In this document: positions 1 through 64,000 of the stretch, in pieces
How the letters are laid out: the number at the start of each line of letters is the position of its first letter
Numbering within the stretch: position 1 is the stretch's first letter
Assembly (NCBI RefSeq): GCF_000195295.1
Contig: NC_015388.1
Span: 248,001-312,000 of the forward strand
DNA length: 64,000 bases
Direction: 5' to 3'
Source of the DNA: Desulfobacca acetoxidans DSM 11109
Lineage (GTDB): Bacteria > Desulfobacterota > Desulfobaccia > Desulfobaccales > Desulfobaccaceae
Position numbers and translations under genes: made by a program
The notes under the pieces: generated by a model
Database searches by the model: none
Told to the model about the DNA's origin: nothing
What the model saw: only the letters and a program-made list of their open reading frames with translations

Positions 1-1
1 A

Positions 2-559
2 GTTCTGCTCCCGGCCTTTGCGGATGAAGAGATCAAACCCGATGATCAGACGATAATATACATCAATCCGGTGGATCATATTATGGTCGGCGGTCCGGCG
101 GTGCATTCCGGCCTTACCGGACGTAAGAATGCCATTGACACCTACGGGGAGTACTCCCGTCACAGCGGCGCTGCCCTGAGCGGCAAAGACCCCTTGCGCA
201 TCGACCGGGTGGGGGCCTATGCGGCCCGCTATGCCGCCAAGAATGTCGTGGCCGCCGGACTGGCGGCGGAATGTGAGGTACAGCTCAGCTACTCCATCGG
301 CCGCTCCCGGCCGGTAAGTATCCAGGTAGAGACCTTCGGTTCCGGCAAGATCGCCGATTCCAAGATTGCCGCGCTGTTAGAGCAGTATTGCGAATTCCGA
401 TTGGCTGGTATCCTCAGAAACTTTAACCTGAGATTCCTGCCGGCCTTGACTAAAAACGGTTTTTACCGCAAACTGGCGGCCTACGGCCACGTAGGTCGGC
501 TGGATCTTGAACTGCCCTGGGAAGCCACCGACAAAAAAGAATTGTTCAGTAATCCCTAA
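2..559 (+). CDS. metK: S-adenosylmethionine synthetase, divergent, 3' part only
   Basis: Makes SAM from methionine and ATP in the cytoplasm. The reading frame is open from the first bases of the window, so the gene begins upstream and only about 185 C-terminal residues are seen. Recognisable MetK signatures are GGP followed by SGLTGRK, IDTYGEYSRHSGAALSGKDP, AAYRAR-like GAYAARYAAKNVVAAGLA, and a C-terminal AAYGHVGR...PWE block. Compared with E. coli MetK, the GD of the GGPxGDxGLTGRK motif is VH and the Lys of the SGKDPxKxDR motif is Arg, so this is a variant subfamily. The two genes downstream, btaA and btaB, both consume SAM, which suggests a functional link across the 206-nt gap. The family assignment is firm; the subgroup and activity are inference. 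Confidence 0.9.
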   Translation, partial: VLLPAFADEEIKPDDQTIIYINPVDHIMVGGPAVHSGLTGRKNAIDTYGEYSRHSGAALSGKDPLRIDRVGAYAARYAAKNVVAAGLAAECEVQLSYSIGRSRPVSIQVETFGSGKIADSKIAALLEQYCEFRLAGILRNFNLRFLPALTKNGFYRKLAAYGHVGRLDLELPWEATDKKELFSNP

Positions 560-654
560 AGCAATACCGTTTTCGGTTTCTGATTTCTTGTTGGTAATTG
601 TCATTCTTTAAAAAGCAGCCGCAAATTATGGAAGTAAGCTAGCAGTGACTGTAC

Positions 655-699
655 GGTTCCAATCTGTTCGACTCGGAACTAGGAACTTATTTTCTGATT
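655..699 (+). repeat. Dispersed intergenic repeat family 1, copy A
   Basis: Begins GGTTCCAATCTGTTCGACTC and runs to a shared ACTTATTTTCTGA end. Closely similar stretches in the same orientation occur at 5663-5701, 16821-16879 and 62427-62480, always between genes. This copy fills the gap between metK and btaA. Confidence 0.6.
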
Positions 700-765
700 A
701 ATATCAACATAGTATATAAATTATCGGCTTCAATTCAAAGGAAACCTGATTTAAGGAGTTGACGT

Positions 766-1917
766 GTGTTTAAAGGCACGGCGCAGCAATTTTTTGACCT
801 GATTCACGGACATCGCTTGATCTATAATGCCTGCTGGGAAGATCCGAGGATAGACCGTCAGTTGCTCAGATTGGAGCCGCAGAGCGAGCTGGTGGTCATT
901 ACCAGCGCCGGTTGCAATATTCTGGATTATCTCCTGGATTCGCCTAAAGAAATTCATGCCGTGGATGTCAACTATCGGCAGAACGCCCTGCTGGAGTTTA
1001 AACTGGCTCTCTTCGCCAGGGGTAATTTTGAAGACCTCTTTGCCCTGTTCGGGAATGGGGGGATTGAGAACTATCAAGAGATTTACCGGTCGGTGCAGGA
1101 AGATTTATCACCCGCCGCCAGGAAATTTTGGGATAGGAAAATCAAATACTTCAGCCTGGGGGGGGTAAGAAGGTCCTTTTATTGGCGGGGGGCGGCTGGC
1201 GATTTCGCTTGGCTGATGCGGCTCATCCTGTTTGGCAGGGCAAAAAATAGCCAGACGGCGCTTGAATCCTTCCTCAACAGCAAGACCCTGGAGACCCAAA
1301 GGCGTCGCTACGAGCCACTGGGGAAAAAGCTCCACCACAGAGCGGTTTCCTGGCTGATTCGCCAGCCCTGGTGCCTGGCACAGGTGGGGGTGCCGAAAGC
1401 GCAGATAAATCTTCTGAATCGGACCCACCCGCAGGGTATAAACGGATTCGTTCAGGAAAAAATACGGCGCGTCATGACCGAAACCCCTATCCGGGAGAAC
1501 TATTTCTGGCGGGTTTACCTTACCGGTTCCTACATCCCGGAATGTTGTCCGAACTATTTAAAGCGGGAAAATTTCCGGCAGATTCAGGCCCAGATCGCAA
1601 GGGTCAAACTCTATAACAGCACCTTAACAGAATTTTTGAAGAGGCATCCAGGAAGCTACAGCCATTTTGTCCTACTGGATCACCAAGATTGGCTGGCCCG
1701 GCATCAACCCCAGGCCCTGGAGGAGGAATGGCAGTATATCTTCCACAACAGCCGTCCCAGGGCAAAAATCCTGATGCGGTCAGCAGGCCTTGAGTTGGAT
1801 TTTTTGCCTCCCCGAATACGGTCCCGGCTGCGCTTCTTTCCAGAACGAACCTTCCCGTTGCACGCCCAAGATCGGGTAGGAACCTACGGCAGTCTCCACC
1901 TGGCCCAGGTACAATAA
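766..1917 (+). CDS. btaA: BtaA: SAM:diacylglycerol 3-amino-3-carboxypropyltransferase
   Basis: Predicted to move the aminocarboxypropyl group of SAM onto diacylglycerol, the first step to the phosphorus-free betaine lipid DGTS, at the inner membrane. The 383-residue protein matches the BtaA/DUF3419 family in length and landmarks: YNACWEDP near residues 20-27, ITSAGCNILDYLL at 45-57, AVDVNYRQNALLEFKLA at 65-81 (SAM-binding region), and a late SHFVLLDHQDWLA block followed by EEEW and NSRPRAKILMRSA. Translation starts at GTG 766, 7 nt after AAGGAG (753-758). The stop codon overlaps the btaB start by one base (TAATG), so the two are probably translationally coupled. Family membership is clear; the lipid product is inferred. 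Confidence 0.88.
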   Translation: MFKGTAQQFFDLIHGHRLIYNACWEDPRIDRQLLRLEPQSELVVITSAGCNILDYLLDSPKEIHAVDVNYRQNALLEFKLALFARGNFEDLFALFGNGGIENYQEIYRSVQEDLSPAARKFWDRKIKYFSLGGVRRSFYWRGAAGDFAWLMRLILFGRAKNSQTALESFLNSKTLETQRRRYEPLGKKLHHRAVSWLIRQPWCLAQVGVPKAQINLLNRTHPQGINGFVQEKIRRVMTETPIRENYFWRVYLTGSYIPECCPNYLKRENFRQIQAQIARVKLYNSTLTEFLKRHPGSYSHFVLLDHQDWLARHQPQALEEEWQYIFHNSRPRAKILMRSAGLELDFLPPRIRSRLRFFPERTFPLHAQDRVGTYGSLHLAQVQ

Positions 1918-2609
1918 TGCCCAGAACTTCAGAGTTTCCAAATAGCGACAATCTGGCCGCATTAGTGCGCTACTATCGCTTTCATTCCCGGATTTATGAT
2001 GCAAGCCGCTGGTTGTTTCTTTTCGGTCGCAGCCGACTCATCCAGATGCTTCCCACCTATTGCCAACCGAACCACATCCTGGAGGTCGGCTGTGGCACAG
2101 GGAAAAATCTATTGCATCTGCACCGGATATTCCCCAATGCCAGCCTTGCCGGATTAGATCTGAGCCCCGCCATGTTGGACCGGGCCCGGACCAAAATGGC
2201 CCGTCAAGACCATGTCCCTGAGTTTATTCAGCAAGCCTACGATCGGCCAATAGCGCCTGACGTTCCTTACGACCTCCTGGTTTTTTCCTATACCCTATCC
2301 ATGTTCAATGCCAGCTGGCGTCAGGCCATCGGCTCGGCGTATGCCGATCTACGACCGGGAGGGGCCGTCGCCGTGGTTGACTTCCACGATTCGCCCGTTG
2401 CCGTCTTCAAAAAATGGATGGCCTGCAATCATGTCCATATGCAGGGTCATCTCCTGCCCGAACTCCGGTCCGGTTTCCATACCCGGTTCTGTGAGATTTA
2501 CCCCGCCTACGGCGGCCTCTGGACGTATTTTCGGTTTATCGGGGAGAAGGTTGAAAGGCCTTTTTCTGACGTCGGCTCTCTAATATCTAAGACAGCCGGC
2601 AAGACCTAA
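1917..2609 (+). CDS. btaB: BtaB-like SAM-dependent N-methyltransferase
   Basis: A class I SAM methyltransferase expected to add three methyl groups to diacylglyceryl-homoserine, giving the betaine lipid DGTS. Motif I is HILEVGCGTGKN at residues 53-64, the acidic SAM-ribose loop is LAGLDLSPAMLDRA at about 74-88, and a later DLLVFSYTLSMF segment matches motif II/III. At 230 residues it has the usual size for BtaB. Its ATG shares a base with the btaA stop, and nothing follows in the operon before the convergent gene. By sequence alone it could be another small-molecule methyltransferase; the tight coupling to btaA is what supports the name. Confidence 0.8.
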   Translation: MPRTSEFPNSDNLAALVRYYRFHSRIYDASRWLFLFGRSRLIQMLPTYCQPNHILEVGCGTGKNLLHLHRIFPNASLAGLDLSPAMLDRARTKMARQDHVPEFIQQAYDRPIAPDVPYDLLVFSYTLSMFNASWRQAIGSAYADLRPGGAVAVVDFHDSPVAVFKKWMACNHVHMQGHLLPELRSGFHTRFCEIYPAYGGLWTYFRFIGEKVERPFSDVGSLISKTAGKT

Positions 2610-2631
2610 AAAACTGGCCAATTTCAGGCTT

Positions 2632-4161
2632 CTAGTGGGTTTTATACTGTTTGGGGTTGATCTTGTAATTCTTGATCTTATAGCCCAGGATGCGCAGACT
2701 GGTATCCAGGTATTCGGCGGCCTGGGTCTGGTTTCCATGGGAAACGCGCAGCGCTTCGATAATCATTTCCTTCTCCAGGTGTTCGATGGCCGCAGCCAGA
2801 GATGTGTTCTTGCTGCCCTCAGAGCGGTCCGGATTCTGCAGACTGGCCGGCAGGTGGATGGTCCGGATAGTTTCTTCGTCGCAGACCAGCAGGGCCCGCT
2901 CGATCACATTTTCCAACTCCCGGACATTACCGGGCCAGTGATACTGCATCAACAGATCAATCGCCGGCGCCGAGATGCGTTTAGTATTTTTATTATTCTC
3001 CTGACTATATTTCTGGAGGAAATATTCGGCCAGGAGGATAATGTCGGTCTGCCGCTCCCGCAACGGCGGTAGATAAATCGGAAAAACGTTCAGCCGGTAG
3101 TAGAGGTCCTCTCGAAACGAGCCATTTGCCAGCAGTCCTTCCAGATCGCGGTGAGTAGCGGCAATGATGCGCACGTCCACCTCCATGCTTTTAACGCCGC
3201 CGACGCGAATGAATTCTCGCTCCTGGATAACCCGCAAGAGTTTGAGCTGTACGGTGGGGCTCAGGTCGCCGATCTCATCCAGAAAGATAGTGCCGCGCTG
3301 GGCCAACTCAAACCGACCCATCTTGGCTTGGGTGGCGCCGGTAAAGGCCCCCTTTTCGTGTCCGAAGAGTTCGCTCTCTACCAGGGTTTCGGGCAGGGCG
3401 GCGCAGTTGACGCGAATGAAAGGTTTGCGGGCCCGTTTGCTGTTGTAGTGAATGGCGCTGGCCACCAGTTCCTTGCCGGTGCCGCTCTCTCCGCGGATCA
3501 GGACGGTGGCGTTGCTTCCCGCCACGCGCTGAATCATCTCAAAGACCTGGCGCATCTTGTTCGAATTGCCGACGATATTGTCCAGGTTGTATTTGTCCTG
3601 CAACTCCTCCCGCAACTTCAGGTTCTCGGCCTGCAGGCGTTGTTTTTCCTGATCAATGAGCATCAGGTTGTTCACCGCCTGAGCGATGACTGAGGCGATA
3701 ATGGTCAGGAGCTGCAGGTCGGCGTCCAGATGAATTTCCTCCTGGTATAATCGGTCGACGCTGAGCGCCCCGATAGTCTGTCGGCCGATCTTAATCGGAA
3801 CGCAAATAAAAGAGATGTCCTGTTTCTGGAGATCGCCGCGGGAGCGGGTGCGATTTAAAAATGTCGGTTCCTGGCTGATCCGGGGGACAATAGCCGGCTC
3901 ACCGTTTTCGACGACGCGGCCGGTAATGCCTTCGCCTAATTTATAGCGTCCCCGGCGGCGGGCTTCTGACGTCAGGCCATGGGCAATTTCAATCTGTAGT
4001 TCTCGGGTGTCGGGGTTTAAAATCGTAATCGTTCCCCGATTCATCCCCATGCCGTTGGCCAGGATGGAAAGAATTTTCTGCAAGCCGCTTTTTAAAGATC
4101 CGGGCCGGTTAATGGCCTGAGTAATCTCATAGAGACAGCCTAAAGATTCGGCTTCCAACAT
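2632..4161 (-). CDS. NifA-like sigma-54-dependent transcriptional activator (GAF / AAA+ / Fis)
   Basis: A bacterial enhancer-binding protein that remodels sigma-54 RNA polymerase. An N-terminal GAF domain covers about residues 1-170 and a short coiled linker 165-190. The AAA+ domain has Walker A GESGTGKE at about 224-231, the sigma-54 contact loop GAFTGA at about 271-276 and Walker B FLDEIGD near 293. A C-terminal Fis-type helix-turn-helix lies at about 465-500 ([20 protein letters not shown]). The layout and HTH resemble NifA, but the GAF ligand is unknown and no nif genes are in the window, so the regulon cannot be named. It is convergent with btaB, with only 22 nt between stops, and divergent from mscL. 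Confidence 0.88.
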
Positions 4162-4223
4162 AAAACCGCTACTCCCGGAAGGTCTAATGAAGTTAAATTT
4201 TCTGCTACAACTAAAAAAATGAT

Positions 4224-4252
4224 TTCTTTTCCCCCCACGTCTGGGAAAAGAA
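4224..4252 (-). promoter_or_regulatory. Perfect 10-bp inverted repeat in the leader of the NifA-like gene
   Basis: Arms TTCTTTTCCC (4224-4233) and GGGAAAAGAA (4243-4252) flank a 9-nt loop, about 63 nt upstream of the activator's start. Read on the minus strand the hairpin is followed 3 nt later by a run of seven T, so it could be an attenuator; it could equally be an operator. The rest of the 345-nt gap 4162-4506 is AT-rich and shows no feature I can defend. Confidence 0.35.
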
Positions 4253-4506
4253 TAAGGTACTGCTGATTCTCTGAATTTCTAAGATTATTATAGTCGTTAT
4301 TACATTTTTGTCAACCGGACCCGAAATCAGCGGCTTTCATTAAGAAGTTCCCTGGCGCCGGTTGATTCCTCAGAGAAAATAGACGGAAGTTTATGGCATC
4401 TCTGGTCAAAAGTCTTGCAAATCAGAGGTAGAAAAGGTTAAATTAAACCGGTAAATAGATTACATAATATTTATTATTTCATAGCTATTTTTCTGAGAGA
4501 GGTTAA

Positions 4507-4959
4507 ATGTTTAAGGATTTTAGGGAATTTGCCATGCGCGGCAATGTCGTCGATATGGCGGTGGGCATCATCATCGGTGCGGCATTCGGAATCATTGTTA
4601 AGTCATTGGTAGATGACGTTATTATGCCGCCCATCGGCATCCTCTTGGGAAATGTCGATTTTTCCAATATCTTTTTAGTACTCAAAGAAGGGAAAGTGGC
4701 CGGTCCCTACGCTTCGGTTGCGGCGGCCAAGGAGGCCGGAGCCGTTACGCTTAATATCGGGCTCTTTGTCAATGCAGTGATAAATTTTCTCATTGTTGCT
4801 TTTGCCATTTTCATCCTGGTTCGGGGAATGAATAAACTTAAAAAGGAAAAACCGGTTGATCCCACCACGAAAGAATGTCCCTACTGTTTTTCGACGATTC
4901 CGATTCAAGCCAGCCGCTGTCCGTATTGCACCTCTGCACTGACTACGAGTCCGGAATAA
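4507..4959 (+). CDS. mscL: Large-conductance mechanosensitive channel MscL with zinc-ribbon tail
   Basis: A pentameric inner-membrane channel that releases solutes under hypo-osmotic shock. The N-terminal [20 protein letters not shown] signature and TM1 (about 15-40) are typical, TM2 lies at about 82-107, and the periplasmic loop between them is of normal size. After the usual cytoplasmic helix the protein carries an extra tail with two CPYC knuckles ([10 protein letters not shown] and RCPYCTSAL, about 120-143), a probable zinc ribbon, giving 150 residues against about 136 in E. coli. A GAGAGG ribosome-binding site precedes the ATG. Trehalose synthesis genes lie nearby, so osmotic genes may cluster, though that is only inference. 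Confidence 0.95.
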
Positions 4960-5020
4960 TGTAAGCAGCCTGTCCCGTCAGAGGGTAATCTCGCTTTCAT
5001 TTCAAAAATAGAGGGGGAAA

Positions 5021-5644
5021 GTGAAGTTTTTGCCTAAGATTAGTGGTCGATTTTTCGATTACCTGCTAATCGGTAATGCAGAAAGCTTAGCTGATTTTCA
5101 ATGGTGGCTGTTTCATCCGGGCATGTTGTTTCAGTCCCGAACCCAATGGTGGGGGAAGCGGGGGCCTAGAAACCGGCCTCATGAGGGCCTGGACCTTTGC
5201 TGCTATGCCAATGCCACGGGCCGCAATGGAAGAGTCGGCCAGGATTTTTGTATTCCGGCGACATTTACCGGTCAGATTGTCAAAATTGAGGACGATTTTT
5301 TAGGAAAATCCATTTATCTCGGTCATGGTATATATTCTCCTAATGGCAGACAATTATTTACGGTGTATGGCCATACCACCCCACGGGGTTTGCTGACGGC
5401 AGGAGACAGAGTGGCCGAAGGGGAGATTATCGGGGCAGTTTCGGTGTTGGCGAAAAAAGCCCTGGTTCGGCCGCACTTGCATCTGACGTTGGCCTGGATC
5501 CCGCCCGCCGTGCCGGTGGACCAGCTAAGCTGGCAGAACCTGGGCTCCGATCCAGGTATAACCCTTATCGATCCGCTGATAGTTTTTCCGACTGCTTATC
5601 GAATCATCGCTGCGAAAGAGGAGGGTACGGTAGATTTCCTTTAA
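5021..5644 (+). CDS. M23/LytM-like metallopeptidase domain protein
   Basis: Probably a peptidoglycan-endopeptidase-fold protein. The M23 zinc-site pattern is visible: PHEGLDL (His and Asp ligands, about residues 47-53), YGHTTP near 109, and RPHLHL (HxH) near 142. The protein is 207 residues with no clear signal peptide, so export is uncertain. The start is GTG 5021, preceded by AGAGGGGG. The N-terminal 40 residues (FQWWLFHPGMLF) do not match a domain I know. It follows mscL by about 60 nt in the same direction. Zinc ligands look intact, but activity versus a scaffold role is undetermined. Confidence 0.7.
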   Translation: MKFLPKISGRFFDYLLIGNAESLADFQWWLFHPGMLFQSRTQWWGKRGPRNRPHEGLDLCCYANATGRNGRVGQDFCIPATFTGQIVKIEDDFLGKSIYLGHGIYSPNGRQLFTVYGHTTPRGLLTAGDRVAEGEIIGAVSVLAKKALVRPHLHLTLAWIPPAVPVDQLSWQNLGSDPGITLIDPLIVFPTAYRIIAAKEEGTVDFL

Positions 5645-5662
5645 TCCGCTTGCCTTTCTGAT

Positions 5663-5701
5663 GGCTCCAATCTGTTCAACTCGGAACTTATTTGCTGACT
5701 A
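5663..5701 (+). repeat. Dispersed intergenic repeat family 1, copy B
   Basis: Starts GGCTCCAATCTGTTCAACTC and ends ACTTATTTGCTGACTA. It lies in the convergent gap between the M23 gene and treY and has the same orientation as copies A, C and D. A second partial copy of its tail (CAACTTATTTTCCGGCTAA) follows at about 5748-5766. Confidence 0.6.
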
Positions 5702-5781
5702 AACACGGATTCTTTCTGTAGCGGCAAATCTGGTATCCGCCCTCAGCAACTTATTTTCCGGCTAATAGGTCAGGGGATGAC

Positions 5782-8643
5782 CTATTGAGCGACGCCCCGC
5801 AAGAGCGCCGCCGGCAACTGGCTAAAGACTGCCGCCAGAGGCAGGAGGCGGCCCGCATCGGTCAGGCGGCACGGCCGCGAGACCCCGGTTATTTCATCCC
5901 GCCAGCTATCCGGCGCCTCCTGGGGCAGGATGAGATGCGTATCGCCCCAGACCTTTTCTCCCAGAGGCCAGGTTTCTGGTTCAGTGAGCCGGGAAAAGAA
6001 GCGGCCGGCCAGGGTAAGAACCCACTGCTGGTCCAGGCGGCGGGCAAAGGCAATGACGTGTTCCTGACAGGTGCCGGCGACTGACAGTGGCAGATATTCT
6101 CCCCGGAGGAAAAGTTCGCGGTGGGTTTTACGGACCTGTAGCGCCTGGTAAATGAGCAGTAATTTTAGTCTGCCATCCCGCCAAGCGGTCAGGAGCTCGT
6201 GCAGTACAATCTTGTCTTTTTTGGACTCTCGAAGTTTTAATGTCGACAGGAGTTTTTGCCGGTGCTTAAAATCAACCGGCCGGCGGTTGTCCGGGTCCAC
6301 CAGGCTGAAATCCCAGAGCTCGGTTCCTTGGTAGAAATCCGGGATTCCCGGAGAGGTCGTTTTTAGCAGGACCTGGGAGAGAGAATTCAAGGCGCCGTAA
6401 AACGCCAGGCGTTGTTGGCAGGCCAGAAAGTCGGGCAGGAATTGATTGGCTGCCCCCTCGCTCAGGATGGCCTCGGCAAATTCAATAACCAATTGCTCAT
6501 ACTTCGGATTTGGGTCCACCCAGCGGGAGTGGACCTTGGCTTCCCGGATTGCTTTGATGAGATATTGTTTCAATCTCTCTTTAAAATCGGGAATTGCTTG
6601 CGTTTGCAGGGGCCAGGCCCCCAACATGGTCTGGTAGAGGAAGACTTCCTCGTTGGCGTCAGGAACCTCCTGGCCGTTGAACACGGCCTTACGGGGTTTA
6701 TTCCACTGTCGCCAGCGGAGCAGGCATTGGTGCCAAAACTCCGGCATCTCGGTCAACACATTGAGTCTGGCCCGAACGTCTTCACTACGCTTGGTGTCAT
6801 GCGTGGAGGTGGCGTTGAGGGTGACCGGCCAACGACGCTGTCTGGCCTCACACCAGGCATGAAACTCCCGGATCCCGACAGCTCGCCGCAGGCAGCCGAC
6901 TTCATTTAAAGAAATTAGAGGATTATAGACATACGCAGCCGTGTCCTCCAATCCCTTGGCCATGACCGGACCGGTGAACTGCTGCCACTGGCTGACGAAC
7001 CGCAGCCAGTTTTTTTTCTGGTTTTCAGGCAATCCGGGTGCATATTCCTGCATCAAAACGCGACGGAGGAAGGAGAGAGCCGGCTCTTTCAGAGCAGGAC
7101 GTTTTTGCCCGGCTTCGGTCAGGGCCTTTTCCAAATATCCGCAGTCAACCGATGATACTTCCTGACTAGAGATATAGGTGCGATAAACCGGCAGGCAGGC
7201 CGTTACTTCGATTAAGGCCTGCAAGAGGTCCTGGCGGGAGCAATCCATAGCCTGGCGATCTTTCGAGGCGAGCATGAGCAGGTGTTCCTCCAGATTCCTG
7301 ACCTCGCCGCCGAAAAGCGTTGCCATAATTAGTTTCTTCTTGTCGTAGACTACATCTTCCCAAACCGCCTCGAGGCCGCAGACTGCGCGATATATCCGCT
7401 CAACTTCCCCCAGGCCGGATTCTACCAAGAATACATTATTGAGGATATTGAGGAAATCATAGCCGGTGGTCCCGGCTATGGGCCAGGCGTCCGGCAGGTT
7501 TTCCTGATCTTCGAGGATTTTTTCGGTCACTAGATAGAAAAGTTTCCCTGGTTCGCTGTTCTTGATAGCTTGGAGGCGGTTCTGCAGACGGTGCAGGTAC
7601 CCCTCCGGATCATACAGACCGTCAACATGGTCCAAACGCAGGCCGGTAATCTTGTCGTCCTCTACTAATTTAAACAGCAGATGGTGAGTAGCATCAAAAA
7701 CCCGGGGATCTTCCACTCTTATACCGATGAGATCATTGATGCTGAAAAAACGCCGATAATTAATCATCTCTAAAGACACCAGCCAGCAAGCCAGGCGATA
7801 GGGTTGCACCCGTAAGAGGTTGTCTAAAAGATCAAAGCTGGCCGGATCACCCCGGCGGCCATTGAATTGACGCAAATTCTCGCTGATAAAGTCCTTGAGG
7901 AGAGGGGAACTCTCCCGAAGCAGCCAGAGGCTCTTTTTGATGATTGTGCTCCAATGTATCCGCTCCCGTTTTTTCTTGGCGCTGGGGGCATTACGGGGAG
8001 GGAGATTGTGAATGAGGCTGATGGTCCCGGCAAGGCGGATAAAATCCGGATTGTCCTCTCCCAAAACCGGTTTCAATTCGTCCAGACGATAGGTCAAAAG
8101 AGAAAGGTAAGTTTTTGGGTCCAAGGGGAAGGCGTGATCATAATATCTGACCACAAAGCCATTTTCCGTCAGCGCTACGGATAGCTCCTGATCTTCAAGA
8201 CACTGTCCGTAAGGGCGGCCCAGGACTGGAAGCAGAATTCTATTTTTAAGGGTTCGATAGGGGGGATCCCATTCTAGATCAAAAAATACGGCATATGGAG
8301 AACTCGGCCCGTTTTCCAGCACCTCCTGCCACCAGGGGTTGTCCCGGCTCAGGGCCATGTGGTTGGGGACCACGTCAAGTAAGAGCCCCATACCAAGGGA
8401 CCGCACCTTTTTGCACAAGGAGTCAAAGGCCGCCTTCGGTCCCAACTCGGGATTGAGTTCCAACGGGTTGGTCACTGAATAACCATGCAAACTGCCTCGC
8501 CGGGCCTTGAAGAGGGGAGAAGTGTAAAGGTCGGTTATACCGAGATCATTCAGATATGAAACGACGCTTGCAGCTTGGGAAAAATTAAAGTTGGCGTTTA
8601 ACTGTAAACGATAGGTTGAGGCCGGAGTCCGGAGAAAAGTCAT
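5782..8643 (-). CDS. treY: Maltooligosyltrehalose synthase TreY
   Basis: Isomerises the reducing-end alpha-1,4 bond of maltodextrins to alpha,alpha-1,1, forming maltooligosyltrehalose. At 953 residues it is within the family range. Visible GH13 features are the N-terminal STYRLQLNANFNF, DVVPNHMA (90-97), GLRLDHVDG (334-342, nucleophile probably Asp338), a VTEKIL acid/base segment (Glu374), and STHDTKRSEDVRAR for the third acid. It is the last gene of the minus-strand operon treZ - GH57 - treY, starting 19 nt after the GH57 stop. TreZ then cuts off the trehalose. Assignment is firm on overall pattern. Confidence 0.93.
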   Translation of the reverse strand: MTFLRTPASTYRLQLNANFNFSQAASVVSYLNDLGITDLYTSPLFKARRGSLHGYSVTNPLELNPELGPKAAFDSLCKKVRSLGMGLLLDVVPNHMALSRDNPWWQEVLENGPSSPYAVFFDLEWDPPYRTLKNRILLPVLGRPYGQCLEDQELSVALTENGFVVRYYDHAFPLDPKTYLSLLTYRLDELKPVLGEDNPDFIRLAGTISLIHNLPPRNAPSAKKKRERIHWSTIIKKSLWLLRESSPLLKDFISENLRQFNGRRGDPASFDLLDNLLRVQPYRLACWLVSLEMINYRRFFSINDLIGIRVEDPRVFDATHHLLFKLVEDDKITGLRLDHVDGLYDPEGYLHRLQNRLQAIKNSEPGKLFYLVTEKILEDQENLPDAWPIAGTTGYDFLNILNNVFLVESGLGEVERIYRAVCGLEAVWEDVVYDKKKLIMATLFGGEVRNLEEHLLMLASKDRQAMDCSRQDLLQALIEVTACLPVYRTYISSQEVSSVDCGYLEKALTEAGQKRPALKEPALSFLRRVLMQEYAPGLPENQKKNWLRFVSQWQQFTGPVMAKGLEDTAAYVYNPLISLNEVGCLRRAVGIREFHAWCEARQRRWPVTLNATSTHDTKRSEDVRARLNVLTEMPEFWHQCLLRWRQWNKPRKAVFNGQEVPDANEEVFLYQTMLGAWPLQTQAIPDFKERLKQYLIKAIREAKVHSRWVDPNPKYEQLVIEFAEAILSEGAANQFLPDFLACQQRLAFYGALNSLSQVLLKTTSPGIPDFYQGTELWDFSLVDPDNRRPVDFKHRQKLLSTLKLRESKKDKIVLHELLTAWRDGRLKLLLIYQALQVRKTHRELFLRGEYLPLSVAGTCQEHVIAFARRLDQQWVLTLAGRFFSRLTEPETWPLGEKVWGDTHLILPQEAPDSWRDEITGVSRPCRLTDAGRLLPLAAVFSQLPAALLRGVAQ

Positions 8644-8662
8644 AGTGTGCTCCCGGGAGAAA

Positions 8663-11095
8663 TCAGCTAGAAGGTATAGCCATCCCTAATTTTTTCCCTA
8701 AAGACTTGAAATGGTCCACCCATATATGGTCGGCTTCCTCCCCGCGGGTGGCCCGCCAGAGTACGGTTGGAAAGATGGTGTGGAGAATTTCGTAGTAGGT
8801 ATTCTGTACCGTCCAGAGATTCACCTCAAAAGGAAGGCAGATCGCCAACTCTACGATAGCCTCAAGCCGGGTTAAATAATCTAGTTCGGCGGGGTGATGA
8901 CGAAATGCCGCCGCCAGACGCTGAACCGTCTGGCGAAGGACATACTCCAAGGTAGCTGCGTCAATCTGGACATCGAAGACGCGGGCATCATTGAGCAGAC
9001 TGCCTATGACCTCCATGTCCGGGGCTTCAGCTTCAAGTGCCTGGCGTAGATTCCAATTAATCACCAGTTCGGCCGTGGCCAGATAGCCTTTGGGCAGAGG
9101 GGCGCGGAGTTCCGTAAAAAAGCGCATCAGGGGCACATGGTATTTATAAACCTGTTGATAGGTGCCTTGGATTTCTCGCAATGAGGATGCCACGATCTGC
9201 TGCAGGACTTTACGTTGTTCATCCCGGAAAAGATGGCGGAGTGAATAGGTCGAGGCCCCAAAATGGCGGTCAATCCGGCGGATGGTTTCTGGAAAATCAG
9301 CTCCGGCAAAGGTCTTGGTCATTTCCCGAGTCATCAAGGAATATGCCTTCTGACCCTGAAAGAATCTCACCCCACCGCAAATATTGTGGTCACCGAAATG
9401 CAACACAGCAAAACTGATATCCCCGGAATGGAGGGTGATTCTGGAGGATACCTCAATTCTTCCAATAACCAGGGTAGCTTTGCCAGCTTCGGCACGGCGA
9501 TAATCTCGTCTGTGAATGTCATAATAAAAAATCCGGTCCTGTTCGCCGTAGTCTTCAAACAGTGAACTGATGGCATAATGAGCACCGACATCCAGAAGGC
9601 CCACTGCAGCCGGTTTGACAAATTTCTGGTAAATGCACCGCCCATCGGCATGCTCGGCGATATTACCCTTGGCCAGCTCCAACCGAGTCAGAAAACCTTC
9701 TTCCAGATCGTCAGCGGACAGTTCCTGGGCTAACTGAATAGCGCGGCCGGCGTACTGAATGACCTGAACTGTTTCGATGCCCGAGAGTTCGTCAAAAAAC
9801 CAGCCGCAACTGGTGTACATCAGTTGGGCGCATCTTTGGATCTCGAGCAGGCGCAAAACCTCTGTTATCTCCGATTGGTCCAATACCTTGAGGGCGTGAT
9901 GTTCCAGGAGGGATTGGACGCTTTCAGGGGAGCGGCTGAAAATAACCTCTAGATAGTCATTCCGGGCGGCCCAGGGATCCTTTAGCAGGACTGAAGCTTT
10001 TTCCTCAAAGAGGTTAATAAGATGATCTCTCAGCCAATCGAGCGCCTCCCTGAGAGGTTGGCGCCAGCCCTGGTGCCAACCGGGTTTAAGACCGCTGTTG
10101 CAGCCACAATCACGCTTCCACCGCTCAACCCCATGGATACAGCTCCAGGAGGAATTCTCAAATATCTCCACTTCCATGGCTGGTGGGTATTTTTCTAAGT
10201 ATTCTCCATAATTAATCAGCCTGACATTGTCAAAAGCTTCGATATATTCGAGGGCATACGAGAGGGCCATCTCTCCGTGCCGATGATGGTGGCCGAATGT
10301 CTCGCCGTCAGTAGCGATATGAATCAGTTGGGGCCAATCTCGTTCCGGGGATAAAGCACTAAGCAACCGCTCTGCCAGATATTCGCCTTTGGCCAATAAA
10401 CCTTCAAACGCAACGGCCCGAGAGATGGGACCATCATAGAAAAAGAGGGCAATTTCGCGTCCCGAAGGTAAACGCTGCAGATATGCCCTGGTTGGATCGA
10501 TCCGTTCACCGCTGACCTCTTCCCATTCCTCCCCGTTGAGGAGACGGACCCTTTTGGCCTGACGGGGCGCCAGGATGGTGAATTTAATCCCTGCTGCGGC
10601 TAAGATATCCAGGGTTTCCAGATCAACGGCGGTCTCGGGCAGCCACATGCCCTCCGGTTGGCGTTGAAATCGGTTTTCGAAGTCGCGAATGCCCCACACT
10701 ACCTGGGTGTATTTATCCCTGGTGTTGGCCAGTGGCATGATGAGATGATTGTAGCATTGCGCCAGGGCTGAGCCATGGCCGGAGAATTGCTGTTGACTGA
10801 TGCGATCCGCGAGCAGGATGCTTTCGTAGACTGCAGGTGTCTTCTGTTCTAGCCAGGCCAGTAGGGTGGGGCCGAAATTGAAACTTATCTTTGCATAATT
10901 ATTTGGGATTTTAATAATATTGCCGAACCCGTCCAGGATGCGGGAGGCGGTGTTGGGGGCGTAACATTCAGCGGTGATGCGCTCGTTCCAATCGTGATAG
11001 GGATAGGCTGAATCCTGCAATTCGATGTCTTCCAGCCAGGGATTTTCTCGCGGCGGTTGATAGAAGTGGCCATGGATACAGATATATTTTGTCAT
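8663..11095 (-). CDS. GH57 family glycoside hydrolase with DUF3536-type C-terminus
   Basis: A predicted alpha-glucan-acting enzyme of 810 residues. The GH57 landmarks are the N-terminal HGHFYQPPREN (8-18), GMWLPETAVD with candidate nucleophile Glu154, and ATDGETFGHHHRHGE (261-275) with candidate acid/base Asp263. The C-terminal half corresponds to DUF3536 as far as I can judge. No signal peptide is seen, so it should be cytoplasmic. It sits between treZ and treY, with an ATGA overlap with the treZ stop (11092-11095), so all three are probably co-translated. It may trim or rearrange glycogen-type substrate for TreY. The substrate is not known for this subfamily, and the TreX-type debranching enzyme is absent here. 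Confidence 0.85.
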   Translation of the reverse strand: MTKYICIHGHFYQPPRENPWLEDIELQDSAYPYHDWNERITAECYAPNTASRILDGFGNIIKIPNNYAKISFNFGPTLLAWLEQKTPAVYESILLADRISQQQFSGHGSALAQCYNHLIMPLANTRDKYTQVVWGIRDFENRFQRQPEGMWLPETAVDLETLDILAAAGIKFTILAPRQAKRVRLLNGEEWEEVSGERIDPTRAYLQRLPSGREIALFFYDGPISRAVAFEGLLAKGEYLAERLLSALSPERDWPQLIHIATDGETFGHHHRHGEMALSYALEYIEAFDNVRLINYGEYLEKYPPAMEVEIFENSSWSCIHGVERWKRDCGCNSGLKPGWHQGWRQPLREALDWLRDHLINLFEEKASVLLKDPWAARNDYLEVIFSRSPESVQSLLEHHALKVLDQSEITEVLRLLEIQRCAQLMYTSCGWFFDELSGIETVQVIQYAGRAIQLAQELSADDLEEGFLTRLELAKGNIAEHADGRCIYQKFVKPAAVGLLDVGAHYAISSLFEDYGEQDRIFYYDIHRRDYRRAEAGKATLVIGRIEVSSRITLHSGDISFAVLHFGDHNICGGVRFFQGQKAYSLMTREMTKTFAGADFPETIRRIDRHFGASTYSLRHLFRDEQRKVLQQIVASSLREIQGTYQQVYKYHVPLMRFFTELRAPLPKGYLATAELVINWNLRQALEAEAPDMEVIGSLLNDARVFDVQIDAATLEYVLRQTVQRLAAAFRHHPAELDYLTRLEAIVELAICLPFEVNLWTVQNTYYEILHTIFPTVLWRATRGEEADHIWVDHFKSLGKKLGMAIPSS

Positions 11096-12939
11096 CGGCT
11101 AGTCCCTTCCTGACTATAGACCATACAGGCATGCGAAGAAATCACCAGATTATGACGGTGCGGGGAGTTGCAGGTTGCCGCAAGGTCAATGCCAGGACCG
11201 CCCCAGCGCGACTCAGCGGAGGCCAGGCGAAGGCGCCAGGTACCTGCCGGTAGCTGAGGATCGAATACCTGCGGACGGTCGCTGAAGCCGAAGAAGACCC
11301 AGTAGTAGTGGTTATTTCTGCTATATTTAAGGCTTAAGACGGCTGCCGGCTGCAGCATCTGCACCTCAGGATAATAGCTTCCTAAATCTACTGTGGCTAT
11401 CATCTCCCGGCGGATTTCCAATAACTTCTGATAATACTGCCAGAGGTACCGACCTTCGGGTTGCTTGAGAAGGCCTATCTCCAGGCGGCTGCGTTCGAAG
11501 GTTTCAGATGCCTGAGGATCGGGGGGGGGCGATTCCCAGTCGAAATGGGCGAATTCCTGGGCTCGGCCTCGGCGTACTGCCTCAATAAGGTCCGGGTTGG
11601 TATGGCTGATAAAATATAAAAAAGGGGCTTTTTCGCCATATTCCTCACCCATAAAGAGGAGAGGGGTAAATGGTGAGAGGATTACCGCCGCTGCAGCCAG
11701 TTTAAGCGCTTCGAACGAGACGAGTTGACTTAAACGCTCACCGTTCAGGCGGTTGCCGATCTGATCGTGATTTTGGGCGAAGGCGATAAAACGGTAGGGC
11801 GGGATAACTTGGGAAGAAGAGCCGTGCCGCCGTCTTCGGAAGGTGGAATATTGTCCGGCGTAGACAAATCCCTGCCGATAGGAGGCTGCCAGGTGTTCCC
11901 ATCCGCCGAAATCCTGATAGTAGCCGCCGGTTTCCCTCGTGAGCAGGGTGTGCAGGGCATGATGAAAATCATCCAGCCAATGGGAATCCAGACCATAACC
12001 CCCTATTTCGGACGCCTGAAGGTGGCGGACGTCATTCAAGTCGCTTTCGGCTATGAGATAAACCCGCCGTCCTAGACGAGCCGCCTGCAGATGGACGGCC
12101 TCGGCCAGTTCGGCGAGGAAGGGCTGGGCTGATTGATCTATGACGGCATGGAGGGCATCCAGGCGTAGGGCATCGATGTGAAAGTCGGTGATCCAGTAAA
12201 GGGCATTGGAAATGAAATAGCGTCTGACTTCATCTCCTCCGGGGCCGTCAAAATTGATCGCTTCACCCCAGGGCGTTTGGTAGCGCTGGGTAAAATAAGG
12301 ACCAAAATCCCTGAGATAATTTCCTTCCGGCCCCAGGTGGTTGTAAACCACGTCCAAGATCACCGCCAGACCTCGCTGGTGGCAGGCATTTACCAGTCTT
12401 CGCAGCGCCTCGGGACCGCCATAGGAATACTGCACGGCAAAAGGAAAAACGCCGTCATACCCCCAATTCCGGCTGCCGGGAAACTGCGCCACGGGCATGA
12501 GTTCTACAGCGGTGACGCCCAGCTCCTGCAAGCATTCCAACCGGGGGATAACGGCATCGAACGAACCCTCAGGAGTGAAAGTCCCCACGTGGAGCTCGTA
12601 AATTACATAGTCCGTCAGAGGCGGCCCTACCCAGGCATGATCATTCCAGGGGAATTCCAGGGTTACAACCTCGGAGGGACCATGAACCCCTTGGGGTTGG
12701 GAACGGGAGGCCGGATCAGGGCGGTCTACCTCGCCATTCAAACGGTAGAAATAGAGACTGCCGGGCGGGATGTCCCCACCTTGGCCACAGAAATAGTCTC
12801 CTTCCATTTGCAGCGGCAGGAGGCGTTCTCCGGGGGTCAGCAGGAGAACCTCAACCTGCTTGGCGTTTGGCGCCCATACCTTAAAAGTGCAGTGATTATT
12901 CTTTAGATAAACAGCTCCCAGCTCTGCCGGCAACCTCAT
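11092..12939 (-). CDS. treZ: Maltooligosyltrehalose trehalohydrolase TreZ
   Basis: Hydrolyses maltooligosyltrehalose to free trehalose. An N-terminal E-set/CBM48-like domain (about 10-95) is followed by the GH13 barrel: YELHVGTFTPEGSFD (114-128), DVVYNHLGPEGNYL (196-209), ALRLDALHA with nucleophile Asp261, LIAESDLND with Glu298, and QNHDQIGNR (389-397). The length of 615 residues is normal for the family. It is the first gene of the operon; its TGA overlaps the ATG of the GH57 gene. Trehalose is a compatible solute, so the operon is probably stress-related, but I see no regulatory motif that shows this. Confidence 0.94.
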   Translation of the reverse strand: MRLPAELGAVYLKNNHCTFKVWAPNAKQVEVLLLTPGERLLPLQMEGDYFCGQGGDIPPGSLYFYRLNGEVDRPDPASRSQPQGVHGPSEVVTLEFPWNDHAWVGPPLTDYVIYELHVGTFTPEGSFDAVIPRLECLQELGVTAVELMPVAQFPGSRNWGYDGVFPFAVQYSYGGPEALRRLVNACHQRGLAVILDVVYNHLGPEGNYLRDFGPYFTQRYQTPWGEAINFDGPGGDEVRRYFISNALYWITDFHIDALRLDALHAVIDQSAQPFLAELAEAVHLQAARLGRRVYLIAESDLNDVRHLQASEIGGYGLDSHWLDDFHHALHTLLTRETGGYYQDFGGWEHLAASYRQGFVYAGQYSTFRRRRHGSSSQVIPPYRFIAFAQNHDQIGNRLNGERLSQLVSFEALKLAAAAVILSPFTPLLFMGEEYGEKAPFLYFISHTNPDLIEAVRRGRAQEFAHFDWESPPPDPQASETFERSRLEIGLLKQPEGRYLWQYYQKLLEIRREMIATVDLGSYYPEVQMLQPAAVLSLKYSRNNHYYWVFFGFSDRPQVFDPQLPAGTWRLRLASAESRWGGPGIDLAATCNSPHRHNLVISSHACMVYSQEGTSR

Positions 12940-13524
12940 GCAACACCTCGAGTAATGGAGAAGGCCGGGCCAGAGAAAGGAGGTTGAGAAGAAAAATTAT
13001 CTTACGCCAGAAAAAAGGAAAAATACCGTTGGAGATTGAAAATTACCGTGTGGGCTGATGATGGTTTGACTCGTCTATAACTTTCCAACCGGAAATCTGA
13101 GAATTAGTTGGCCTCCATCCGGAAAGTCCTTTATTTGGGGAATGTCCCGTGTAGAGGCAGGGTAGCCCCGCCCCTGCAAAAAAGATTTCCGTTTTCCCTT
13201 GGTGCTGCAAGGAGCACCACCGCAGTTTCCGGATGAACGCTCGTTGGAGTGAAAGACCCTGTTCTTTTACTTCTTCCTCCTTAAATAATCTCTCAATTTA
13301 ACCACGGCCTCGATTTATTATAGCAGAAAATAACAAAAAAGAACAACTTTTCAGGACTTACTAAAAGTGAGAGCTGAATGCCGGAAAATCATTGACGCAT
13401 TGGGCCGTGATGGGATAATAGTTTCCTGTGGCGGTTTTTTTGATCGTCAAGCCACCGAAAGCCAACGGGTGAACCTCCACTTGCTGAAGGCGCCTGAAAG
13501 AATCTCTTGTCAGAGGATAATCAA
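12940..13524. other. Intergenic region, 585 nt, no gene
   Basis: Divergent gap between treZ and the TPR lipoprotein gene, so both promoters should lie here. A GC-rich short inverted repeat (GCAGGG at 13157-13162, CCCTGC at 13172-13177) and a small hairpin GGTGCT/AGCACC (13201-13218) are visible. Neither has a T-tract. A 60-codon open frame (13367-13549) has no ribosome-binding site and overlaps the next gene, so I do not call it. No clear promoter box could be assigned by eye. Confidence 0.5.
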
Positions 13525-14127
13525 ATGCCAAAACTGGTCCTATTGCTGATCTGGTCTATGATTATAATTTTCGGATGTGGTGGTACTGAAGTGATTGAAG
13601 TGGAAGAACCGCCGTCACATAAAATGGAGGAACCGGAGCCGGCCCCATCGCCCACCCTCGTAGGTGATAAGGCTAAGCTCCGAGAACTTGCCGATCGGAA
13701 TGTGGTGAGCGCCGATGAGGTAATCACGCTAAGCAATCGGATGCTGCAGGAAGATATCGCCATCGGTTTGGATGACCAGACGCTCGATACCCTGGAGAAA
13801 GTCTTACTAACGTCCCTGCCGCAATGCGGCAAAGATTCACAGGCGGTAATGCAACGAAACCTGGGTATCACTTATTATTACAATAAACAATACCGTAAGG
13901 CCCAGCAGGTGTTGCAATGCGCCAATGAGACAAATCCGCGGGACGCCCGCACCCATTATTATCTGGCCTGCCTGTTCAACCATCAGGCTAAGCTCTCTGC
14001 CGCCAAAGGCCATCAAATCAAGGCCAAAAGACAGCAAAAACGGGCCCAGATTGAAATCGATGCAGCCCGCAAAATCGATCCAGGCAATCCCTTGTACCGC
14101 AAAACCTTATCATTATCAGGAGAATAA
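13525..14127 (+). CDS. TPR-containing lipoprotein, function unknown
   Basis: A predicted lipoprotein of 200 residues. Starting at ATG 13525, 7 nt after AGAGGA, gives a short signal peptide (MPKLVLLLIWSMIIIF) ending in a lipobox IFGC; the upstream TTG at 13507 would add residues in front of it and is less likely. After an acidic Pro/Glu-rich linker, the second half (about 115-195) is helical and TPR-like: NLGITYYYNKQYRKAQQVL, then NPRDARTHYYLACLFNHQAK and a Lys/Arg-rich helix. It is probably a periplasm-facing scaffold or assembly factor. It is followed at once by a small zinc-ribbon gene. No partner can be named. Confidence 0.7.
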   Translation: MPKLVLLLIWSMIIIFGCGGTEVIEVEEPPSHKMEEPEPAPSPTLVGDKAKLRELADRNVVSADEVITLSNRMLQEDIAIGLDDQTLDTLEKVLLTSLPQCGKDSQAVMQRNLGITYYYNKQYRKAQQVLQCANETNPRDARTHYYLACLFNHQAKLSAAKGHQIKAKRQQKRAQIEIDAARKIDPGNPLYRKTLSLSGE

Positions 14128-14136
14128 TCTTCCCAT

Positions 14137-14352
14137 ATGAGAATTTCCTGCCCCAATTGCGGCAACGATACTGAATTCTACGAAGTGGCTGAGGAGGTAA
14201 CTATTACCACTTATTATGTCCAAAATGAAGACGGCAGTTTTACTTCAGTAAACGACCGGTCTGAAATTTTAGGCGAGGTAAGATTTTTCTGTGGCGAATG
14301 TCATCAGGAGATCAGTCAGTTCCACGACCGTTTTCTGCAGATGCTTTTTTAG
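14137..14352 (+). CDS. Small zinc-ribbon protein, unknown function
   Basis: A 71-residue protein with two metal-binding knuckles, CPNCG (5-9) and FCGECH (about 51-56), separated by a beta-rich stretch (VTITTYYVQNEDGSF), as in small zinc-ribbon proteins of unknown role. It starts 9 nt after the stop of the TPR lipoprotein. The AGGAGA that could serve it lies just before that stop, about 13 nt upstream, so the two genes are probably coupled. No signal peptide is present, so it is likely cytoplasmic. The name beyond the zinc ribbon is unknown. Confidence 0.6.
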   Translation: MRISCPNCGNDTEFYEVAEEVTITTYYVQNEDGSFTSVNDRSEILGEVRFFCGECHQEISQFHDRFLQMLF

Positions 14353-14453
14353 TGTCAGGTTTTGGGGCAATAACGGAAACAGAGAACAGACTCTTTTAGA
14401 CGCCCACCTTAGGTAGGACCAAATCTAGGGTTTTACTGACGTAATGCTATGGC

Positions 14454-16601
14454 ATGAATTACCTCCCTGTTTATACTGTCTGGGCAAAACTCAAAGCCGT
14501 TGCCGCCCTCTCCGGCATTGTTTTCGTTCTGTCGCTGGCCTTGGATTATTCCGGTCTGTTGCAGCCATATTCTTTAAAAACTCTGGATATCCTTTTCCGC
14601 CAGGTGCCTTTGCCGGCGGCTGACCAGAGAGTCGTAGTTATTGCTATCGATCAACCGGATATTGATTTTTTTCAGGAGCAGGGCATTGGCTGGCCCTGGC
14701 CGCGGGAGCTGTATGCTCCTATTCTCGACTTCTGTCGCCGAGGTGGGGCCAAGGCGGTGCTCCTGGACCTGCTTTTCACCGAAACCTCATTTTATGGTAA
14801 GGAAGACGATCGAAAATTTGCCGACGCTATTGCTTCCAGCGGAAATGTCTTCCTTCCCTTCTTCCTGTCGCAACGATCCAAAGAGCCGGAATCAAGCCAG
14901 GATGATATTCTGCGAAAATCCGGTCTGACCATCACGGGTGTGCCGCCGGCTATTCCTAAACAGTACCAATCCCTGCTGCCGCCCATCCTATCGTTGACTA
15001 CTGCGGTTCGGGGACTAGGTAACGTGGAGAGTTCCCCGGATACCGATGGCGTCTTTCGCCGTCTGCCCCTGGTCGTCCGTTTTAGAGACCGCTGGCTGCC
15101 AACATTAGCCTTTGCGGCCTTTAAGCAGATGCAGGAACCAGGTCCCTGGAAATTTGATAATGGGGATCTGGTCCACGGTTACCTGCGGATTCCGCTGGAC
15201 CGAAACGGCAATCTGCTGCTCAAATTTCGAGGTCCCAGCCGGAGTCATACCCGGTATAGCGCCGCTAATGTCATCCAGTCGGAAGCTCGCTGCCGCCATG
15301 GCCTTTCCCCGATATACCCCCCGTTCGATTTTACAGGTAAATGGGTTCTATTGGGCACGACGGCTCCGGGTCTTCTGGATCTCAAGCCATCTCCCCTGGC
15401 TCCGGTTTATCCTGGGGTGGAGCTGCATGCCACCCTCTTGGACAATCTGCTGCAGGAAGACTTTTTGAGAGTTGTTCCCTCCTGGATCCTCTGGACCTGG
15501 AGCTTGATCCTGATGAGTGGCATCACCGTGTCGATCCTGTTTGCCAACCGGCTCGCCGTTATCCTGTCTTCCCTGCTGTTTTTCGCCCTCCTGCATATTT
15601 CTCTGAGTGCGATGCTTTTCTGGCAGAGCTGGTTGCTGCCGCCGGTCTTGCCCGCCGCGGCCCTGGGTCTGGCCTCGGTGCTGAGCGCCGCTTTTAGCTA
15701 CGCCACCGAGGGCCGCCAGAAACAGGCTATTCGGACAATGTTTTCTCATTATCTGTCCGAAGGAGTTATCAACCACCTGTTGCAGCATCCGGAAAAATTG
15801 AAATTAGGAGGCGAGCGCCGCCGTCTGACCCTGTTTTTCTCCGATCTGGCAGGGTTTACCACCTTATCCGAACGTCTGGCGCCGGAGGTGGTGGTTACTA
15901 TCCTGAATGAATATCTTTCCCGGATGACCGATATTATCCTGGAGGAGCAAGGGGTAGTGGATAAATTTGAAGGCGACGCCATCATGGCTTTCTGGGGGGC
16001 GCCGCTGTTTCAGGAAGACCACGCCCGGCGAGCCTGCCGGGCCGCCCTGCGCCAACAGGCGGTGCTGAGAACCCTGAACCAGCGTTTCAGTGAAAAAGGT
16101 TGGCCACAACTCCACTGCCGTATCGGTCTGCACACCGGGGAGGCCGTGGTGGGCAACCTCGGTTCCCGCAAACGCTTCGACTACACGGTTATCGGCGATA
16201 CAGTCAATCTGGCCTCTCGCCTGGAAGGTTTGAACAAATTTTTCGGCAGTACTATCCTGGCCAGTGAAAGTACGGTCCAGGAGTGTCAGGGAAGCATTGA
16301 GTTCCTGGAGATCGACCTGGTCGCGGTCAAAGGCCGGAAGACACCGGTGCGGGTCTTTGAACCCCTGGCTCTCAAAGAGGAATTGACCATCTCCCAGGCG
16401 AGGGTCCAGGCCGCCTTTGACGAAGGTCTAAAGCTCTACCGCCGAGGCCATTTTGAACAAGCCGCGCTGTCTTTTGAACTGTCCTTGAAATACTGGCCGG
16501 AACATGGACCCAGTCAGACATTCCGACGGCGCTGCCAGGAATGGTTGAACAAACCGCCGGCTGCCGACTGGGATGCAGTCTTTCGCCCGGATAAAAAATA
16601 A
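14454..16601 (+). CDS. CHASE2-domain class III adenylate cyclase
   Basis: A membrane sensor cyclase of 715 residues predicted to make cAMP. TM1 is at about 14-32, then a periplasmic CHASE2 sensor domain (about 40-335), three TM helices (about 343-415) and a cytoplasmic class III cyclase domain (about 435-620). Metal aspartates are in FFSDLAGFTT (Asp464) and KFEGDAIMAFWG (Asp508). The base-specifying pair appears as Lys504 and Thr578, with transition-state Asn585 and Arg589 in GDTVNLASRLE. A Lys-Thr pair is seen in known bacterial adenylate cyclases, so cAMP is more likely than cGMP. A short helical tail (about 645-700) looks TPR-like. The sensed ligand is unknown. Confidence 0.9.
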   Translation: MNYLPVYTVWAKLKAVAALSGIVFVLSLALDYSGLLQPYSLKTLDILFRQVPLPAADQRVVVIAIDQPDIDFFQEQGIGWPWPRELYAPILDFCRRGGAKAVLLDLLFTETSFYGKEDDRKFADAIASSGNVFLPFFLSQRSKEPESSQDDILRKSGLTITGVPPAIPKQYQSLLPPILSLTTAVRGLGNVESSPDTDGVFRRLPLVVRFRDRWLPTLAFAAFKQMQEPGPWKFDNGDLVHGYLRIPLDRNGNLLLKFRGPSRSHTRYSAANVIQSEARCRHGLSPIYPPFDFTGKWVLLGTTAPGLLDLKPSPLAPVYPGVELHATLLDNLLQEDFLRVVPSWILWTWSLILMSGITVSILFANRLAVILSSLLFFALLHISLSAMLFWQSWLLPPVLPAAALGLASVLSAAFSYATEGRQKQAIRTMFSHYLSEGVINHLLQHPEKLKLGGERRRLTLFFSDLAGFTTLSERLAPEVVVTILNEYLSRMTDIILEEQGVVDKFEGDAIMAFWGAPLFQEDHARRACRAALRQQAVLRTLNQRFSEKGWPQLHCRIGLHTGEAVVGNLGSRKRFDYTVIGDTVNLASRLEGLNKFFGSTILASESTVQECQGSIEFLEIDLVAVKGRKTPVRVFEPLALKEELTISQARVQAAFDEGLKLYRRGHFEQAALSFELSLKYWPEHGPSQTFRRRCQEWLNKPPAADWDAVFRPDKK

Positions 16602-16637
16602 GGTACTACATCAGCAGCACCGGCCGGCTTATTCGTA

Positions 16638-16660
16638 GGGACGAATCTGGTATTTGTCCC
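16638..16660 (+). repeat. Dispersed palindrome family 2, copy 1
   Basis: GGGACGAAT and ATTTGTCCC flank a 5-nt centre (CTGGT), preceded by CGTA. It matches two further copies, at 41641-41663 (opposite strand) and 45163-45184. The arms are complementary with one mismatch. Confidence 0.5.
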
Positions 16661-16820
16661 AAGCAGGTGCAGGAATCAGACTCGAGACCTAAAACCAAGA
16701 GGCGGTCAATCGGGATCGGAAACGCATCTGCTTTCGACTTGTGTCGGAGCCGGTTTTTGTGGTAGAGATTATGGCAGAGGCCATTCTTTGGAAAACACCA
16801 GCAAACCGGGAAAATTATCT

Positions 16821-16879
16821 GGCGGCAATTTGCCGGCTCCGATGTGTTTAACTTGGAACTCGAAACTTATTTTCTGACC
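16821..16879 (+). repeat. Dispersed intergenic repeat family 1, copy C
   Basis: Starts GGCGGCAATTTGCCGGCTCC, identical for 20 bases to copy D at 62427-62446, and ends with ACTTATTTTCTGACC. It lies in the 357-nt gap between the cyclase and SH3b genes. Apart from this repeat and the palindrome at 16638-16660 I see nothing else defined there. Confidence 0.65.
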
Positions 16880-16958
16880 GGAAACCGCAATGTGAGGTAC
16901 CGGTCCTGTTTTCACTCTTCAAAATCTGATGGTGCTAATTCGCACAGGAGGCGGTGGC

Positions 16959-17456
16959 GTGCTACGGATTAATCTTGTAAAAGAAATGGTGCCCAAACTG
17001 GTGGTATGGGGTATAGCGCTCTGGTTGGCATCCAGTGGCATCGGCTACGCCCAAACCTATAAAATAACGCAATCCAGGCAGGAGATCTTTTCATCGCCGG
17101 ATTTTGCCAGCCCCTCGGTGGTCACTGCCCCCGAAGGAGCCGAATTAATGGTTATTCAGCAGGCCGGGGAATGGTACCAGGTGGAGTATCAGGGTAAAAA
17201 AGGCTGGGTGCATCAGCAGGCCTTTCCGAGCAGCAGAAAGTTCGATCTAACAACGATTCTTCGGGGCCGAGCCGTCCAAGAAACCAAAACTGACGAGGTA
17301 GCCCTGGCCAGCAAGGGTTTCACTCCCGAGGTCGAGGCAGGTTATCGCCAGAAGCATCCGACGTTGAATTATGCCCTGGTTGATGAGGTGGAAAAGTTTG
17401 GGGTCACGCCCAATAGACTCCAGGCTTTTATCAAGGAAGGGGGATTACAGCCATGA
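16959..17456 (+). CDS. Secreted SH3b-domain protein
   Basis: A predicted exported protein of 165 residues. I choose GTG 16959 because a perfect AGGAGG (16946-16951) sits 7 nt upstream; the ATG at 16929 in the same frame has none. A signal peptide (hydrophobic VVWGIALWLASSG, cleavage after GYA) leads into one bacterial SH3-type domain (about 35-95: YKITQSRQEIFSS, EWYQVEYQGKKGWVH). The remaining 70 residues are charged and unassigned. SH3b domains often bind cell wall or protein peptides. The stop overlaps the start of the M48 lipoprotein by ATGA (17453-17456), so the two form an envelope operon. Confidence 0.75.
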   Translation: MLRINLVKEMVPKLVVWGIALWLASSGIGYAQTYKITQSRQEIFSSPDFASPSVVTAPEGAELMVIQQAGEWYQVEYQGKKGWVHQQAFPSSRKFDLTTILRGRAVQETKTDEVALASKGFTPEVEAGYRQKHPTLNYALVDEVEKFGVTPNRLQAFIKEGGLQP

Positions 17457-18328
17457 AACGAGGCTTCGGTAAGATGGTTGGCCTAGTGCTAACGTCCCTC
17501 TGTCTCTACGGCTGCGCCCAAGTCATTGCCTCCATTCCCGGCGTACCCGAGAGCATCAAACCGGCGGCGGATATCGCCGAGAAAGCCGGGGTTAAGGCCC
17601 TCGAGGCCTCCCGGGAAATCAGTGATTCGGAGGAATATTACCTCGGCCGCGCCGTAGCCGCCCGCATCCTGTCGCGCTATCCCCTGTATAAGAATCAAGT
17701 ATTAACCGCCTACGTCAATGAGGTGGGACAGACCGTGGCCCGTAAATCCATCCGGCCTCAGACTTATAAGGGCTATCACTTTGCAGTGCTGGATAGTCAG
17801 GAAGCCAACTCCTTCGCCTGTCCGGGAGGGATCATCTTCATTACTAGAGGGATGATCAAGGCCTGTGCCAACGAAGATCAATTGGCTGCAGTGCTGGCCC
17901 ATGAGGTAGGGCACATTGCCAATCGGGACGGCATCGCTTCCATCAGCCAGGCGCGCTGGACCGAAGTGGCCACTACCATCGGCACTGAGGCCGCCAAACA
18001 ATACGGCGGCAGTCTGGGACAGATGGTCAGCCTCTTTGAAGGCTCCATCGACGACGTTTTCAAAACCGTGATTGTCAACGGCTACAGCCGTACCGCCGAG
18101 GAGAATGCCGACCGGGAAGGAGTGGAAACCCTCAAACGGGCCGGTTATAATCCTCAGGCTATGGTGGCCATCCTTACGGCCATGAGCACCAAAGGGGGAA
18201 CTGGTGGCATCCTGGGCACTCATCCGGACGTTAAAGACCGGTTGGCTAATATCAAATTCATTGCCCAAGCAGCCCATACCCGGATGGAACCGGCCCGCAG
18301 CAAGCGGTTTAAGGCTTTGAAACTCTAA
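17453..18328 (+). CDS. M48-family metalloprotease, lipoprotein
   Basis: A zinc protease predicted to face the periplasm. The N-terminus has a signal peptide with lipobox LYGC (Cys21). The zinc site HEVGH is at residues 150-154 (AAVLAHEVGHIANRDG), and the third ligand is likely Glu216 in SRTAEENADREG, the usual spacing for M48. FACPGGIIFITRGMI (121-135) is the conserved strand before the helix. At 291 residues it resembles the BepA/LoiP-like group, which acts in outer-membrane protein quality control, although it lacks a C-terminal TPR. It is translationally coupled to the SH3b gene. Substrates are unknown. Confidence 0.9.
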   Translation: MKRGFGKMVGLVLTSLCLYGCAQVIASIPGVPESIKPAADIAEKAGVKALEASREISDSEEYYLGRAVAARILSRYPLYKNQVLTAYVNEVGQTVARKSIRPQTYKGYHFAVLDSQEANSFACPGGIIFITRGMIKACANEDQLAAVLAHEVGHIANRDGIASISQARWTEVATTIGTEAAKQYGGSLGQMVSLFEGSIDDVFKTVIVNGYSRTAEENADREGVETLKRAGYNPQAMVAILTAMSTKGGTGGILGTHPDVKDRLANIKFIAQAAHTRMEPARSKRFKALKL

Positions 18329-18469
18329 CGTGGTTTGAGGTTTTGAGAGAGGGCTAGGGCTGGCGGATTCTCTATGAAGGCCATTCTTGCAGGAGCGTCC
18401 GCACAGCATGAAAACTCCTTCCCAGCAGCACAGGATTTCCAGCCTATGCAACAGTTATTATTTAACTGC

Positions 18470-18494
18470 GGCGGGAGGCGCTTCGCTTTCCGCC
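18470..18494 (+). terminator. GC-rich hairpin downstream of the M48 gene, possible terminator
   Basis: The segment GGCGGGAGGCG-CTT-CGCTTTCCGCC forms an 11-bp stem with G.U pairs and a 3-nt loop. It is followed by the pyrimidine stretch CTACTTTCCTT rather than a clean T-run, and lies 142 nt past the M48 stop and 122 nt before the next start. The rest of the 288-nt gap shows no gene. Confidence 0.35.
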
Positions 18495-18616
18495 CTACTT
18501 TCCTTAGTAACAACCGGAACCAGAAACTTAATTTTCTTTACAGTGAGGATACTTGGCCCCGAGGTGTTTCTTAAGCCGACCCCGAGGTGCAATAGGCTGA
18601 ACCCCCAAAATTCCGC

Positions 18617-21304
18617 ATGACTATCCCTGGCGCCGCGATCAAAATTTTTCCGACCAGCGCTGCTCTACAGGACTTTCTACTGGCCCAGTCGCCCGGAGCT
18701 TTAATCATTGTGCCCCATATGCGGCTGGCGTACCAAGTCTGGCGGCGACAGCGTCTGGCGGCGAGGGCTGCGGGTCGTTTGGCCTGGGAACCTCTGGCCA
18801 TGACTACCCTTTCGGGTTGGTGGCATCAGCTTTGCCAACAGCTCTGGTTGCCGGTGCAGCCGGCCTCCTATCTGCAACGGATGTCCTGCTGGCTACAGGC
18901 AATGGCGGCTGCGCCTCCCCCTGAAGGCGTTGAAGCTGATTTGGCCTGGGCCGCCGCCCTGGATGAAGCACTGGATCTGATCGAGCGGTATCAGATTCCT
19001 CCGGCCGCCGGAGCCTACGGGGAATCCGCCCTCATCGCCTGGCGTCGGCCTGTGATTCGAGAGTTCTTGGACCTCCTGAGGCAGAAAGGCTCTATCACCC
19101 CCGCCGCCCTGCCGTCCTACCTGCTCCAGGCCCTCCAATCGGGCAGTCTCAGTTGGCCGGAAAAAATCCTGTTGGTGGGCATGGAAACTCCCGCTCCGGT
19201 TGAGCAGGAGTGGCTGACTGCCGTAGCACGGAAGTGTCCTCTCATACAGCTAATCCTGGTAGGTCGAGAGGATACGGCCAGGTACGCAATCACCCTGCCG
19301 GACCGGCGTCAGGAGATGGATTGGGTGGCTGCCAAGGTCTTGGAACTGGCCGATCAGGAGCAGATACCACTGCACCGCCTAGCCGTTACTGCTCCCAATC
19401 TTACCGAGTATCTTCCGGAACTGCGGCGTATCTGGCGGGAATTATTAGGGCCGGGCATGACCCCGGAAGGCTGTTGGTGTAATTTTTCTTTGGGAGATTG
19501 CCTGGCCGAGACCCAGATTTTTCACGCTGCCCTGCTGCCCCTGCGCTTTAGGACCTATGGTGAGCTCCGGGAGGACCTGGCCGCCTGGCTGCTCTCGCCC
19601 TATTACCAGGAATTCAGTCCTCAGCAGGCCGCGATCCTGCAATGGGACCTGATCTGGCGCCGGTCCAGAATCGCCTATGATTGGCCGGCTCTCCGCCGGG
19701 CGGCGTCTGAGGCTGACCGGACGGGATTGGAACCGGCGTTGTTGTCCCGGCTCGATAGGATCATTTCGTGTCTGCCATTGGACCCTGCTCCCGCCGGTAT
19801 TTGGACTAAACGTCTGCAAGCTGTCTGGGAACAGTCGGGGTTTCCCGGGAGGCTATCGCCGTTAGAGGAACGATCGTATCAGCATCTACAGGAACTCCTC
19901 AGGGATCTGACCGCCTTGGAAGGCAGTTCTGAGTTGAGCGGGTCCACCTTGATCGAGTGGCTGAACCTCGGGGCGCGACAGATTGATCTGCCCGGCGAGG
20001 GCACTCAGGAAGCCGGAGTCCAGATTTTGGGTCTGCTGGAGCTTCGGGGCCTGGATTTCGACGCTGTCTTCTGTATGGGCCTCAATATGGGGGTTTTCCC
20101 GCCGCCGCCCCGCCCCTTGCCGCTGCTCACGGCCTCGGAGCGGGTCCTAGTCTTGGGGGGAACTTACCAGGGCCAACAGCAGTTTGCAGAGCAGGCCTAC
20201 AGAAACCTGCAGGCCGTCGCTCCCCGTCTGATCTGCACGCGCCCCTTGGTGCAGCAGGAGGAGGAACAAACCCCCAGCTTTTTAATCGATCAGACCTGGC
20301 GGCAGGAAACCTGCTCTCCCCTGAGTCGGCCCCATCCGGCCTGGCTGCGCTCCCCGGCAGTCCGGGTAGTTTTTCAGGCCCCCGCAAGTGGGGGAGCCAT
20401 TCTGAACAAGGAGTTGACGTCTGTTAAACTGCCGTCTGAGATCTCCCTTTCGGCCCTCATGACAGCGCTTGCCTGTCCCTGCCAGTTTTATTTTTCCGTA
20501 CTTTTAGGCCTGCAGGAATTGCCCGAAATCGACTCCGGACTGCCGCCACCGGAGCGCGGCAGCGCCCTGCATCAAGTCCTGGAGAGGTTTACCCGCCGGT
20601 TTTCTCAGGCCATTCAAGAATCCGATCACTGGAACGAGGCTGCGGCATTAAACTGCCTCCAGATAGTCATGGAAGAATTCCAGTCCTGGGCGAAGGCCGA
20701 CCCCCACTGGCAGGCTGAGTTAGAGCGCTGGCTGGCCCCGGAGGGGGGGGTGCTACGGGAATGGCTCCAGCAAGAGCGGCAGCACTATGAGAACGGCTGG
20801 CGCTGGCTGGTAATGGAAGCCCCTTTTGCCGGGCTGCGGCTGCCTGACTGGCCCGGCTCGATACGCGGCCGTATCGACCGGATAGACTGGCATAAGGAAC
20901 AGGGCTTGATGCTCTGGGATTATAAAAGCGGTAATGTTCCGAAACAGAGAGACCTTGAAGAAGATCGAAGTCAGTTTCAATTGCCGGGCTACCTTCTGGC
21001 GGTGCAGCATGGCCTCATCCCGACCCTCCCGCGGCAACAGGCCCGGGCCGGGATCATCGGTTTGAAGTCCAGCCGCCAGGACCATCTCAGGTTTGAGGAT
21101 TATGGTCTGTCAGCCGGGGATTGGCGACGGCTGCTGAGCCTGAAATTGGCTGCAGTTGCCAAAGTAGGCAAGAAAGTGCAACAGGGAGATTTCCGTCCTG
21201 ACCCTTCACTGCCCCCGCCCGGGAAAGGCAACTCCTGTACCTACTGCCCTTTTCATCTCCTATGCGGCTATCGGCCTGAGGATGTAGCGGAGGAGGACGA
21301 ATGA
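18617..21304 (+). CDS. AddB-like nuclease subunit with Fe-S cluster cysteines
   Basis: Predicted partner of the following UvrD-type helicase in double-strand-break end processing. The 895-residue protein has no Walker A near the N-terminus, consistent with an AddB-like inactivated helicase fold. The C-terminal PD-(D/E)XK nuclease is visible as GRIDRIDWHKEQG then LMLWDYKSGN (about 755-780), with the QLPGYLLA block after it. One Cys before the nuclease (ACPCQFYFS) and a CTYCPFHLLC cluster near the C-terminus match the Fe-S staple of AddB-type enzymes. It overlaps the helicase gene by ATGA at 21301-21304. The sequence resembles the 'probable DNA repair protein' type rather than canonical AddB, so I leave the symbol blank. 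Confidence 0.82.
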   Translation: MTIPGAAIKIFPTSAALQDFLLAQSPGALIIVPHMRLAYQVWRRQRLAARAAGRLAWEPLAMTTLSGWWHQLCQQLWLPVQPASYLQRMSCWLQAMAAAPPPEGVEADLAWAAALDEALDLIERYQIPPAAGAYGESALIAWRRPVIREFLDLLRQKGSITPAALPSYLLQALQSGSLSWPEKILLVGMETPAPVEQEWLTAVARKCPLIQLILVGREDTARYAITLPDRRQEMDWVAAKVLELADQEQIPLHRLAVTAPNLTEYLPELRRIWRELLGPGMTPEGCWCNFSLGDCLAETQIFHAALLPLRFRTYGELREDLAAWLLSPYYQEFSPQQAAILQWDLIWRRSRIAYDWPALRRAASEADRTGLEPALLSRLDRIISCLPLDPAPAGIWTKRLQAVWEQSGFPGRLSPLEERSYQHLQELLRDLTALEGSSELSGSTLIEWLNLGARQIDLPGEGTQEAGVQILGLLELRGLDFDAVFCMGLNMGVFPPPPRPLPLLTASERVLVLGGTYQGQQQFAEQAYRNLQAVAPRLICTRPLVQQEEEQTPSFLIDQTWRQETCSPLSRPHPAWLRSPAVRVVFQAPASGGAILNKELTSVKLPSEISLSALMTALACPCQFYFSVLLGLQELPEIDSGLPPPERGSALHQVLERFTRRFSQAIQESDHWNEAAALNCLQIVMEEFQSWAKADPHWQAELERWLAPEGGVLREWLQQERQHYENGWRWLVMEAPFAGLRLPDWPGSIRGRIDRIDWHKEQGLMLWDYKSGNVPKQRDLEEDRSQFQLPGYLLAVQHGLIPTLPRQQARAGIIGLKSSRQDHLRFEDYGLSAGDWRRLLSLKLAAVAKVGKKVQQGDFRPDPSLPPPGKGNSCTYCPFHLLCGYRPEDVAEEDE

Positions 21305-24300
21305 CCGCCATGGCGCCGGTGGATCAGCGTGACCGTGAGTTAGCGGTTAATCCTTCATACAGTGTTCATGTCGAAGCACCGGCCGGGTCCGGCAAAACCA
21401 CCGTGTTGTTAAAACGGTATCTCACCCTGTTGGCCAGAGTGGAGGAGCCGGAAGAAGTTCTGGCTCTGACCTTCACCCGCAAAGCCGCCGGGGAGCTTCG
21501 GGCCCGTATCCAACAGCAACTGCAGGGTGGAACTGAGCAACCGAGCGACGTCGCACCTTCTCAACATGCCGTCGAGCTGCGGGAGTTGGCCCAGACCGTC
21601 AGCCACCAGCAGGCAGATAAAAAAAACGGTTACTTTGAACGCCTGCAGATTTCCACTTTTCATAGTTTCTGCGCCCAACTGCTGCGACTGGCCCCCCACA
21701 ACGCCAACCTGCCCCCAGACTTCCAATTGATAGAAGACCGGGAGGCAGATTGGCTTAAAAAAGAAGCCATTGAGCTCATGCGCCGACGGCTGGCCACCCT
21801 TCCAGCCAGCGATCCGGTCCGCCAAACCCTGGTGCGGCGGTTGGTGCGGCTAAACAATGACTGGCCCCGCCTGGCCGCCGAACTCCGTGAGTTGCTGTCT
21901 CGTCGGGAAGTATTGGGGGATTTCATCGCCCTGGCGCGAGAAAGCCGCGACCCGGAAGCATATAAAGCCATCTTGCTGAATCATCTGATTGAAATCTGGC
22001 AGCCCGAACTCGATCACCTGCAGAAGGAATTTTTAGGTTGCGAACTCGGTCGCAACTGGTCGGCTTTTTACCGCTATCTGGCCGATGCCGGAGCCGGCTT
22101 GGCCGACGACTTGCCGGAATCCATCCCAGAGGCTCAGGTATCGGCCTTGCCCGATTGGGGGAAAATCGCCAGGGGCCTTTTAACCAAAGAAGGCTCATGC
22201 TACCGCACCTTTCCGGCGAGATCAGGTTTCCCAAAAAAAATGCGGGAAAGCGTCTGGGGCGGGTTGCTCCAAAATCTGCCGGAGACGTTGGTGCCGCAGC
22301 TCCGCCGGTTGAAGGAGCAGCCCTCGATTCTCTTGCAGCCGGATGAAGTCCCCGCCGTGCAAGACCTTATCATCCTTCTGAATCAGGCGTTAACTGCGTA
22401 TGAGGAGCTCTGCCAGACCCGGCGGGTGTTGGATTTCAGCGCCTTGGAACAGGCCGCCCTCAACTTACTGTCGGATAAGAATATTCCTGATCTGCTCTGG
22501 CGCCTGGACCGCCGCCTGTCCCATCTGCTGGTGGATGAATTCCAGGATACCAGCGCCAGGCAGATGGAGTTGCTGTGCCGCCTGCTTACAGGTTGGAGTG
22601 GAGACCTCGGCCGCAGTCTCATGGTGGTAGGCGATCCCAAGCAGTCCATCTATGGATGGCGGCAGGCCAGAGTGGAGCTCTTTTTCCAGACGCGCCGGCA
22701 AAAACGGCTGCCCTGTCCCGAAGCGCCGCCATTCACAACCCTCACCCTGAGCACCAATTTCCGATCTACCAGCACGCTGATCCAATGGGTGAATAACGTG
22801 TTCGGCCAGACTATCATGAAAGCCGGTGAAAGGAATGGGGTAGAATTTTCAGAGGCTGTAGCCAAACCTGACGCCAAGCAGGGCGACCCGCCGCAACTGG
22901 CCCTATTCACTGCCGCTGACCGAAGTTTGGGGCGCAAACAGGAGGCCAACTGGCTGGCCCGGCAGGTCAGTCTGAAGGTGAAGAACATAGCTGCAGGAGA
23001 GAGCATCGGCATCCTGCTCTTTACCCGGCGCCAGCTTCCCGCCTATCTTCTGGCCTGCCAGAATGCCGGGCTAAGTCTGCGGGTGCGGGAAGGATTGGCG
23101 TTATACGACAGTCTGGCGGTGCAGCATCTCCACAATGCGGTTACTGCCTTGGTGCATCCGCATGATGACATTGCCTGGGCGGGATTGCTTCAGGGCTTCG
23201 CCGGGCCGCAGCCGCTCGGTTTCTTGGCTCAAGTGGCGGATTATCAGGAAGAATTCTGGTCAAAGAAGTTAGAGGCCTGTGCCGTCTCGAACGACTGCCC
23301 CGCGGAAGTGCGGCAATGGTGGCGAGTCTGCGCCGAGGCCGGAAAGATGGTAGGGCGGGCGCCGCTGCACGAGATTTTGGCGGAGTGGCTGTCGACAGCA
23401 GGCGGCTGGGAGCGGATCGCCGCCTGGGAGGGGGCTGCCGGAGTGGCCAATGCCAGAGTCTATCTGGACCTCCTGGCGACTGCCGCGTCGTGTACGCCAG
23501 AGGCTACCCTGGCCCGGCTCACCGATCTCTTGACCCAGGCTTTCCAGCCGGCGGATCCCCGGGCGAAGGACTCACCAGTGGAGGTGCTCACCGTACATGC
23601 CGCCAAGGGGCTGGAATTTGACCATGTTTTTCTGCCTTCGGGCGATTGGCAGCCACTTTTGACCGGGAAAAGCGATACACCGTTCCTGATGGAGGAAACA
23701 TCGTCTGCCGGCGGGGCCGTTATCGCCTTAAACTGCGCCTATGCCGGTAAAGAACAGAGCCTGCTTTACCACACCTTGCGGGATCTGGCCAAACAACGCC
23801 TGCTGAGCGAGGCTCGCCGGTTATTCTACGTGGCCGTCACCCGGGCCAAGAAATCTCTTCAGATATCGGGGGTGATCAAAACCGATAAGGCCGGAAATTG
23901 TCAGTTTCCAGCCAACAGCCCCCTCGGCTGGCTGCGGCAGCATTACCCTGACGGCGAACTATATCCCGGCCAAAAATCAATATGGCAACCGCCGCCCCTG
24001 CCGGTGTCGGTTTTTCAGGAAATCTCTGAACTGCTGCTCCCCACCGGAGAGACCAAGACACCGCCATTGCCCTATGATCTTCAACCCGAGCTTTTACCCT
24101 ACAAAATGCAGTTTCCCTCCCAGCTCTCTGGTTCGGAGGCAAACAATGATTCAGATCAGAGTAACCGGTTTACGTCTGATGAGGATACCGCTGGTGAAGA
24201 AATTACCCTGGCCCGACTGCGAGGGGAGATTATCCATCGGTTGTTGGAAACTCTTTCCCGGGGGGTACCCCTGCCCGAACCCGCCGCCGTGGCCTCGGTT

Positions 24301-24714
24301 CTGCGGTCGGCAGGTGTTTCGGCAGAATACGCCCTGGACTTGGCAGACGAGATGCTGGCTGAAGTCAAGGCCTGCCGGGATGACCCGTTCCTGGCGCCGC
24401 TGCTTGATGCAAATCTGCCGGTAGTCCGAAGCGAATGGCTGGTGGAAGCCTGGCAGGACTCTGCCACCATCCGCCGGGGACGGCTAGACCGGTTGGTGTT
24501 TGACGGCTACCAGTGGTGGCTTCTGGATTACAAGACCTCGCGTCCCCCCGTCGGCATAGATTGGGAAACATTTCTTGCTTCTGAGACCGACGCATACCGT
24601 CCCCAATTGCTGGCCTACCGAGAGCTGGCGGCTCGCTTTTTCCAGCTTGCCTCCCCGGAAATGATCCAACCTGTCCTTTACTTCACTGCCAACCGCCGAC
24701 ATATCTTTCTTTAA
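21301..24714 (+). CDS. AddA-like UvrD-family helicase-nuclease
   Basis: A 1137-residue superfamily 1A helicase with a C-terminal RecB-like nuclease. Helicase motifs in order are Walker A EAPAGSGKTT (25-34), LALTFTRKAAGELRARI (motif Ia), VDEFQDTSARQ (motif II), GDPKQSIYGWRQA (III), LTVHAAKGLEFDHVF (V), and FYVAVTRAKKSL (VI). The nuclease is shown by GRLDRLVFDGYQ and LLDYKTSRP near residues 1060-1085. The Fe-S cysteine motif is in the upstream partner rather than here. Together the pair should resect double-strand ends for RecA. The first codons overlap the AddB-like stop. Confidence 0.9.
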   Translation: MTAMAPVDQRDRELAVNPSYSVHVEAPAGSGKTTVLLKRYLTLLARVEEPEEVLALTFTRKAAGELRARIQQQLQGGTEQPSDVAPSQHAVELRELAQTVSHQQADKKNGYFERLQISTFHSFCAQLLRLAPHNANLPPDFQLIEDREADWLKKEAIELMRRRLATLPASDPVRQTLVRRLVRLNNDWPRLAAELRELLSRREVLGDFIALARESRDPEAYKAILLNHLIEIWQPELDHLQKEFLGCELGRNWSAFYRYLADAGAGLADDLPESIPEAQVSALPDWGKIARGLLTKEGSCYRTFPARSGFPKKMRESVWGGLLQNLPETLVPQLRRLKEQPSILLQPDEVPAVQDLIILLNQALTAYEELCQTRRVLDFSALEQAALNLLSDKNIPDLLWRLDRRLSHLLVDEFQDTSARQMELLCRLLTGWSGDLGRSLMVVGDPKQSIYGWRQARVELFFQTRRQKRLPCPEAPPFTTLTLSTNFRSTSTLIQWVNNVFGQTIMKAGERNGVEFSEAVAKPDAKQGDPPQLALFTAADRSLGRKQEANWLARQVSLKVKNIAAGESIGILLFTRRQLPAYLLACQNAGLSLRVREGLALYDSLAVQHLHNAVTALVHPHDDIAWAGLLQGFAGPQPLGFLAQVADYQEEFWSKKLEACAVSNDCPAEVRQWWRVCAEAGKMVGRAPLHEILAEWLSTAGGWERIAAWEGAAGVANARVYLDLLATAASCTPEATLARLTDLLTQAFQPADPRAKDSPVEVLTVHAAKGLEFDHVFLPSGDWQPLLTGKSDTPFLMEETSSAGGAVIALNCAYAGKEQSLLYHTLRDLAKQRLLSEARRLFYVAVTRAKKSLQISGVIKTDKAGNCQFPANSPLGWLRQHYPDGELYPGQKSIWQPPPLPVSVFQEISELLLPTGETKTPPLPYDLQPELLPYKMQFPSQLSGSEANNDSDQSNRFTSDEDTAGEEITLARLRGEIIHRLLETLSRGVPLPEPAAVASVLRSAGVSAEYALDLADEMLAEVKACRDDPFLAPLLDANLPVVRSEWLVEAWQDSATIRRGRLDRLVFDGYQWWLLDYKTSRPPVGIDWETFLASETDAYRPQLLAYRELAARFFQLASPEMIQPVLYFTANRRHIFL

Positions 24715-24996
24715 CGGGCTCCAAGTTGCCGAATATAGCACTTGCCAAAAGTCTGACCGATTGAGATTGAGGGCGGCTATCGTAGAAGTGGGTCTGAGAT
24801 CCACACCTACAAAAAAACAACAATATTAGGGGTTAGGGTAGGATTGTTCTTCATCTTTTCCTCAACACGCCTAACTGGTACTTATTTTAACCGGAAACCG
24901 GAAACTGGACACAGCAGAAACCAAAAACGGTAAGATATTGACAGCTAGTCGAAAAAACAGTACATGTTTAACTTATTCAGTTTGAGGGAGCGACTC

Positions 24997-25914
24997 ATGG
25001 TTGATAAAGCAAAGTTTATCTGGTTGGACGGCAAATTTATCCCTTGGGATCAGGCCCAGGTTCACATTCTGACTCACACCCTGCATTATGGATTGGGTGT
25101 TTTCGAGGGGGTCCGCGCCTATCAGTGCGCCAATGGGCGGACGGCTATCTTCCGGTTGCCGGAACATACCCGGCGATTATTTGATTCGGCCCATATCCTG
25201 CAGATGGAAATTCCATTTTCGGAGGATGACATCAACCAGGCCTGTATTGAGGCCTTGCGCCAAAATGATCAAAAAGAGGCATACCTACGCCCCCTGATTT
25301 TTATCGGCGATGGTGCTATGGGTCTGCACCCCCAAAATAATCCTATCCGAGTCGCCGTTATTACCTGGGTCTGGGGGGCATATCTGGGCGACGAAGGTCT
25401 GCTCTCCGGTATCCGCCTCAAAACCTCCTCTTTCACCCGCCACCATGTGAATGTTATGATGACCAGCGCCAAAGGCGTGGGCAATTATGTCAATTCCATT
25501 CTGGCGAAACGTGAGGTCACCAAAGCCGGTTATGATGAAGCCCTGCTGCTGGATACGGCTGGCTACGTGGCAGAGGCATCCGGAGAAAACATCTTTATGG
25601 TTAAAAACGGGATCATTAAGACCCCGCCGTCAACCTCTATCTTGCCGGGCATCACTCGCGATTGCGTGATTGTAATCGCCAAGGATTTAGGTATTCCAAT
25701 TCAGGAAGCGCGCTTTTCGAGGGACGATCTCTATATCGCCGACGAAGCTTTCCTATCCGGCACTGCCGCCGAAATCACTCCGGTTCGCGAGCTTGACGAC
25801 CGTCGTATCGGCACCGGCAAGCCTGGTCCTATTACCAAAAAAATTCAGGAAACCTATTTCGATGCGGTCCATGGGAAAAAACCCCGCTACGATTCATGGC
25901 TGACCTACGTTTAG
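24997..25914 (+). CDS. ilvE: Branched-chain amino acid aminotransferase
   Basis: A PLP enzyme catalysing the last step of Leu, Ile and Val synthesis. From ATG 24997 (AGGGAG just upstream) the protein is 305 residues, the usual length; an earlier ATG at 24964 would add 11 atypical residues. The catalytic lysine is Lys159 in [11 protein letters not shown], the same number as in E. coli IlvE. The [13 protein letters not shown] (30-42) and EASGENIF blocks and the late [10 protein letters not shown] confirm class IV. It stands alone, with a 282-nt gap before it in which I see no defined element. Confidence 0.94.
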
Positions 25915-25980
25915 CCTGCTGTCAGGTCATCTTGTTAAGCATGTTTTCGGTAGAAACCGAACTGACTCAGATATATCCCT

Positions 25981-26009
25981 GCTAGCGCAGATCGCGGATT
26001 TGCGCTAGC
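25981..26009. other. Perfect 9-bp inverted repeat between ilvE and a small Cys-rich ORF
   Basis: GCTAGCGCA (25981-25989) and TGCGCTAGC (26001-26009) flank an 11-nt loop. No T-run follows on either strand, so it is not a typical terminator. It lies 11 nt before the candidate start at 26020 and could hide or regulate it. Confidence 0.5.
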
Positions 26010-26019
26010 ACGAGACCAC

Positions 26020-26211
26020 ATGCCGCCTGCCCGGATTGTAGACGATAAATTCTATGCCCAATGCCAGGAATGCGGCGTCTGGCAGGAAGTGTTCCCGGTG
26101 GTTGCGCAGGTAGATACCTATTTTGAGTTCTGGCAGGCTCAGTTCCTGTGCTGCGGCAGGCAACAATCCGCCTGGTTTACCATCGAAAAGGTAGATGATG
26201 AAGTTCATTAA
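26020..26211 (+). CDS. Possible small Cys-rich (zinc-ribbon-like) protein
   Basis: A 63-residue candidate gene. It contains CQECG (15-19) and FLCCG (43-47) at a spacing suited to one zinc site, with aromatic residues between (YFEFWQAQF). No good ribosome-binding site precedes the ATG; instead a perfect hairpin ends 10 nt upstream. A longer open frame on the opposite strand (26005-26301) covers the same region but shows no motif. I favour the plus-strand frame because of the paired cysteines, but it may not be expressed. Confidence 0.4.
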   Translation: MPPARIVDDKFYAQCQECGVWQEVFPVVAQVDTYFEFWQAQFLCCGRQQSAWFTIEKVDDEVH

Positions 26212-26346
26212 GGAACGATGTGCCTTGGCCGGAATTACTTTTAGTTTTCCCCTTCCTCTGCCGGAATTAGTCACCAACCACATTCCGCTCCCTTTGCTCA
26301 TCTTTGCCGTTAAAGCAGTGTGACTCCGAAGTACCGCTCGCCGCTC

Positions 26347-29300
26347 CTAAAACTGCCAGCGCACCCCGGCATAGACGGAGTGGGCGGTGGAGTTGCCGCG
26401 GCCCACTTCGGCGTTGTAGTTGACCCCAATCTGGACGTTTTTACGGGTCACGAGATCCACCTTGGCGCCCACCACGGCAAAATCCCGTTGGGCGGCGTCG
26501 GTCCGGAAGGCAAAGGTAGTACCCGCCTGGCTCAGGCTGGCGTTGAGCCCCCGGCTGCCGTTGGCAAACTCATGCTGGTAGCTGGCATAGACCTGGGGCA
26601 CCAGGGTGAACGCAGCCCGCTTCACCGGGGCGGCCACCTTCAGGCCGACGCCGGTCTGCAGCGAGTCGGCGCTCTGGCCTCCCACCTGCAGATTCAGGGC
26701 CCCGGCGCCGCTCTCCTGATAGCTATCAATCCACAGGCCGGAATAGGCCAGGGAAGCCATCGGGGTAATGATGAGGTTTTTGGCTTTGACGTCGTAGCCC
26801 GCCTCGCCATAAGCGTTGAGCTGGTGCCCGGTGGGCGAGCTCTTGGCGGTGCGCTGCAGGCCGCCGAAGGCAAGATTTCGTTCCAGGTCGAAGAGGTTCA
26901 AGGCGTATCCGAGGGAGCCATACGTATACCAGGACCGGCCGAGATAAGCGGCATAGGCCGTCAGCGGCCAGGTGTTGGTGGCGACGTTGCCGCCGGAACC
27001 CTTGAAATCGGCGTCGCTGTGGCTGTAGCCGGTGGCCAGGCCGAGCACCAGGTTGTCTCCCAGCCAACAGTCGGCCCCGGTCGTAAAGCCCGCCATATTA
27101 AAATTGTAGCCCGTCTGGTTCAGCGAGGATTGCTGCGACCCGAGGACCAAAGAGGGGTAGAGATAGAAGCCCCAGGGTTTTTCGGCGGCTGTTCCTGGCC
27201 TTGGCGTCAGCAGCCCGGCCAAACTGGCGGAGTTATAGGCCAGCATCAGACCCTGGAGGCTGGAATAGTTAAGTCTCAAAGCCCCGAATCCATCGGCTGC
27301 TGGTCCGCCCCCGCGGGGACCGAAGCGCAGATCGGTGAGGCGCTGCGCCTGCTGCCGCATCTGGAAGGAGGCCCCGGTGAGGGCCAGGTTGGACAGGGCC
27401 GCGCTCTTTTCGGCGGAGACCTGTTGAAAGGCCTGCCGCACGCCGGTGTTGTCGGGGAGATAATCAATGGTGTGCAGGACCGTATCCAGATCGCCGGTGG
27501 TGACGCCGGCCAGCCGGTTGAGCATCGCTCCAATGGCCGCCTGGTTGGCATTCAGGCCCAGGCCAGCATGGGTGTAATTCCTCTGCACGGCAAGATCCAT
27601 GCTGTTGGCGCAGTAACGCGGCTGCCAGAAGAGGGTCGGGCTGATCTGTTGGTTCGACACGCCCTGGAATACTCCCTGCACGCCGCCGCTGGCGGTGATG
27701 ATCCCGGGGAAAACCTGGTTGCCCCGGGGGCAGTAGCCGTCCAGCAGGGTGAACCCCACCATACTATCGGCAGCCACGGTAAGCGTCCCCGGGGTGCCGG
27801 TGACTGCCAGGCGGTCATAATCGCCGGCCGAGGCGATCTCCATTGCCAGCCGGCCGCCGGCGTTTTTGACCAGCGCCCCCTGAATGGTCAGGGTGCCCAC
27901 GGAATTGCCCGGCCGGATCAAACCGCTGCTCTCAATATGGCCGACCACGAGGCCGCCCCCGGTAAACTCCCCGCCCTGGGCAATAGTAAGTTTGTCGAAC
28001 TCCAGTTCGGCGCTCTTCTGTTTGATGAAATGGCCCCCGGGCAGGACTTGAGGTTCGTCGCCCTGCAGCCGGCCGCCGTCTAATTTATATACGCCGTAAC
28101 AGGTCTGGTTTAAGCCAATTATCAGATTACCGGTCACCCGGTTGGTGCCTCCAGATTGAGTGAATACCCCAGCGGCATAATCAAACTCATTGGCAATACG
28201 GATGTTATCGGCGTTGACTTGGCCATCTTGAAGTGTGAAACTTGCTTCCAACCCTGTGTCGGATGCTATTAAGATGTCGCCGTTCACGGTGTTGGTGCCG
28301 CCTGATTGAGTAAAATTAACCGGCCCGAAATCCATTCTTAGGCCTTTGGTCACCAGCTCCCCTTTTTCCAGTTGGTATAGAGGAGGCTGACCATAGTCTC
28401 CGCAAGGTTTCATAATGAGGCAGCCGTCAATGGTCTGTTTTCCGTCCGCCAGCTTAAAGGTGCCGTTGTACTCCCAAGTCAGATCCCCATGGGAAGATAA
28501 GGTGCCGTAATTGGTAAAGTTGCAAGGCGAATAGGGGCTGACAGGATTGATACTGAGAAGGTTCCCAGCCGAGGTGATGGTGCCGTAATTTTCTATATTT
28601 GTGTTGTTGTTAGTATTGATGGACAGGGCCACGGAGTTTGGGTCCTTCCCGCTGGCGGGGCCCACAACCAGGCTGGCGTTTTCAGCCACCGTAAAGTTCA
28701 CCGGGCTTTGCACTATATGACCCTCGGCGTAGGCCAAAATCCCCCTGGCACTGTTTCCCAGGACTTCGACGGCGCCGTTGACATTGACGGTGACGCTGCC
28801 AACGGTGCCCCTGCCAGCCTCACTCTGGGCCAGGATGCCTATCGAGTCGGCCCCGGTTAGCTTCATGGTCCCCGCTTGGGTGACCGTGACGTCGCCGCTG
28901 TCGCCGTAAGCGCCGGCGCTGCCGCCCTGGCCCTGGCTCATATTCAAGCCGCCGCCGCCCCCCAGGCTCTGGGCGGCGATGCCGATGCAGGCCTGGCCGC
29001 CGGCGTCGATGTTCCCGGAGCTGGTGACGGTGACGTTTTTCCCGCTGCCCTGGCTGCTGTTGCCCCAGGAGGTCAAGCCGCCGCTGAAGGGTGTGGGGGC
29101 TTCACTGGAGGTGTGGCTCACCAGGCCGCCGCCGCCCCCGATGCTTTGGGCCAGCAGGCCGCAGGCCGCGATGCTGTTATTGAGGTTGATGGCACCGGTG
29201 CTGGTGACGGTCACTTCGCCCCCGTCGCCAGAAGCATTTTTATCGCCGCCGAAGTGAATGGCAGCCCCTTTCGCCACCGTGCTGCCGAGGCCGCCGCCGG

Positions 29301-32300
29301 CGCCGAGGCTCTGGGCCACGAGGCCGTGAGCCCCCGCCCCGGACACCGTGACGTGGCTGCTGTTGGTGAGGCTCACCGCGCCGCCCGAGCCGCCGGCATT
29401 ATTTCCTCCCAGGGTGAGGCTGCCGGTGGCGCCGGCGTTATCGGGGGCCGTCACCCAGCCGAGGCCGCCGCCGCCCCCGATGCTCTGGGCCGCCACACCG
29501 ATGGCGCCTTTGCCCGCGGTGGTGATGTTGGTCCCCGTGGTCTTGACCTGCACCGGGCCGGCGTCGCCGTGCGCCTGGTTCTCGGCCCCCAGGGTGACGT
29601 CGCCGCTTTGCGGGGCGCCGGCGGCAAGATCAGCGCCGGCGAACCCGCCCCCGGCGCCGATGCTCTGGGCCAGGAGGCCCGGGGAATTATCATTGTGGGT
29701 GGTGATGCTGCTGCTGCTCTGCACCGTCACCGCCTGGCCGCTGCCGCTGACGCCGTTTTTGCCGCCGCAGTGGATGGGGAAAGGAATATACCCTGCCTGG
29801 CTGAAGCAAAACCCGGCGGTGCCGCCGCCGGCGCCGATGCTCTGGGCCAGGAGGCCCGGCGCCTGTTTCCCGGCGGTCTCGATCAGCTTTCCGGTATCAG
29901 TAATGGTGATGGAGCCGCCCTGACCGCCTTGACCATTGTCAGCCCCGATGCCGATCCCTAGCCCTGCGAGACTCAATTCCCCGGCCACGCTGACCCCGGC
30001 GTTGCCGCCGCCGCCGCCGACGCTCTGCGCCTGGAGGCCCGGGGCGTGATCCCCCTGAGTCTTAATGCTGCTGCCGCTGCTGATCTGCATCTCCCCGCCG
30101 TCGCTGCCGCTGCCGGCTGATCCTCCCAGGGTCACACCCAGGGTACTTAAAGAAACCGCGCCGGACACGCTGAGGCCGCCGCCGCCCCCGCCGCCGCCAA
30201 CGCTCTGGCCGATGATGCCCGCGGACCGGTCTCCCAGGGTGCTGATCTGGCCGGTGCCGTAATTGATGGTCACCTTACTGCCCTGTCCGCCGTCGCCACC
30301 CTGGGCCCCTAAAGAGAAGTTCACATTACCTACAATTGACAAATTCCCAATGACACTGAGGCCGCCGTCGCCGCCGCCGCCGCCCACGCTCTGGGCCATG
30401 ACGCCGGTGGAGTCATCCCCCTGGGTATTAACGCTGCTGGCGCTGGCGAGGTTTACCGTGCCGGCGCCGCCGCCGCTGCCGCCTGAGCTCCCCAGGCTCA
30501 CCGCCACATCACCTGCGGAGGAAACATCGCCGATGACGCTGAAGCCGCCGCTGCCGCCGCCGCCGCCCACGCTCTGGGCTGTGATGCCCACCGAACGGTT
30601 CCCGGCGGTCTCAATCAGCTTGCCGGTATCAGTTACGGTAATGGAGCCGCCCTGGCCGCCATCACCGCCCGTACCGCCGACGCCGACCTCCATCCCTCCT
30701 ACATCTGCTGCGCCGACGACTATGAAGCCGCCGCTGCTGCCGCCGCCGCCGGCGCTCTGGGCTGTGATGCCGGGGGAGTCATCCCCCTGGGTCTTGATGC
30801 TGCTGCTGCCGCTGCTGATCTGCACCCCGCCGCCGTCGCTGCCGTCGCCGGCTGAACCACCCACGCTGGCGCCCAGGGATCCTATAACAGAAAGGTCGCC
30901 GATGATGCTGAAGCCGCCGCTGCCGCCCCCGCCCCCCACACTCCGGGCGTCAATTCCCGCCGACCGGTCTCCCAGGGTGCTGATCTGGCCGCTGCCCTGA
31001 CTGATGCTCACCTCGCCGCCCTTGCCGCTGCCGCCGCCCTTGCCTCCCATCGATACATCCAAATCGATGCCGCTGGACACCCCGGCGACGAGACTAAAAC
31101 CGCCGCTGCCGCCCCCGCCCCCGAGGCTGAGGGCCTGGATGCCGGGGGAATCATGGCCATGGATCCCGGCTTGGTCCGACCAGCCGGTGGCGATGCTGCT
31201 GCTGCTCTGCACCGTCACCGCCCCGGCATCGGCCCCGGCGCCGCCGTCGCCCCCCATGCTTAAGGAGAGGTCCCCGCCGATGAGCTGAGGACTTAGGTCC
31301 ACCCCGGCGGCCACGCTGAAGCCGCCGCTGCCGCCCCCGCCCCCAATGCTGTGGGCCGCAATGCCCCAGGAACGATCCCCCAGGGTGCGAATGGCAGCCC
31401 CGGTGCTGGTGACGCTTACCTCCCCGGCGGTGTTGCCCTCCCCACCCTGGGCGCCGAAGGATAACGCCAGGCTGCCGTTCTTCTTCTCCTTACTGAGATT
31501 AAACACCCCAGCCACGGTGTAGCCGCCGCTGCCGCCGCCGCCGCCGATGCTTTGCGCCAGGATGCCGGAGCTGTCATTGCCCGAGACAAAATTCTGCTCC
31601 TGAGTGGCGCCGGTGCTGATGGCGCCGGCGCAGGTGACGGTCGCTCCCCCGGAGCCGCCGCCGCTGCCGCCGCTGCCGCCCAGAGCCAGGGAAACGGCCA
31701 GGCCGGAGTCTTTGCCGCTGTAGTTAAAGCTGCCGCTATAGGAGCCGCCGCCGCTGCCGCCGCCGCCGCCCACGCTCTGGGCATGAATGCCCGCAGCCGA
31801 GTTGCCGCGGGTGGCAATCTCAGAGCCATGGCTCTCCACCGTCACCAGCCCCGCGGCGTCGCCGCTGCCGCCGCTGCCCCCCTTGACCACGCTCAAGGCG
31901 CCGAGCACCAGTTTGGTGGGCTGGGTCTTAATACTGAGCCCCACCGCCAGACCGCCGTCACCACCGCCGCCGCCGACGCTTTGGGCCAGGATGCCGCTGG
32001 CGTTCTCTCCCTGAGTGGTAATGCCGCTGTCACTGGTCACCGACACCTCATCGGCGGCGCCCCCAGCCCCCCCGGCCCCGCCGAAGACGAAATTCATCTG
32101 TGGGAACCAGCCCTCCTGGGAGGTAACGCCGAGTTGCATGGCATTGCCGCCTTTGCCGCCGCCCCCGCCGATGCTCTGGGCCGCAATGCCATGGGAGTTA
32201 TGGCCGCTGGTGGCAATGGTTTTTTGGGTGACCCCCGCGGCCACATGATCATTGACGGTGACCGGGCCGGCATCGCCGCCGCCCCCCCCGGCGGACCCTT

Positions 32301-35300
32301 GGGCTCCCAATTTAAACTGAAAGCCTTGTTCCCCGAAACCCACCTGGCCTCGCAGCTTGAAGCTGCCCTTGCCGCCGCCGCCTCCCACGCTCTGGGCCAA
32401 CAACCCTTCCGCGGCATCGCCCTGAGTGGAGACATCGCTCTGGTTTTCCAGGCTGACTTCTCCCCCGTCGCCAGCCCCGCCGCCCACGTTCCCCAGGGTC
32501 AGACCGGGAACCTTGGCGAATCCGAAAGCAAAAGCGGTCGGTCCCAAGGATAACGCGCCGCTGAAACTGGCATCGCCCCCGCCGCCGCCCTGGCTCCGGG
32601 CTTCCACCCCGGCGGCGCCGTCGCCGGCCGTGCTGATGGTGGGGCCCAACGATTTGACGGCCACCTGACTGCCGTGGCTTCCCGTCCCGCCGGAGCCCCC
32701 CACGGCCACCCCGAGATCCAGCGATTTGCCGCTATAGGTAAAATCCCCGGTGACGCTGAAACCGCCGTCACCGCCGCCGCCCCCCAGGCTCTGGGCCAGA
32801 ATCCCCTGGGATCCGGCCCCGCTGGTGGTGATGGCGCTGTGGCTCTCCACACTCACCGGGCCTCCCATGTTGCCATCTCCACCCTGGCCGCCCAGGGAAA
32901 AACTCAGCGAGGCGTTCTTGCTGAACCCGGCGGCGATGCTGTAACCGGCGCTGCCGCCGCCGCCCCCGGTGCTGGCCGCCTTAATCCCCTGGGCATGGTC
33001 CCCGGCCGTGGTGATGGCGCCGACGTTGCTGGTGACGTCAACCTCGCCGCCGGAATTCCCCTGGCCGCCGTTGCCGCCCAAACTGACATTTGCCGTAAAA
33101 CTGGGGTATTCCGGGGTACCGGTGACCACAGAGCCGCTGATGCTGAAGCCGCCGGCGCCGCCCCCGCCGCCCACGCTCTGGGCGCCGATGGCCGGTGAGT
33201 TTTGCCCCTGGGTGCTGATGGCGTCGCCGCTCAGCGTTGCCTGCACCTGGCCGCCGCTGCCGCCGCCGCCACCCGAGCCGCCCAAGCTGACGCTGGCGCC
33301 GAAGAGGCCGCTGATATTGCCGGCCACGCTGAAGCCGCCGGCGCCGCCGCCGCCGCCCACACTCTGGGCCGACACTCCCCAGGCGTTATCCCCGGCCGTG
33401 CTGAGATCGCCGGCGCTGTTGACGGTTACCTGGCCGCCGTGGCCCCCGTCCCCGCCGGCGCCCCCCAAACTGACGGCCGCCGAGCCCACAGACACGCCCC
33501 CCGAGACGTTGAAGCCGCCGGTGCCGCCGCCGCCGCCCACGCTCTGGGCCAAAAGGGCATGGGCATTATTGCCTGTGGTAGTGATGGCGCTGCCGCTGTC
33601 AACTTGCACCGGCCCCCCGGCGCCCCCGCTGCCTCCCTGACCTCCTAAACCCACTGTGGCCGAGATGCCGCCCGCATTGGCTGCCACATCGAAGCCGCCG
33701 CTGCCGCCGCCGCCCCCGGTGCTCTGGGCCAGGATGCCCAGGGAATTGTTCCCGGCCGTGGTGATGGCTTTGTCAGCAGTTGTAATTACAACAACCTCAC
33801 CGCCGCTGCCGCCGCTGCCGCCGCTGCCCCCCAACCCCACCGACACCTGCCAGCCGGGGCCCACGTTGCCGGCCACGCCGAAGCCGCCGCTGCCGCCGCC
33901 GCCCCCGGTGCTCTGGGCCAGGATGCCGTCGGCATTGGCACCCAGGGTGTTGATGTTTGCGGCACTCGACACATTAACATCGTTGCCGGCGCCGCCGCCG
34001 CCGGCGCTGCCGCCGAGGGCCACGGTGGTGGTTAAGAAATCACCTATGGCTCCGGCCACGGCGTAGCCGCCGCTGCCGCCCCCGCCCCCGATGCTTTGCG
34101 CTTCCACCCCGTGGGAGGCATGCCCGGTGGTGGTCAATGAGCTCCCCAGGTCACAGTTGACCGTGACCGGGCCGGCGTTGCCGCCTTTGTCTGCCTTGCC
34201 GCCGATGGCCACGCCGGCCCAAAACCCGGCCCCCACTGAGTTGCCGCCGCTGCCGCCGCCGCCCCCCGTGCTCTTGGCCAGGACGGCGCTGGCGTTGTCC
34301 TGGCTAGTGGCTAGATTCCCGGCGCTGGTGACGCTCACCGCCCCGCCGTCGCCGCCGCCGGCGCCGCCGCCGCCGATGGACACCATCCCCACCGCCTGGG
34401 TGCCGCAGCCGCCGCCGCCGCCGATGCTCTCGGCATAAATGGCATTGGAGCAGGCCGTGATATCGGCTTGATTGGTGATCTGCACCTGGCCCGCTTTTCC
34501 GCCGATACTGCTGCTGCCGCCGATGGCCACCAGCCCGTCCACGCTGCTTTGGGCCTTGCCGCCGCCGCCCCCGATGCTTTGGGCAAAGATGCCGCGGGAT
34601 TTACTGTAGGCCCACAAGGCGCCGGTATTGTTAATGATGATATCGCCCCCAAAGCCGCCGGCCTCGCCCTGTCCCCCAATGGCCACCAGGCCATGGGCGG
34701 CCCCGGCGCTGCCGCCGCCGCCGCCGATGCTTTCCGCATGGATGGCATCAGAATCAGCTTCTCCAGTGGTCCGAATCGCTCCCGAGTTGGTTACCGTCAC
34801 GGTGTTGCCATCCCCGCCGCTGTTGCCGTCACCCCCGTAGCCCACGATACCGTGCCCCAGCCCCCCGCTGCCGCCGAAGCCGCCGACGCTCTGGGCATAA
34901 ATGCCATACGCCTCTATATCATTAATTATTATGTCACCCGCGTTGGTCACGGTCACCGGACCTCCGCCGCCGCCGCCCTGGCCGCAGCCGCCCTTGCCAT
35001 GGGCGCCGCCGCCGGCCCCCCCGGCGCCGCCGGTGCCTCCCTTGCTCTGGGCAAAAATGCCATGGGCGCCCTGCCCCGTCGTCGTAATGACGCCGCCTTC
35101 CCCATTGATGACAGTGACTGCCCCCGCGTCACCCCCTTTGCCGCCGTCGCCGCCCGTTTTGTTCACCCAGAAAGCATCGCCGCCGCCGCCGCCGTCGCCC
35201 CCGCCGCTGGAGGCGTAAATTCCTATTTGCTGATCGGGTTGGGTGGTAATCCTATAGAGGTTTTTTATCTGCACACTGTTGCCCGGTCCGCCGTCCCCCC

Positions 35301-35724
35301 CCTTGCCGCCGTCGCCGTTCACAAAATCACCGTGGGTGCCGCCGCCCCCCTGGCCCCCGAGGCTCTCCCCATAGATGCCGATGGCGTAGTGGGCGTCTAT
35401 ATCCTTGCTGGAGGATAAAAACCCGTCTGGGCTGACGCTGCTCACCTTATCGGGGGTTCCTCCGGTTTGGCCGGGGCCGCCAGTGCCCCCCTGGTAATAT
35501 TCCGAAACCACCGCGATGGGCGTCGCCATGGCCAGCGGCGCCCCCAGGGCCAGAAAAACCGCCGCCAGGCAGCCCATTAGCCGCTCCGCCGGCCACCGGC
35601 CCCGCGCCTGGCGGCCCACCCGCCTTTTCCGGCCCGGCGCTGCCGCCCAAGCCTGAAGATCTGCTGCCGTATTCCCTTTAAACCTAGCCTCTCCCTGTTC
35701 TTGTGAAAGATCCTGGGACAGCAT
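26347..35724 (-). CDS. Giant Gly-rich repeat autotransporter adhesin-like protein
   Basis: A predicted type V secreted surface protein of about 3125 residues. I start at ATG 35724 (GGGGGAGGAAG just upstream) rather than the in-frame codon at 35802. A basic N-region and hydrophobic stretch (CLAAVFLALGAPLAMA) form a signal peptide ending at ATP. The passenger holds about 37 copies, by eye, of a unit of 55-75 residues centred on G(I/L)xAQS(V/I)GGGGGSGG, each followed by valine/threonine strands. A less repetitive region then has NFTQSGGTNTVNG-type beta-helix repeats. The last 280 residues form an autotransporter barrel (KPWGFYLYPSLVLGSQQ to YAGVRWQF, ending in Phe). It is probably an adhesin or matrix protein. 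A truncated paralogue lies just upstream. Confidence 0.9.
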   Translation of the reverse strand: MLSQDLSQEQGEARFKGNTAADLQAWAAAPGRKRRVGRQARGRWPAERLMGCLAAVFLALGAPLAMATPIAVVSEYYQGGTGGPGQTGGTPDKVSSVSPDGFLSSSKDIDAHYAIGIYGESLGGQGGGGTHGDFVNGDGGKGGDGGPGNSVQIKNLYRITTQPDQQIGIYASSGGGDGGGGGDAFWVNKTGGDGGKGGDAGAVTVINGEGGVITTTGQGAHGIFAQSKGGTGGAGGAGGGAHGKGGCGQGGGGGGPVTVTNAGDIIINDIEAYGIYAQSVGGFGGSGGLGHGIVGYGGDGNSGGDGNTVTVTNSGAIRTTGEADSDAIHAESIGGGGGSAGAAHGLVAIGGQGEAGGFGGDIIINNTGALWAYSKSRGIFAQSIGGGGGKAQSSVDGLVAIGGSSSIGGKAGQVQITNQADITACSNAIYAESIGGGGGCGTQAVGMVSIGGGGAGGGDGGAVSVTSAGNLATSQDNASAVLAKSTGGGGGSGGNSVGAGFWAGVAIGGKADKGGNAGPVTVNCDLGSSLTTTGHASHGVEAQSIGGGGGSGGYAVAGAIGDFLTTTVALGGSAGGGGAGNDVNVSSAANINTLGANADGILAQSTGGGGGSGGFGVAGNVGPGWQVSVGLGGSGGSGGSGGEVVVITTADKAITTAGNNSLGILAQSTGGGGGSGGFDVAANAGGISATVGLGGQGGSGGAGGPVQVDSGSAITTTGNNAHALLAQSVGGGGGTGGFNVSGGVSVGSAAVSLGGAGGDGGHGGQVTVNSAGDLSTAGDNAWGVSAQSVGGGGGAGGFSVAGNISGLFGASVSLGGSGGGGGSGGQVQATLSGDAISTQGQNSPAIGAQSVGGGGGAGGFSISGSVVTGTPEYPSFTANVSLGGNGGQGNSGGEVDVTSNVGAITTAGDHAQGIKAASTGGGGGSAGYSIAAGFSKNASLSFSLGGQGGDGNMGGPVSVESHSAITTSGAGSQGILAQSLGGGGGDGGFSVTGDFTYSGKSLDLGVAVGGSGGTGSHGSQVAVKSLGPTISTAGDGAAGVEARSQGGGGGDASFSGALSLGPTAFAFGFAKVPGLTLGNVGGGAGDGGEVSLENQSDVSTQGDAAEGLLAQSVGGGGGKGSFKLRGQVGFGEQGFQFKLGAQGSAGGGGGDAGPVTVNDHVAAGVTQKTIATSGHNSHGIAAQSIGGGGGKGGNAMQLGVTSQEGWFPQMNFVFGGAGGAGGAADEVSVTSDSGITTQGENASGILAQSVGGGGGDGGLAVGLSIKTQPTKLVLGALSVVKGGSGGSGDAAGLVTVESHGSEIATRGNSAAGIHAQSVGGGGGSGGGSYSGSFNYSGKDSGLAVSLALGGSGGSGGGSGGATVTCAGAISTGATQEQNFVSGNDSSGILAQSIGGGGGSGGYTVAGVFNLSKEKKNGSLALSFGAQGGEGNTAGEVSVTSTGAAIRTLGDRSWGIAAHSIGGGGGSGGFSVAAGVDLSPQLIGGDLSLSMGGDGGAGADAGAVTVQSSSSIATGWSDQAGIHGHDSPGIQALSLGGGGGSGGFSLVAGVSSGIDLDVSMGGKGGGSGKGGEVSISQGSGQISTLGDRSAGIDARSVGGGGGSGGFSIIGDLSVIGSLGASVGGSAGDGSDGGGVQISSGSSSIKTQGDDSPGITAQSAGGGGSSGGFIVVGAADVGGMEVGVGGTGGDGGQGGSITVTDTGKLIETAGNRSVGITAQSVGGGGGSGGFSVIGDVSSAGDVAVSLGSSGGSGGGAGTVNLASASSVNTQGDDSTGVMAQSVGGGGGDGGLSVIGNLSIVGNVNFSLGAQGGDGGQGSKVTINYGTGQISTLGDRSAGIIGQSVGGGGGGGGLSVSGAVSLSTLGVTLGGSAGSGSDGGEMQISSGSSIKTQGDHAPGLQAQSVGGGGGNAGVSVAGELSLAGLGIGIGADNGQGGQGGSITITDTGKLIETAGKQAPGLLAQSIGAGGGTAGFCFSQAGYIPFPIHCGGKNGVSGSGQAVTVQSSSSITTHNDNSPGLLAQSIGAGGGFAGADLAAGAPQSGDVTLGAENQAHGDAGPVQVKTTGTNITTAGKGAIGVAAQSIGGGGGLGWVTAPDNAGATGSLTLGGNNAGGSGGAVSLTNSSHVTVSGAGAHGLVAQSLGAGGGLGSTVAKGAAIHFGGDKNASGDGGEVTVTSTGAINLNNSIAACGLLAQSIGGGGGLVSHTSSEAPTPFSGGLTSWGNSSQGSGKNVTVTSSGNIDAGGQACIGIAAQSLGGGGGLNMSQGQGGSAGAYGDSGDVTVTQAGTMKLTGADSIGILAQSEAGRGTVGSVTVNVNGAVEVLGNSARGILAYAEGHIVQSPVNFTVAENASLVVGPASGKDPNSVALSINTNNNTNIENYGTITSAGNLLSINPVSPYSPCNFTNYGTLSSHGDLTWEYNGTFKLADGKQTIDGCLIMKPCGDYGQPPLYQLEKGELVTKGLRMDFGPVNFTQSGGTNTVNGDILIASDTGLEASFTLQDGQVNADNIRIANEFDYAAGVFTQSGGTNRVTGNLIIGLNQTCYGVYKLDGGRLQGDEPQVLPGGHFIKQKSAELEFDKLTIAQGGEFTGGGLVVGHIESSGLIRPGNSVGTLTIQGALVKNAGGRLAMEIASAGDYDRLAVTGTPGTLTVAADSMVGFTLLDGYCPRGNQVFPGIITASGGVQGVFQGVSNQQISPTLFWQPRYCANSMDLAVQRNYTHAGLGLNANQAAIGAMLNRLAGVTTGDLDTVLHTIDYLPDNTGVRQAFQQVSAEKSAALSNLALTGASFQMRQQAQRLTDLRFGPRGGGPAADGFGALRLNYSSLQGLMLAYNSASLAGLLTPRPGTAAEKPWGFYLYPSLVLGSQQSSLNQTGYNFNMAGFTTGADCWLGDNLVLGLATGYSHSDADFKGSGGNVATNTWPLTAYAAYLGRSWYTYGSLGYALNLFDLERNLAFGGLQRTAKSSPTGHQLNAYGEAGYDVKAKNLIITPMASLAYSGLWIDSYQESGAGALNLQVGGQSADSLQTGVGLKVAAPVKRAAFTLVPQVYASYQHEFANGSRGLNASLSQAGTTFAFRTDAAQRDFAVVGAKVDLVTRKNVQIGVNYNAEVGRGNSTAHSVYAGVRWQF

Positions 35725-35794
35725 AACTTCCTCCCCCAAATTAAGTGGTGAGTTAACTTCTTTACGGCATCTTATGAACTTTTCTTGAGCGGAA

Positions 35795-36520
35795 TGTGTC
35801 AATGGTTTTGAGACACCCTAATGCAGAAATTACTGTAGCAGCTCTTCGCTCAGAACCTCCTTTTTAGGTGGGTTGATCCAGACGGCCTTCGGCAACGGCA
35901 AGGCGACTGGCGGTTTACGGACAAAGCGCTCCGGGTGAGCGGCATGAGCGGCGTTCAGGACCTGTTGGCGGGCGTCAATCACCGCGGCGGCATGGCCGTA
36001 ATGGACCATTTGCGGGGTCAATAAGGCGATGCCGTGGTGGCGATGTTCGGTGTTATACCAGGGGAAAAACTGCCGGCAAAACTCCCGGCTGTCCTGGATA
36101 GAGCCAGAGCGGGCCGGAAACTCCGGGCGGTATTTCAGGGTCTTGAACTGGCTTTCCGAAAAAGGGTTATCATTGGAGACGTGGGGGCGGCTATGGGTTT
36201 TCGTCACCCCTAGGTCGGCCAGCAGAAACGCCACGGGTTTGGATTTCATTGACGGTCCCCGGTCGGCATGGATGGTGAGTTGTCCGGGCATGATGCCCTG
36301 TTTCTCACAAGTGGCGGAGATCAGGCGTGTGGCCAGGACGGTGCTTTCCCGGTGAGCCACCATCCAGCCCACTACATAGCGGCTGAAGATGTCCAGGATG
36401 ACGTAGAGGTAAAAATAGGTCCATTTGACTGGGCCTAAGAGTTTGGTGATATCCCAGGACCAGACCTGGTTGGGGGCTTCTGCCAACAACTCGGGCTTCT
36501 GGTAATGGGGGTGGCGGAGC
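35795..36520 (-). mobile_element. IS3-family insertion sequence remnant
   Basis: One end of an IS3-like element. The inferred terminus is TG at 35795 followed by the imperfect inverted sequence GTGTC...GACAC (35796-35816), then the transposase 3' end. The opposite end, the first ORF and the N-terminal half of the second are missing; similarity to the transposase stops at about 36520, where the coding sequence of a truncated autotransporter begins. The terminus lies 71 nt upstream of the start of the giant autotransporter gene. Confidence 0.7.
35830..36520 (-). pseudogene. IS3-family transposase (DDE integrase domain), 5'-truncated
   Basis: The C-terminal 230 residues of an OrfB-type transposase. 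DDE residues are readable: first Asp in WSWDITKL, second in HADRGPSM (usually HSDRGxxY), and Glu in NDNPFSESQFKTLKYRP. The open frame continues upstream of the apparent TTG start as HPHYQKPELLA, which is family-typical, to about 36520, where it meets the autotransporter reading frame in another phase. With the N-terminal helix-turn-helix ORF and first half gone, it cannot be active. The rve fold and C-terminal KAVWINPP tail are otherwise intact. Confidence 0.85.
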
Positions 36521-38381
36521 TGGCGCCGCCGCCGATGCTTTGGGCCAGGATGGCCGCAGCGTTATGGCCGCTGGTGGTGATTTCAGCCCCTGAATCCAGG
36601 GAGACTGTGTTGGCATTGCCGCCTGACCCTCCCGTTCCCCCGAGACCCATGCTAAAAGAAAATTTGCCGATGCTGGCAGCAACGTCAAAACCGCCGGTGC
36701 CACCTCCTCCGCCGACGCTCTGGGCCAGGAGGCCGGAGGAATTATTGCCACTGGTTTTAATGGTGTTGCCCGCCTGGGATACCACATTAACCGTTCCGCC
36801 GTCACCGCCGCTGCCGCCTTTACCGCCGATGGCCACCGCCGCCGAGAGGCCGTCACTGCCAGCCGCGGCCACGCTGAAGCCGCCGTTGCCGCCGCCGCCC
36901 CCCAGGCTTTGAGCCAGGATGGCGCTGGCGTTGTCTTCCGAACTCGAGAGAGCACCAGTGCTCTTGACGATCACCACCCCACCATCGCCACCGCCGCCGC
37001 CCTTGCCGCCGATGGCGACTGCTCCGACAGCAAGACTGCCGTCACCGCCGCCGCCGCCCACGCTCTGGGCCAAAATGGCATTAGCAGTGGCGTTAATATA
37101 TCCTTCATTGGTTACCTCAACCTTGCCCCCGCGACTGGTGGAACTGCTGTCGCCGCCGATGGCCACCAACCCGGCCACCAGACTGGCGCTGCCGCCGCCG
37201 CCGCCGATGCTCTGGGCGTAAATGCCATGGGAACTGGCTCCCAGGGCATCCAGCCCGCCGCCGCTGACTAAATTCATGACGGTCACATCGCCGCCATAAC
37301 CGCCGGCACTGCCCTGGCCCCCCAACGCCACCAGACCGTAGCCGGACCCGGCGCTGCCGCCGCCGCCGGCGCCCTGGGCCCGGATGGCATCGGAGCCTTT
37401 GCCCTTGGTGCTGATACTTGCCTGATTGATCACCCCCACGTAGTAGCCATCGCCGCCGCTGCCCCCTTCCCCGGCGAAGCCGCCGATGCTCTGGGCCAAG
37501 ATGCCATGGGCCTCATCTCCCGCCGTCTGGATGGTTTGATAGTTGCCCACCGCGACCTGACCGCCGCGGCCGGCGCTATTGCCGCAACCGCCCTCACCCC
37601 AGAGGCCGCCGCCGCTGCCTCCGGCTCCGCCATGACCTCCCAAACTTTGAGCAAAAATGCCATGCGCCCCCGCCCCCGAGATAGTGATGCGGCCATTGTC
37701 CTTGTTTTGGATATCGACATCACCGGCAATGCCGCCAGACCCACCGTTGCCGCCTTCGGCATAAATAGCAAAAGCGTCGCCCCCGCTGCCGCCATCGCCG
37801 GCGCGACTCGTTCCGTACAATCCCATGGCCTTGGCACCACTGGTAGCGATGCTGTAGTAGTTTCGGATCCATACCGTTCCACCATTGGCGCCATTGCCGC
37901 CATTGCCACCATCGGCATACCATTCGGCGGTAGCAGAGCCGCCACCGCCGCCGTTGCCGCCGATGCTCTCCCCATAAACGCCGATGGCATCTTGCGCCTC
38001 AATGGGACCTGTCGACGACAGAATATTATTGGGGCTGACACTGCTTACCCGGGGGCCCGCGGCTCCGAGTCCGCCATTGCCTCCATGACACCACCACAAA
38101 CCTACACTATTCTCACCATGTTCACCTTCGGCGCCCTGTTGAATCTCCTGCACAATGGCCGGAATACTATCCGCCACAGCCAGCGAAGGCTGTCCACCCA
38201 AAGAAAACGCCAGTATTAAGGCAACTAAGTTCCAAAATCTAGTATGATGATGTTCTTCATCCCCACCCAGTCGACCTCGTTTCGATATTTCTTTTTCGGA
38301 TATAAAGGCTGGTGCTGCGGCCTTGACAGAATTTTTACTCGTAGGTTTTGGGCTATGAAGACATCGGGTGTTGCGGCGCAT
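36521..38381 (-). pseudogene. Truncated Gly-rich autotransporter paralogue
   Basis: The N-terminal 620 residues of a protein homologous to the giant autotransporter downstream. The start at ATG 38381 has GGGGAGA upstream. A long N-region leads to the hydrophobic segment WNLVALILAFSLGGQPSLA and a passenger with 10 copies of the AQS(V/I)GGGGG unit. The frame breaks off in AQSIGGGA and runs for about 28 foreign residues through transposase DNA to a stop at 36435. The beta-barrel is absent, so no surface display is expected. The matching starts (SSVSPNNILSS and SSVSPDGFLSS) show that the two genes arose by tandem duplication. Confidence 0.85.
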
Positions 38382-38709
38382 GTTCTCTCCCCAAAAGTGT
38401 GATTGAACTGATTGATCCGGTACCACATACCTCTAGATTTCGATCTCAAGGGTTTCCGGCTGTTCTTGAACGGGGGCTCACAGCAACCGAGAGCTAATAA
38501 TTACCTGGTAACGGCGTGGTTTCACTTCCTGGCCGACCAGGCTTTCAGGCGGCGACCCGAAAACAGCGCACCCTCTCCGGCCACCGCAAGCGAAACAGAT
38601 AACGGCGGCTCGATCTCCAGGTGACACAATGTTGTTCGAATTTCAGTATAACTGCGGGAAGGTCTTCGATTTCTATCAGTTGTTTCAAGACCCCTCATTT
38701 CACTAAGGT

Positions 38710-38779
38710 GTCATGCTGAGTGCTGCGAAGATTCTCACGTTTTTAAAGACTTGAGACTGTTCGGTGTGCTCAGGGCGAC
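38710..38779. repeat. Palindromic dispersed element with GTCATGCTGAG / CTCAGGGCGAC ends
   Basis: The left end GTCATGCTGAG (38710-38720) pairs imperfectly with the right end CTCAGGGCGAC (38769-38779), and the inner GCGAAGATTCTC and GACTGTTCGG segments lie between. This arrangement resembles palindromic repeats seen in many bacterial genomes. Only one copy occurs in this window, so the family label comes from memory of the pattern. Confidence 0.45.
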
Positions 38780-38995
38780 AGATAAAATCGGTTTTGAAAT
38801 AACTGATAGTTTTGCTTATACGCCATTCTTTGTAAAAGGTCAAACAGTTATTACAAATAATCAGGTTTCACCAGCATACTTGTGTTTATGAGACAATATG
38901 TATAGCAGATCGATCCGAACGTTTATTGTGAGACCAGGACACATTCTAATCCGGATAATTTGTTTGAATAAAAACAGCCCTGTGGAACAGGCTTT

Positions 38996-39025
38996 CCGGC
39001 TTGAGTAAAAAAACAGCCGGTTTTT
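38996..39025 (+). terminator. Intrinsic-terminator-like hairpin with no upstream gene
   Basis: CCGGCT (38996-39001) and AGCCGG (39015-39020) form a 6-bp stem with a 13-nt A-rich loop, followed by TTTTT (39021-39025). Another small stem (AGCC/CTGT with ACAGGCT, about 38976-38993) lies just before it. No plus-strand gene ends here, so it may end an unannotated RNA or be inert. Confidence 0.4.
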
Positions 39026-39115
39026 CCGATCAGATTTGTTGCCATAAACTTCCAGTTCCAAGAAGCAGGTAGATTATGTATTATGATATATTTATCGTAT
39101 TCAAAAGGGACAGGG

Positions 39116-39370
39116 ACTTATGAAAAAACGGCCTTATATAAAAACAGTGAGCCGTGAGCCGTGAGCAGCAAAAACTTTATTGTGAGCAGCCGCCACGATT
39201 CTGTTTTTATGCTTCGTTGTGTTCGGCAGAACATGAGCACTTATATAAAAACAGGTTTTAGGTAAGTGGTAAAAGGTAAGAGGTAATGACTCCTGGCAAT
39301 CCGTTGGAAGTCGACTGTTTTTATGCTTCGTTGTGTTCGGGAGAACATGTGAACTTATGAAAAAACGGCC
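39116..39370 (+). repeat. Duplicated module upstream of the beta-helix gene
   Basis: ACTTATGAAAAAACGGCC occurs at 39116-39133 and again at 39353-39370, where it is the start of the coding sequence. A 26-bp stretch is perfectly repeated at 39201-39226 and 39315-39340. TTATATAAAAACAG occurs at 39134-39147 and 39241-39254, and its inverse CTGTTTTTAT at 39201 and 39315. Between these shared parts lie two unrelated inserts, each with its own short tandem repeat: GTGAGCC units near 39149, and GGTAAG/GGTAAA units near 39262. Confidence 0.8.
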
Positions 39371-41573
39371 TAGAAAAAGTATGCTAGGTATTTTGGGGGT
39401 ATTCCTGCCGGCTTTTTTAGGATTGAACTTTCCTGCCACGGCCAAATCCGATCTAGCGATCATTGAACAGAGAGCAAACCACTCAAGCGGCAGCCAACAA
39501 ATAAGGACAGCCTATCAACCGGGCGGAAATCAAACCCACCCCATCACCTGCCGCAATGGTGACGCCGTGGTGGAATTCAGGCATACTTCCTCAAGCGTCT
39601 CGGAAAATCCGGGTACTGCCGTAGTTGAGGTCAAACTAACGCATCCGGTCGACAAAACGGTGACCATCGAATACGCTGCGGCTGGCGGCACCGCGAGCCG
39701 TATTGCCGAAGGCACAGGAAAGGACTATGATCTACCGGCTGGCACCCTGGTTTTTGAACCGGGGGAAACCACTAAAACTATTCCACTGACTATTATCCAT
39801 GACGAGGTCAATGAACTGGACGAGACGGTGGAAATTGTCCTTAATAATCCTAAGAACGCTGCTTTGAGCGGGAAAAAGACCCACACCCTGACGATTCTCG
39901 ATGCTAACCGAAAAGTTTTGGCCAATGTCAAAGATTATGGGGCCAAGGGGGATGGGATCGCAATAGATAAGCATGCCGTACAATTAGCTATTGATAAAGT
40001 GAAGAATGAGGGAGGAGGTTGTGTTTTCTTTCCTAAAGGTGTCTATTTAGTTTACAACTTGAGAATTATTCCTGGTATAACTTTTGTGGGGGAAGGCCGT
40101 ACAAATACAATTGTCAAACGTCCTGACCATATGGAGATATTAGAAGGTTCAAAATATACGTCAAATACAATGTTTAATTCATATGAAAGTGGATATCAGT
40201 ATTCTGCTGATATAGATTCTGAGCCGATAATATTTAAAAATATAACGATTGATGGCAATAGTAATAATCAACCATTATGTAATAATTATTCACAGGAGCA
40301 CGCATTTACGATTTATTTAAGAGCCGATAGTAAGCGACGTGGCAGGATTAATTTTATTATAGAAGATTGCGATATTATTGATACAGTAACAGATGGAATT
40401 ACAATTGATAGGAATGTAAAAGCTACTATATATAATTGTATTTTCCGTAACTGTTTTCGAGGATCGATTACCTGGAATGGCGGTTATACTGACACCTATA
40501 TCAAGAATGTTGATTGTTATGGGGTGCAGGCTGATTTCAGGGATAGAAATAATCCCTTAGGGTGGTATGTTCCGGCTATATCAGCCTTTCATATGGAAAT
40601 GAGTAGAAAGGCCTTAGGTTATGACGGGAGTGGAGAAGGCAACCTGCAAAGGGTTAAGGCCTTGAAGGTGAACTTGAGCGCCGGAGGATTCTGGATCACC
40701 GCCTCCTACGGTTCTCGTATAAAATTTTACGGCGACAGTCTAACGATAAACGGCTCTTTTCATGCCCAAGGTCCGGCCTGCGAGCTTGAATTGAAAAATT
40801 CGAACATACATAATCTTAACCGAAGATTTTATGAATCATACATTAACAATACCGGGATTTTCAAATTTAGTAGGTGTAATTTTCTCGGACAGGCTACTTC
40901 ATTGTCTCAGAAAGAGTTGTGCATATTTAAAATATTGCCTTGGCCGGGAGTAAACGGAGTGTTCACTTTTGACAATTGTATTTTTAGGGGGGATGCTACC
41001 TTAGCCGGTTTTTCAGGACCGAAAAAAGGTATTATCATAGGAGGGACAAAAGTTTCAGCCTCAAACAGCTTAAATTTTTTAAATAATTGTAAAGTATCTT
41101 CAAAATATCTAGATTATGCAATCTATGGGGGGGATATCTATCATCCTGCCATCAGTCATGTTCGATTAATCGATTTTGAGGCCGAAATAAATTCCAAGGG
41201 TTATCTGTTGGGTTTAAATTCAAATACTAATCAGACTGATGAAGCCAATGATATCGGTTTAGATAATGTTACATTTAATTGTCGCTATCTTGCGTGGAAT
41301 TACCCAAACAGGCATGACAAACTTTGTAACAAGAATATGATTATGAAGTGTAATAACAATTATATATCCGCCGGAAATGATTTTGCTGCGGTTAATTTTT
41401 CCGGCTCAAGGATAATTCAAGGTAGTATCTTGGGACCGAATACGCCAGGTATTATCGGTGATATTTTTAAAACGGGTAATTGTCAATATCTCTGCACTGG
41501 TACAGGTTTTTATTCTAATCAATTAAACAGGCAAATTCGTGCTGTTTGGGTTAAAGATAAGGAAGGGAGATAA
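39357..41573 (+). CDS. Secreted Calx-beta / pectate-lyase-superfamily beta-helix protein
   Basis: A 738-residue exported protein that may bind or cleave polysaccharide. ATG 39357 gives a signal peptide (MKKRPRKSMLGILGVFLPAF, cleavage after PATA); the GTG at 39333 would add residues in front of it. A Calx-beta domain spans about 65-180 (SVSENPGTAVVEVKLTHPV, VNELDETVEIVLNNP). The right-handed beta-helix begins with NVKDYGAKGDG at about 190 and continues to near the C-terminus, as in pectate-lyase-like and GH55-type folds. No catalytic residues can be assigned by eye. Base composition falls sharply after about 40,000, within the gene. It lies convergent to the exopolysaccharide operon and may act on its product. 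Confidence 0.8.
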   Translation: MKKRPRKSMLGILGVFLPAFLGLNFPATAKSDLAIIEQRANHSSGSQQIRTAYQPGGNQTHPITCRNGDAVVEFRHTSSSVSENPGTAVVEVKLTHPVDKTVTIEYAAAGGTASRIAEGTGKDYDLPAGTLVFEPGETTKTIPLTIIHDEVNELDETVEIVLNNPKNAALSGKKTHTLTILDANRKVLANVKDYGAKGDGIAIDKHAVQLAIDKVKNEGGGCVFFPKGVYLVYNLRIIPGITFVGEGRTNTIVKRPDHMEILEGSKYTSNTMFNSYESGYQYSADIDSEPIIFKNITIDGNSNNQPLCNNYSQEHAFTIYLRADSKRRGRINFIIEDCDIIDTVTDGITIDRNVKATIYNCIFRNCFRGSITWNGGYTDTYIKNVDCYGVQADFRDRNNPLGWYVPAISAFHMEMSRKALGYDGSGEGNLQRVKALKVNLSAGGFWITASYGSRIKFYGDSLTINGSFHAQGPACELELKNSNIHNLNRRFYESYINNTGIFKFSRCNFLGQATSLSQKELCIFKILPWPGVNGVFTFDNCIFRGDATLAGFSGPKKGIIIGGTKVSASNSLNFLNNCKVSSKYLDYAIYGGDIYHPAISHVRLIDFEAEINSKGYLLGLNSNTNQTDEANDIGLDNVTFNCRYLAWNYPNRHDKLCNKNMIMKCNNNYISAGNDFAAVNFSGSRIIQGSILGPNTPGIIGDIFKTGNCQYLCTGTGFYSNQLNRQIRAVWVKDKEGR

Positions 41574-41616
41574 GGAAAGAAAAAGAATCAGAAGATGAGT
41601 ACAAATGGCATGATCA

Positions 41617-41759
41617 CATGGCGTAACACTTCAGTTGCTTGGGTCGAATACAAGATTCGCCCCTACAGACGGGTCTGTCGATGCTGTGGTGCTGTAGGGT
41701 GGGCACCGCCAACCATGTTCCTGATCTATTATCTCAGATAGCTGAAGTATTACCACATG
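41617..41759. repeat. MITE-like element with 20-bp imperfect inverted ends
   Basis: The ends at 41617-41636 (starts CATGGCGTAACACTTCAG) and 41740-41759 (reverse complement starts CATGTGGTAATACTTCAG) match at 16 of 20 bases. Inside, 41641-41663 holds the palindrome GGGTCGAAT/ATTCGCCCC of family 2. The element fills the gap between the convergent beta-helix and methyltransferase genes. A related piece in reverse orientation occurs at 45158-45218. Confidence 0.6.
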
Positions 41760-41772
41760 GCTAATAACAGCC

Positions 41773-42705
41773 TCACTTTATTTTTGAAACGATCCAACCC
41801 CTAATGATTAACAGATCTTCTTTGGGGTAAGCAGTAAATTTATTATTCAATTTGATTTTATCAATATCAGCAATATTCCCTTTCATAATTTCGGTGCTGA
41901 GAATATTCCACCCGGTTTTATTATGTATATTTGAGTAATCAGACATTCTCAACCGATTCTGATAATGAAGTGAATTGTTATATATTTTCCAATAGTTGTC
42001 AGAGTATTGCAGAAAGTTGAACGGCGCAATATTTTTATCAGTCAGCGAATAATGATCTATCATATTAATATTATGAATCATAATGCTCGTGTCACTTGCC
42101 ATATTTCTCAATGTATTAAAGATATCAGATATAACCTGGAGCGGAATATGTTGTAAAACGTCGTTGCTCACGATTAAATCAACTCTGCCGAGTGATCCCG
42201 CCCACCGGCAGACATCGGCAATGACAACCTTAATATTCAATCGTTGCAGCAACTGCCTTGGATCGGTAACATTTTTTTGCATCGCTAAGCTCTGCAGTCT
42301 CGCAATTCGGGTCTCATCTTTTATGGGTAGAAGTTTACTTAACTGCCCTCGTTCAGCCCAGTCAGAAAAGAAAACCAATACTTCTTTTAGAGATTCAGGA
42401 CGCAGGTGATTGACGATATCGATAGTGAAGATTTCCTCAGCTCCACAGAGATACAAACCTATGGGAATGATCGGATGCCAACCGGTACCAAGTTCAAGCA
42501 CATTAAAAGATTTTCGCGGCTGTTTGCCGTATTTCCCATAATCATGATAAAAGTGCTGGCATTCGGTCAATTTGCGAGCAAAATACGCTTCCTGTAAATT
42601 AAGTCCTTTGGTAACATATCTTTGACAATAATAGTTAATCGATTCGCTGTAGGGTAGGTAAGAAATAACTTTTTGCAGAAATGCTTTGATTATCCAGGTA
42701 GGCAT
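41773..42705 (-). CDS. SAM-dependent methyltransferase of the polysaccharide locus
   Basis: A 310-residue class I methyltransferase. Motif I is FNVLELGTGWHP (about 67-78), followed by the acidic EEIFTIDIVNHL, and DLIVSNDVLQHIP marks motifs II-III. I start at ATG 42705; the TTG at 42708 is also possible. The distal position in the locus, after the deacetylase, suggests it modifies a sugar of the exported polymer, but a lipid or protein acceptor cannot be excluded. The codons are AT-rich relative to neighbouring regions. It ends the operon, 7 nt after the upstream stop. Confidence 0.75.
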   Translation of the reverse strand: MPTWIIKAFLQKVISYLPYSESINYYCQRYVTKGLNLQEAYFARKLTECQHFYHDYGKYGKQPRKSFNVLELGTGWHPIIPIGLYLCGAEEIFTIDIVNHLRPESLKEVLVFFSDWAERGQLSKLLPIKDETRIARLQSLAMQKNVTDPRQLLQRLNIKVVIADVCRWAGSLGRVDLIVSNDVLQHIPLQVISDIFNTLRNMASDTSIMIHNINMIDHYSLTDKNIAPFNFLQYSDNYWKIYNNSLHYQNRLRMSDYSNIHNKTGWNILSTEIMKGNIADIDKIKLNNKFTAYPKEDLLIIRGWIVSKIK

Positions 42706-42711
42706 CAACTC

Positions 42712-43707
42712 TTAGGCCTCGCCGTTAATGACGCGTTGACTTATTTCGTTCATATTGAGACTTTCCATGCCGTATTCAGATTTTAATATATTATAATGTT
42801 GTAAGATATTATCTAATATGATGAGATTCTGTTCAGTATGTTGGCCAAAATTGTGAGGGTGCCACCATAAATGGTAAATTAAGCTATTTTTAGCCGCATA
42901 TGTCATGTCTGATAGTATACGATGTATTTTCATTGCCAAGAGCCAGCTCGGTTCTTTGGCATAAGGCTTAAGTAATCTGCTGGCTGGTATAGCAATAGGG
43001 TATTTATTGGGTTCATAAGTCATAAAGTTTGAATTATACCCTGTGATATTAATATAATTATCTAACAACCTTATTCCCCTAATAAGCAATGAATCACTGT
43101 TCGTATCCCTTTCCAGGTAAATCCAATTATCTTGGTTCTGTCTATATGACATTATGCCGAATTCGGCACATATAGGAAGATAATTGGTATTTATCTGGTT
43201 TTTAGGAAATATAATGCTTTTGATCTGTATGTCATATTTTCTGGCGATATTCATGGCCACTGCCAGATCGTCCCGAAACATATCACTATCCTGGCTTTCT
43301 TCCAGACAATAGTAATGGGACAAGGTATGGGTCCCAATCTCCTGGTGATTAGTTGAGGCAATTTGTTTAATCAAAGATGGGGCAAAATGAAAAGGGTCTT
43401 CTTTTTCGTTACAACCAATATTAGTGATATTGCGATATGAAGATAAACGATAATTTTTGTATTGGGGTATTCTATTAGGAAGGCTATTAAGAAGTTCATC
43501 TTTTGTTTCAAAAAATAAAAACCCTACAGTTGCCCAGGTAGCATGAATATCATTTTCGATAAAAATATTTAAGATTTTGGGGATGGCGGAGCGGGTATTC
43601 AAGAGAATATTTTTACTTTCTTCCAGGGATAGTCGATGTTGTACCCCCCAATATAATTCGAAATCTAATGATATAATAAAACAACTTTTTTTTAACTTAA
43701 TATCCAT
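42712..43707 (-). CDS. Polysaccharide deacetylase (NodB-type)
   Basis: A 331-residue protein with a carbohydrate esterase 4 (NodB) fold that probably removes N-acetyl groups from a polysaccharide or precursor. Motif 1 is FIISLDFELYWG (about 10-21, with catalytic Asp15 and Asp/Glu pair), motif 2 is GTHTLSHYYC (metal His residues) and motif 3 is IIFPKNQIN. A LIYHLWWHPHNFG block late in the protein supplies the last His. No signal peptide is evident, so it may act in the cytoplasm on lipid-linked sugar. It lies 15 nt from the wzy gene and is AT-rich like it. Confidence 0.82.
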   Translation of the reverse strand: MDIKLKKSCFIISLDFELYWGVQHRLSLEESKNILLNTRSAIPKILNIFIENDIHATWATVGFLFFETKDELLNSLPNRIPQYKNYRLSSYRNITNIGCNEKEDPFHFAPSLIKQIASTNHQEIGTHTLSHYYCLEESQDSDMFRDDLAVAMNIARKYDIQIKSIIFPKNQINTNYLPICAEFGIMSYRQNQDNWIYLERDTNSDSLLIRGIRLLDNYINITGYNSNFMTYEPNKYPIAIPASRLLKPYAKEPSWLLAMKIHRILSDMTYAAKNSLIYHLWWHPHNFGQHTEQNLIILDNILQHYNILKSEYGMESLNMNEISQRVINGEA

Positions 43708-43722
43708 TTTTATCTCAATTAC

Positions 43723-44964
43723 TTATGATTTATTTTGAGATTCTAATTTCGATATATTACAGGTGACTGCTAAAATTAAAGATAATAATACCCAAAATGG
43801 CCTAAAACGTATGCCGTAGTGTGTCATATTATAAAATGATAGAGCAATATAAATAAATAGACTGTCTTTAAATGTTATAGAATACATTAACATCTTAATA
43901 ATCCATAAAAGAAACAGTGATATTCCAATAATTCCATAGTATTTTAATATTGCTCCAAAGGTATTATGGAATTCACCGGTAGCTATGCTGTTTTTTGATT
44001 TTATGACAAATTGTTTTCCACCTGTTTCATATCCTCCCAGACCTCCTGTGCCAAATATAAATTGGGGAGTTGTCATCCCTTTAAATTGTCCCGAGAATCT
44101 TTCCTGCAAGGCATAGGTCACTGCTCCGTCTTGATACTTACGTGTCTCTCTACCTTTTAATTGATTATCAATTAAGTCTGGTTTTATTAATAGCAAAGCA
44201 GTTGATAAGATTGAGATAATAATAATACTATAAAATATCTCTCTCCTTTTAATATTTTTAATTAACCAGATATCTAAAATAAATATTCCAAATATTGCAG
44301 ATCGTGATAGTGATAGTATAATTAATATATGTGCACTCAGTATAAATAATACATTTAAAATAATATATAATAAATTAAAATTTTTTTTCCTATTGCAGTA
44401 TTCGTAAAGCAAAATAGTAAAAGACATTACAATAAGGGCGTAATATCCAAGTTGGTTAGGATTATTAAAAGATAATGAGTTGCGAACACCCTCTTCATAA
44501 TTACCTTTGATTAAAAAGCACATAATAATTGATAATAATATGCCAATATAGATATATTTGAGATTATTATTATATATTAAATTATCAAATAATATAGTAT
44601 AAATGTAAAATATAACAATGCCTTGTAAAAATTGTGCAATTATAAAAAAATAATATCTATCAGGACTTATTAATGAATAACCTAAATTCACTAATATGGA
44701 CCATATAACAAATGGAATATAAAAATATATTGCTATCAATAATTTTGTATTTGATCCTTTTATATAGAATACCAATAGACAGGCGTTAATAAATATTGGT
44801 ATATCAACTAGCTGGAATCCGCCAGATGAAAAGGCATAAACCGGAAGCAATGCCATGGTTAGTAATACCATGATATTGAACACGAATTTATTATAATACT
44901 CTTCATTAATCGATATAGAGGAGTAATATTTTGACAAGATATTATGTCTGTGTTTCACTGCCAT
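43723..44964 (-). CDS. O-antigen polymerase/ligase-like membrane protein (Wzy-like)
   Basis: A 413-residue inner-membrane protein with about ten hydrophobic segments, predicted to join repeat units on their lipid carrier in the periplasm. A large periplasmic loop with GTGGLGGYETGGKQ and GEFHNTFGAILKYYG (about 320-365) matches the HxxxxxxxxxxG pattern of Wzy_C/WaaL proteins. The alternative is an O-antigen ligase; the company of a Wzx flippase and Wzz protein favours polymerase. It is very AT-rich, as usual for wzy genes, and lies upstream of the deacetylase in the same operon. Confidence 0.8.
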   Translation of the reverse strand: MAVKHRHNILSKYYSSISINEEYYNKFVFNIMVLLTMALLPVYAFSSGGFQLVDIPIFINACLLVFYIKGSNTKLLIAIYFYIPFVIWSILVNLGYSLISPDRYYFFIIAQFLQGIVIFYIYTILFDNLIYNNNLKYIYIGILLSIIMCFLIKGNYEEGVRNSLSFNNPNQLGYYALIVMSFTILLYEYCNRKKNFNLLYIILNVLFILSAHILIILSLSRSAIFGIFILDIWLIKNIKRREIFYSIIIISILSTALLLIKPDLIDNQLKGRETRKYQDGAVTYALQERFSGQFKGMTTPQFIFGTGGLGGYETGGKQFVIKSKNSIATGEFHNTFGAILKYYGIIGISLFLLWIIKMLMYSITFKDSLFIYIALSFYNMTHYGIRFRPFWVLLSLILAVTCNISKLESQNKS

Positions 44965-45010
44965 TTTTAAAACCGTAACAACTCAGCGTGTTGAGAAAAA
45001 GATGAAAAAC

Positions 45011-45084
45011 AACCCCACCCTAACCCTTCCCGTAAACGGGGAGGAAACTTTTCTCTCGTTTACGGGGGGATAAAGGGGTGGGGT
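45011..45084. repeat. Large imperfect inverted repeat, REP-like
   Basis: The left arm 45011-45038 and right arm 45057-45084 can pair. CCGTAAACG/CGTTTACGG is perfect over 9 bp and ACCCCACCC/GGGTGGGGT over 9 bp, with mismatches between. This pattern with CCCCACCC ends is common in bacterial intergenic DNA. It lies between wzy and the GT2 gene, without coding potential. Confidence 0.55.
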
Positions 45085-45157
45085 GTCGGACCATTCCAGA
45101 AGGCGGGATGCGCTCCGCTCTCCCGTCCTACAACAATGCACCACCGGTAGGCTCTTT

Positions 45158-45218
45158 CGTATGGGTGAATCTTGTATTCACCCCACTTGTATTAGCCCCA
45201 AACAACTGAAGTGTTACC
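45158..45218 (-). repeat. Reverse-oriented partial copy of the 41617 element
   Basis: CAACTGAAGTGTTAC (45203-45217) is the exact reverse complement of GTAACACTTCAGTTG at 41623-41637, and the palindrome GGGTGAAT/ATTCACCCC (45163-45184) matches that at 41641-41663 with a few changes. The two copies bracket wzy, the deacetylase and the methyltransferase in inverted orientation. Confidence 0.55.
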
Positions 45219-45249
45219 TATTTCATTCACCAAGTAATAATCATAAACA

Positions 45250-46122
45250 TTAATAATTACGACAATAATATATCCATTGTTGATCTTTCATGACCCTACT
45301 ATCAGATGTGTTCACCGGCGTCATATGTTTCCAAAAAAGATTATGTCCTAATAAAGCAGTTATCAGATAATAGATAAATCTCCCCCCGGCCAGTAGTGGA
45401 AAAGATAACAGCCAATTGATCGGCATGGTACATTCTTTCCGATTATCCCAACGCATTTTAAAGTTAAACCAAAGAGACAACGCTAACTTTCTGATATTTA
45501 TCACTTCAGGATCATAATAAGCATAGAGCGGTAAATGGACATTTGCAAATTTGGTCTGGTGATAGGCTCTAAAAAATAATTCCCGGTCTTGGGCGCGTGA
45601 ATATTCTTCACGATATTTAAACTTTTTCATCCATGCGGCCCGTGCCATGATAGTTGGATGAAAAACCGGAGATTCGGGATTAAGACGATTCATCAGAATA
45701 TTATTATCACAATCAGGTATTATATATTTCCCTAATATAGTTCCATTCTTATCAATTATATATAAATCTGAACCTACTACGTCGACATCAGGATTGGACT
45801 CTAAAAAATTAATTAATAATTCCAATCTATCCGGCATATTAATGTCGTCGGCATCGCATCGAGCAATATAATCACCTCTGGCGGCCTCAATGGCAACATT
45901 TAATGATCTTGCCAATTTCATATTTATCTTGTTTTTAATCAAAATAATCCGAGAATCACCAAAAGACTCTATGATTTGAGCCGTTTGGTCTTGAGAGCCG
46001 TCATCGACAATAATAATTTCATAATTTTTGTACGTCTGATTTATAGTTGATCTGATGATCGTACTGATAGTATTTTCTGCATTGTAAGCTGGTAATATTA
46101 TTGACACTAATGGTTCCATCAT
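45250..46122 (-). CDS. Glycosyltransferase family 2
   Basis: A GT-A fold enzyme of 290 residues that adds one sugar to the lipid-linked repeat. The N-terminal VSIILPAYNAENTIS (about 6-20) and the following IIIVDDGSQDQT are typical, and the metal-binding DxD is in ARCDADD (about 93-99). Further on, SPVFHPTIMARA and AQDRELFFRA (about 178-187, candidate catalytic base region) fit the family. The last 60 residues may form an amphipathic membrane anchor. The acceptor and donor cannot be told from sequence. It follows the GT4 gene with a 63-nt gap. Confidence 0.85.
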   Translation of the reverse strand: MMEPLVSIILPAYNAENTISTIIRSTINQTYKNYEIIIVDDGSQDQTAQIIESFGDSRIILIKNKINMKLARSLNVAIEAARGDYIARCDADDINMPDRLELLINFLESNPDVDVVGSDLYIIDKNGTILGKYIIPDCDNNILMNRLNPESPVFHPTIMARAAWMKKFKYREEYSRAQDRELFFRAYHQTKFANVHLPLYAYYDPEVINIRKLALSLWFNFKMRWDNRKECTMPINWLLSFPLLAGGRFIYYLITALLGHNLFWKHMTPVNTSDSRVMKDQQWIYYCRNY

Positions 46123-46185
46123 TATCCTCTTAGAAATATAAATATCAATGTATTTCAGATGTATTATACCAATAAAAATATAACT

Positions 46186-47322
46186 TTATCTGTTTATGTA
46201 TATAGATACCAGCTCACGAACACTGTAGTTAATATCAAATCTGCTATTTTCAAGAATATTCAAAGATTCTTCTCTCGTTATCATTGCCGGGGTTTCAATG
46301 AAATTCAATATTTCCCTGCACCATTGGGAAATTGGTTTGGATAATGACAAGCGTTTTATCAGGGGTGCTACCACGTCTATATCTGGTGGGATAACATCTG
46401 AGATGATACATGGTACTCCCGCAGCATGAGCTTCTAAAATAACTCTACCGAAGCCTTCCCATTTAGATGGGAATAAGAACACATCCATTGCAAATAGAAG
46501 ATCGGGAATATCAGGTCGGACTCCGGTAAAGGTGAAATTACCTTTAATCTTTAAAACGGAAACCTTTTTTTCTATTTGGGGTCGCAACGGTCCATCTCCA
46601 ATGCACAAAAAATGCATTTCCGGTCTTTCCTGTAATATCCTATCAGCCAAATTAATAATAAAGTCATGGTTCTTGGCCTCGACAAAACGGCCGACATGAC
46701 CAATTACCGGAACATTGACTGGAATCTTTAGAGCATTTCTAATTATTTGCTTATCCTGCAGATTTTTGAATACTTGAAAATCAATGCCTGTGTTCAAGAT
46801 CCTGCTATAATTTGTGTTAGACAATCTACTTTCAAACAGCCCCAGAGCTGCGGCTTGAGTGGTTGCCTGAAGATGGGTGGCATATCTCTTCGTCAGATAT
46901 AACATTAACTTATTATATAACCGCCTCTGATAATTAGCAGATCTGCCGTCAGAAGTGCTGCTGCTCCGAACAATTCTCATTGGAATTTTTGCAAGGTATG
47001 CCAAAAACATTACAAAGCCGCTAAATCGATTCACATGGGAATGAATGATGTCGTAAGGACCATATTTCTTGATAATATTCTTGAAGTTGAGGGCATATTG
47101 CCATGGTCTATCTGGCCTTAAACAAGGAATGATTCGAATTCCCAGAGATTGTAATTCGTTATTATATTCGCAGGCGGCAATCGTGTGCACAAGTAAATCA
47201 ATTCTAAATATGTTTAAATCAATCCTTCTAAATACTTGCATTAACCACGTTTCAACGCCGCCTCTATTCATCGAATCAACTACGTGGAGAATTTTGATAG
47301 GAAATCTTTCTTTTGTTACCAT
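46186..47322 (-). CDS. Glycosyltransferase family 4 (EpsF-like)
   Basis: A GT-B fold, retaining glycosyltransferase of 378 residues. The N-terminal domain starts ILHVVDSMNRGGVETWLMQ (10-28), a signature of GT4 enzymes in exopolysaccharide loci. The C-terminal domain has VGRFVEAKNHDF and the EX7E motif in EGFGRVILE (about 292-300), where the first Glu is the likely catalytic residue. It probably adds the second or third sugar at the cytoplasmic face. It lies 11 nt from the flippase stop. The donor is unknown. Confidence 0.87.
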   Translation of the reverse strand: MVTKERFPIKILHVVDSMNRGGVETWLMQVFRRIDLNIFRIDLLVHTIAACEYNNELQSLGIRIIPCLRPDRPWQYALNFKNIIKKYGPYDIIHSHVNRFSGFVMFLAYLAKIPMRIVRSSSTSDGRSANYQRRLYNKLMLYLTKRYATHLQATTQAAALGLFESRLSNTNYSRILNTGIDFQVFKNLQDKQIIRNALKIPVNVPVIGHVGRFVEAKNHDFIINLADRILQERPEMHFLCIGDGPLRPQIEKKVSVLKIKGNFTFTGVRPDIPDLLFAMDVFLFPSKWEGFGRVILEAHAAGVPCIISDVIPPDIDVVAPLIKRLSLSKPISQWCREILNFIETPAMITREESLNILENSRFDINYSVRELVSIYINR

Positions 47323-47333
47323 CGTGGCATAAA

Positions 47334-48695
47334 TTATTTTTTTAATGCATGATACATAATTAAACTTTTTAAGGGTATTTCAACTGCAAACCCCAGACAG
47401 GCGGCCCAAGCAGCTCCTAATAAACCGAATTTTTTAATTAATACGAATGAGGCAATACAAATCGTAAATACTGATATTAGAGTAAGGGGAACCTGTATGC
47501 GAAAATATCTTACCGCCGACATGGCGTATCCGAGAAAAGATGAGACGTAATAGATTCCGCCAGCTAACATCACCCAGACCAAAACACCCTGATAGGAGGC
47601 ATACTCTTGACCGAAAAAAAGCTTTAGAATCTCCCAACCGAACAATGCAGCAACCAGAATTCCGCCAACGCCCAGTAGGAGGCCGATGAGCACGAGCTTA
47701 AGTAAGAATTTTATGAATTCCCCGTACAGTTCTGATCCATAATATTTTGCCATCCGGGGGTATGCGGCACTTCCCAGGGCTGTTACTACCATGGTGCCCA
47801 TGGCCATGATCGAACTGATTGCTGCATAGATACCTAGAGCTCTTTCACCCAAATGATTTTCAATGAAAAAACGAGGAATATTTGTTTTCAATGAGATTAA
47901 CATCATAACGAATCCCAGGGGCAGGGATAGCCAAATTAAACGTCCCAATACGTTGGCATCAAAACCTGTTTTTATCATCCTTGGCCAATTAAATTGTTCA
48001 TTATTTCTTGTTTCACTATATGTGATAGAATTCTCTAAAAATAATCTGCCACTGGGAATATCATAAGTCACCAGAATCAAAGCCCATATTACTACTAATC
48101 CTATCACCCCAAATAACATCTGGCCCGTTATTAAAATACCTAAAAAAAGGGCAATAACAGACAATGGACCCTTAATCATCATCGAAATTGAAAGCCGATC
48201 CATCCGTTCGTGCTTTTGGAGTAATCCAAAGTATACATCACTAATTGATTCTATTATCTTAGCTATACCTATTGTAATAATTATTAGCTGTGTTTCAATT
48301 TTATAATTAGCATATATACTTATAGCGACAATAACAATAAGTGCAATGAAACCACTTATAAGCCGCAAACATAAATAATTACCAAAACTATATTCATTAG
48401 TTGTATCTGTTCCAAGGACAACCCGAAGTTGTAAATTTGTAAACATGACTACTGGTGTAGAAATAGCTAATCCTAATGCGAATTGTCCTACAACGTCCGG
48501 GGACTTCATTTTCGCTATCACTACCAACATAACCCATTGGCAGCCGGCATAAACTATATTACCGAATAAAATATATAAGAAGTTTATTCGTAAAGGTAGT
48601 TCGGATAGAAAATGGCTCTTATTCGTATTGCTTGCAACCCCCGATTTATAGCGACGGCAACATAATAGTATTCTGGATAGGACATTGTCTTTCAT
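47334..48695 (-). CDS. Polysaccharide flippase (Wzx/MATE-like)
   Basis: A 453-residue integral membrane protein with about 12 hydrophobic segments, predicted to move lipid-linked repeat units across the inner membrane. The opening part (LRINFLYILFGNIVYAGCQW), charged loops between pairs of helices and the MVVTALGSAAYPRMAKYY block in helices 7-8 are typical of the polysaccharide transport family. It is placed with a Wzy-like polymerase and a Wzz-type protein, completing a Wzx/Wzy system. Codon use is AT-rich. Confidence 0.85.
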   Translation of the reverse strand: MKDNVLSRILLCCRRYKSGVASNTNKSHFLSELPLRINFLYILFGNIVYAGCQWVMLVVIAKMKSPDVVGQFALGLAISTPVVMFTNLQLRVVLGTDTTNEYSFGNYLCLRLISGFIALIVIVAISIYANYKIETQLIIITIGIAKIIESISDVYFGLLQKHERMDRLSISMMIKGPLSVIALFLGILITGQMLFGVIGLVVIWALILVTYDIPSGRLFLENSITYSETRNNEQFNWPRMIKTGFDANVLGRLIWLSLPLGFVMMLISLKTNIPRFFIENHLGERALGIYAAISSIMAMGTMVVTALGSAAYPRMAKYYGSELYGEFIKFLLKLVLIGLLLGVGGILVAALFGWEILKLFFGQEYASYQGVLVWVMLAGGIYYVSSFLGYAMSAVRYFRIQVPLTLISVFTICIASFVLIKKFGLLGAAWAACLGFAVEIPLKSLIMYHALKK

Positions 48696-48760
48696 ACTCG
48701 AGTTCTGTAATAGTTAAGATTATCAGGTATGCGTTTTACCCGAATGATTTGCTGGCAACG

Positions 48761-48812
48761 CCCAGACCTCCAGGTCTGGCGAGAAAAATATTGTTCAATC
48801 CTGGAGGTCTGA
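48761..48812 (+). repeat. Dispersed repeat family 3, copy 1
   Basis: Contains the perfect palindrome CCAGACCTCCAGGTCTGG, then CGAGAAAAATAT and a second GGAGGTCTGA. A closely similar sequence in the same orientation lies at 62311-62361. It occupies the 188-nt gap upstream of wzx. Confidence 0.65.
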
Positions 48813-48883
48813 AGGGATGACAAAAAAGCCATTTTGCCAGAACTTCGTCTTATTGGTGAAAATCTGATGTGAAAGAATGAAGG

Positions 48884-50455
48884 TCAGTTTTCCTTTAAAG
48901 CCGTTAAGCCCTCGCCTGAACGCCGGTATGCATTGGCGCATTCAGGGCATTTCGCCGTGTCTCCCTCAAACTTCAGGGTTTTCCCGCACTTGCAGGCCCA
49001 ACCGATCTGCCTGGCTGGCACCCCCACCACGATGGCATAGTCTGGGACATCCGTCTTTACCACCGCTCCGGCGCCCACTAGACAATATTTGCCGAGGGTA
49101 GTGCCACAAACCACGGTGGCATTGGCGCCGATAGTGGCTCCCTTTTTTACCAGGGTGTCCAGGAATTCACTTTTCCTCTCAATAAAAGCTCTCGGATTAT
49201 AGACATTCGTAAAGACGCAGGATGGCCCGCAAAAAACCTCCTCCTCCAAGTGTACGCCTTTATAAAGAGAGACATTGTTTTGGATTTTGCATCTAGCCCC
49301 CAGACTTACCTGTGGACCGATGACTACATTCTGACCAATAGTGCAGTTTTCACCAATTCGGGAATCCTTCAGCACATGGGAAAAGTGCCATATTTTAGTA
49401 CCCTTGCCGATCTGTACGCCGTCGTCGATAAAAGAACTTTCATGCACAAAGTAGGATCGGGCAGGTTCCACGGCGGCAGGTTTGATGAGGGTTAAATCTT
49501 TCTCTGCAATCTCGAGTATCTTTAGTACTCTGAGTCCCTCTGCCCCGTCCGTCTTTGGTTTCTTTCTCGTTAAGACACATTCGATAAAATGTTGCATTTC
49601 GGCTTTGAGTGGTTCGGCCTTCTCCAGAGAGACGGGTTCGTGCTCCGCCTTTTCCGCCACCGGGATTTTGCCTTCTTTCCACTGGATCTTGTGGTGATAT
49701 AATTTCAGTTTTTCCTCACTTACATCATCAAACACCGCCATAGCTTTGGAACCGACCACCACGAGTTTTTGTTCCTTGAAGGGATGGAGCCAATTGACAA
49801 AAATATGTCCTTTGACACCGTTATTAAAATCCATAGTTGTCAGCGTGGTGTCATAGATTCCCTGGCTCACATAGGCCCCGCCAAAAGCTGATACCCTAAC
49901 CGGCTCCTCTTCCAGCAGCATGAGAATAACCGAGATATCGTGGGGGGCGAAACTCCATAAGATATTTTCCTCAGTTCTTAGTTTGCCGATGCTGAGCCGG
50001 TTGGAGTAGATATATTGGAGTTTGCCAAGTTCACCGGCGGCGATGAGTTCTTTAAGCCTAGATACAGCCGGATGATATTGCAGGATATGCCCAACCATGA
50101 GAATCCGCTGGTTTTTCTGGGCCAGGTGGACGAGTTCCTCTCCCTCCTTAACGGTGAGGGCCAGGGGTTTTTCTACAAAAACATCTTTACCGGCATTGAG
50201 AGCTAGTTTGGTAAGCTCGAAATGCTTTGCCGCCGGCGCCGCTATAGCAATCGCCCGTATCTCTGGGTTCTGCAGCAAATCGCCAAATGACTGGGTATAC
50301 TCGACCTGAGAGAACTGCTTTCTTCTTTGGGCTATAGTTTCCGGATCGGAATCACAAGCGGTATGAAGGGCACCCAGGTCATAAAGATTGCGGAGAATAT
50401 TTTTCCCCCAATATCCAAGTCCTATTAAACCGATGCATTTTTCTTGAGTTGTCAT
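48884..50455 (-). CDS. WbpB-WbpD-type fusion: sugar-acid oxidoreductase + N-acetyltransferase + zinc ribbon
   Basis: A 523-residue fusion. Residues 1-325 are a Gfo/Idh/MocA NAD-dependent oxidoreductase (GLGYWGKN at 12-19, EKPLAL at 95-100) like WbpB/WlbA, which oxidises C3 of UDP-GlcNAcA. Residues 335-485 are a left-handed beta-helix acetyltransferase (hexapeptide repeats IGENCTIGQNVVIG, VVCGTTLGKYCLVGAGAVV) like WbpD/WlbB. A C-terminal CKCG...CPEC zinc ribbon follows. Together they fit steps 2 and 4 of UDP-GlcNAc3NAcA synthesis; step 1 is the next gene upstream. The aminotransferase for step 3 is not adjacent. WbpB and WbpD are separate proteins in Pseudomonas. The pathway is inferred. Confidence 0.83.
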   Translation of the reverse strand: MTTQEKCIGLIGLGYWGKNILRNLYDLGALHTACDSDPETIAQRRKQFSQVEYTQSFGDLLQNPEIRAIAIAAPAAKHFELTKLALNAGKDVFVEKPLALTVKEGEELVHLAQKNQRILMVGHILQYHPAVSRLKELIAAGELGKLQYIYSNRLSIGKLRTEENILWSFAPHDISVILMLLEEEPVRVSAFGGAYVSQGIYDTTLTTMDFNNGVKGHIFVNWLHPFKEQKLVVVGSKAMAVFDDVSEEKLKLYHHKIQWKEGKIPVAEKAEHEPVSLEKAEPLKAEMQHFIECVLTRKKPKTDGAEGLRVLKILEIAEKDLTLIKPAAVEPARSYFVHESSFIDDGVQIGKGTKIWHFSHVLKDSRIGENCTIGQNVVIGPQVSLGARCKIQNNVSLYKGVHLEEEVFCGPSCVFTNVYNPRAFIERKSEFLDTLVKKGATIGANATVVCGTTLGKYCLVGAGAVVKTDVPDYAIVVGVPARQIGWACKCGKTLKFEGDTAKCPECANAYRRSGEGLTALKEN

Positions 50456-50493
50456 AGCGGATTCCTTTGAAACGGATAATTCCTTCCTTTCTC

Positions 50494-51804
50494 TTAAGCC
50501 TTGATTACCTTGTCCGAAGGTATCTTTATAAGATTTCTGGTATCCACAATCAATTGAGAGTGCGCTACCAAAAAACCAGGGTCATAGACAGAATGATCAG
50601 TAGTAATTACGACACAGTCATATGCCTGGAGGTTGTCGGGAGTGAGTTCGATGGAACGGGTATTAAATTTATACCTTCGAGTTACCGGGACCACGGGAAT
50701 GTAGGGATCATTATAATCCACTCTCGCTCCACGGGCTCCTAAAAGTTCGATGATTTTGAAAGCAGGAGTTTCCCGAGCGTCATCAACGTCCTTTTTATAA
50801 GCTATGCCGAGGACCAAAATTTTGGCTCCTTTCATTGGCTTGCCACAATCGTTGAGGGCTACCATGACCCGTTCAACGACAAAATATGGCATATTGATAT
50901 TAATATCGCCGGCTAATTCGATGAACCTGGTGCTAAAATCATACTGTCTGGCTTTCCAGGTCAGGTAAAAGGGATCGATGGGAATACAGTGCCCGCCCAA
51001 TCCCGGTCCGGGATAAAAGGCCTGAAAACCGAACGGCTTGGTTTTGGAAGCCTCGATGACCTCGAAGATATCTATCCCCATGCGCAGGCAGAGCATTTTT
51101 AATTCATTTACCAAGGCGATATTAACCGCCCGATAGGTATTCTCTAAAATCTTGCTCAGTTCCGCCGCTCTTGTAGAAGAAACTGGCACCACTCGGTCAA
51201 TTATCTGATTATACAGAGCCACCCCGTGTTTTAGACAGTCATGAGTGATGCCCCCCACCACTTTTGGGATAGTTCGAACTTCAAATTGGGTATTACCCGG
51301 ATCTTCCCGTTCCGGGGAATAAACCAGATAATAATCCTCGCCTACTCGGTATTTATCGGGCAACATGGGCAACATGACTTCATCCGTGGTGCCGGGATAG
51401 GTGGTAGATTCCAATGAAATAAGTTGACCAGGACGCATGGCTGCAGCGATAAGTTTCGTTGTATTTACCACATAGGTTAAATCAGGTTCCCGATTGGCGT
51501 CCAGCGGGGTAGGGACACAGATCAGTAAAATATCAGGTTCACCTAAACGCCGCATGTCAGCCGTTGCTTCAAACTGCGTCTGTCCACTGCGGCTTTGACG
51601 TAATTTCGCAATCCCCGTACCGGGAATATGTTTGATATAGGATTCTCCCTGATTGAGCATTTCCACTTTACGCGGGTCCAGATCAAAGCCAAGTATCCTG
51701 AATCCCACTTCACCGAAGCGCAAAACTAAAGGCAGTCCCACGTAACCCAGACCGATAACCCCGACAAAAGCTTGTTTCTGAGAAATCTTTTTGAGCAATT
51801 CCAT
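50494..51804 (-). CDS. wbpA: UDP-N-acetylglucosamine 6-dehydrogenase (WbpA-type)
   Basis: An NAD-dependent dehydrogenase of 436 residues that oxidises C6 of a UDP-HexNAc to the uronate. The Rossmann motif is IGLGYVGLP (17-25), the catalytic cysteine is Cys273 in GLGGHCIPIDP, and the ENTYRAVNIALVNE helix and YKKDVDDARETPA signature of the UDP-sugar dehydrogenases are present. The 40-nt gap to the WbpB-WbpD fusion and the use of its product there support UDP-GlcNAc over UDP-glucose as substrate; the latter is an alternative. Confidence 0.85.
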   Translation of the reverse strand: MELLKKISQKQAFVGVIGLGYVGLPLVLRFGEVGFRILGFDLDPRKVEMLNQGESYIKHIPGTGIAKLRQSRSGQTQFEATADMRRLGEPDILLICVPTPLDANREPDLTYVVNTTKLIAAAMRPGQLISLESTTYPGTTDEVMLPMLPDKYRVGEDYYLVYSPEREDPGNTQFEVRTIPKVVGGITHDCLKHGVALYNQIIDRVVPVSSTRAAELSKILENTYRAVNIALVNELKMLCLRMGIDIFEVIEASKTKPFGFQAFYPGPGLGGHCIPIDPFYLTWKARQYDFSTRFIELAGDININMPYFVVERVMVALNDCGKPMKGAKILVLGIAYKKDVDDARETPAFKIIELLGARGARVDYNDPYIPVVPVTRRYKFNTRSIELTPDNLQAYDCVVITTDHSVYDPGFLVAHSQLIVDTRNLIKIPSDKVIKA

Positions 51805-51901
51805 TCTTTAGGCTCCTAAGGTTTATAGCGAGTCAGCAATCCTTACGTTCGCTGTCCAATAGGCTTAAACCGACAACCGGATGATATCCGTGAGGATATC
51901 C

Positions 51902-52909
51902 TTAGGATAAATAATATTTCTTATACCAATCGATAAATTTCCTGATGCCAACCTCGATAGGGGTTTGAGGTTTAAAACCCACGGCCTGCATCAGGTCATC
52001 GATATCAGCATACGTTGCCGGTACATCCCCCGGTTGCATAGGCAACATATTTTTTACTGCTTTTTTACCCAGGGCGTCCTCAATGACATTGATAAAATAC
52101 ATGAGTTCCACCGGATTGTTATTGCCGATATTATATAATTTGTATGGGGCGTAACTGCTGGCAGGATCAGGGTTATCACCCCGCCACCGCGGATTCGGCT
52201 CCGGCAGGTGGTCCAAGACCCTCCTGACCCCCTCCCCAATATCGTCTATATAGGTGAAATCTCGCTGCATTTTGCCGTAATTAAAGACATCGAGGGGCGT
52301 CCCTGATAAGATTGCCCGGGTAAAAAGAAAGAGGGCCATATCCGGTCGTCCCCACGGACCGTAAACCGTAAAGAATCTGAGGCCGGTAGTTGGCAGGCCA
52401 TACAGACTGGCATAGGTATGCGCCATCAATTCATTCGCTTTTTTCGTAGCAGCGTAGAGAGACATGGGGTGATCGACATTCTGATGCACTGAAAAAGGCA
52501 TATTGGTATTGGCCCCATAAACGGAGCTGGAGGAGGCAAAGACGAGATGCTTCACCTGTTGGTGACGACACCCTTCCAGGATATTTAAAAACCCAAAGAC
52601 ATTGCTTTCGACGTAGGCATAAGGATTGGCCAGGGAATATCTTACACCAGCCTGCGCCGCCAGATTAACCACCATATCAAATCGGTGTCGGGCAAAGAGG
52701 TCGGCCATTCCTCGTTTATCAGCCAGGTCTAATTTGATAAATTCAAAATTGCCTCTCTCAATCATCTTTAATCGGTCGATTTTTAATTGCGGATCATAGT
52801 AATCATTCAGATTATCGATACCAATGATTTGATCACCCTGTTGCACAAGTCTTTGCGCCAGATGTGCTCCGATGAAGCCAGCCGCGCCGGTTATCAATAT
52901 TTTTCTCAT
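51902..52909 (-). CDS. UDP-glucuronate 4-epimerase-like SDR
   Basis: An extended SDR epimerase of 335 residues that probably interconverts UDP-GlcA and UDP-GalA (or the acetamido forms). The NAD motif TGAAGFIG is at 7-14, catalytic Tyr152 and Lys156 lie in YAATKKANE, Ser/Thr in FASSSSVYG (about 125-133), and [14 protein letters not shown] follows the active site as in CapI/LspL proteins. This supplies a second uronic acid for the polymer. It sits between wbpA and the 4,6-dehydratase. Confidence 0.85.
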
Positions 52910-52954
52910 ATTTCCTTGACCGCGGTTCCCACTCAGACGTAATTCGAGGGTATG

Positions 52955-54883
52955 TTAATGTTGAGGAGGTGAATAGTTTTTAATAAGAATTTTAAATTTA
53001 TCTATCAGGTTCTCTGCATCCCCTCGACGGACAATGCATTGAATATCATCTAAATGCCTCTCCCACACATCTTTTGACTCTACCGATCCGATGGCATAAT
53101 CGATGAGTGGGTGATGCGAGGGTTGAGAAAGCTCTCCCTCGTTAAAGAGCTCCTCATACATTTTTTCTCCCTCCCGCAGACCGGTATATTTTATGGCAAT
53201 ATCTTTTCCGGGGGTTTTGCCAGCCAATAAGATAAGTTTTTCCGCCAGCTCCCGGATTTTCACCGGGCGGCCCATTTTGAGGACAAAGATATCTCCGCCC
53301 TTGCCCATATAGGCAGCCTGCAGGACAAGTTGCACCGCTTCCGGAATGGTCATGAAAAATCTTTCAATCTCCGGATGGGTGACATACAAAGGACCACCCT
53401 GGGCCAACTGGGTTTTAAAGATCGGAATAACGCTGCCAGCACTCCCGAGGACGTTACCAAACCTGGTAATGATAAACTTCGTGGTGTCACTATTCCCATT
53501 GCAGGCCCGGACATACTGTTCGGCTAAATGTTTACTGGCTCCCATAGCACTGGTAGGATTGACGGCTTTATCAGTGGAGATCATGACAAAATATTCTGTC
53601 CCGGTTTTCAGGGCAGCATTCACTAGATTGCGGGTGCCTAAAATATTATTATAGGCTGCTTCTATCGGACAGCGCTCCATTAAGGGCACGTGCTTATATG
53701 CGGCGGCATGAAAGATTATCTCCGGCTGGTACTTCTGCAATAACAGATTCAATCCCGGTGCATCGTTAATGCTGGCAATCAGGGCTTCGATGGCGGTATC
53801 AGGATAACGCCGTTTTAAGGCCAGTTCGGTTTCATACAGGCTATTTTCGTTGCGTTCCACCATGAGTAGTAGCTTGGGCTGGAATTGTGCCAGTTGACGG
53901 CATAACTCTGATCCGATAGAACCTCCGGCACCGGTGATCAGGACACTTCTTTGATGAATGAAGTCCCGCACCTGATCTCGTTCAATGTAGATGGGCGGAC
54001 GGGGCAGAAGATCCTCCAACTCTATATCACGGACGTCCGCCATCCGGAAACGTCCGCCGATAACTTCGCTTAAAGAAGGAATTTTTTTGAACCGCACCTG
54101 CGACCGTTTGCATTCTTCGATAATATCACTAAGCTGATCCTCAGGAGCATCCGGCCAGGCAAAGATAATTTCCTGCACCATACTCTTTTCCACGGCGCGC
54201 GCAATCTGCGGGATTCCTCCTACAATGGGTACGTCGTAAACCCGATAGCCCCTCATCTTGATGTTCGGATCGATCACCGCCACTGGCAGATACTCACCAC
54301 CATGGGCCAGCATCTCCCGAATGATGGGTTCTGTCTCCATTACCGGACCTACCAACATCACCCGCTTGGTATTGGAACTTCCGTCCGAGAGTCGATATCG
54401 CTCCCGAAAATGCCGTGCCGCAAAGCGGGCCCCACCGCTGAGAAAGACAAGCAGCATACAGTTTAAGGCAAATATCGAGCGCGGCGTGTACCCTAAGTAG
54501 GGACTAAGAAAAAAATCCAAAACCACCAGAGTGAGCATACTCATCAGGGAGGCACGTAAGATATTCTGCAGGTCGGCAAAACTCACATATCGCCAGAGAC
54601 CACGGAAAAGGTCATGATAAAGAAAAAAACCCACCTGGACAACGAGCACCACCGGCATGGTCCGTATCATGATTGCCATATAGGCTTCCGGTATCAGACC
54701 TTCAAAACGTAAGTAATAGGATGCCCAGTAGGCCAGACAAAATATGGCAAGATTGAATAATATTACTGCTGCATATTTGTATGGTAATATTATTGCTAAC
54801 AATTTATCTGTTATTCTATTTCGAACTATTAATTTCATTTCATTACATACTTTTACATTAAAATGTGGTAACATTATTCTCAA
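52955..54883 (-). CDS. Membrane NDP-HexNAc 4,6-dehydratase (WbpM/PglF-type)
   Basis: A 642-residue protein predicted to convert UDP-GlcNAc to the 4-keto-6-deoxy sugar. Four N-terminal TM helices (about 30-150) anchor it. The second Rossmann domain has ITGAGGSIGSELCRQ (about 314-328), and the active site reads STDKAVNPTSAMGASK with Met in place of the usual Tyr of YxxxK, a feature of this dehydratase group. Later PRF-type steps are supplied by the DegT aminotransferase and the PglD-type acetyltransferase upstream in the operon. The start could also be the ATG at 54838, which removes 15 residues. Length is typical for the family. Confidence 0.87.
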   Translation of the reverse strand: MRIMLPHFNVKVCNEMKLIVRNRITDKLLAIILPYKYAAVILFNLAIFCLAYWASYYLRFEGLIPEAYMAIMIRTMPVVLVVQVGFFLYHDLFRGLWRYVSFADLQNILRASLMSMLTLVVLDFFLSPYLGYTPRSIFALNCMLLVFLSGGARFAARHFRERYRLSDGSSNTKRVMLVGPVMETEPIIREMLAHGGEYLPVAVIDPNIKMRGYRVYDVPIVGGIPQIARAVEKSMVQEIIFAWPDAPEDQLSDIIEECKRSQVRFKKIPSLSEVIGGRFRMADVRDIELEDLLPRPPIYIERDQVRDFIHQRSVLITGAGGSIGSELCRQLAQFQPKLLLMVERNENSLYETELALKRRYPDTAIEALIASINDAPGLNLLLQKYQPEIIFHAAAYKHVPLMERCPIEAAYNNILGTRNLVNAALKTGTEYFVMISTDKAVNPTSAMGASKHLAEQYVRACNGNSDTTKFIITRFGNVLGSAGSVIPIFKTQLAQGGPLYVTHPEIERFFMTIPEAVQLVLQAAYMGKGGDIFVLKMGRPVKIRELAEKLILLAGKTPGKDIAIKYTGLREGEKMYEELFNEGELSQPSHHPLIDYAIGSVESKDVWERHLDDIQCIVRRGDAENLIDKFKILIKNYSPPQH

Positions 54884-55014
54884 GCATTCAATTAGCAGGC
54901 TTTAATAGTTCCATCAGAGACCGAATATTAATCAATCTAATATTGTCGCGCAAATTACCTTAATATTGATCACAAGCAAAAGCAGTTTTCTGCGAGTTAA
55001 ATAATATCTCCAAT

Positions 55015-56520
55015 TTAATCAGGGATATATTGATTTAGAATTGGTATTAAACTATTGGCAAATGCCGTTAGTCTCTGCTGAGCTTGATCAGTATTACCAT
55101 GGATGGGTATTGTTAACCGAATCAGAGAGCCATCGGTGCGCCGGCGGAGCAGGCCATCGTAAGCCATGAAAAATTTATTCAGGGTTTCGTCTACCAACCA
55201 CCGTCCTCGTTGCATAAACCAGTAGTAGACCAACAACTTGGTGCCTAAGCGGTCAGTTACCATCCAGTTGACCGGTTTTCCGGGTGCGATTTCAATGACC
55301 TTAGCCTGTGCTATCCGCCATCCGCTGGCCGTGAAGCATCCTTTGGGAGAATGAACGAAACCACCGGCTTTTTTTTGGGTTTCATAGTAGGCAATCCAAA
55401 GCGTAATGAGGTCACCCTCCGGGTCGGAAAATTCTGCATAGAGGTGAGCATGCGATTTGGTTAGCGCTACCATAGCAGGATCGATATAGGCGTGGTGACC
55501 CTGCCAGGTATCGATGTTCATGGGAAAATTTTCAAACCCCTTTTTCAACGGATAATTGGGAGCATGCGAGGCGCGTTGGGCTACCGGAGTACAGAGGAGA
55601 ATTACCCCCACTGCAGCAGCCGTATAAGACCACAGCGGCAAAGATTTTTTTGGCGGAGGCTGAATCTTATCCTCCTCGGGAGCCTGTTTAACCGAGGGAG
55701 GACTCAGCCGATTTAGCAGATAATTTACGACAGCAAGCATCACGAAGCAAAAAAGAAAAATGAGCCAGCCGGAAAAGGCATGCCAGAAACCTTCTACCAG
55801 AGCGGGAAAGATTCCCATTCCAGCAACCCGGAGACCATTGGCAAAAATAGTAGCCGGGATCAAGACAATCAGCAAGACCAGAACCTTCCAAGGCTTTCTC
55901 TGGTAAAAATAGCAATAGATAACTCCTAGGGCCAGCAAGGCCAGGATATAGCGCAGACCGCTGCAAGCATCGACAATCTGCATCTGGCGTAACCCAAGAT
56001 CAATAATATTTCCCTGCCGCAAAACGGGGATGCCGATCAGATGGAGAAAAAATGCCGCTAATTGTGAAGAAATCAACTGCAGAGGTAGGGTAAGTTTATT
56101 CGTTATCAGCTCGGGCAGCGGAATCATCAATAACAACAACAAAAGCGGAAATATGAGCAGACGCAGTAATCTCCAGCCCCCCACCAGCAGTAAAATCCCG
56201 CCGAGGCACACCACGAACGAGACCCGCGGGACATAAAGGTCTGCCGCCAGTTCCCCGATGATGCTCAGGCCTATCCCGGCCACAATAATTGCCAGACCCC
56301 ACCAGGATGGTCTCCAGGAGGTTCCCCGGATACGCGGCCATTTCTGATATACCAGATAAGCGCTCACCAAGGGAAGCAGGAGTCCGTAGGAATAATCATC
56401 ATTGTGAAATAAATATAAAAACATTCGGGACAGAATTGGCCAGTAAAACCAAATGGTAATCGCACCAAGGATTGCCAATGAGGAGAGAGGGTATACCGCA
56501 GAGCTTTTATTATTCTGCAT
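55015..56520 (-). CDS. Exosortase fused to EpsI domain (XrtD-like)
   Basis: A 501-residue membrane transpeptidase-like protein that should process C-terminal sorting signals of exported proteins. The N-terminal 270 residues contain about eight TM helices with the exosortase triad: Cys186 in VDACSGLRYI, Arg231 in NGLRVAG, His247 in GFWHAFSGW. After a charged linker and one TM (about 298-315), the EpsI domain follows (about 320-495: SPKGCFTASGWR, VYYWFMQRG). A single fused protein of this length resembles the VPLPA-CTERM exosortase XrtD. No target with such a tail is visible here. It overlaps the acetyltransferase gene by 11 nt. Confidence 0.88.
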   Translation of the reverse strand: MQNNKSSAVYPLSSLAILGAITIWFYWPILSRMFLYLFHNDDYSYGLLLPLVSAYLVYQKWPRIRGTSWRPSWWGLAIIVAGIGLSIIGELAADLYVPRVSFVVCLGGILLLVGGWRLLRLLIFPLLLLLLMIPLPELITNKLTLPLQLISSQLAAFFLHLIGIPVLRQGNIIDLGLRQMQIVDACSGLRYILALLALGVIYCYFYQRKPWKVLVLLIVLIPATIFANGLRVAGMGIFPALVEGFWHAFSGWLIFLFCFVMLAVVNYLLNRLSPPSVKQAPEEDKIQPPPKKSLPLWSYTAAAVGVILLCTPVAQRASHAPNYPLKKGFENFPMNIDTWQGHHAYIDPAMVALTKSHAHLYAEFSDPEGDLITLWIAYYETQKKAGGFVHSPKGCFTASGWRIAQAKVIEIAPGKPVNWMVTDRLGTKLLVYYWFMQRGRWLVDETLNKFFMAYDGLLRRRTDGSLIRLTIPIHGNTDQAQQRLTAFANSLIPILNQYIPD

Positions 56521-57181
56521 ACATGGCTACCTTAAAATGAGAAGAGTGGTTTTGTCTGATAATGCGCGCTGGCACGCCCACCGCGGTGCAATGCGCCGGG
56601 ATATCATCTATAACTACGGCGCCGGCGCCGATGGTAGCGTAGGCACCAATTGTTTTGCCAGGAATGATGATCGCCCCGGTCCCGATAAATGCGCCTTCCT
56701 CAATAGTGACATGGCCCGCTAGGTTGCAGCCGGGGGATATTTGGGCATAACTGTGAATGATATTATCGTGATCTATGGTGGCGCCGGTATTAAGAATAAC
56801 ATAATCTCCCAAAAGGGTTCCGGTATTAATGATAACCCCAGGGGCAATGAAATTTCCCATCCCCATCTGGATCCGGGGGGAGATGACGGTTAAAGGGTGG
56901 ATAGCATTGATAGGACCGTGATTGCAATGTTGCTGCACCATACTGGCAATCTTTTTCCGATCGTGATTATTGCCGATAGCCACAAAATATTCCAAGGACT
57001 TATCTGCTAAAATGGGCGCAGAATCGGAAATCCGCCCGAAAATCGGGTAACCGTGCAGGAAAACGCCCTGTAAATTCGGATCATCATCAAAAAAACCTAA
57101 AACATCCCTGCCGGCGGCCTCCAATATTTCCAGGCAGACCCGGGCATGTCCCGAAGCCCCGATGATAAGTACTTTACTCAT
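56510..57181 (-). CDS. NeuD/PglD-family sugar acetyltransferase
   Basis: A 223-residue enzyme predicted to acetylate the 4-amino group of a UDP-sugar. The N-terminal nucleotide-sugar binding domain has IIGASGHARVC (6-16). From about 100 the hexapeptide left-handed beta-helix begins (IAPGVIINTGTLLGDYVIL), with candidate catalytic His138 in TIDHDN, as in PglD. It sits between the FemAB-like gene and the exosortase, within reach of the 4,6-dehydratase and DegT aminotransferase, the other two steps to UDP-diacetylbacillosamine. It could act on another amino sugar. Confidence 0.83.
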   Translation of the reverse strand: MSKVLIIGASGHARVCLEILEAAGRDVLGFFDDDPNLQGVFLHGYPIFGRISDSAPILADKSLEYFVAIGNNHDRKKIASMVQQHCNHGPINAIHPLTVISPRIQMGMGNFIAPGVIINTGTLLGDYVILNTGATIDHDNIIHSYAQISPGCNLAGHVTIEEGAFIGTGAIIIPGKTIGAYATIGAGAVVIDDIPAHCTAVGVPARIIRQNHSSHFKVAMYAE

Positions 57182-57201
57182 AATTCCTGGTGAACCCTGA
57201 A

Positions 57202-58278
57202 TTATTGAGGAAAGCGATATAAGGGGAAAAAGACATCATGGCCCTGAAATTCTCCGGACGGAAAGCGAAGCTTGCATAGATAGTTATAATCATCAGAACG
57301 GTGAATGACACCAGATATACAATATTTTGTTTTTTTTGAAGAAAAAGATGACTTGAAGCAGGACAGGCTATCATTGGGTTGATATCCCCCCCCCAAATGA
57401 AGATATTTAAACCCCTGCTGCTTGGCCCAGAGAGCAACTTCATAGAGCAGTAGATTATTGCCAGCCAACTGCCTCATCTCAAACAATGAACCTGATAAAA
57501 AATAGTGAATATAGCTTCGACAAAATATAAAAATAGCTGAATTAATAATGTTATTTTTATAATATGCATGAAATAATGCATTGTTATTGTTCAATAATCT
57601 TCTTAAAGAATTAAACCAATTCTCAGAAAATTTATAATATTTGTGAGCTTTTAATCGATACATGGTCTTAATATATAATTCATAAAAATTTTTTAAATTG
57701 TCATAATTATCATCTTTTACAATTTTGATATTATTATTTATTGCCTTTCTAATTTTATTTCTACAAGTTGGTTCAAAATCTTTCCATATTGTATTGCTGT
57801 CGTTAGTTAAGTCAATGGTAACCGTTTCCCGTGATTGGGTTATTTTAATGTCTTGAGGCGCATATAATGCATTGTTTATGATTGGATGAAATCTGATAAA
57901 TTCTGAAACGATATGTTGACTCTGGCAGTAATTGTTAAAATAATTAGCAAATATTTCCATATTTACATTACTACTATTGCGCAGATACCCTCCGTAGCCA
58001 TACGGCGAAGCTATGTCAAAGTAATCGGCGATTGTGGTGTGAAAATTGTCGAGTTCTCCAATAGGCCGCTTCAAAAATGGGTAGATCGCCAGGTCCGACT
58101 CTGATTGATGGTAAACAAATAAATACGGCTTGCCATCACCGTGCAATTCAAAGAGGTGGGCGTATTCAGGGAAGAAAAAGATATCTATATCCTCAAAGGA
58201 ATCGCATATTGTCTGCCATTTTTGTCTTTCCAGAGGATTGTCGTACGCTAATATTTCCCAGTACGGCATTTGGTTCAT
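57202..58278 (-). CDS. FemAB-like GNAT-fold protein
   Basis: A 358-residue protein with the double GNAT layout of FemAB-like acyltransferases often found in exosortase loci. Seen: the N-terminal half (DIDIFFFPEYAHLFE, GYGGYLRNSS), the central TCRNKIRKAINNNI helix, and a C-terminal LLLYEVALWAKQQGFKYLHLGGGY block with GNAT strand features. No catalytic residue can be named. The AT-rich codon use differs from the flanking genes, so it may have entered by exchange. The start overlaps the stop of the DegT gene (ATGA at 58275-58278). The substrate could be an amino sugar in the repeat. Confidence 0.65.
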   Translation of the reverse strand: MNQMPYWEILAYDNPLERQKWQTICDSFEDIDIFFFPEYAHLFELHGDGKPYLFVYHQSESDLAIYPFLKRPIGELDNFHTTIADYFDIASPYGYGGYLRNSSNVNMEIFANYFNNYCQSQHIVSEFIRFHPIINNALYAPQDIKITQSRETVTIDLTNDSNTIWKDFEPTCRNKIRKAINNNIKIVKDDNYDNLKNFYELYIKTMYRLKAHKYYKFSENWFNSLRRLLNNNNALFHAYYKNNIINSAIFIFCRSYIHYFLSGSLFEMRQLAGNNLLLYEVALWAKQQGFKYLHLGGGYQPNDSLSCFKSSFSSKKTKYCISGVIHRSDDYNYLCKLRFPSGEFQGHDVFFPLYRFPQ

Positions 58279-59399
58279 TCGAGGATTGCTCGGCTTATTT
58301 TGATTACTTCAAAAACCATCGCTTGGGTCATATGCGAAAACAAAGGCAAAGCCAAACCTGAAGCCGCCGCCGCCTCAGTCACCGGCAACTTCCCCCGGTA
58401 GAATTGCCCCATCGTCTGATAGACCTTCTGCAGATGCAGGGCGGGAAAGAAATATTTTTTGGCCTGAATCTGATGCTCTTTGAGATATTGATAGACTTCA
58501 TCCCGACTGTGTTTGGCCTCCTGACCGTCTATAAAGATGGTAAAGTAGTTACCGGAGGATTGATACCCTTCCGGGGTTTCTTGAAACCTTACTCCTTTCA
58601 GCCCCTTGAGACCTTCCCGGTAGATCTGCATTAATTCTTGGCGACGTGATATCAGATGCTCTCGGTGGGCAAAGTTATAATAGGCGACAATAGCATCGAC
58701 TTCCGGGACACGGGCAGAAAGTCCCAGCCAAGCGATATCTTCGGCATCCGGAGTCTTCCCATAATCCCGCATCTGCCGGAGAGTTTGGGCTAATTCGGCA
58801 TTAGATGTAGTAACCAGTCCTCCCTCCATGGCGCTGATTACCTTAGTAGGACTCATAGAAAAAATCTCCGCTTCGCCAAAACTGCCGGCATATCGCCAGA
58901 CGCCGTTGCGGTCAAGATATCTGGACCCCAAACCCTGAGCAGAGTCATAGACCAGGTGTACGCCATGCTCCCTAGCAATCTCTGCAAAGGCTTCATAATC
59001 AGGGGGGCAGCCAAAGACATTCACCGGCATAAGCACCGACGTCCGGGGAGTGATAGCCTGCACCGCCTTTTCCGGGTCCAAGGTGTAGGCACCCGGGCTT
59101 ATATCGGCAAAGACTGGGATCAGATTATTCCAGACCGCCGCATGAGCCGTCGCTGTCCATGTGAAGGCCGGCATAATAGCTTCTCCCTCTACTTCCAAAG
59201 CTCGCAGCACCAACATTAAGCCTGCGGTGCACGATTGCATCATAATAACGTGGGGAATTTCCAGTTGTCGCTCAACCTCCGCCTCCAAACGCCGGGTAAA
59301 CTGACCGGTAGTTACCTGTCCGCTCTCCCAAGCCTGGCGAAAATCTCTGATGACGGCGTCCCAGTTCATAAGAGTCGGTTTAACAATAGGAATCATCAT
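58275..59399 (-). CDS. DegT/DnrJ/EryC1/StrS-family sugar aminotransferase
   Basis: A PLP-dependent transaminase of 374 residues that aminates a keto-sugar nucleotide. I start at ATG 59399, just after AAAAGAAG; an earlier TTG-type start at 59435 adds 12 residues. The PLP lysine is Lys186 in FSMSPTKVISAMEGG, and PLP-contacting Asp152 is in LVYDSAQGLGSR. It is most likely the PglE-like step between the dehydratase and the PglD-like acetyltransferase. It could also supply the missing amination for the WbpA/B/D branch. The gene is coupled to the FemAB-like gene downstream. Confidence 0.85.
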   Translation of the reverse strand: MMIPIVKPTLMNWDAVIRDFRQAWESGQVTTGQFTRRLEAEVERQLEIPHVIMMQSCTAGLMLVLRALEVEGEAIMPAFTWTATAHAAVWNNLIPVFADISPGAYTLDPEKAVQAITPRTSVLMPVNVFGCPPDYEAFAEIAREHGVHLVYDSAQGLGSRYLDRNGVWRYAGSFGEAEIFSMSPTKVISAMEGGLVTTSNAELAQTLRQMRDYGKTPDAEDIAWLGLSARVPEVDAIVAYYNFAHREHLISRRQELMQIYREGLKGLKGVRFQETPEGYQSSGNYFTIFIDGQEAKHSRDEVYQYLKEHQIQAKKYFFPALHLQKVYQTMGQFYRGKLPVTEAAAASGLALPLFSHMTQAMVFEVIKISRAILE

Positions 59400-59498
59400 A
59401 TTCTTCTTTTCGGCAAAGCTCGTTCTTAAAACCAATGATTATTAAAGTCGGCAAACCTGGCAGGGAAGAAAAATGCTGCACGGAAAATATGGCCTCGT

Positions 59499-60113
59499 TC
59501 AGGTCGCTGGCACTCTTGAAGGTCGAAAGTCATAGTTAATGCCGTCTGGTCCATAAAGACCTTCGCGGCGAATAACGGTTCCAATAGTACGGCCCAAAAT
59601 CTGGACATCTAATTTCAGAGACCAGTTGTCTACATACCAGATATCCAACTTAATCCGCTCCTCCCAAGGAATGGCGTTGCGCCCGTTAATTTGCGCCCAA
59701 CCGGTAATCCCTGGCTTCATTGCCAAACGCCTCCGCTGGAATGCATCGTAGGCTACAACCTGATAACGTAAAGTGGGACGCGGACCGATAATGCTCATTT
59801 CACCCCTTACAACATTGAAAAGTTGGGGAAGCTCATCCAGGCTGGTGTTACGCAAAATTTTACCTACCGCAGTAATACGGTCGTCATCTACCGCTATATT
59901 CAAACCCAGGCCTTTACTGGCGGCATTATCAACCATAGTGCGGAATTTATAGGAAGTAAAAGGTTTACCGTTTTTCCCGATCCGCTCCTGGCGGAAAAAA
60001 GCGGGACCGGCACTGTCAATTTTTATAATTCCGGCAATGATCCAAAAAATTGGACTTAAGAGAATGAGAGCACCCCAAGACAGGCAGAAGTCGATGAAAT
60101 TTTTGATTCTCAC
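59499..60113 (-). CDS. Initiating sugar-phosphate transferase (PglC-type)
   Basis: A 204-residue monotopic phosphoglycosyl transferase that attaches the first sugar phosphate to undecaprenyl phosphate. A single N-terminal membrane segment (about 10-31) is followed by [18 protein letters not shown] (43-60) and the catalytic Asp93-Glu94 pair in [11 protein letters not shown]. The GPRP and [12 protein letters not shown] motifs are intact. The small size fits PglC rather than the larger WbaP/WcaJ type. With the dehydratase, aminotransferase and acetyltransferase in the same locus, diacetylbacillosamine-phosphate is the expected substrate. Confidence 0.9.
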
Positions 60114-60191
60114 AATATCTTTAACTCGGGCGAGAATTGATGATAATTAAAGATAAAAATGGGCAATTTCGACGATCTCGCGATGACGTGC

Positions 60192-61331
60192 TTAAGGTTT
60201 CTTCCACCATCGCCCCCACCAGGGTGTGGGTTTTTCCTGAACCGGTTCGCACTCCGCTACTTCTAATGTGTTTGGCGGCGCTGCAATTGGCTCGGAGGAT
60301 GGCAGTTCTGGCGCCCCTGGCTCCGTTCTGGCGAAGAATTGAGTTATAAGCGGAATCAAATGATTATTGATCTCCAATACCAGTCCTTCCAATCGGGTCA
60401 GCCGACCGGCTAAATCAGTGAGCTCAGATGACAAACGCTGACTGTTTCCCCCGGTCAACTCCCCTCCCTGAGTTGGGGGGGAACTCCCATCGTCCGTCGC
60501 CCTTCTACACCCTTCTTCATCCTCTCCTTCGAGGGTTCCTCCCTGTGAAGCCACCACAGTATCGATGAATTCGGCATCAAGTTCCTGCCGGCTCTCGGCA
60601 AATCCGGCTACTAAAGCCAGATCGCACCAAGCATTGATGCGTCTCGGCACCCCTCGGGTGTATTCGTAAATCCGATCAAGCGCCGCCTCGGTAAATATGC
60701 TGCTGCCGCCCGCCCGATGGATGCGAAATTTAATATATTCCCGAGTCTCAAGCCGTTCGAGGGGCCGCAGGTGATAGTGAACAGCAATCCGCTGAGCCAG
60801 TTGGCGGAGGCTGGGGTGCTTGAGCTTGTCCCGCAATCCGGGTTGGCCAACTAAAATAACCTGCAGGAGAGGGTCCTTACCGGTCTGCAGATTTGACAAG
60901 AGACGCAATTCCTCCAAGGCTTCGGGTCCCAGATTCTGGGCCTCATCTACCAACAGTACCACATGCTCGCGCCGGGCATAGGCTGAAACCAGAAATTGAT
61001 TAAAAGCGGCCAACCGGGCGGCTCGACTGCTAAACCTGCCGCGCACTTCAAATTCCTGCAATAACAATTCCAGGAGATCCTCAGCTCCCACCGAAGTCTG
61101 ATAAAGAACCCCCAGTCTATGGTTACCGCTATAATTTTTGAGCAAAGACTTGATCAGGGTTGTTTTGCCTGCGCCGATCTCTCCGGTAAGCACGACAAAT
61201 CCTACCTTTTGGCTAATCCCGTATTCCAAGTAAGCCTTGGCCAGCTTATGCTGGGGGCTGAGATAAAGGTAGTCAGGGTCGGGAATCAGATTGAACGGGC
61301 GTTCGCTTAATCCATAAAAAGCTTCATACAT
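60192..61331 (-). CDS. ExeA-like AAA ATPase of the exosortase/EPS locus
   Basis: A 379-residue AAA+ ATPase of the general-secretion ExeA type, common in exosortase loci. Walker A GEIGAGKTT lies at 50-58 and Walker B VVLLVDEAQ at 124-132, followed by SNLQTGKDPLLQVILVGQP (sensor-1 region) and RGVPRRINAWCD (sensor-2). The N-terminal FYGLSERPFNLIPDPDYLYLS is typical. After about 265 comes a low-complexity linker and a short coiled segment, ending in WWGRWWKKP. It starts 7 nt after the BY-kinase-like gene and probably assists export or chain control. Confidence 0.87.
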   Translation of the reverse strand: MYEAFYGLSERPFNLIPDPDYLYLSPQHKLAKAYLEYGISQKVGFVVLTGEIGAGKTTLIKSLLKNYSGNHRLGVLYQTSVGAEDLLELLLQEFEVRGRFSSRAARLAAFNQFLVSAYARREHVVLLVDEAQNLGPEALEELRLLSNLQTGKDPLLQVILVGQPGLRDKLKHPSLRQLAQRIAVHYHLRPLERLETREYIKFRIHRAGGSSIFTEAALDRIYEYTRGVPRRINAWCDLALVAGFAESRQELDAEFIDTVVASQGGTLEGEDEEGCRRATDDGSSPPTQGGELTGGNSQRLSSELTDLAGRLTRLEGLVLEINNHLIPLITQFFARTEPGAPELPSSEPIAAPPNTLEVAECEPVQEKPTPWWGRWWKKP

Positions 61332-61338
61332 AATAACA

Positions 61339-62247
61339 CTATCCGAAAATTCTAAATTTGGATTTCTTGGGCTCTCTTGATTGATAATAGTCGTAGTAAC
61401 TTCCCTGATCTTTTTTCTTAACTTTATTCAAAACTAGGCCTAACAGGTTAAAGTCTTTTAGCATCTCAATTCCTTGTTCTATCTGGTCGCATCTGGTGCG
61501 CCCCGCTTCCACTACCATAACTATGCAGTCCATCAGCGGCGCAAAAGCCAAGGCGTCAGCATACGACAATAAGGGTGGTAGATCAAACAGTACATAACGA
61601 TCTTCATAACAGTGCTTCAATTCTTGCACCAGATCCACCATCTGCGGCGATTTAATAAGTTCGGCAGCGTCACCTGTAGCCCTGCCCGCCGGTAAGACTA
61701 CCATTTTATCAATACCTTCAGGGTGAATCAATAATTCAGGAATAGGAATTCCGTCTTTAAGATAATCTACCAGTCCTCTTCGAGGTGAGAGTCCCAGGTA
61801 TCTATGTATGGTAGGATTTCTAAGATCAGTATCAACAAGTAATACTGTCTTATCGATTTCTTGGGCGATACTGATAGCTATATTGAGAGTAGTTAACGTT
61901 TTCCCTTCATTTAATTGCGGACTGGTAAACATAATTGTATTATAATTATTCTTTTTTGTTTTATGGATAATATGTGTCCGCAATAACTTATATTCCTCGG
62001 TAATATCAGGAAATTCATCTCCTACTATTATATAATTTTTAGCTAATAATTTCATATCAACCGGATATGTTTTGGTTGTCGTATAGCAAATATCTTTAAC
62101 CGGTCCGGCATAACCCACAGACCCTGCTACCGGCAGAGGCTTCCGGGAATTTTCAGCCCAAGGAGCTTTTATATCCTCTTCCACCTTAGGTTTATCCTTC
62201 TGGCGCGCCGCCTGAGCCCGTTCCAAAGCTTTATCGATAAAACTCAA
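61339..62247 (-). CDS. BY-kinase/CpsD-like tyrosine kinase domain
   Basis: A 302-residue cytoplasmic P-loop kinase of the capsule-regulating type. Walker A is in SPQLNEGKTLTT (109-120, Lys116), Walker A' in VLLVDTDLRNP (135-145), and Walker B in YVLFDLPPLL (218-227). The C-terminus has a tyrosine cluster SYYDYYQS (about 283-290), the likely autophosphorylation site. The N-terminal 90 residues (MSFIDKALERAQ) resemble those of XrtA-locus kinases. It acts with the upstream Wzz-type membrane protein to set polymer length. Confidence 0.87.
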   Translation of the reverse strand: MSFIDKALERAQAARQKDKPKVEEDIKAPWAENSRKPLPVAGSVGYAGPVKDICYTTTKTYPVDMKLLAKNYIIVGDEFPDITEEYKLLRTHIIHKTKKNNYNTIMFTSPQLNEGKTLTTLNIAISIAQEIDKTVLLVDTDLRNPTIHRYLGLSPRRGLVDYLKDGIPIPELLIHPEGIDKMVVLPAGRATGDAAELIKSPQMVDLVQELKHCYEDRYVLFDLPPLLSYADALAFAPLMDCIVMVVEAGRTRCDQIEQGIEMLKDFNLLGLVLNKVKKKDQGSYYDYYQSREPKKSKFRIFG

Positions 62248-62310
62248 GGTTTACCCCCCTGCAAAATGGAAATGCCTATATATCCTAATCCGATTAATTT
62301 GCCGGTAAAT

Positions 62311-62361
62311 CCAGATCTCCGAGTCTGGCGAGAAAAATATCGGTCAGACCAAGAGGTCTGA
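62311..62361 (+). repeat. Dispersed repeat family 3, copy 2
   Basis: CCAGATCTCCGAGTCTGG is followed by CGAGAAAAATATCGGTCAG and AGAGGTCTGA, matching 48761-48812 with scattered changes. It lies in the 236-nt gap between the Wzz and BY-kinase genes. Confidence 0.6.
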
Positions 62362-62426
62362 CTTACCGGATCTTCCATTATAATGCTCATTACCTGTCCG
62401 TCACCCGCGAACCCTGCGGATAGGCT

Positions 62427-62480
62427 GGCGGCAATTTGCCGGCTCCAATCCGTTTAACCCGGAACTCAAAACTTATTTTC
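62427..62480 (+). repeat. Dispersed intergenic repeat family 1, copy D
   Basis: Shares its first 20 bases (GGCGGCAATTTGCCGGCTCC) exactly with 16821-16840 and continues CCCGGAACTCAAAACTTATTTTC. It lies just past the stop of the Wzz gene (minus strand), so it could sit in that transcript's 3' end. Confidence 0.65.
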
Positions 62481-62483
62481 CTA

Positions 62484-64000
62484 CTAGATAGATTTGTTTG
62501 CCAGTCTCAGCAGGCGAGCTGTTACTACCCAGAGGTCCATATAAAAGAAATGTAAAAAAACAATAACAAGTAGTAAGGATAAACCACTGGCCGCCAGAAT
62601 AATCCAACGGCGCTTTTTTATTAAGTTAACTTCCTCGGTGTGTTGCATGCTGCTTATGGTGCCTAATATCGGTAATTCGGTCAGCCAAGCCAACTCATCA
62701 GCGTCCTTCACCGATTGATCGAGCTGATCGGTCGCTATTACTAAGCCGACGCCAGCAGCGAGACCCAATAATAATCCAACCGCCATGATAAGGATGCGAT
62801 TGGGCGAAACCGGTTTTTCCGGGAAACTGGCGGGATCAATAAGAGTGAACTTTTCGGCTTTCTGGTGTTCTTCCATGCCTTCGGCGATGCGGGCGGTTAA
62901 AAGTTTATTCATGACCTCCTGGTATTTATTATGGGAGTTTTGATAGTCCCGCATCAGGGCTATATATTCCTGCTCGATTTTAGGGGTCGCCTCCAATCGT
63001 TCCCGATAGATTTTAACTTTTTCGCGTAGATCAGCCTGTTGCTTTTTTAGCATGGCAATTTCATTATCCGCCGCCTGGATATTGGCGTTGATACCGATAT
63101 AGGAGGGATTATTGGGATTCAAGATAGGTCTGGCAGGTACTTCAGCCACATCTTTTTCTTGCTCTAATTGAGCGATAGTTTTCTGAAGTTTCTTGATTTC
63201 AGGATGTTCAGCAGTTAATTTACCTTGTTTTTCAGCTAACTCCAACTGCAAAGCCGCCAGTTTTTGCCTTTTCACCGAAGCACCGCCTCCCTGGGCGCCT
63301 ACCAATTTCTCCAATTCGACAATCTCACGTCTGATTTTTCTGACATCAGGATGATCTTCAGCATGATTGGCCAGGGCTGACTGCAGCATCACCCTTAACA
63401 TATAGAGCCGGGCCTTCGGATCCATAACTGACTCTTGCCCTACAATCGGCAGGTCAGGATTGATGGTGGCTAATTGCCCTTCCAAATACGTTTTACGATC
63501 CACGATTGCCCGGAGTTGATTGTCGATCTGTTTGATCTCATTTTCCAGCCGTTCGGCCTGAGAGAGGTTATGCGCTTTTAATTCTGGAAGGGTATGTTCA
63601 TGTTTTCCTTTAAAATCTGAAACTTTATTTCCGATGCTAGATAATTGCTCTTCAAGTTGTCTTAGCTCAGCTTCAAGAAATTTTGTCGTGGTTTCAGCTT
63701 TTTCCTGCCGATCCTTGAGGTTCTGCTCCAGATAAAGAGAGGCCAAGTTTCCCGCAACCTTCTGTACGACAGCAGGATTCTGTCCCCGATAAGCGATGGT
63801 AAAGGCAATCGTCATACTATCTTTGCCGGAACGTTTGCCTTTCTGCCCCAAATCTGCGCTTATGGTATCTATAGCAATATCATTGCGCATCTTATCGATT
63901 ATTTCTTCTTGAGTAAATTTTTCCCGAAGATTTTGATAGAGATTCATCTGTTTGATGATCTCCCAAAGTTTAGTCCGAGACAAAATCTGTTGAGTAATGC
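62484..64000 (-). CDS. Polysaccharide chain-length determinant (Wzz/GumC-type), 5' end outside the window
   Basis: An inner-membrane co-polymerase that sets polysaccharide length and interacts with the BY-kinase. The frame is open to the window edge (ITQQILSRTKLWE precedes the first start codon), so the N-terminal TM is not seen. About 505 residues are present: a Wzz region (FTIAYRGQNPAVVQKVAGNLASLYLEQ), long coiled coils (about 95-375 as numbered here), the conserved PxxP-like ASFPEKPVSPNR before TM2, then TM2 (MAVGLLLGLAAGVGLV) and a further TM near the C-terminus. The coiled-coil length resembles XrtA-locus determinants. It is the first visible gene of the operon. Confidence 0.88.
   Translation of the reverse strand, partial: ITQQILSRTKLWEIIKQMNLYQNLREKFTQEEIIDKMRNDIAIDTISADLGQKGKRSGKDSMTIAFTIAYRGQNPAVVQKVAGNLASLYLEQNLKDRQEKAETTTKFLEAELRQLEEQLSSIGNKVSDFKGKHEHTLPELKAHNLSQAERLENEIKQIDNQLRAIVDRKTYLEGQLATINPDLPIVGQESVMDPKARLYMLRVMLQSALANHAEDHPDVRKIRREIVELEKLVGAQGGGASVKRQKLAALQLELAEKQGKLTAEHPEIKKLQKTIAQLEQEKDVAEVPARPILNPNNPSYIGINANIQAADNEIAMLKKQQADLREKVKIYRERLEATPKIEQEYIALMRDYQNSHNKYQEVMNKLLTARIAEGMEEHQKAEKFTLIDPASFPEKPVSPNRILIMAVGLLLGLAAGVGLVIATDQLDQSVKDADELAWLTELPILGTISSMQHTEEVNLIKKRRWIILAASGLSLLLVIVFLHFFYMDLWVVTARLLRLANKSI

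Follow-up and report, generated by a model that had tools for sequence, protein, structure and literature searches.

A predicted bacillosamine-type sugar block with a FemABX-like gene beside an XrtD-type exosortase in Desulfobacca acetoxidans

Which sugar does a compact gene block of Desulfobacca acetoxidans DSM 11109 make, and does that sugar begin an exopolysaccharide? We studied this in a window of 64,000 nucleotides (NC_015388.1, positions 248,001 to 312,000), where an initial annotation had described the genes at 52955-60113 as a complete set for a polymer initiated with UDP-N,N'-diacetylbacillosamine. All four genes that it named were present on the minus strand. Besides the acetyltransferase gene, two further genes lie between the aminotransferase and dehydratase genes: an XrtD exosortase gene (56520-55015) and a previously overlooked FemAB-like gene (58278-57202), which sits between the aminotransferase and acetyltransferase genes. 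The features of the region are as follows.

60192-63983, minus strand: XrtA-system-like ATPase, tyrosine kinase and chain-length determinant genes, all below cut-off (TIGR03015 307.6 bits, cut-off 324.5; TIGR03018 205.4, cut-off 230.65; TIGR03007 243.6, cut-off 278.85)
59499-60113, minus strand: small monotopic phosphoglycosyl transferase, predicted to initiate the polymer (residues 93-94 form a DE dyad; PRP at 111)
58275-59435, minus strand: DegT/DnrJ/EryC1/StrS sugar aminotransferase of the DesI group, with C4 as its predicted site of action (K198 in SPTKV is the candidate PLP lysine)
57202-58278, minus strand: FemABX/VimA-like protein, predicted aminoacyl-tRNA-dependent transferase
56510-57181, minus strand: NeuD/PglD-family sugar N-acetyltransferase
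55015-56520, minus strand: XrtD-type exosortase with EpsI domain (TIGR02914 116.7 bits, cut-off 42.8)
52955-54883, minus strand: PglF/WbpM-type 4,6-dehydratase (TDK at 437-439)
51902-52909, minus strand: nucleotide-sugar epimerase-like protein, accessory
50494-51804, minus strand: WbpA/TviB/Cap5O-type nucleotide-sugar 6-dehydrogenase, accessory, separate sugar route
48884-50455, minus strand: WbpB-type dehydrogenase fused to a WlbB/WbpD-type acetyltransferase, separate sugar route
47334-48695, minus strand: Wzx-type flippase (PF01943 47.9 bits, cut-off 28.2)
46186-47322, minus strand: GT4-type glycosyltransferase
45250-46122, minus strand: GT2-type glycosyltransferase
43723-44964, minus strand: putative Wzy polymerase, weak (PF04932 18.6 bits, below the cut-off of 31.7)
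42712-43707, minus strand: polysaccharide deacetylase-like protein, weak, candidate VimE counterpart (PF01522 24.4 bits, cut-off 23.1; no match in an NCBIfam profile search)

Since the genes of block 60113-52955 overlap or are separated by at most 131 bases, their layout makes a single transcription unit plausible. Promoter and terminator scans were uninformative here (44 against 35.8 in shuffles, and 21 against 16.5, respectively). The same gene run continues downstream into UDP-GlcNAc3NAcA-type genes (51804-48884), which the initial annotation had not weighed.

We consider it likely that this block makes and uses a bacillosamine-type sugar, and we infer the donor and acceptor of every enzyme, the C4 stereochemistry and the role as first sugar. 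The PglF-type dehydratase would convert UDP-GlcNAc to UDP-4-keto-6-deoxy-GlcNAc, and the DegT aminotransferase would place an amine on C4, predicted to be equatorial (D-gluco). The NeuD/PglD-family protein would then acylate this amine. The small phosphoglycosyl transferase would transfer the sugar phosphate to undecaprenyl phosphate, so that this sugar would begin a Wzx/Wzy-type exopolysaccharide made beside the exosortase. The FemABX-like protein probably attaches an amino acid to the sugar, whether as the acyl group on N4 or at another position.

The dehydratase and acetyltransferase agreed well with this route. The best PDB match of the dehydratase was 5bju (284 bits; "WlaL", which we take to be PglF). 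A PglF orthologue occurs in all six genomes with the window-type aminotransferase, and in five of them it shares a contig with that gene; in the remaining genome, G005, the two lie on different contigs. The acetyltransferase matched the NeuD/PglB/VioB model TIGR03570 with 221.4 bits, over its cut-off of 160.8, and H138 is its candidate catalytic residue, by analogy. Among solved structures, its closest match was perosamine N-acetyltransferase (149 bits), followed by a pilin glycosylation protein (114) and PglD itself (about 84). These results uphold the PglF-type and PglD-type assignments of the initial annotation, the latter at the level of the NeuD/PglD family.

The initiating transferase, described as PglC-size, was likewise found, yet its donor is less clearly indicated. 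It scored 151 bits against WbaP and 147 against PglC, and 282 bits against TIGR03025, under the cut-off of 295.55. Its identity was 45.3% to PglC (8e37) and 45.1% to the C-terminal part of WbaP, so that by identity it is indistinguishable from a UDP-Gal enzyme. According to PMC10653937, EpsL shares 58-60% identity with PglCs and 41% with a FucNAc enzyme; the 45.3% found here is below the former range and close to the latter value. The equal identity to WbaP and PglC would also suit a scheme in which the bacillosamine-type sugar is made but does not come first, the transferase loading another hexose phosphate and one of the two glycosyltransferases adding the diamino sugar later. We regard this as unlikely, since in seven of eight loci (two of them clipped by contig ends) the transferase and aminotransferase genes are immediate neighbours; the small transferase gene is absent beside the aminotransferase in G008.

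The aminotransferase departs from the "PglE-like" label that it had been given and is DesI-like at the subfamily level. Its best NCBIfam model was PLP_DesI (228.9 bits, below the cut-off of 650), against 141 bits for LegC. In the PDB its best match was 2po3 (165 bits), with far lower scores for 4ztc (54.7) and 1o61 (59), both of which we take to be PglE. In a tree of 26 sequences, the window enzyme and five orthologues joined G398_AT (100/100) and next DesI and its relatives (98/96), a grouping to be read with the unlike composition of DesI and three other rows and the very long branch of own_L010 in mind. This grouping points to a C4-acting ancestry, under the C4 and C3 labels that we presume for the PDB reference enzymes. 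WbpE and 2oga formed a separate clade (100/99) that excluded the window enzyme. Two ArnB-type rows, presumably C4 enzymes, fell on the WbpE side (94/88), and C4 enzymes are therefore not a single clade.

DegT enzymes with either stereochemical outcome are known, which leaves room for an axial C4 amine; the product would then be UDP-FucNAc4N (AATGal), with or without an N-acyl group, and a WcfS-like transferase would use it. The near-equal identities of the transferase to PglC and WbaP are compatible with such a product, and small transferases for UDP-FucNAc4N exist, WcfS being an example (PMC12550135). We nevertheless consider this alternative quite unlikely. The nearest characterised relative of the aminotransferase is DesI, whose product carries an equatorial C4 amine.

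It is very improbable that the aminotransferase performs the WbpE step, aminating 3-keto UDP-GlcNAcA from the downstream WbpA and WbpB so that the set makes UDP-GlcNAc3NAcA: the WbpA-like and WbpB-WbpD fusion genes do lie in the same gene run, and this is the only one of the genome's DegT matches to fall in the window, but it branches outside the WbpE clade, a separate WbpE orthologue is encoded elsewhere in this genome (at 2.92 Mb, 399 bits in the WbpE comparison against 92.6 for the window enzyme) and in all six genomes with the window-type enzyme, and the fusion occurs in only two of these six, in G005 (C29:8399-9940) beside the WbpE orthologue (C29:6434-7543, one internal stop), with the window-type aminotransferase away on C57. 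Action on a 3-keto sugar, raised in the initial annotation as a counter-case, was thus not borne out. WbpE orthologues also occur in genomes that lack the fusion, so a Wbp-type sugar is possible in G003 and G008.

Overall, there is good support for a UDP-2,4-diamino-trideoxy sugar as the predicted product of the block. Gene neighbourhoods, the tree, and the presence of both PglF and a separate WbpE in all six genomes support a 4-amino/4-N-acyl route tied to the transferase and XrtD. Of the proposal that UDP-N,N'-diacetylbacillosamine is the first sugar, the route from UDP-4-keto-6-deoxy-GlcNAc to a 4-amino and 4-N-acyl sugar is supported; the near-equal identities of the transferase to PglC and WbaP do not establish the finished donor. 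The locus also suggests that a DesI-related aminotransferase can serve bacillosamine-type sugar synthesis.

We next consider the FemAB-like protein, the predicted aminoacyl-tRNA-dependent transferase of the block. It matched PF02388 with 33.4 bits, over the cut-off of 24, and the XrtA-associated FemAB model TIGR03019 with 48.5 bits, far under the cut-off of 260.35. Its structure model had a mean pLDDT of 52.3 and was well modelled only at about residues 150-295; the second GNAT domain aligned to FemX with a Z of 21.2 over 171 residues, the first domain being modelled at low confidence. The best fold matches were aminoacyl-tRNA-dependent transferases, two of them solved with a bound amino-sugar intermediate. 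An FK motif, F308-K309, was invariant in all six FemAB-like sequences, and K309 corresponds to about FemX 304-305, as placed from the range ends of structure alignments. PMC12945691 describes roles in catalysis for FemX Lys305 and for DhpH-C Phe328/Lys329.

A FemABX-like gene was found in five of six related loci. A further count of FemAB loci set aside L115-L117 and G228, fetched for close aminotransferase and FemAB matches, and G017, of the window's order. In G008, FemAB and NeuD domains are fused in a single 593-aa frame between the aminotransferase and XrtD. A profile search of genome contigs with the FemAB alignment gave matches only in two Desulfobacca records. An ATP-grasp protein is encoded near the aminotransferase in three of the six related loci; G004 has both this protein and a weak NeuD-like protein (80 bits), and the exchange between NeuD and ATP-grasp is thus not strictly exclusive. 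A similar replacement is described in Neisseria (PMC11130364), where PglB2 (ATP-grasp) replaces PglB (acetyltransferase) and yields a glyceramido sugar. Our locus comparison suggests that the C4 acyl group varies among relatives. With ATP-grasp proteins in these loci and a FemABX-like candidate inside the block, "complete set" proved too narrow a description.

The exosortase scored 406.4 bits against the XrtD model TIGR04152, over its cut-off of 400, and we take C186, R231 and H247 to be its candidate triad. The VPLPA-CTERM model gave 10 matches in the genome, none over the curated cut-off, and the same model gives sub-cut-off matches in 5 of 14 control genomes; six of the ten, all below cut-off, were true C-termini with VP[LI]P, a hydrophobic stretch and arginines. 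Genes for VP[LI]P-tailed proteins lie near 0.41, 0.90, 0.91, 1.51 and 2.85 Mb. The tie between XrtD and the sugar set was seen within the window's order (G000, G003, G005, G008 and G011); in G007, XrtD occurs with a hexapeptide protein and an aminotransferase related to DesI. A general tie of XrtD to the DegT/FemAB set was rejected: neither DegT nor FemAB was the best match of any gene in 40 top-scoring XrtD loci outside the window's order (eight shorter than 10 kb owing to contig ends; G083:C254, in the same score range, left out), so the tie was observed in that order only.

Linkage of the polymer through the exosortase, part of the initial proposal, is putative. The FemAB-like protein and its fusion to a NeuD domain in G008 suggest that a bacillosamine-type sugar is aminoacylated next to an exosortase, akin to the linking sugar of the type IX secretion system (T9SS), and such a sugar may perhaps be a handle for exosortase-tied proteins. 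That it is the exosortase counterpart of the type IX Ser/Gly linking sugar, with a 2,4-diamino-trideoxy sugar replacing the diamino-uronic acid, is a speculative extension that we think unlikely. The compound that receives exosortase-attached proteins was called unidentified in 2020 (PMC7468200). Within the literature collection searched, we found no paper on exosortase together with bacillosamine, and none pairing any two among exosortase, XrtD and VPLPA-CTERM. The combination of amino-sugar, FemABX and exosortase genes, together with the FemAB-NeuD fusion in a relative, singles out one specific sugar and one specific enzyme as candidates for a part in exosortase attachment.

Several known systems resemble this locus in part. 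The tested parallel is Bacillus subtilis EpsCNM with EpsL, a diNAcBac-initiated exopolysaccharide (PMC10653937); it likewise combines a dehydratase, an aminotransferase, a NeuD-type acetyltransferase and a small transferase in one operon, whereas the window has a DesI-like aminotransferase, its transferase reaches only 45% identity with PglC, and its set is interspersed with FemABX and exosortase genes. The PglF-PglE-PglD-PglC pathway of Campylobacter shares the dehydratase type (best match 5bju), the acetyltransferase family and the small transferase. The window differs in the subfamily of its aminotransferase, in an acetyltransferase nearer to perosamine N-acetyltransferase than to PglD, and in the adjoining flippase, polymerase-like and chain-length genes. 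As with Neisseria PglB/PglB2, a NeuD-type domain or an ATP-grasp protein accompanies the same aminotransferase, depending on the relative, although here the genes are separate, one relative has both kinds, and a FemABX-like gene is present in five of six loci. The second GNAT domain of the FemAB-like protein has the fold of the natural-product aminoacyl-tRNA-dependent transferases (Orf11; Sba18 and Sbb17 structures), two matched structures of which bind an amino-sugar antibiotic intermediate; identity is about 17%, and the sugar substrate of the window protein is putative. Finally, although its conserved partner is a 2,4-diamino-trideoxy sugar route, an exosortase takes the place of the T9SS and the linkage is putative, the locus resembles the Porphyromonas/Tannerella Wbp/Vim linking-sugar pathway: in both, genes for a diamino sugar and a sorting system accompany a FemAB-related protein, and the present cluster also contains WbpA, WbpB-WbpD and a gene with weak similarity to deacetylases.

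Every gene of this finding lies on the minus strand of the window (bases 248001-312000 of a 3,282,536-base single-contig genome), in the following reading order:

first in the run, minus strand, chain-length determinant, kinase and ATPase genes of XrtA-system type, all three below model cut-offs
60113-59499, minus strand, small phosphoglycosyl transferase
59435-58275, minus strand, DegT aminotransferase
58278-57202, minus strand, FemAB-like gene
57181-56510, minus strand, NeuD/PglD-family acetyltransferase
56520-55015, minus strand, XrtD exosortase
54883-52955, minus strand, PglF-type dehydratase
3' of the dehydratase, minus strand, epimerase-like gene, then WbpA-like dehydrogenase gene
50455-48884, minus strand, WbpB-WbpD fused gene (WbpB-type dehydrogenase and WbpD/WlbB-type acetyltransferase in one protein)
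after the fused gene, minus strand, flippase, then two glycosyltransferases
last in the run, minus strand, polymerase candidate, polysaccharide deacetylase and methyltransferase-like gene, all three weak

The initial annotation had proposed UDP-N,N'-diacetylbacillosamine (diNAcBac) as the first sugar of a polymer with exosortase linkage. Our analysis left a UDP-sugar route of bacillosamine type well supported, diNAcBac as first sugar plausible by neighbourhood, and the exosortase link putative and unproven. The small transferase carries its family's DE dyad and PRP motif, but its identities to PglC (45.3%) and to the WbaP part (45.1%) are nearly equal; support for the first-sugar role therefore comes from the gene's neighbours rather than from the sequence of the enzyme. 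EpsL, a tested diNAcBac enzyme, is reported to share 58-60% identity with PglCs and 41% with one FucNAc enzyme (PMC10653937).

A real danger to the bacillosamine reading was that the aminotransferase performs a WbpE-type step at C3, serving the WbpA/WbpB-WbpD route, as enzymes of WbpA and WbpB/WbpD type, which need a C3 transaminase, are encoded in the same gene run. However, it scored 228.9 bits against the DesI model and 165 against PDB entry 2po3, which we take to be DesI, compared with 92.6 for WbpE. Of the ten DegT matches in the genome, four are weak and the rest belong to five DegT proteins, one of which is split in two; one of these five, at 2.92 Mb, reached 399 bits to WbpE and has orthologues in all six genomes having the window-type aminotransferase. 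In a 26-row tree, the window-type enzymes (the window's own and five orthologues) grouped with DesI (98/96), whereas the 2.92-Mb protein grouped with WbpE (100/100), both of them sharing a clade (100/99) with 2oga, presumably a C3 enzyme. Two ArnB-type rows, which we assume to be C4 enzymes, fell on the WbpE side (94/88), which counts against a simple C4/C3 reading. The fusion occurs in two of the six genomes with a window-type aminotransferase, and PglF in all six. In G005, one of the relatives, a 61% orthologue of the window fusion adjoins a WbpE orthologue (one stop within its frame) on a contig other than that of the window-type enzyme. The tree shows the aminotransferase of the window to be something other than a WbpE; its action at C4 is predicted from its nearness to DesI and its gene company. 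Scores, tree, genome distribution and the second, WbpE-orthologous protein thus favor C4 over a 3-keto substrate, the case that the initial annotation had considered fatal to its proposal; the bacillosamine-type and Wbp-type routes are hence best read as separate, with the D. acetoxidans WbpE step probably encoded elsewhere in the genome.

Among 99 genomes searched, own included, orthologues of the aminotransferase (64-72% identity) were found in seven others (G001, G003, G004, G005, G006, G008 and G011). Two of these seven loci end at contig ends, and neighborhoods were counted on six uncut loci, own included. Five of the six have the genes for the small transferase and the aminotransferase side by side (7/8 with the cut loci added); XrtD, the FemAB-like gene and PglF on the aminotransferase's contig each occur in 5/6, and a clear NeuD domain and an ATP-grasp protein each in three. 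The G008 locus encodes its FemAB and NeuD parts in a single frame of 593 residues (PF02388, 55.1 bits; PF13480, 58.7; PglD_N, 78.2). A Wbp-type sugar would be the less likely FemAB target in G003 and G008, although both have a WbpE orthologue; a bacillosamine-type sugar is likelier because our search, which covered fused WbpB-WbpD only, found no such fusion in either.

The FemABX-like gene inside this set, which the initial annotation had passed over, is the most interesting part of the locus, and is the only FemAB match in the genome. Its product scores above Pfam's FemAB and GNAT_6 cut-offs, is a weak match to the XrtA-associated FemAB model (48.5 bits against a cut-off of 260), and shares an invariant F308-K309 with the others among six FemAB-like sequences. 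A fold model built from four sequences was poor overall (mean pLDDT 52.3) and good at residues about 150-295. This part matched FemX (Z 21.2, 3.1 A, 171 residues) and the aminoacyl-tRNA-dependent synthases Sba18 and Sbb17 (Z about 20), two of whose matched entries hold bound streptothrisamine; FemA followed (Z 18.1), with MprF and general acetyltransferases behind (15.2 and lower). Orf11, which belongs to this fold class and depends on Gly-tRNA, is described as glycylating streptothrisamine (PMC12945691). Such likeness of a modeled fold is in itself no proof of function.

As for exosortase cargo, none of the ten weak VPLPA-CTERM matches in the genome exceeded the model cut-off; six lie at genuine C-termini and carry VP[LI]P, a hydrophobic stretch and arginines. 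A second XrtD-like gene at 2.44 Mb (L056, genome 2433000-2452000; 376.9 bits, short of the 400-bit cut-off) adjoins a large phosphoglycosyl transferase in one cluster. Within the window, a plus-strand protein at the far end of the exopolysaccharide genes (39333-41573), with weak rhamnogalacturonidase and Calx-type matches, is a possible polymer-cutting enzyme. By eye, a 3151-aa autotransporter-like ORF with glycine repeats (26347-35802, minus) and a shorter ORF resembling it (36435-38426, minus) flank a transposase/integrase-like ORF (35830-36489, minus), an arrangement that looks as if a paralogue had been broken by insertion.

FemAB matches occurred in 72 of 395 genomes, the window's order included. 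We surveyed the best 26 FemAB loci outside the order by score (one per genome, G228 left out; several contigs short): 18 had a DegT gene (16 at no less than 150 bits), seven had WbpB/WbpD genes and three an exosortase, whereas none of 40 comparison XrtD loci outside the order had DegT or FemAB genes. Sugar aminotransferases therefore accompany FemAB-like proteins generally, rather than XrtD as such. This argues for amino sugars, perhaps mostly of Wbp type, as the substrates of FemAB-like proteins, and makes it less likely that all XrtD enzymes use one. Exosortase-like, FemAB-like and DegT genes occur together at three loci outside the order (L195, L196 and L197, in G044, G144 and G052).

Seven loci of the window's phylum (L198, L200, L201, L202, L203, L206 and L132) combine WbpB, WbpD, DegT and FemAB-like genes, resembling the Wbp/Vim cassette. 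In the type IX system, VimA matches the FemAB model, as does the window's FemAB-like protein; VimA is reported to determine whether the linking sugar receives Ser or Gly, and the authors of that work speculate that VimA-related proteins may make the exosortase compound, called unidentified there (PMC7468200). The general idea is thus already theirs; to it, this locus contributes a specific sugar route, the FemAB-NeuD fusion and a candidate enzyme.
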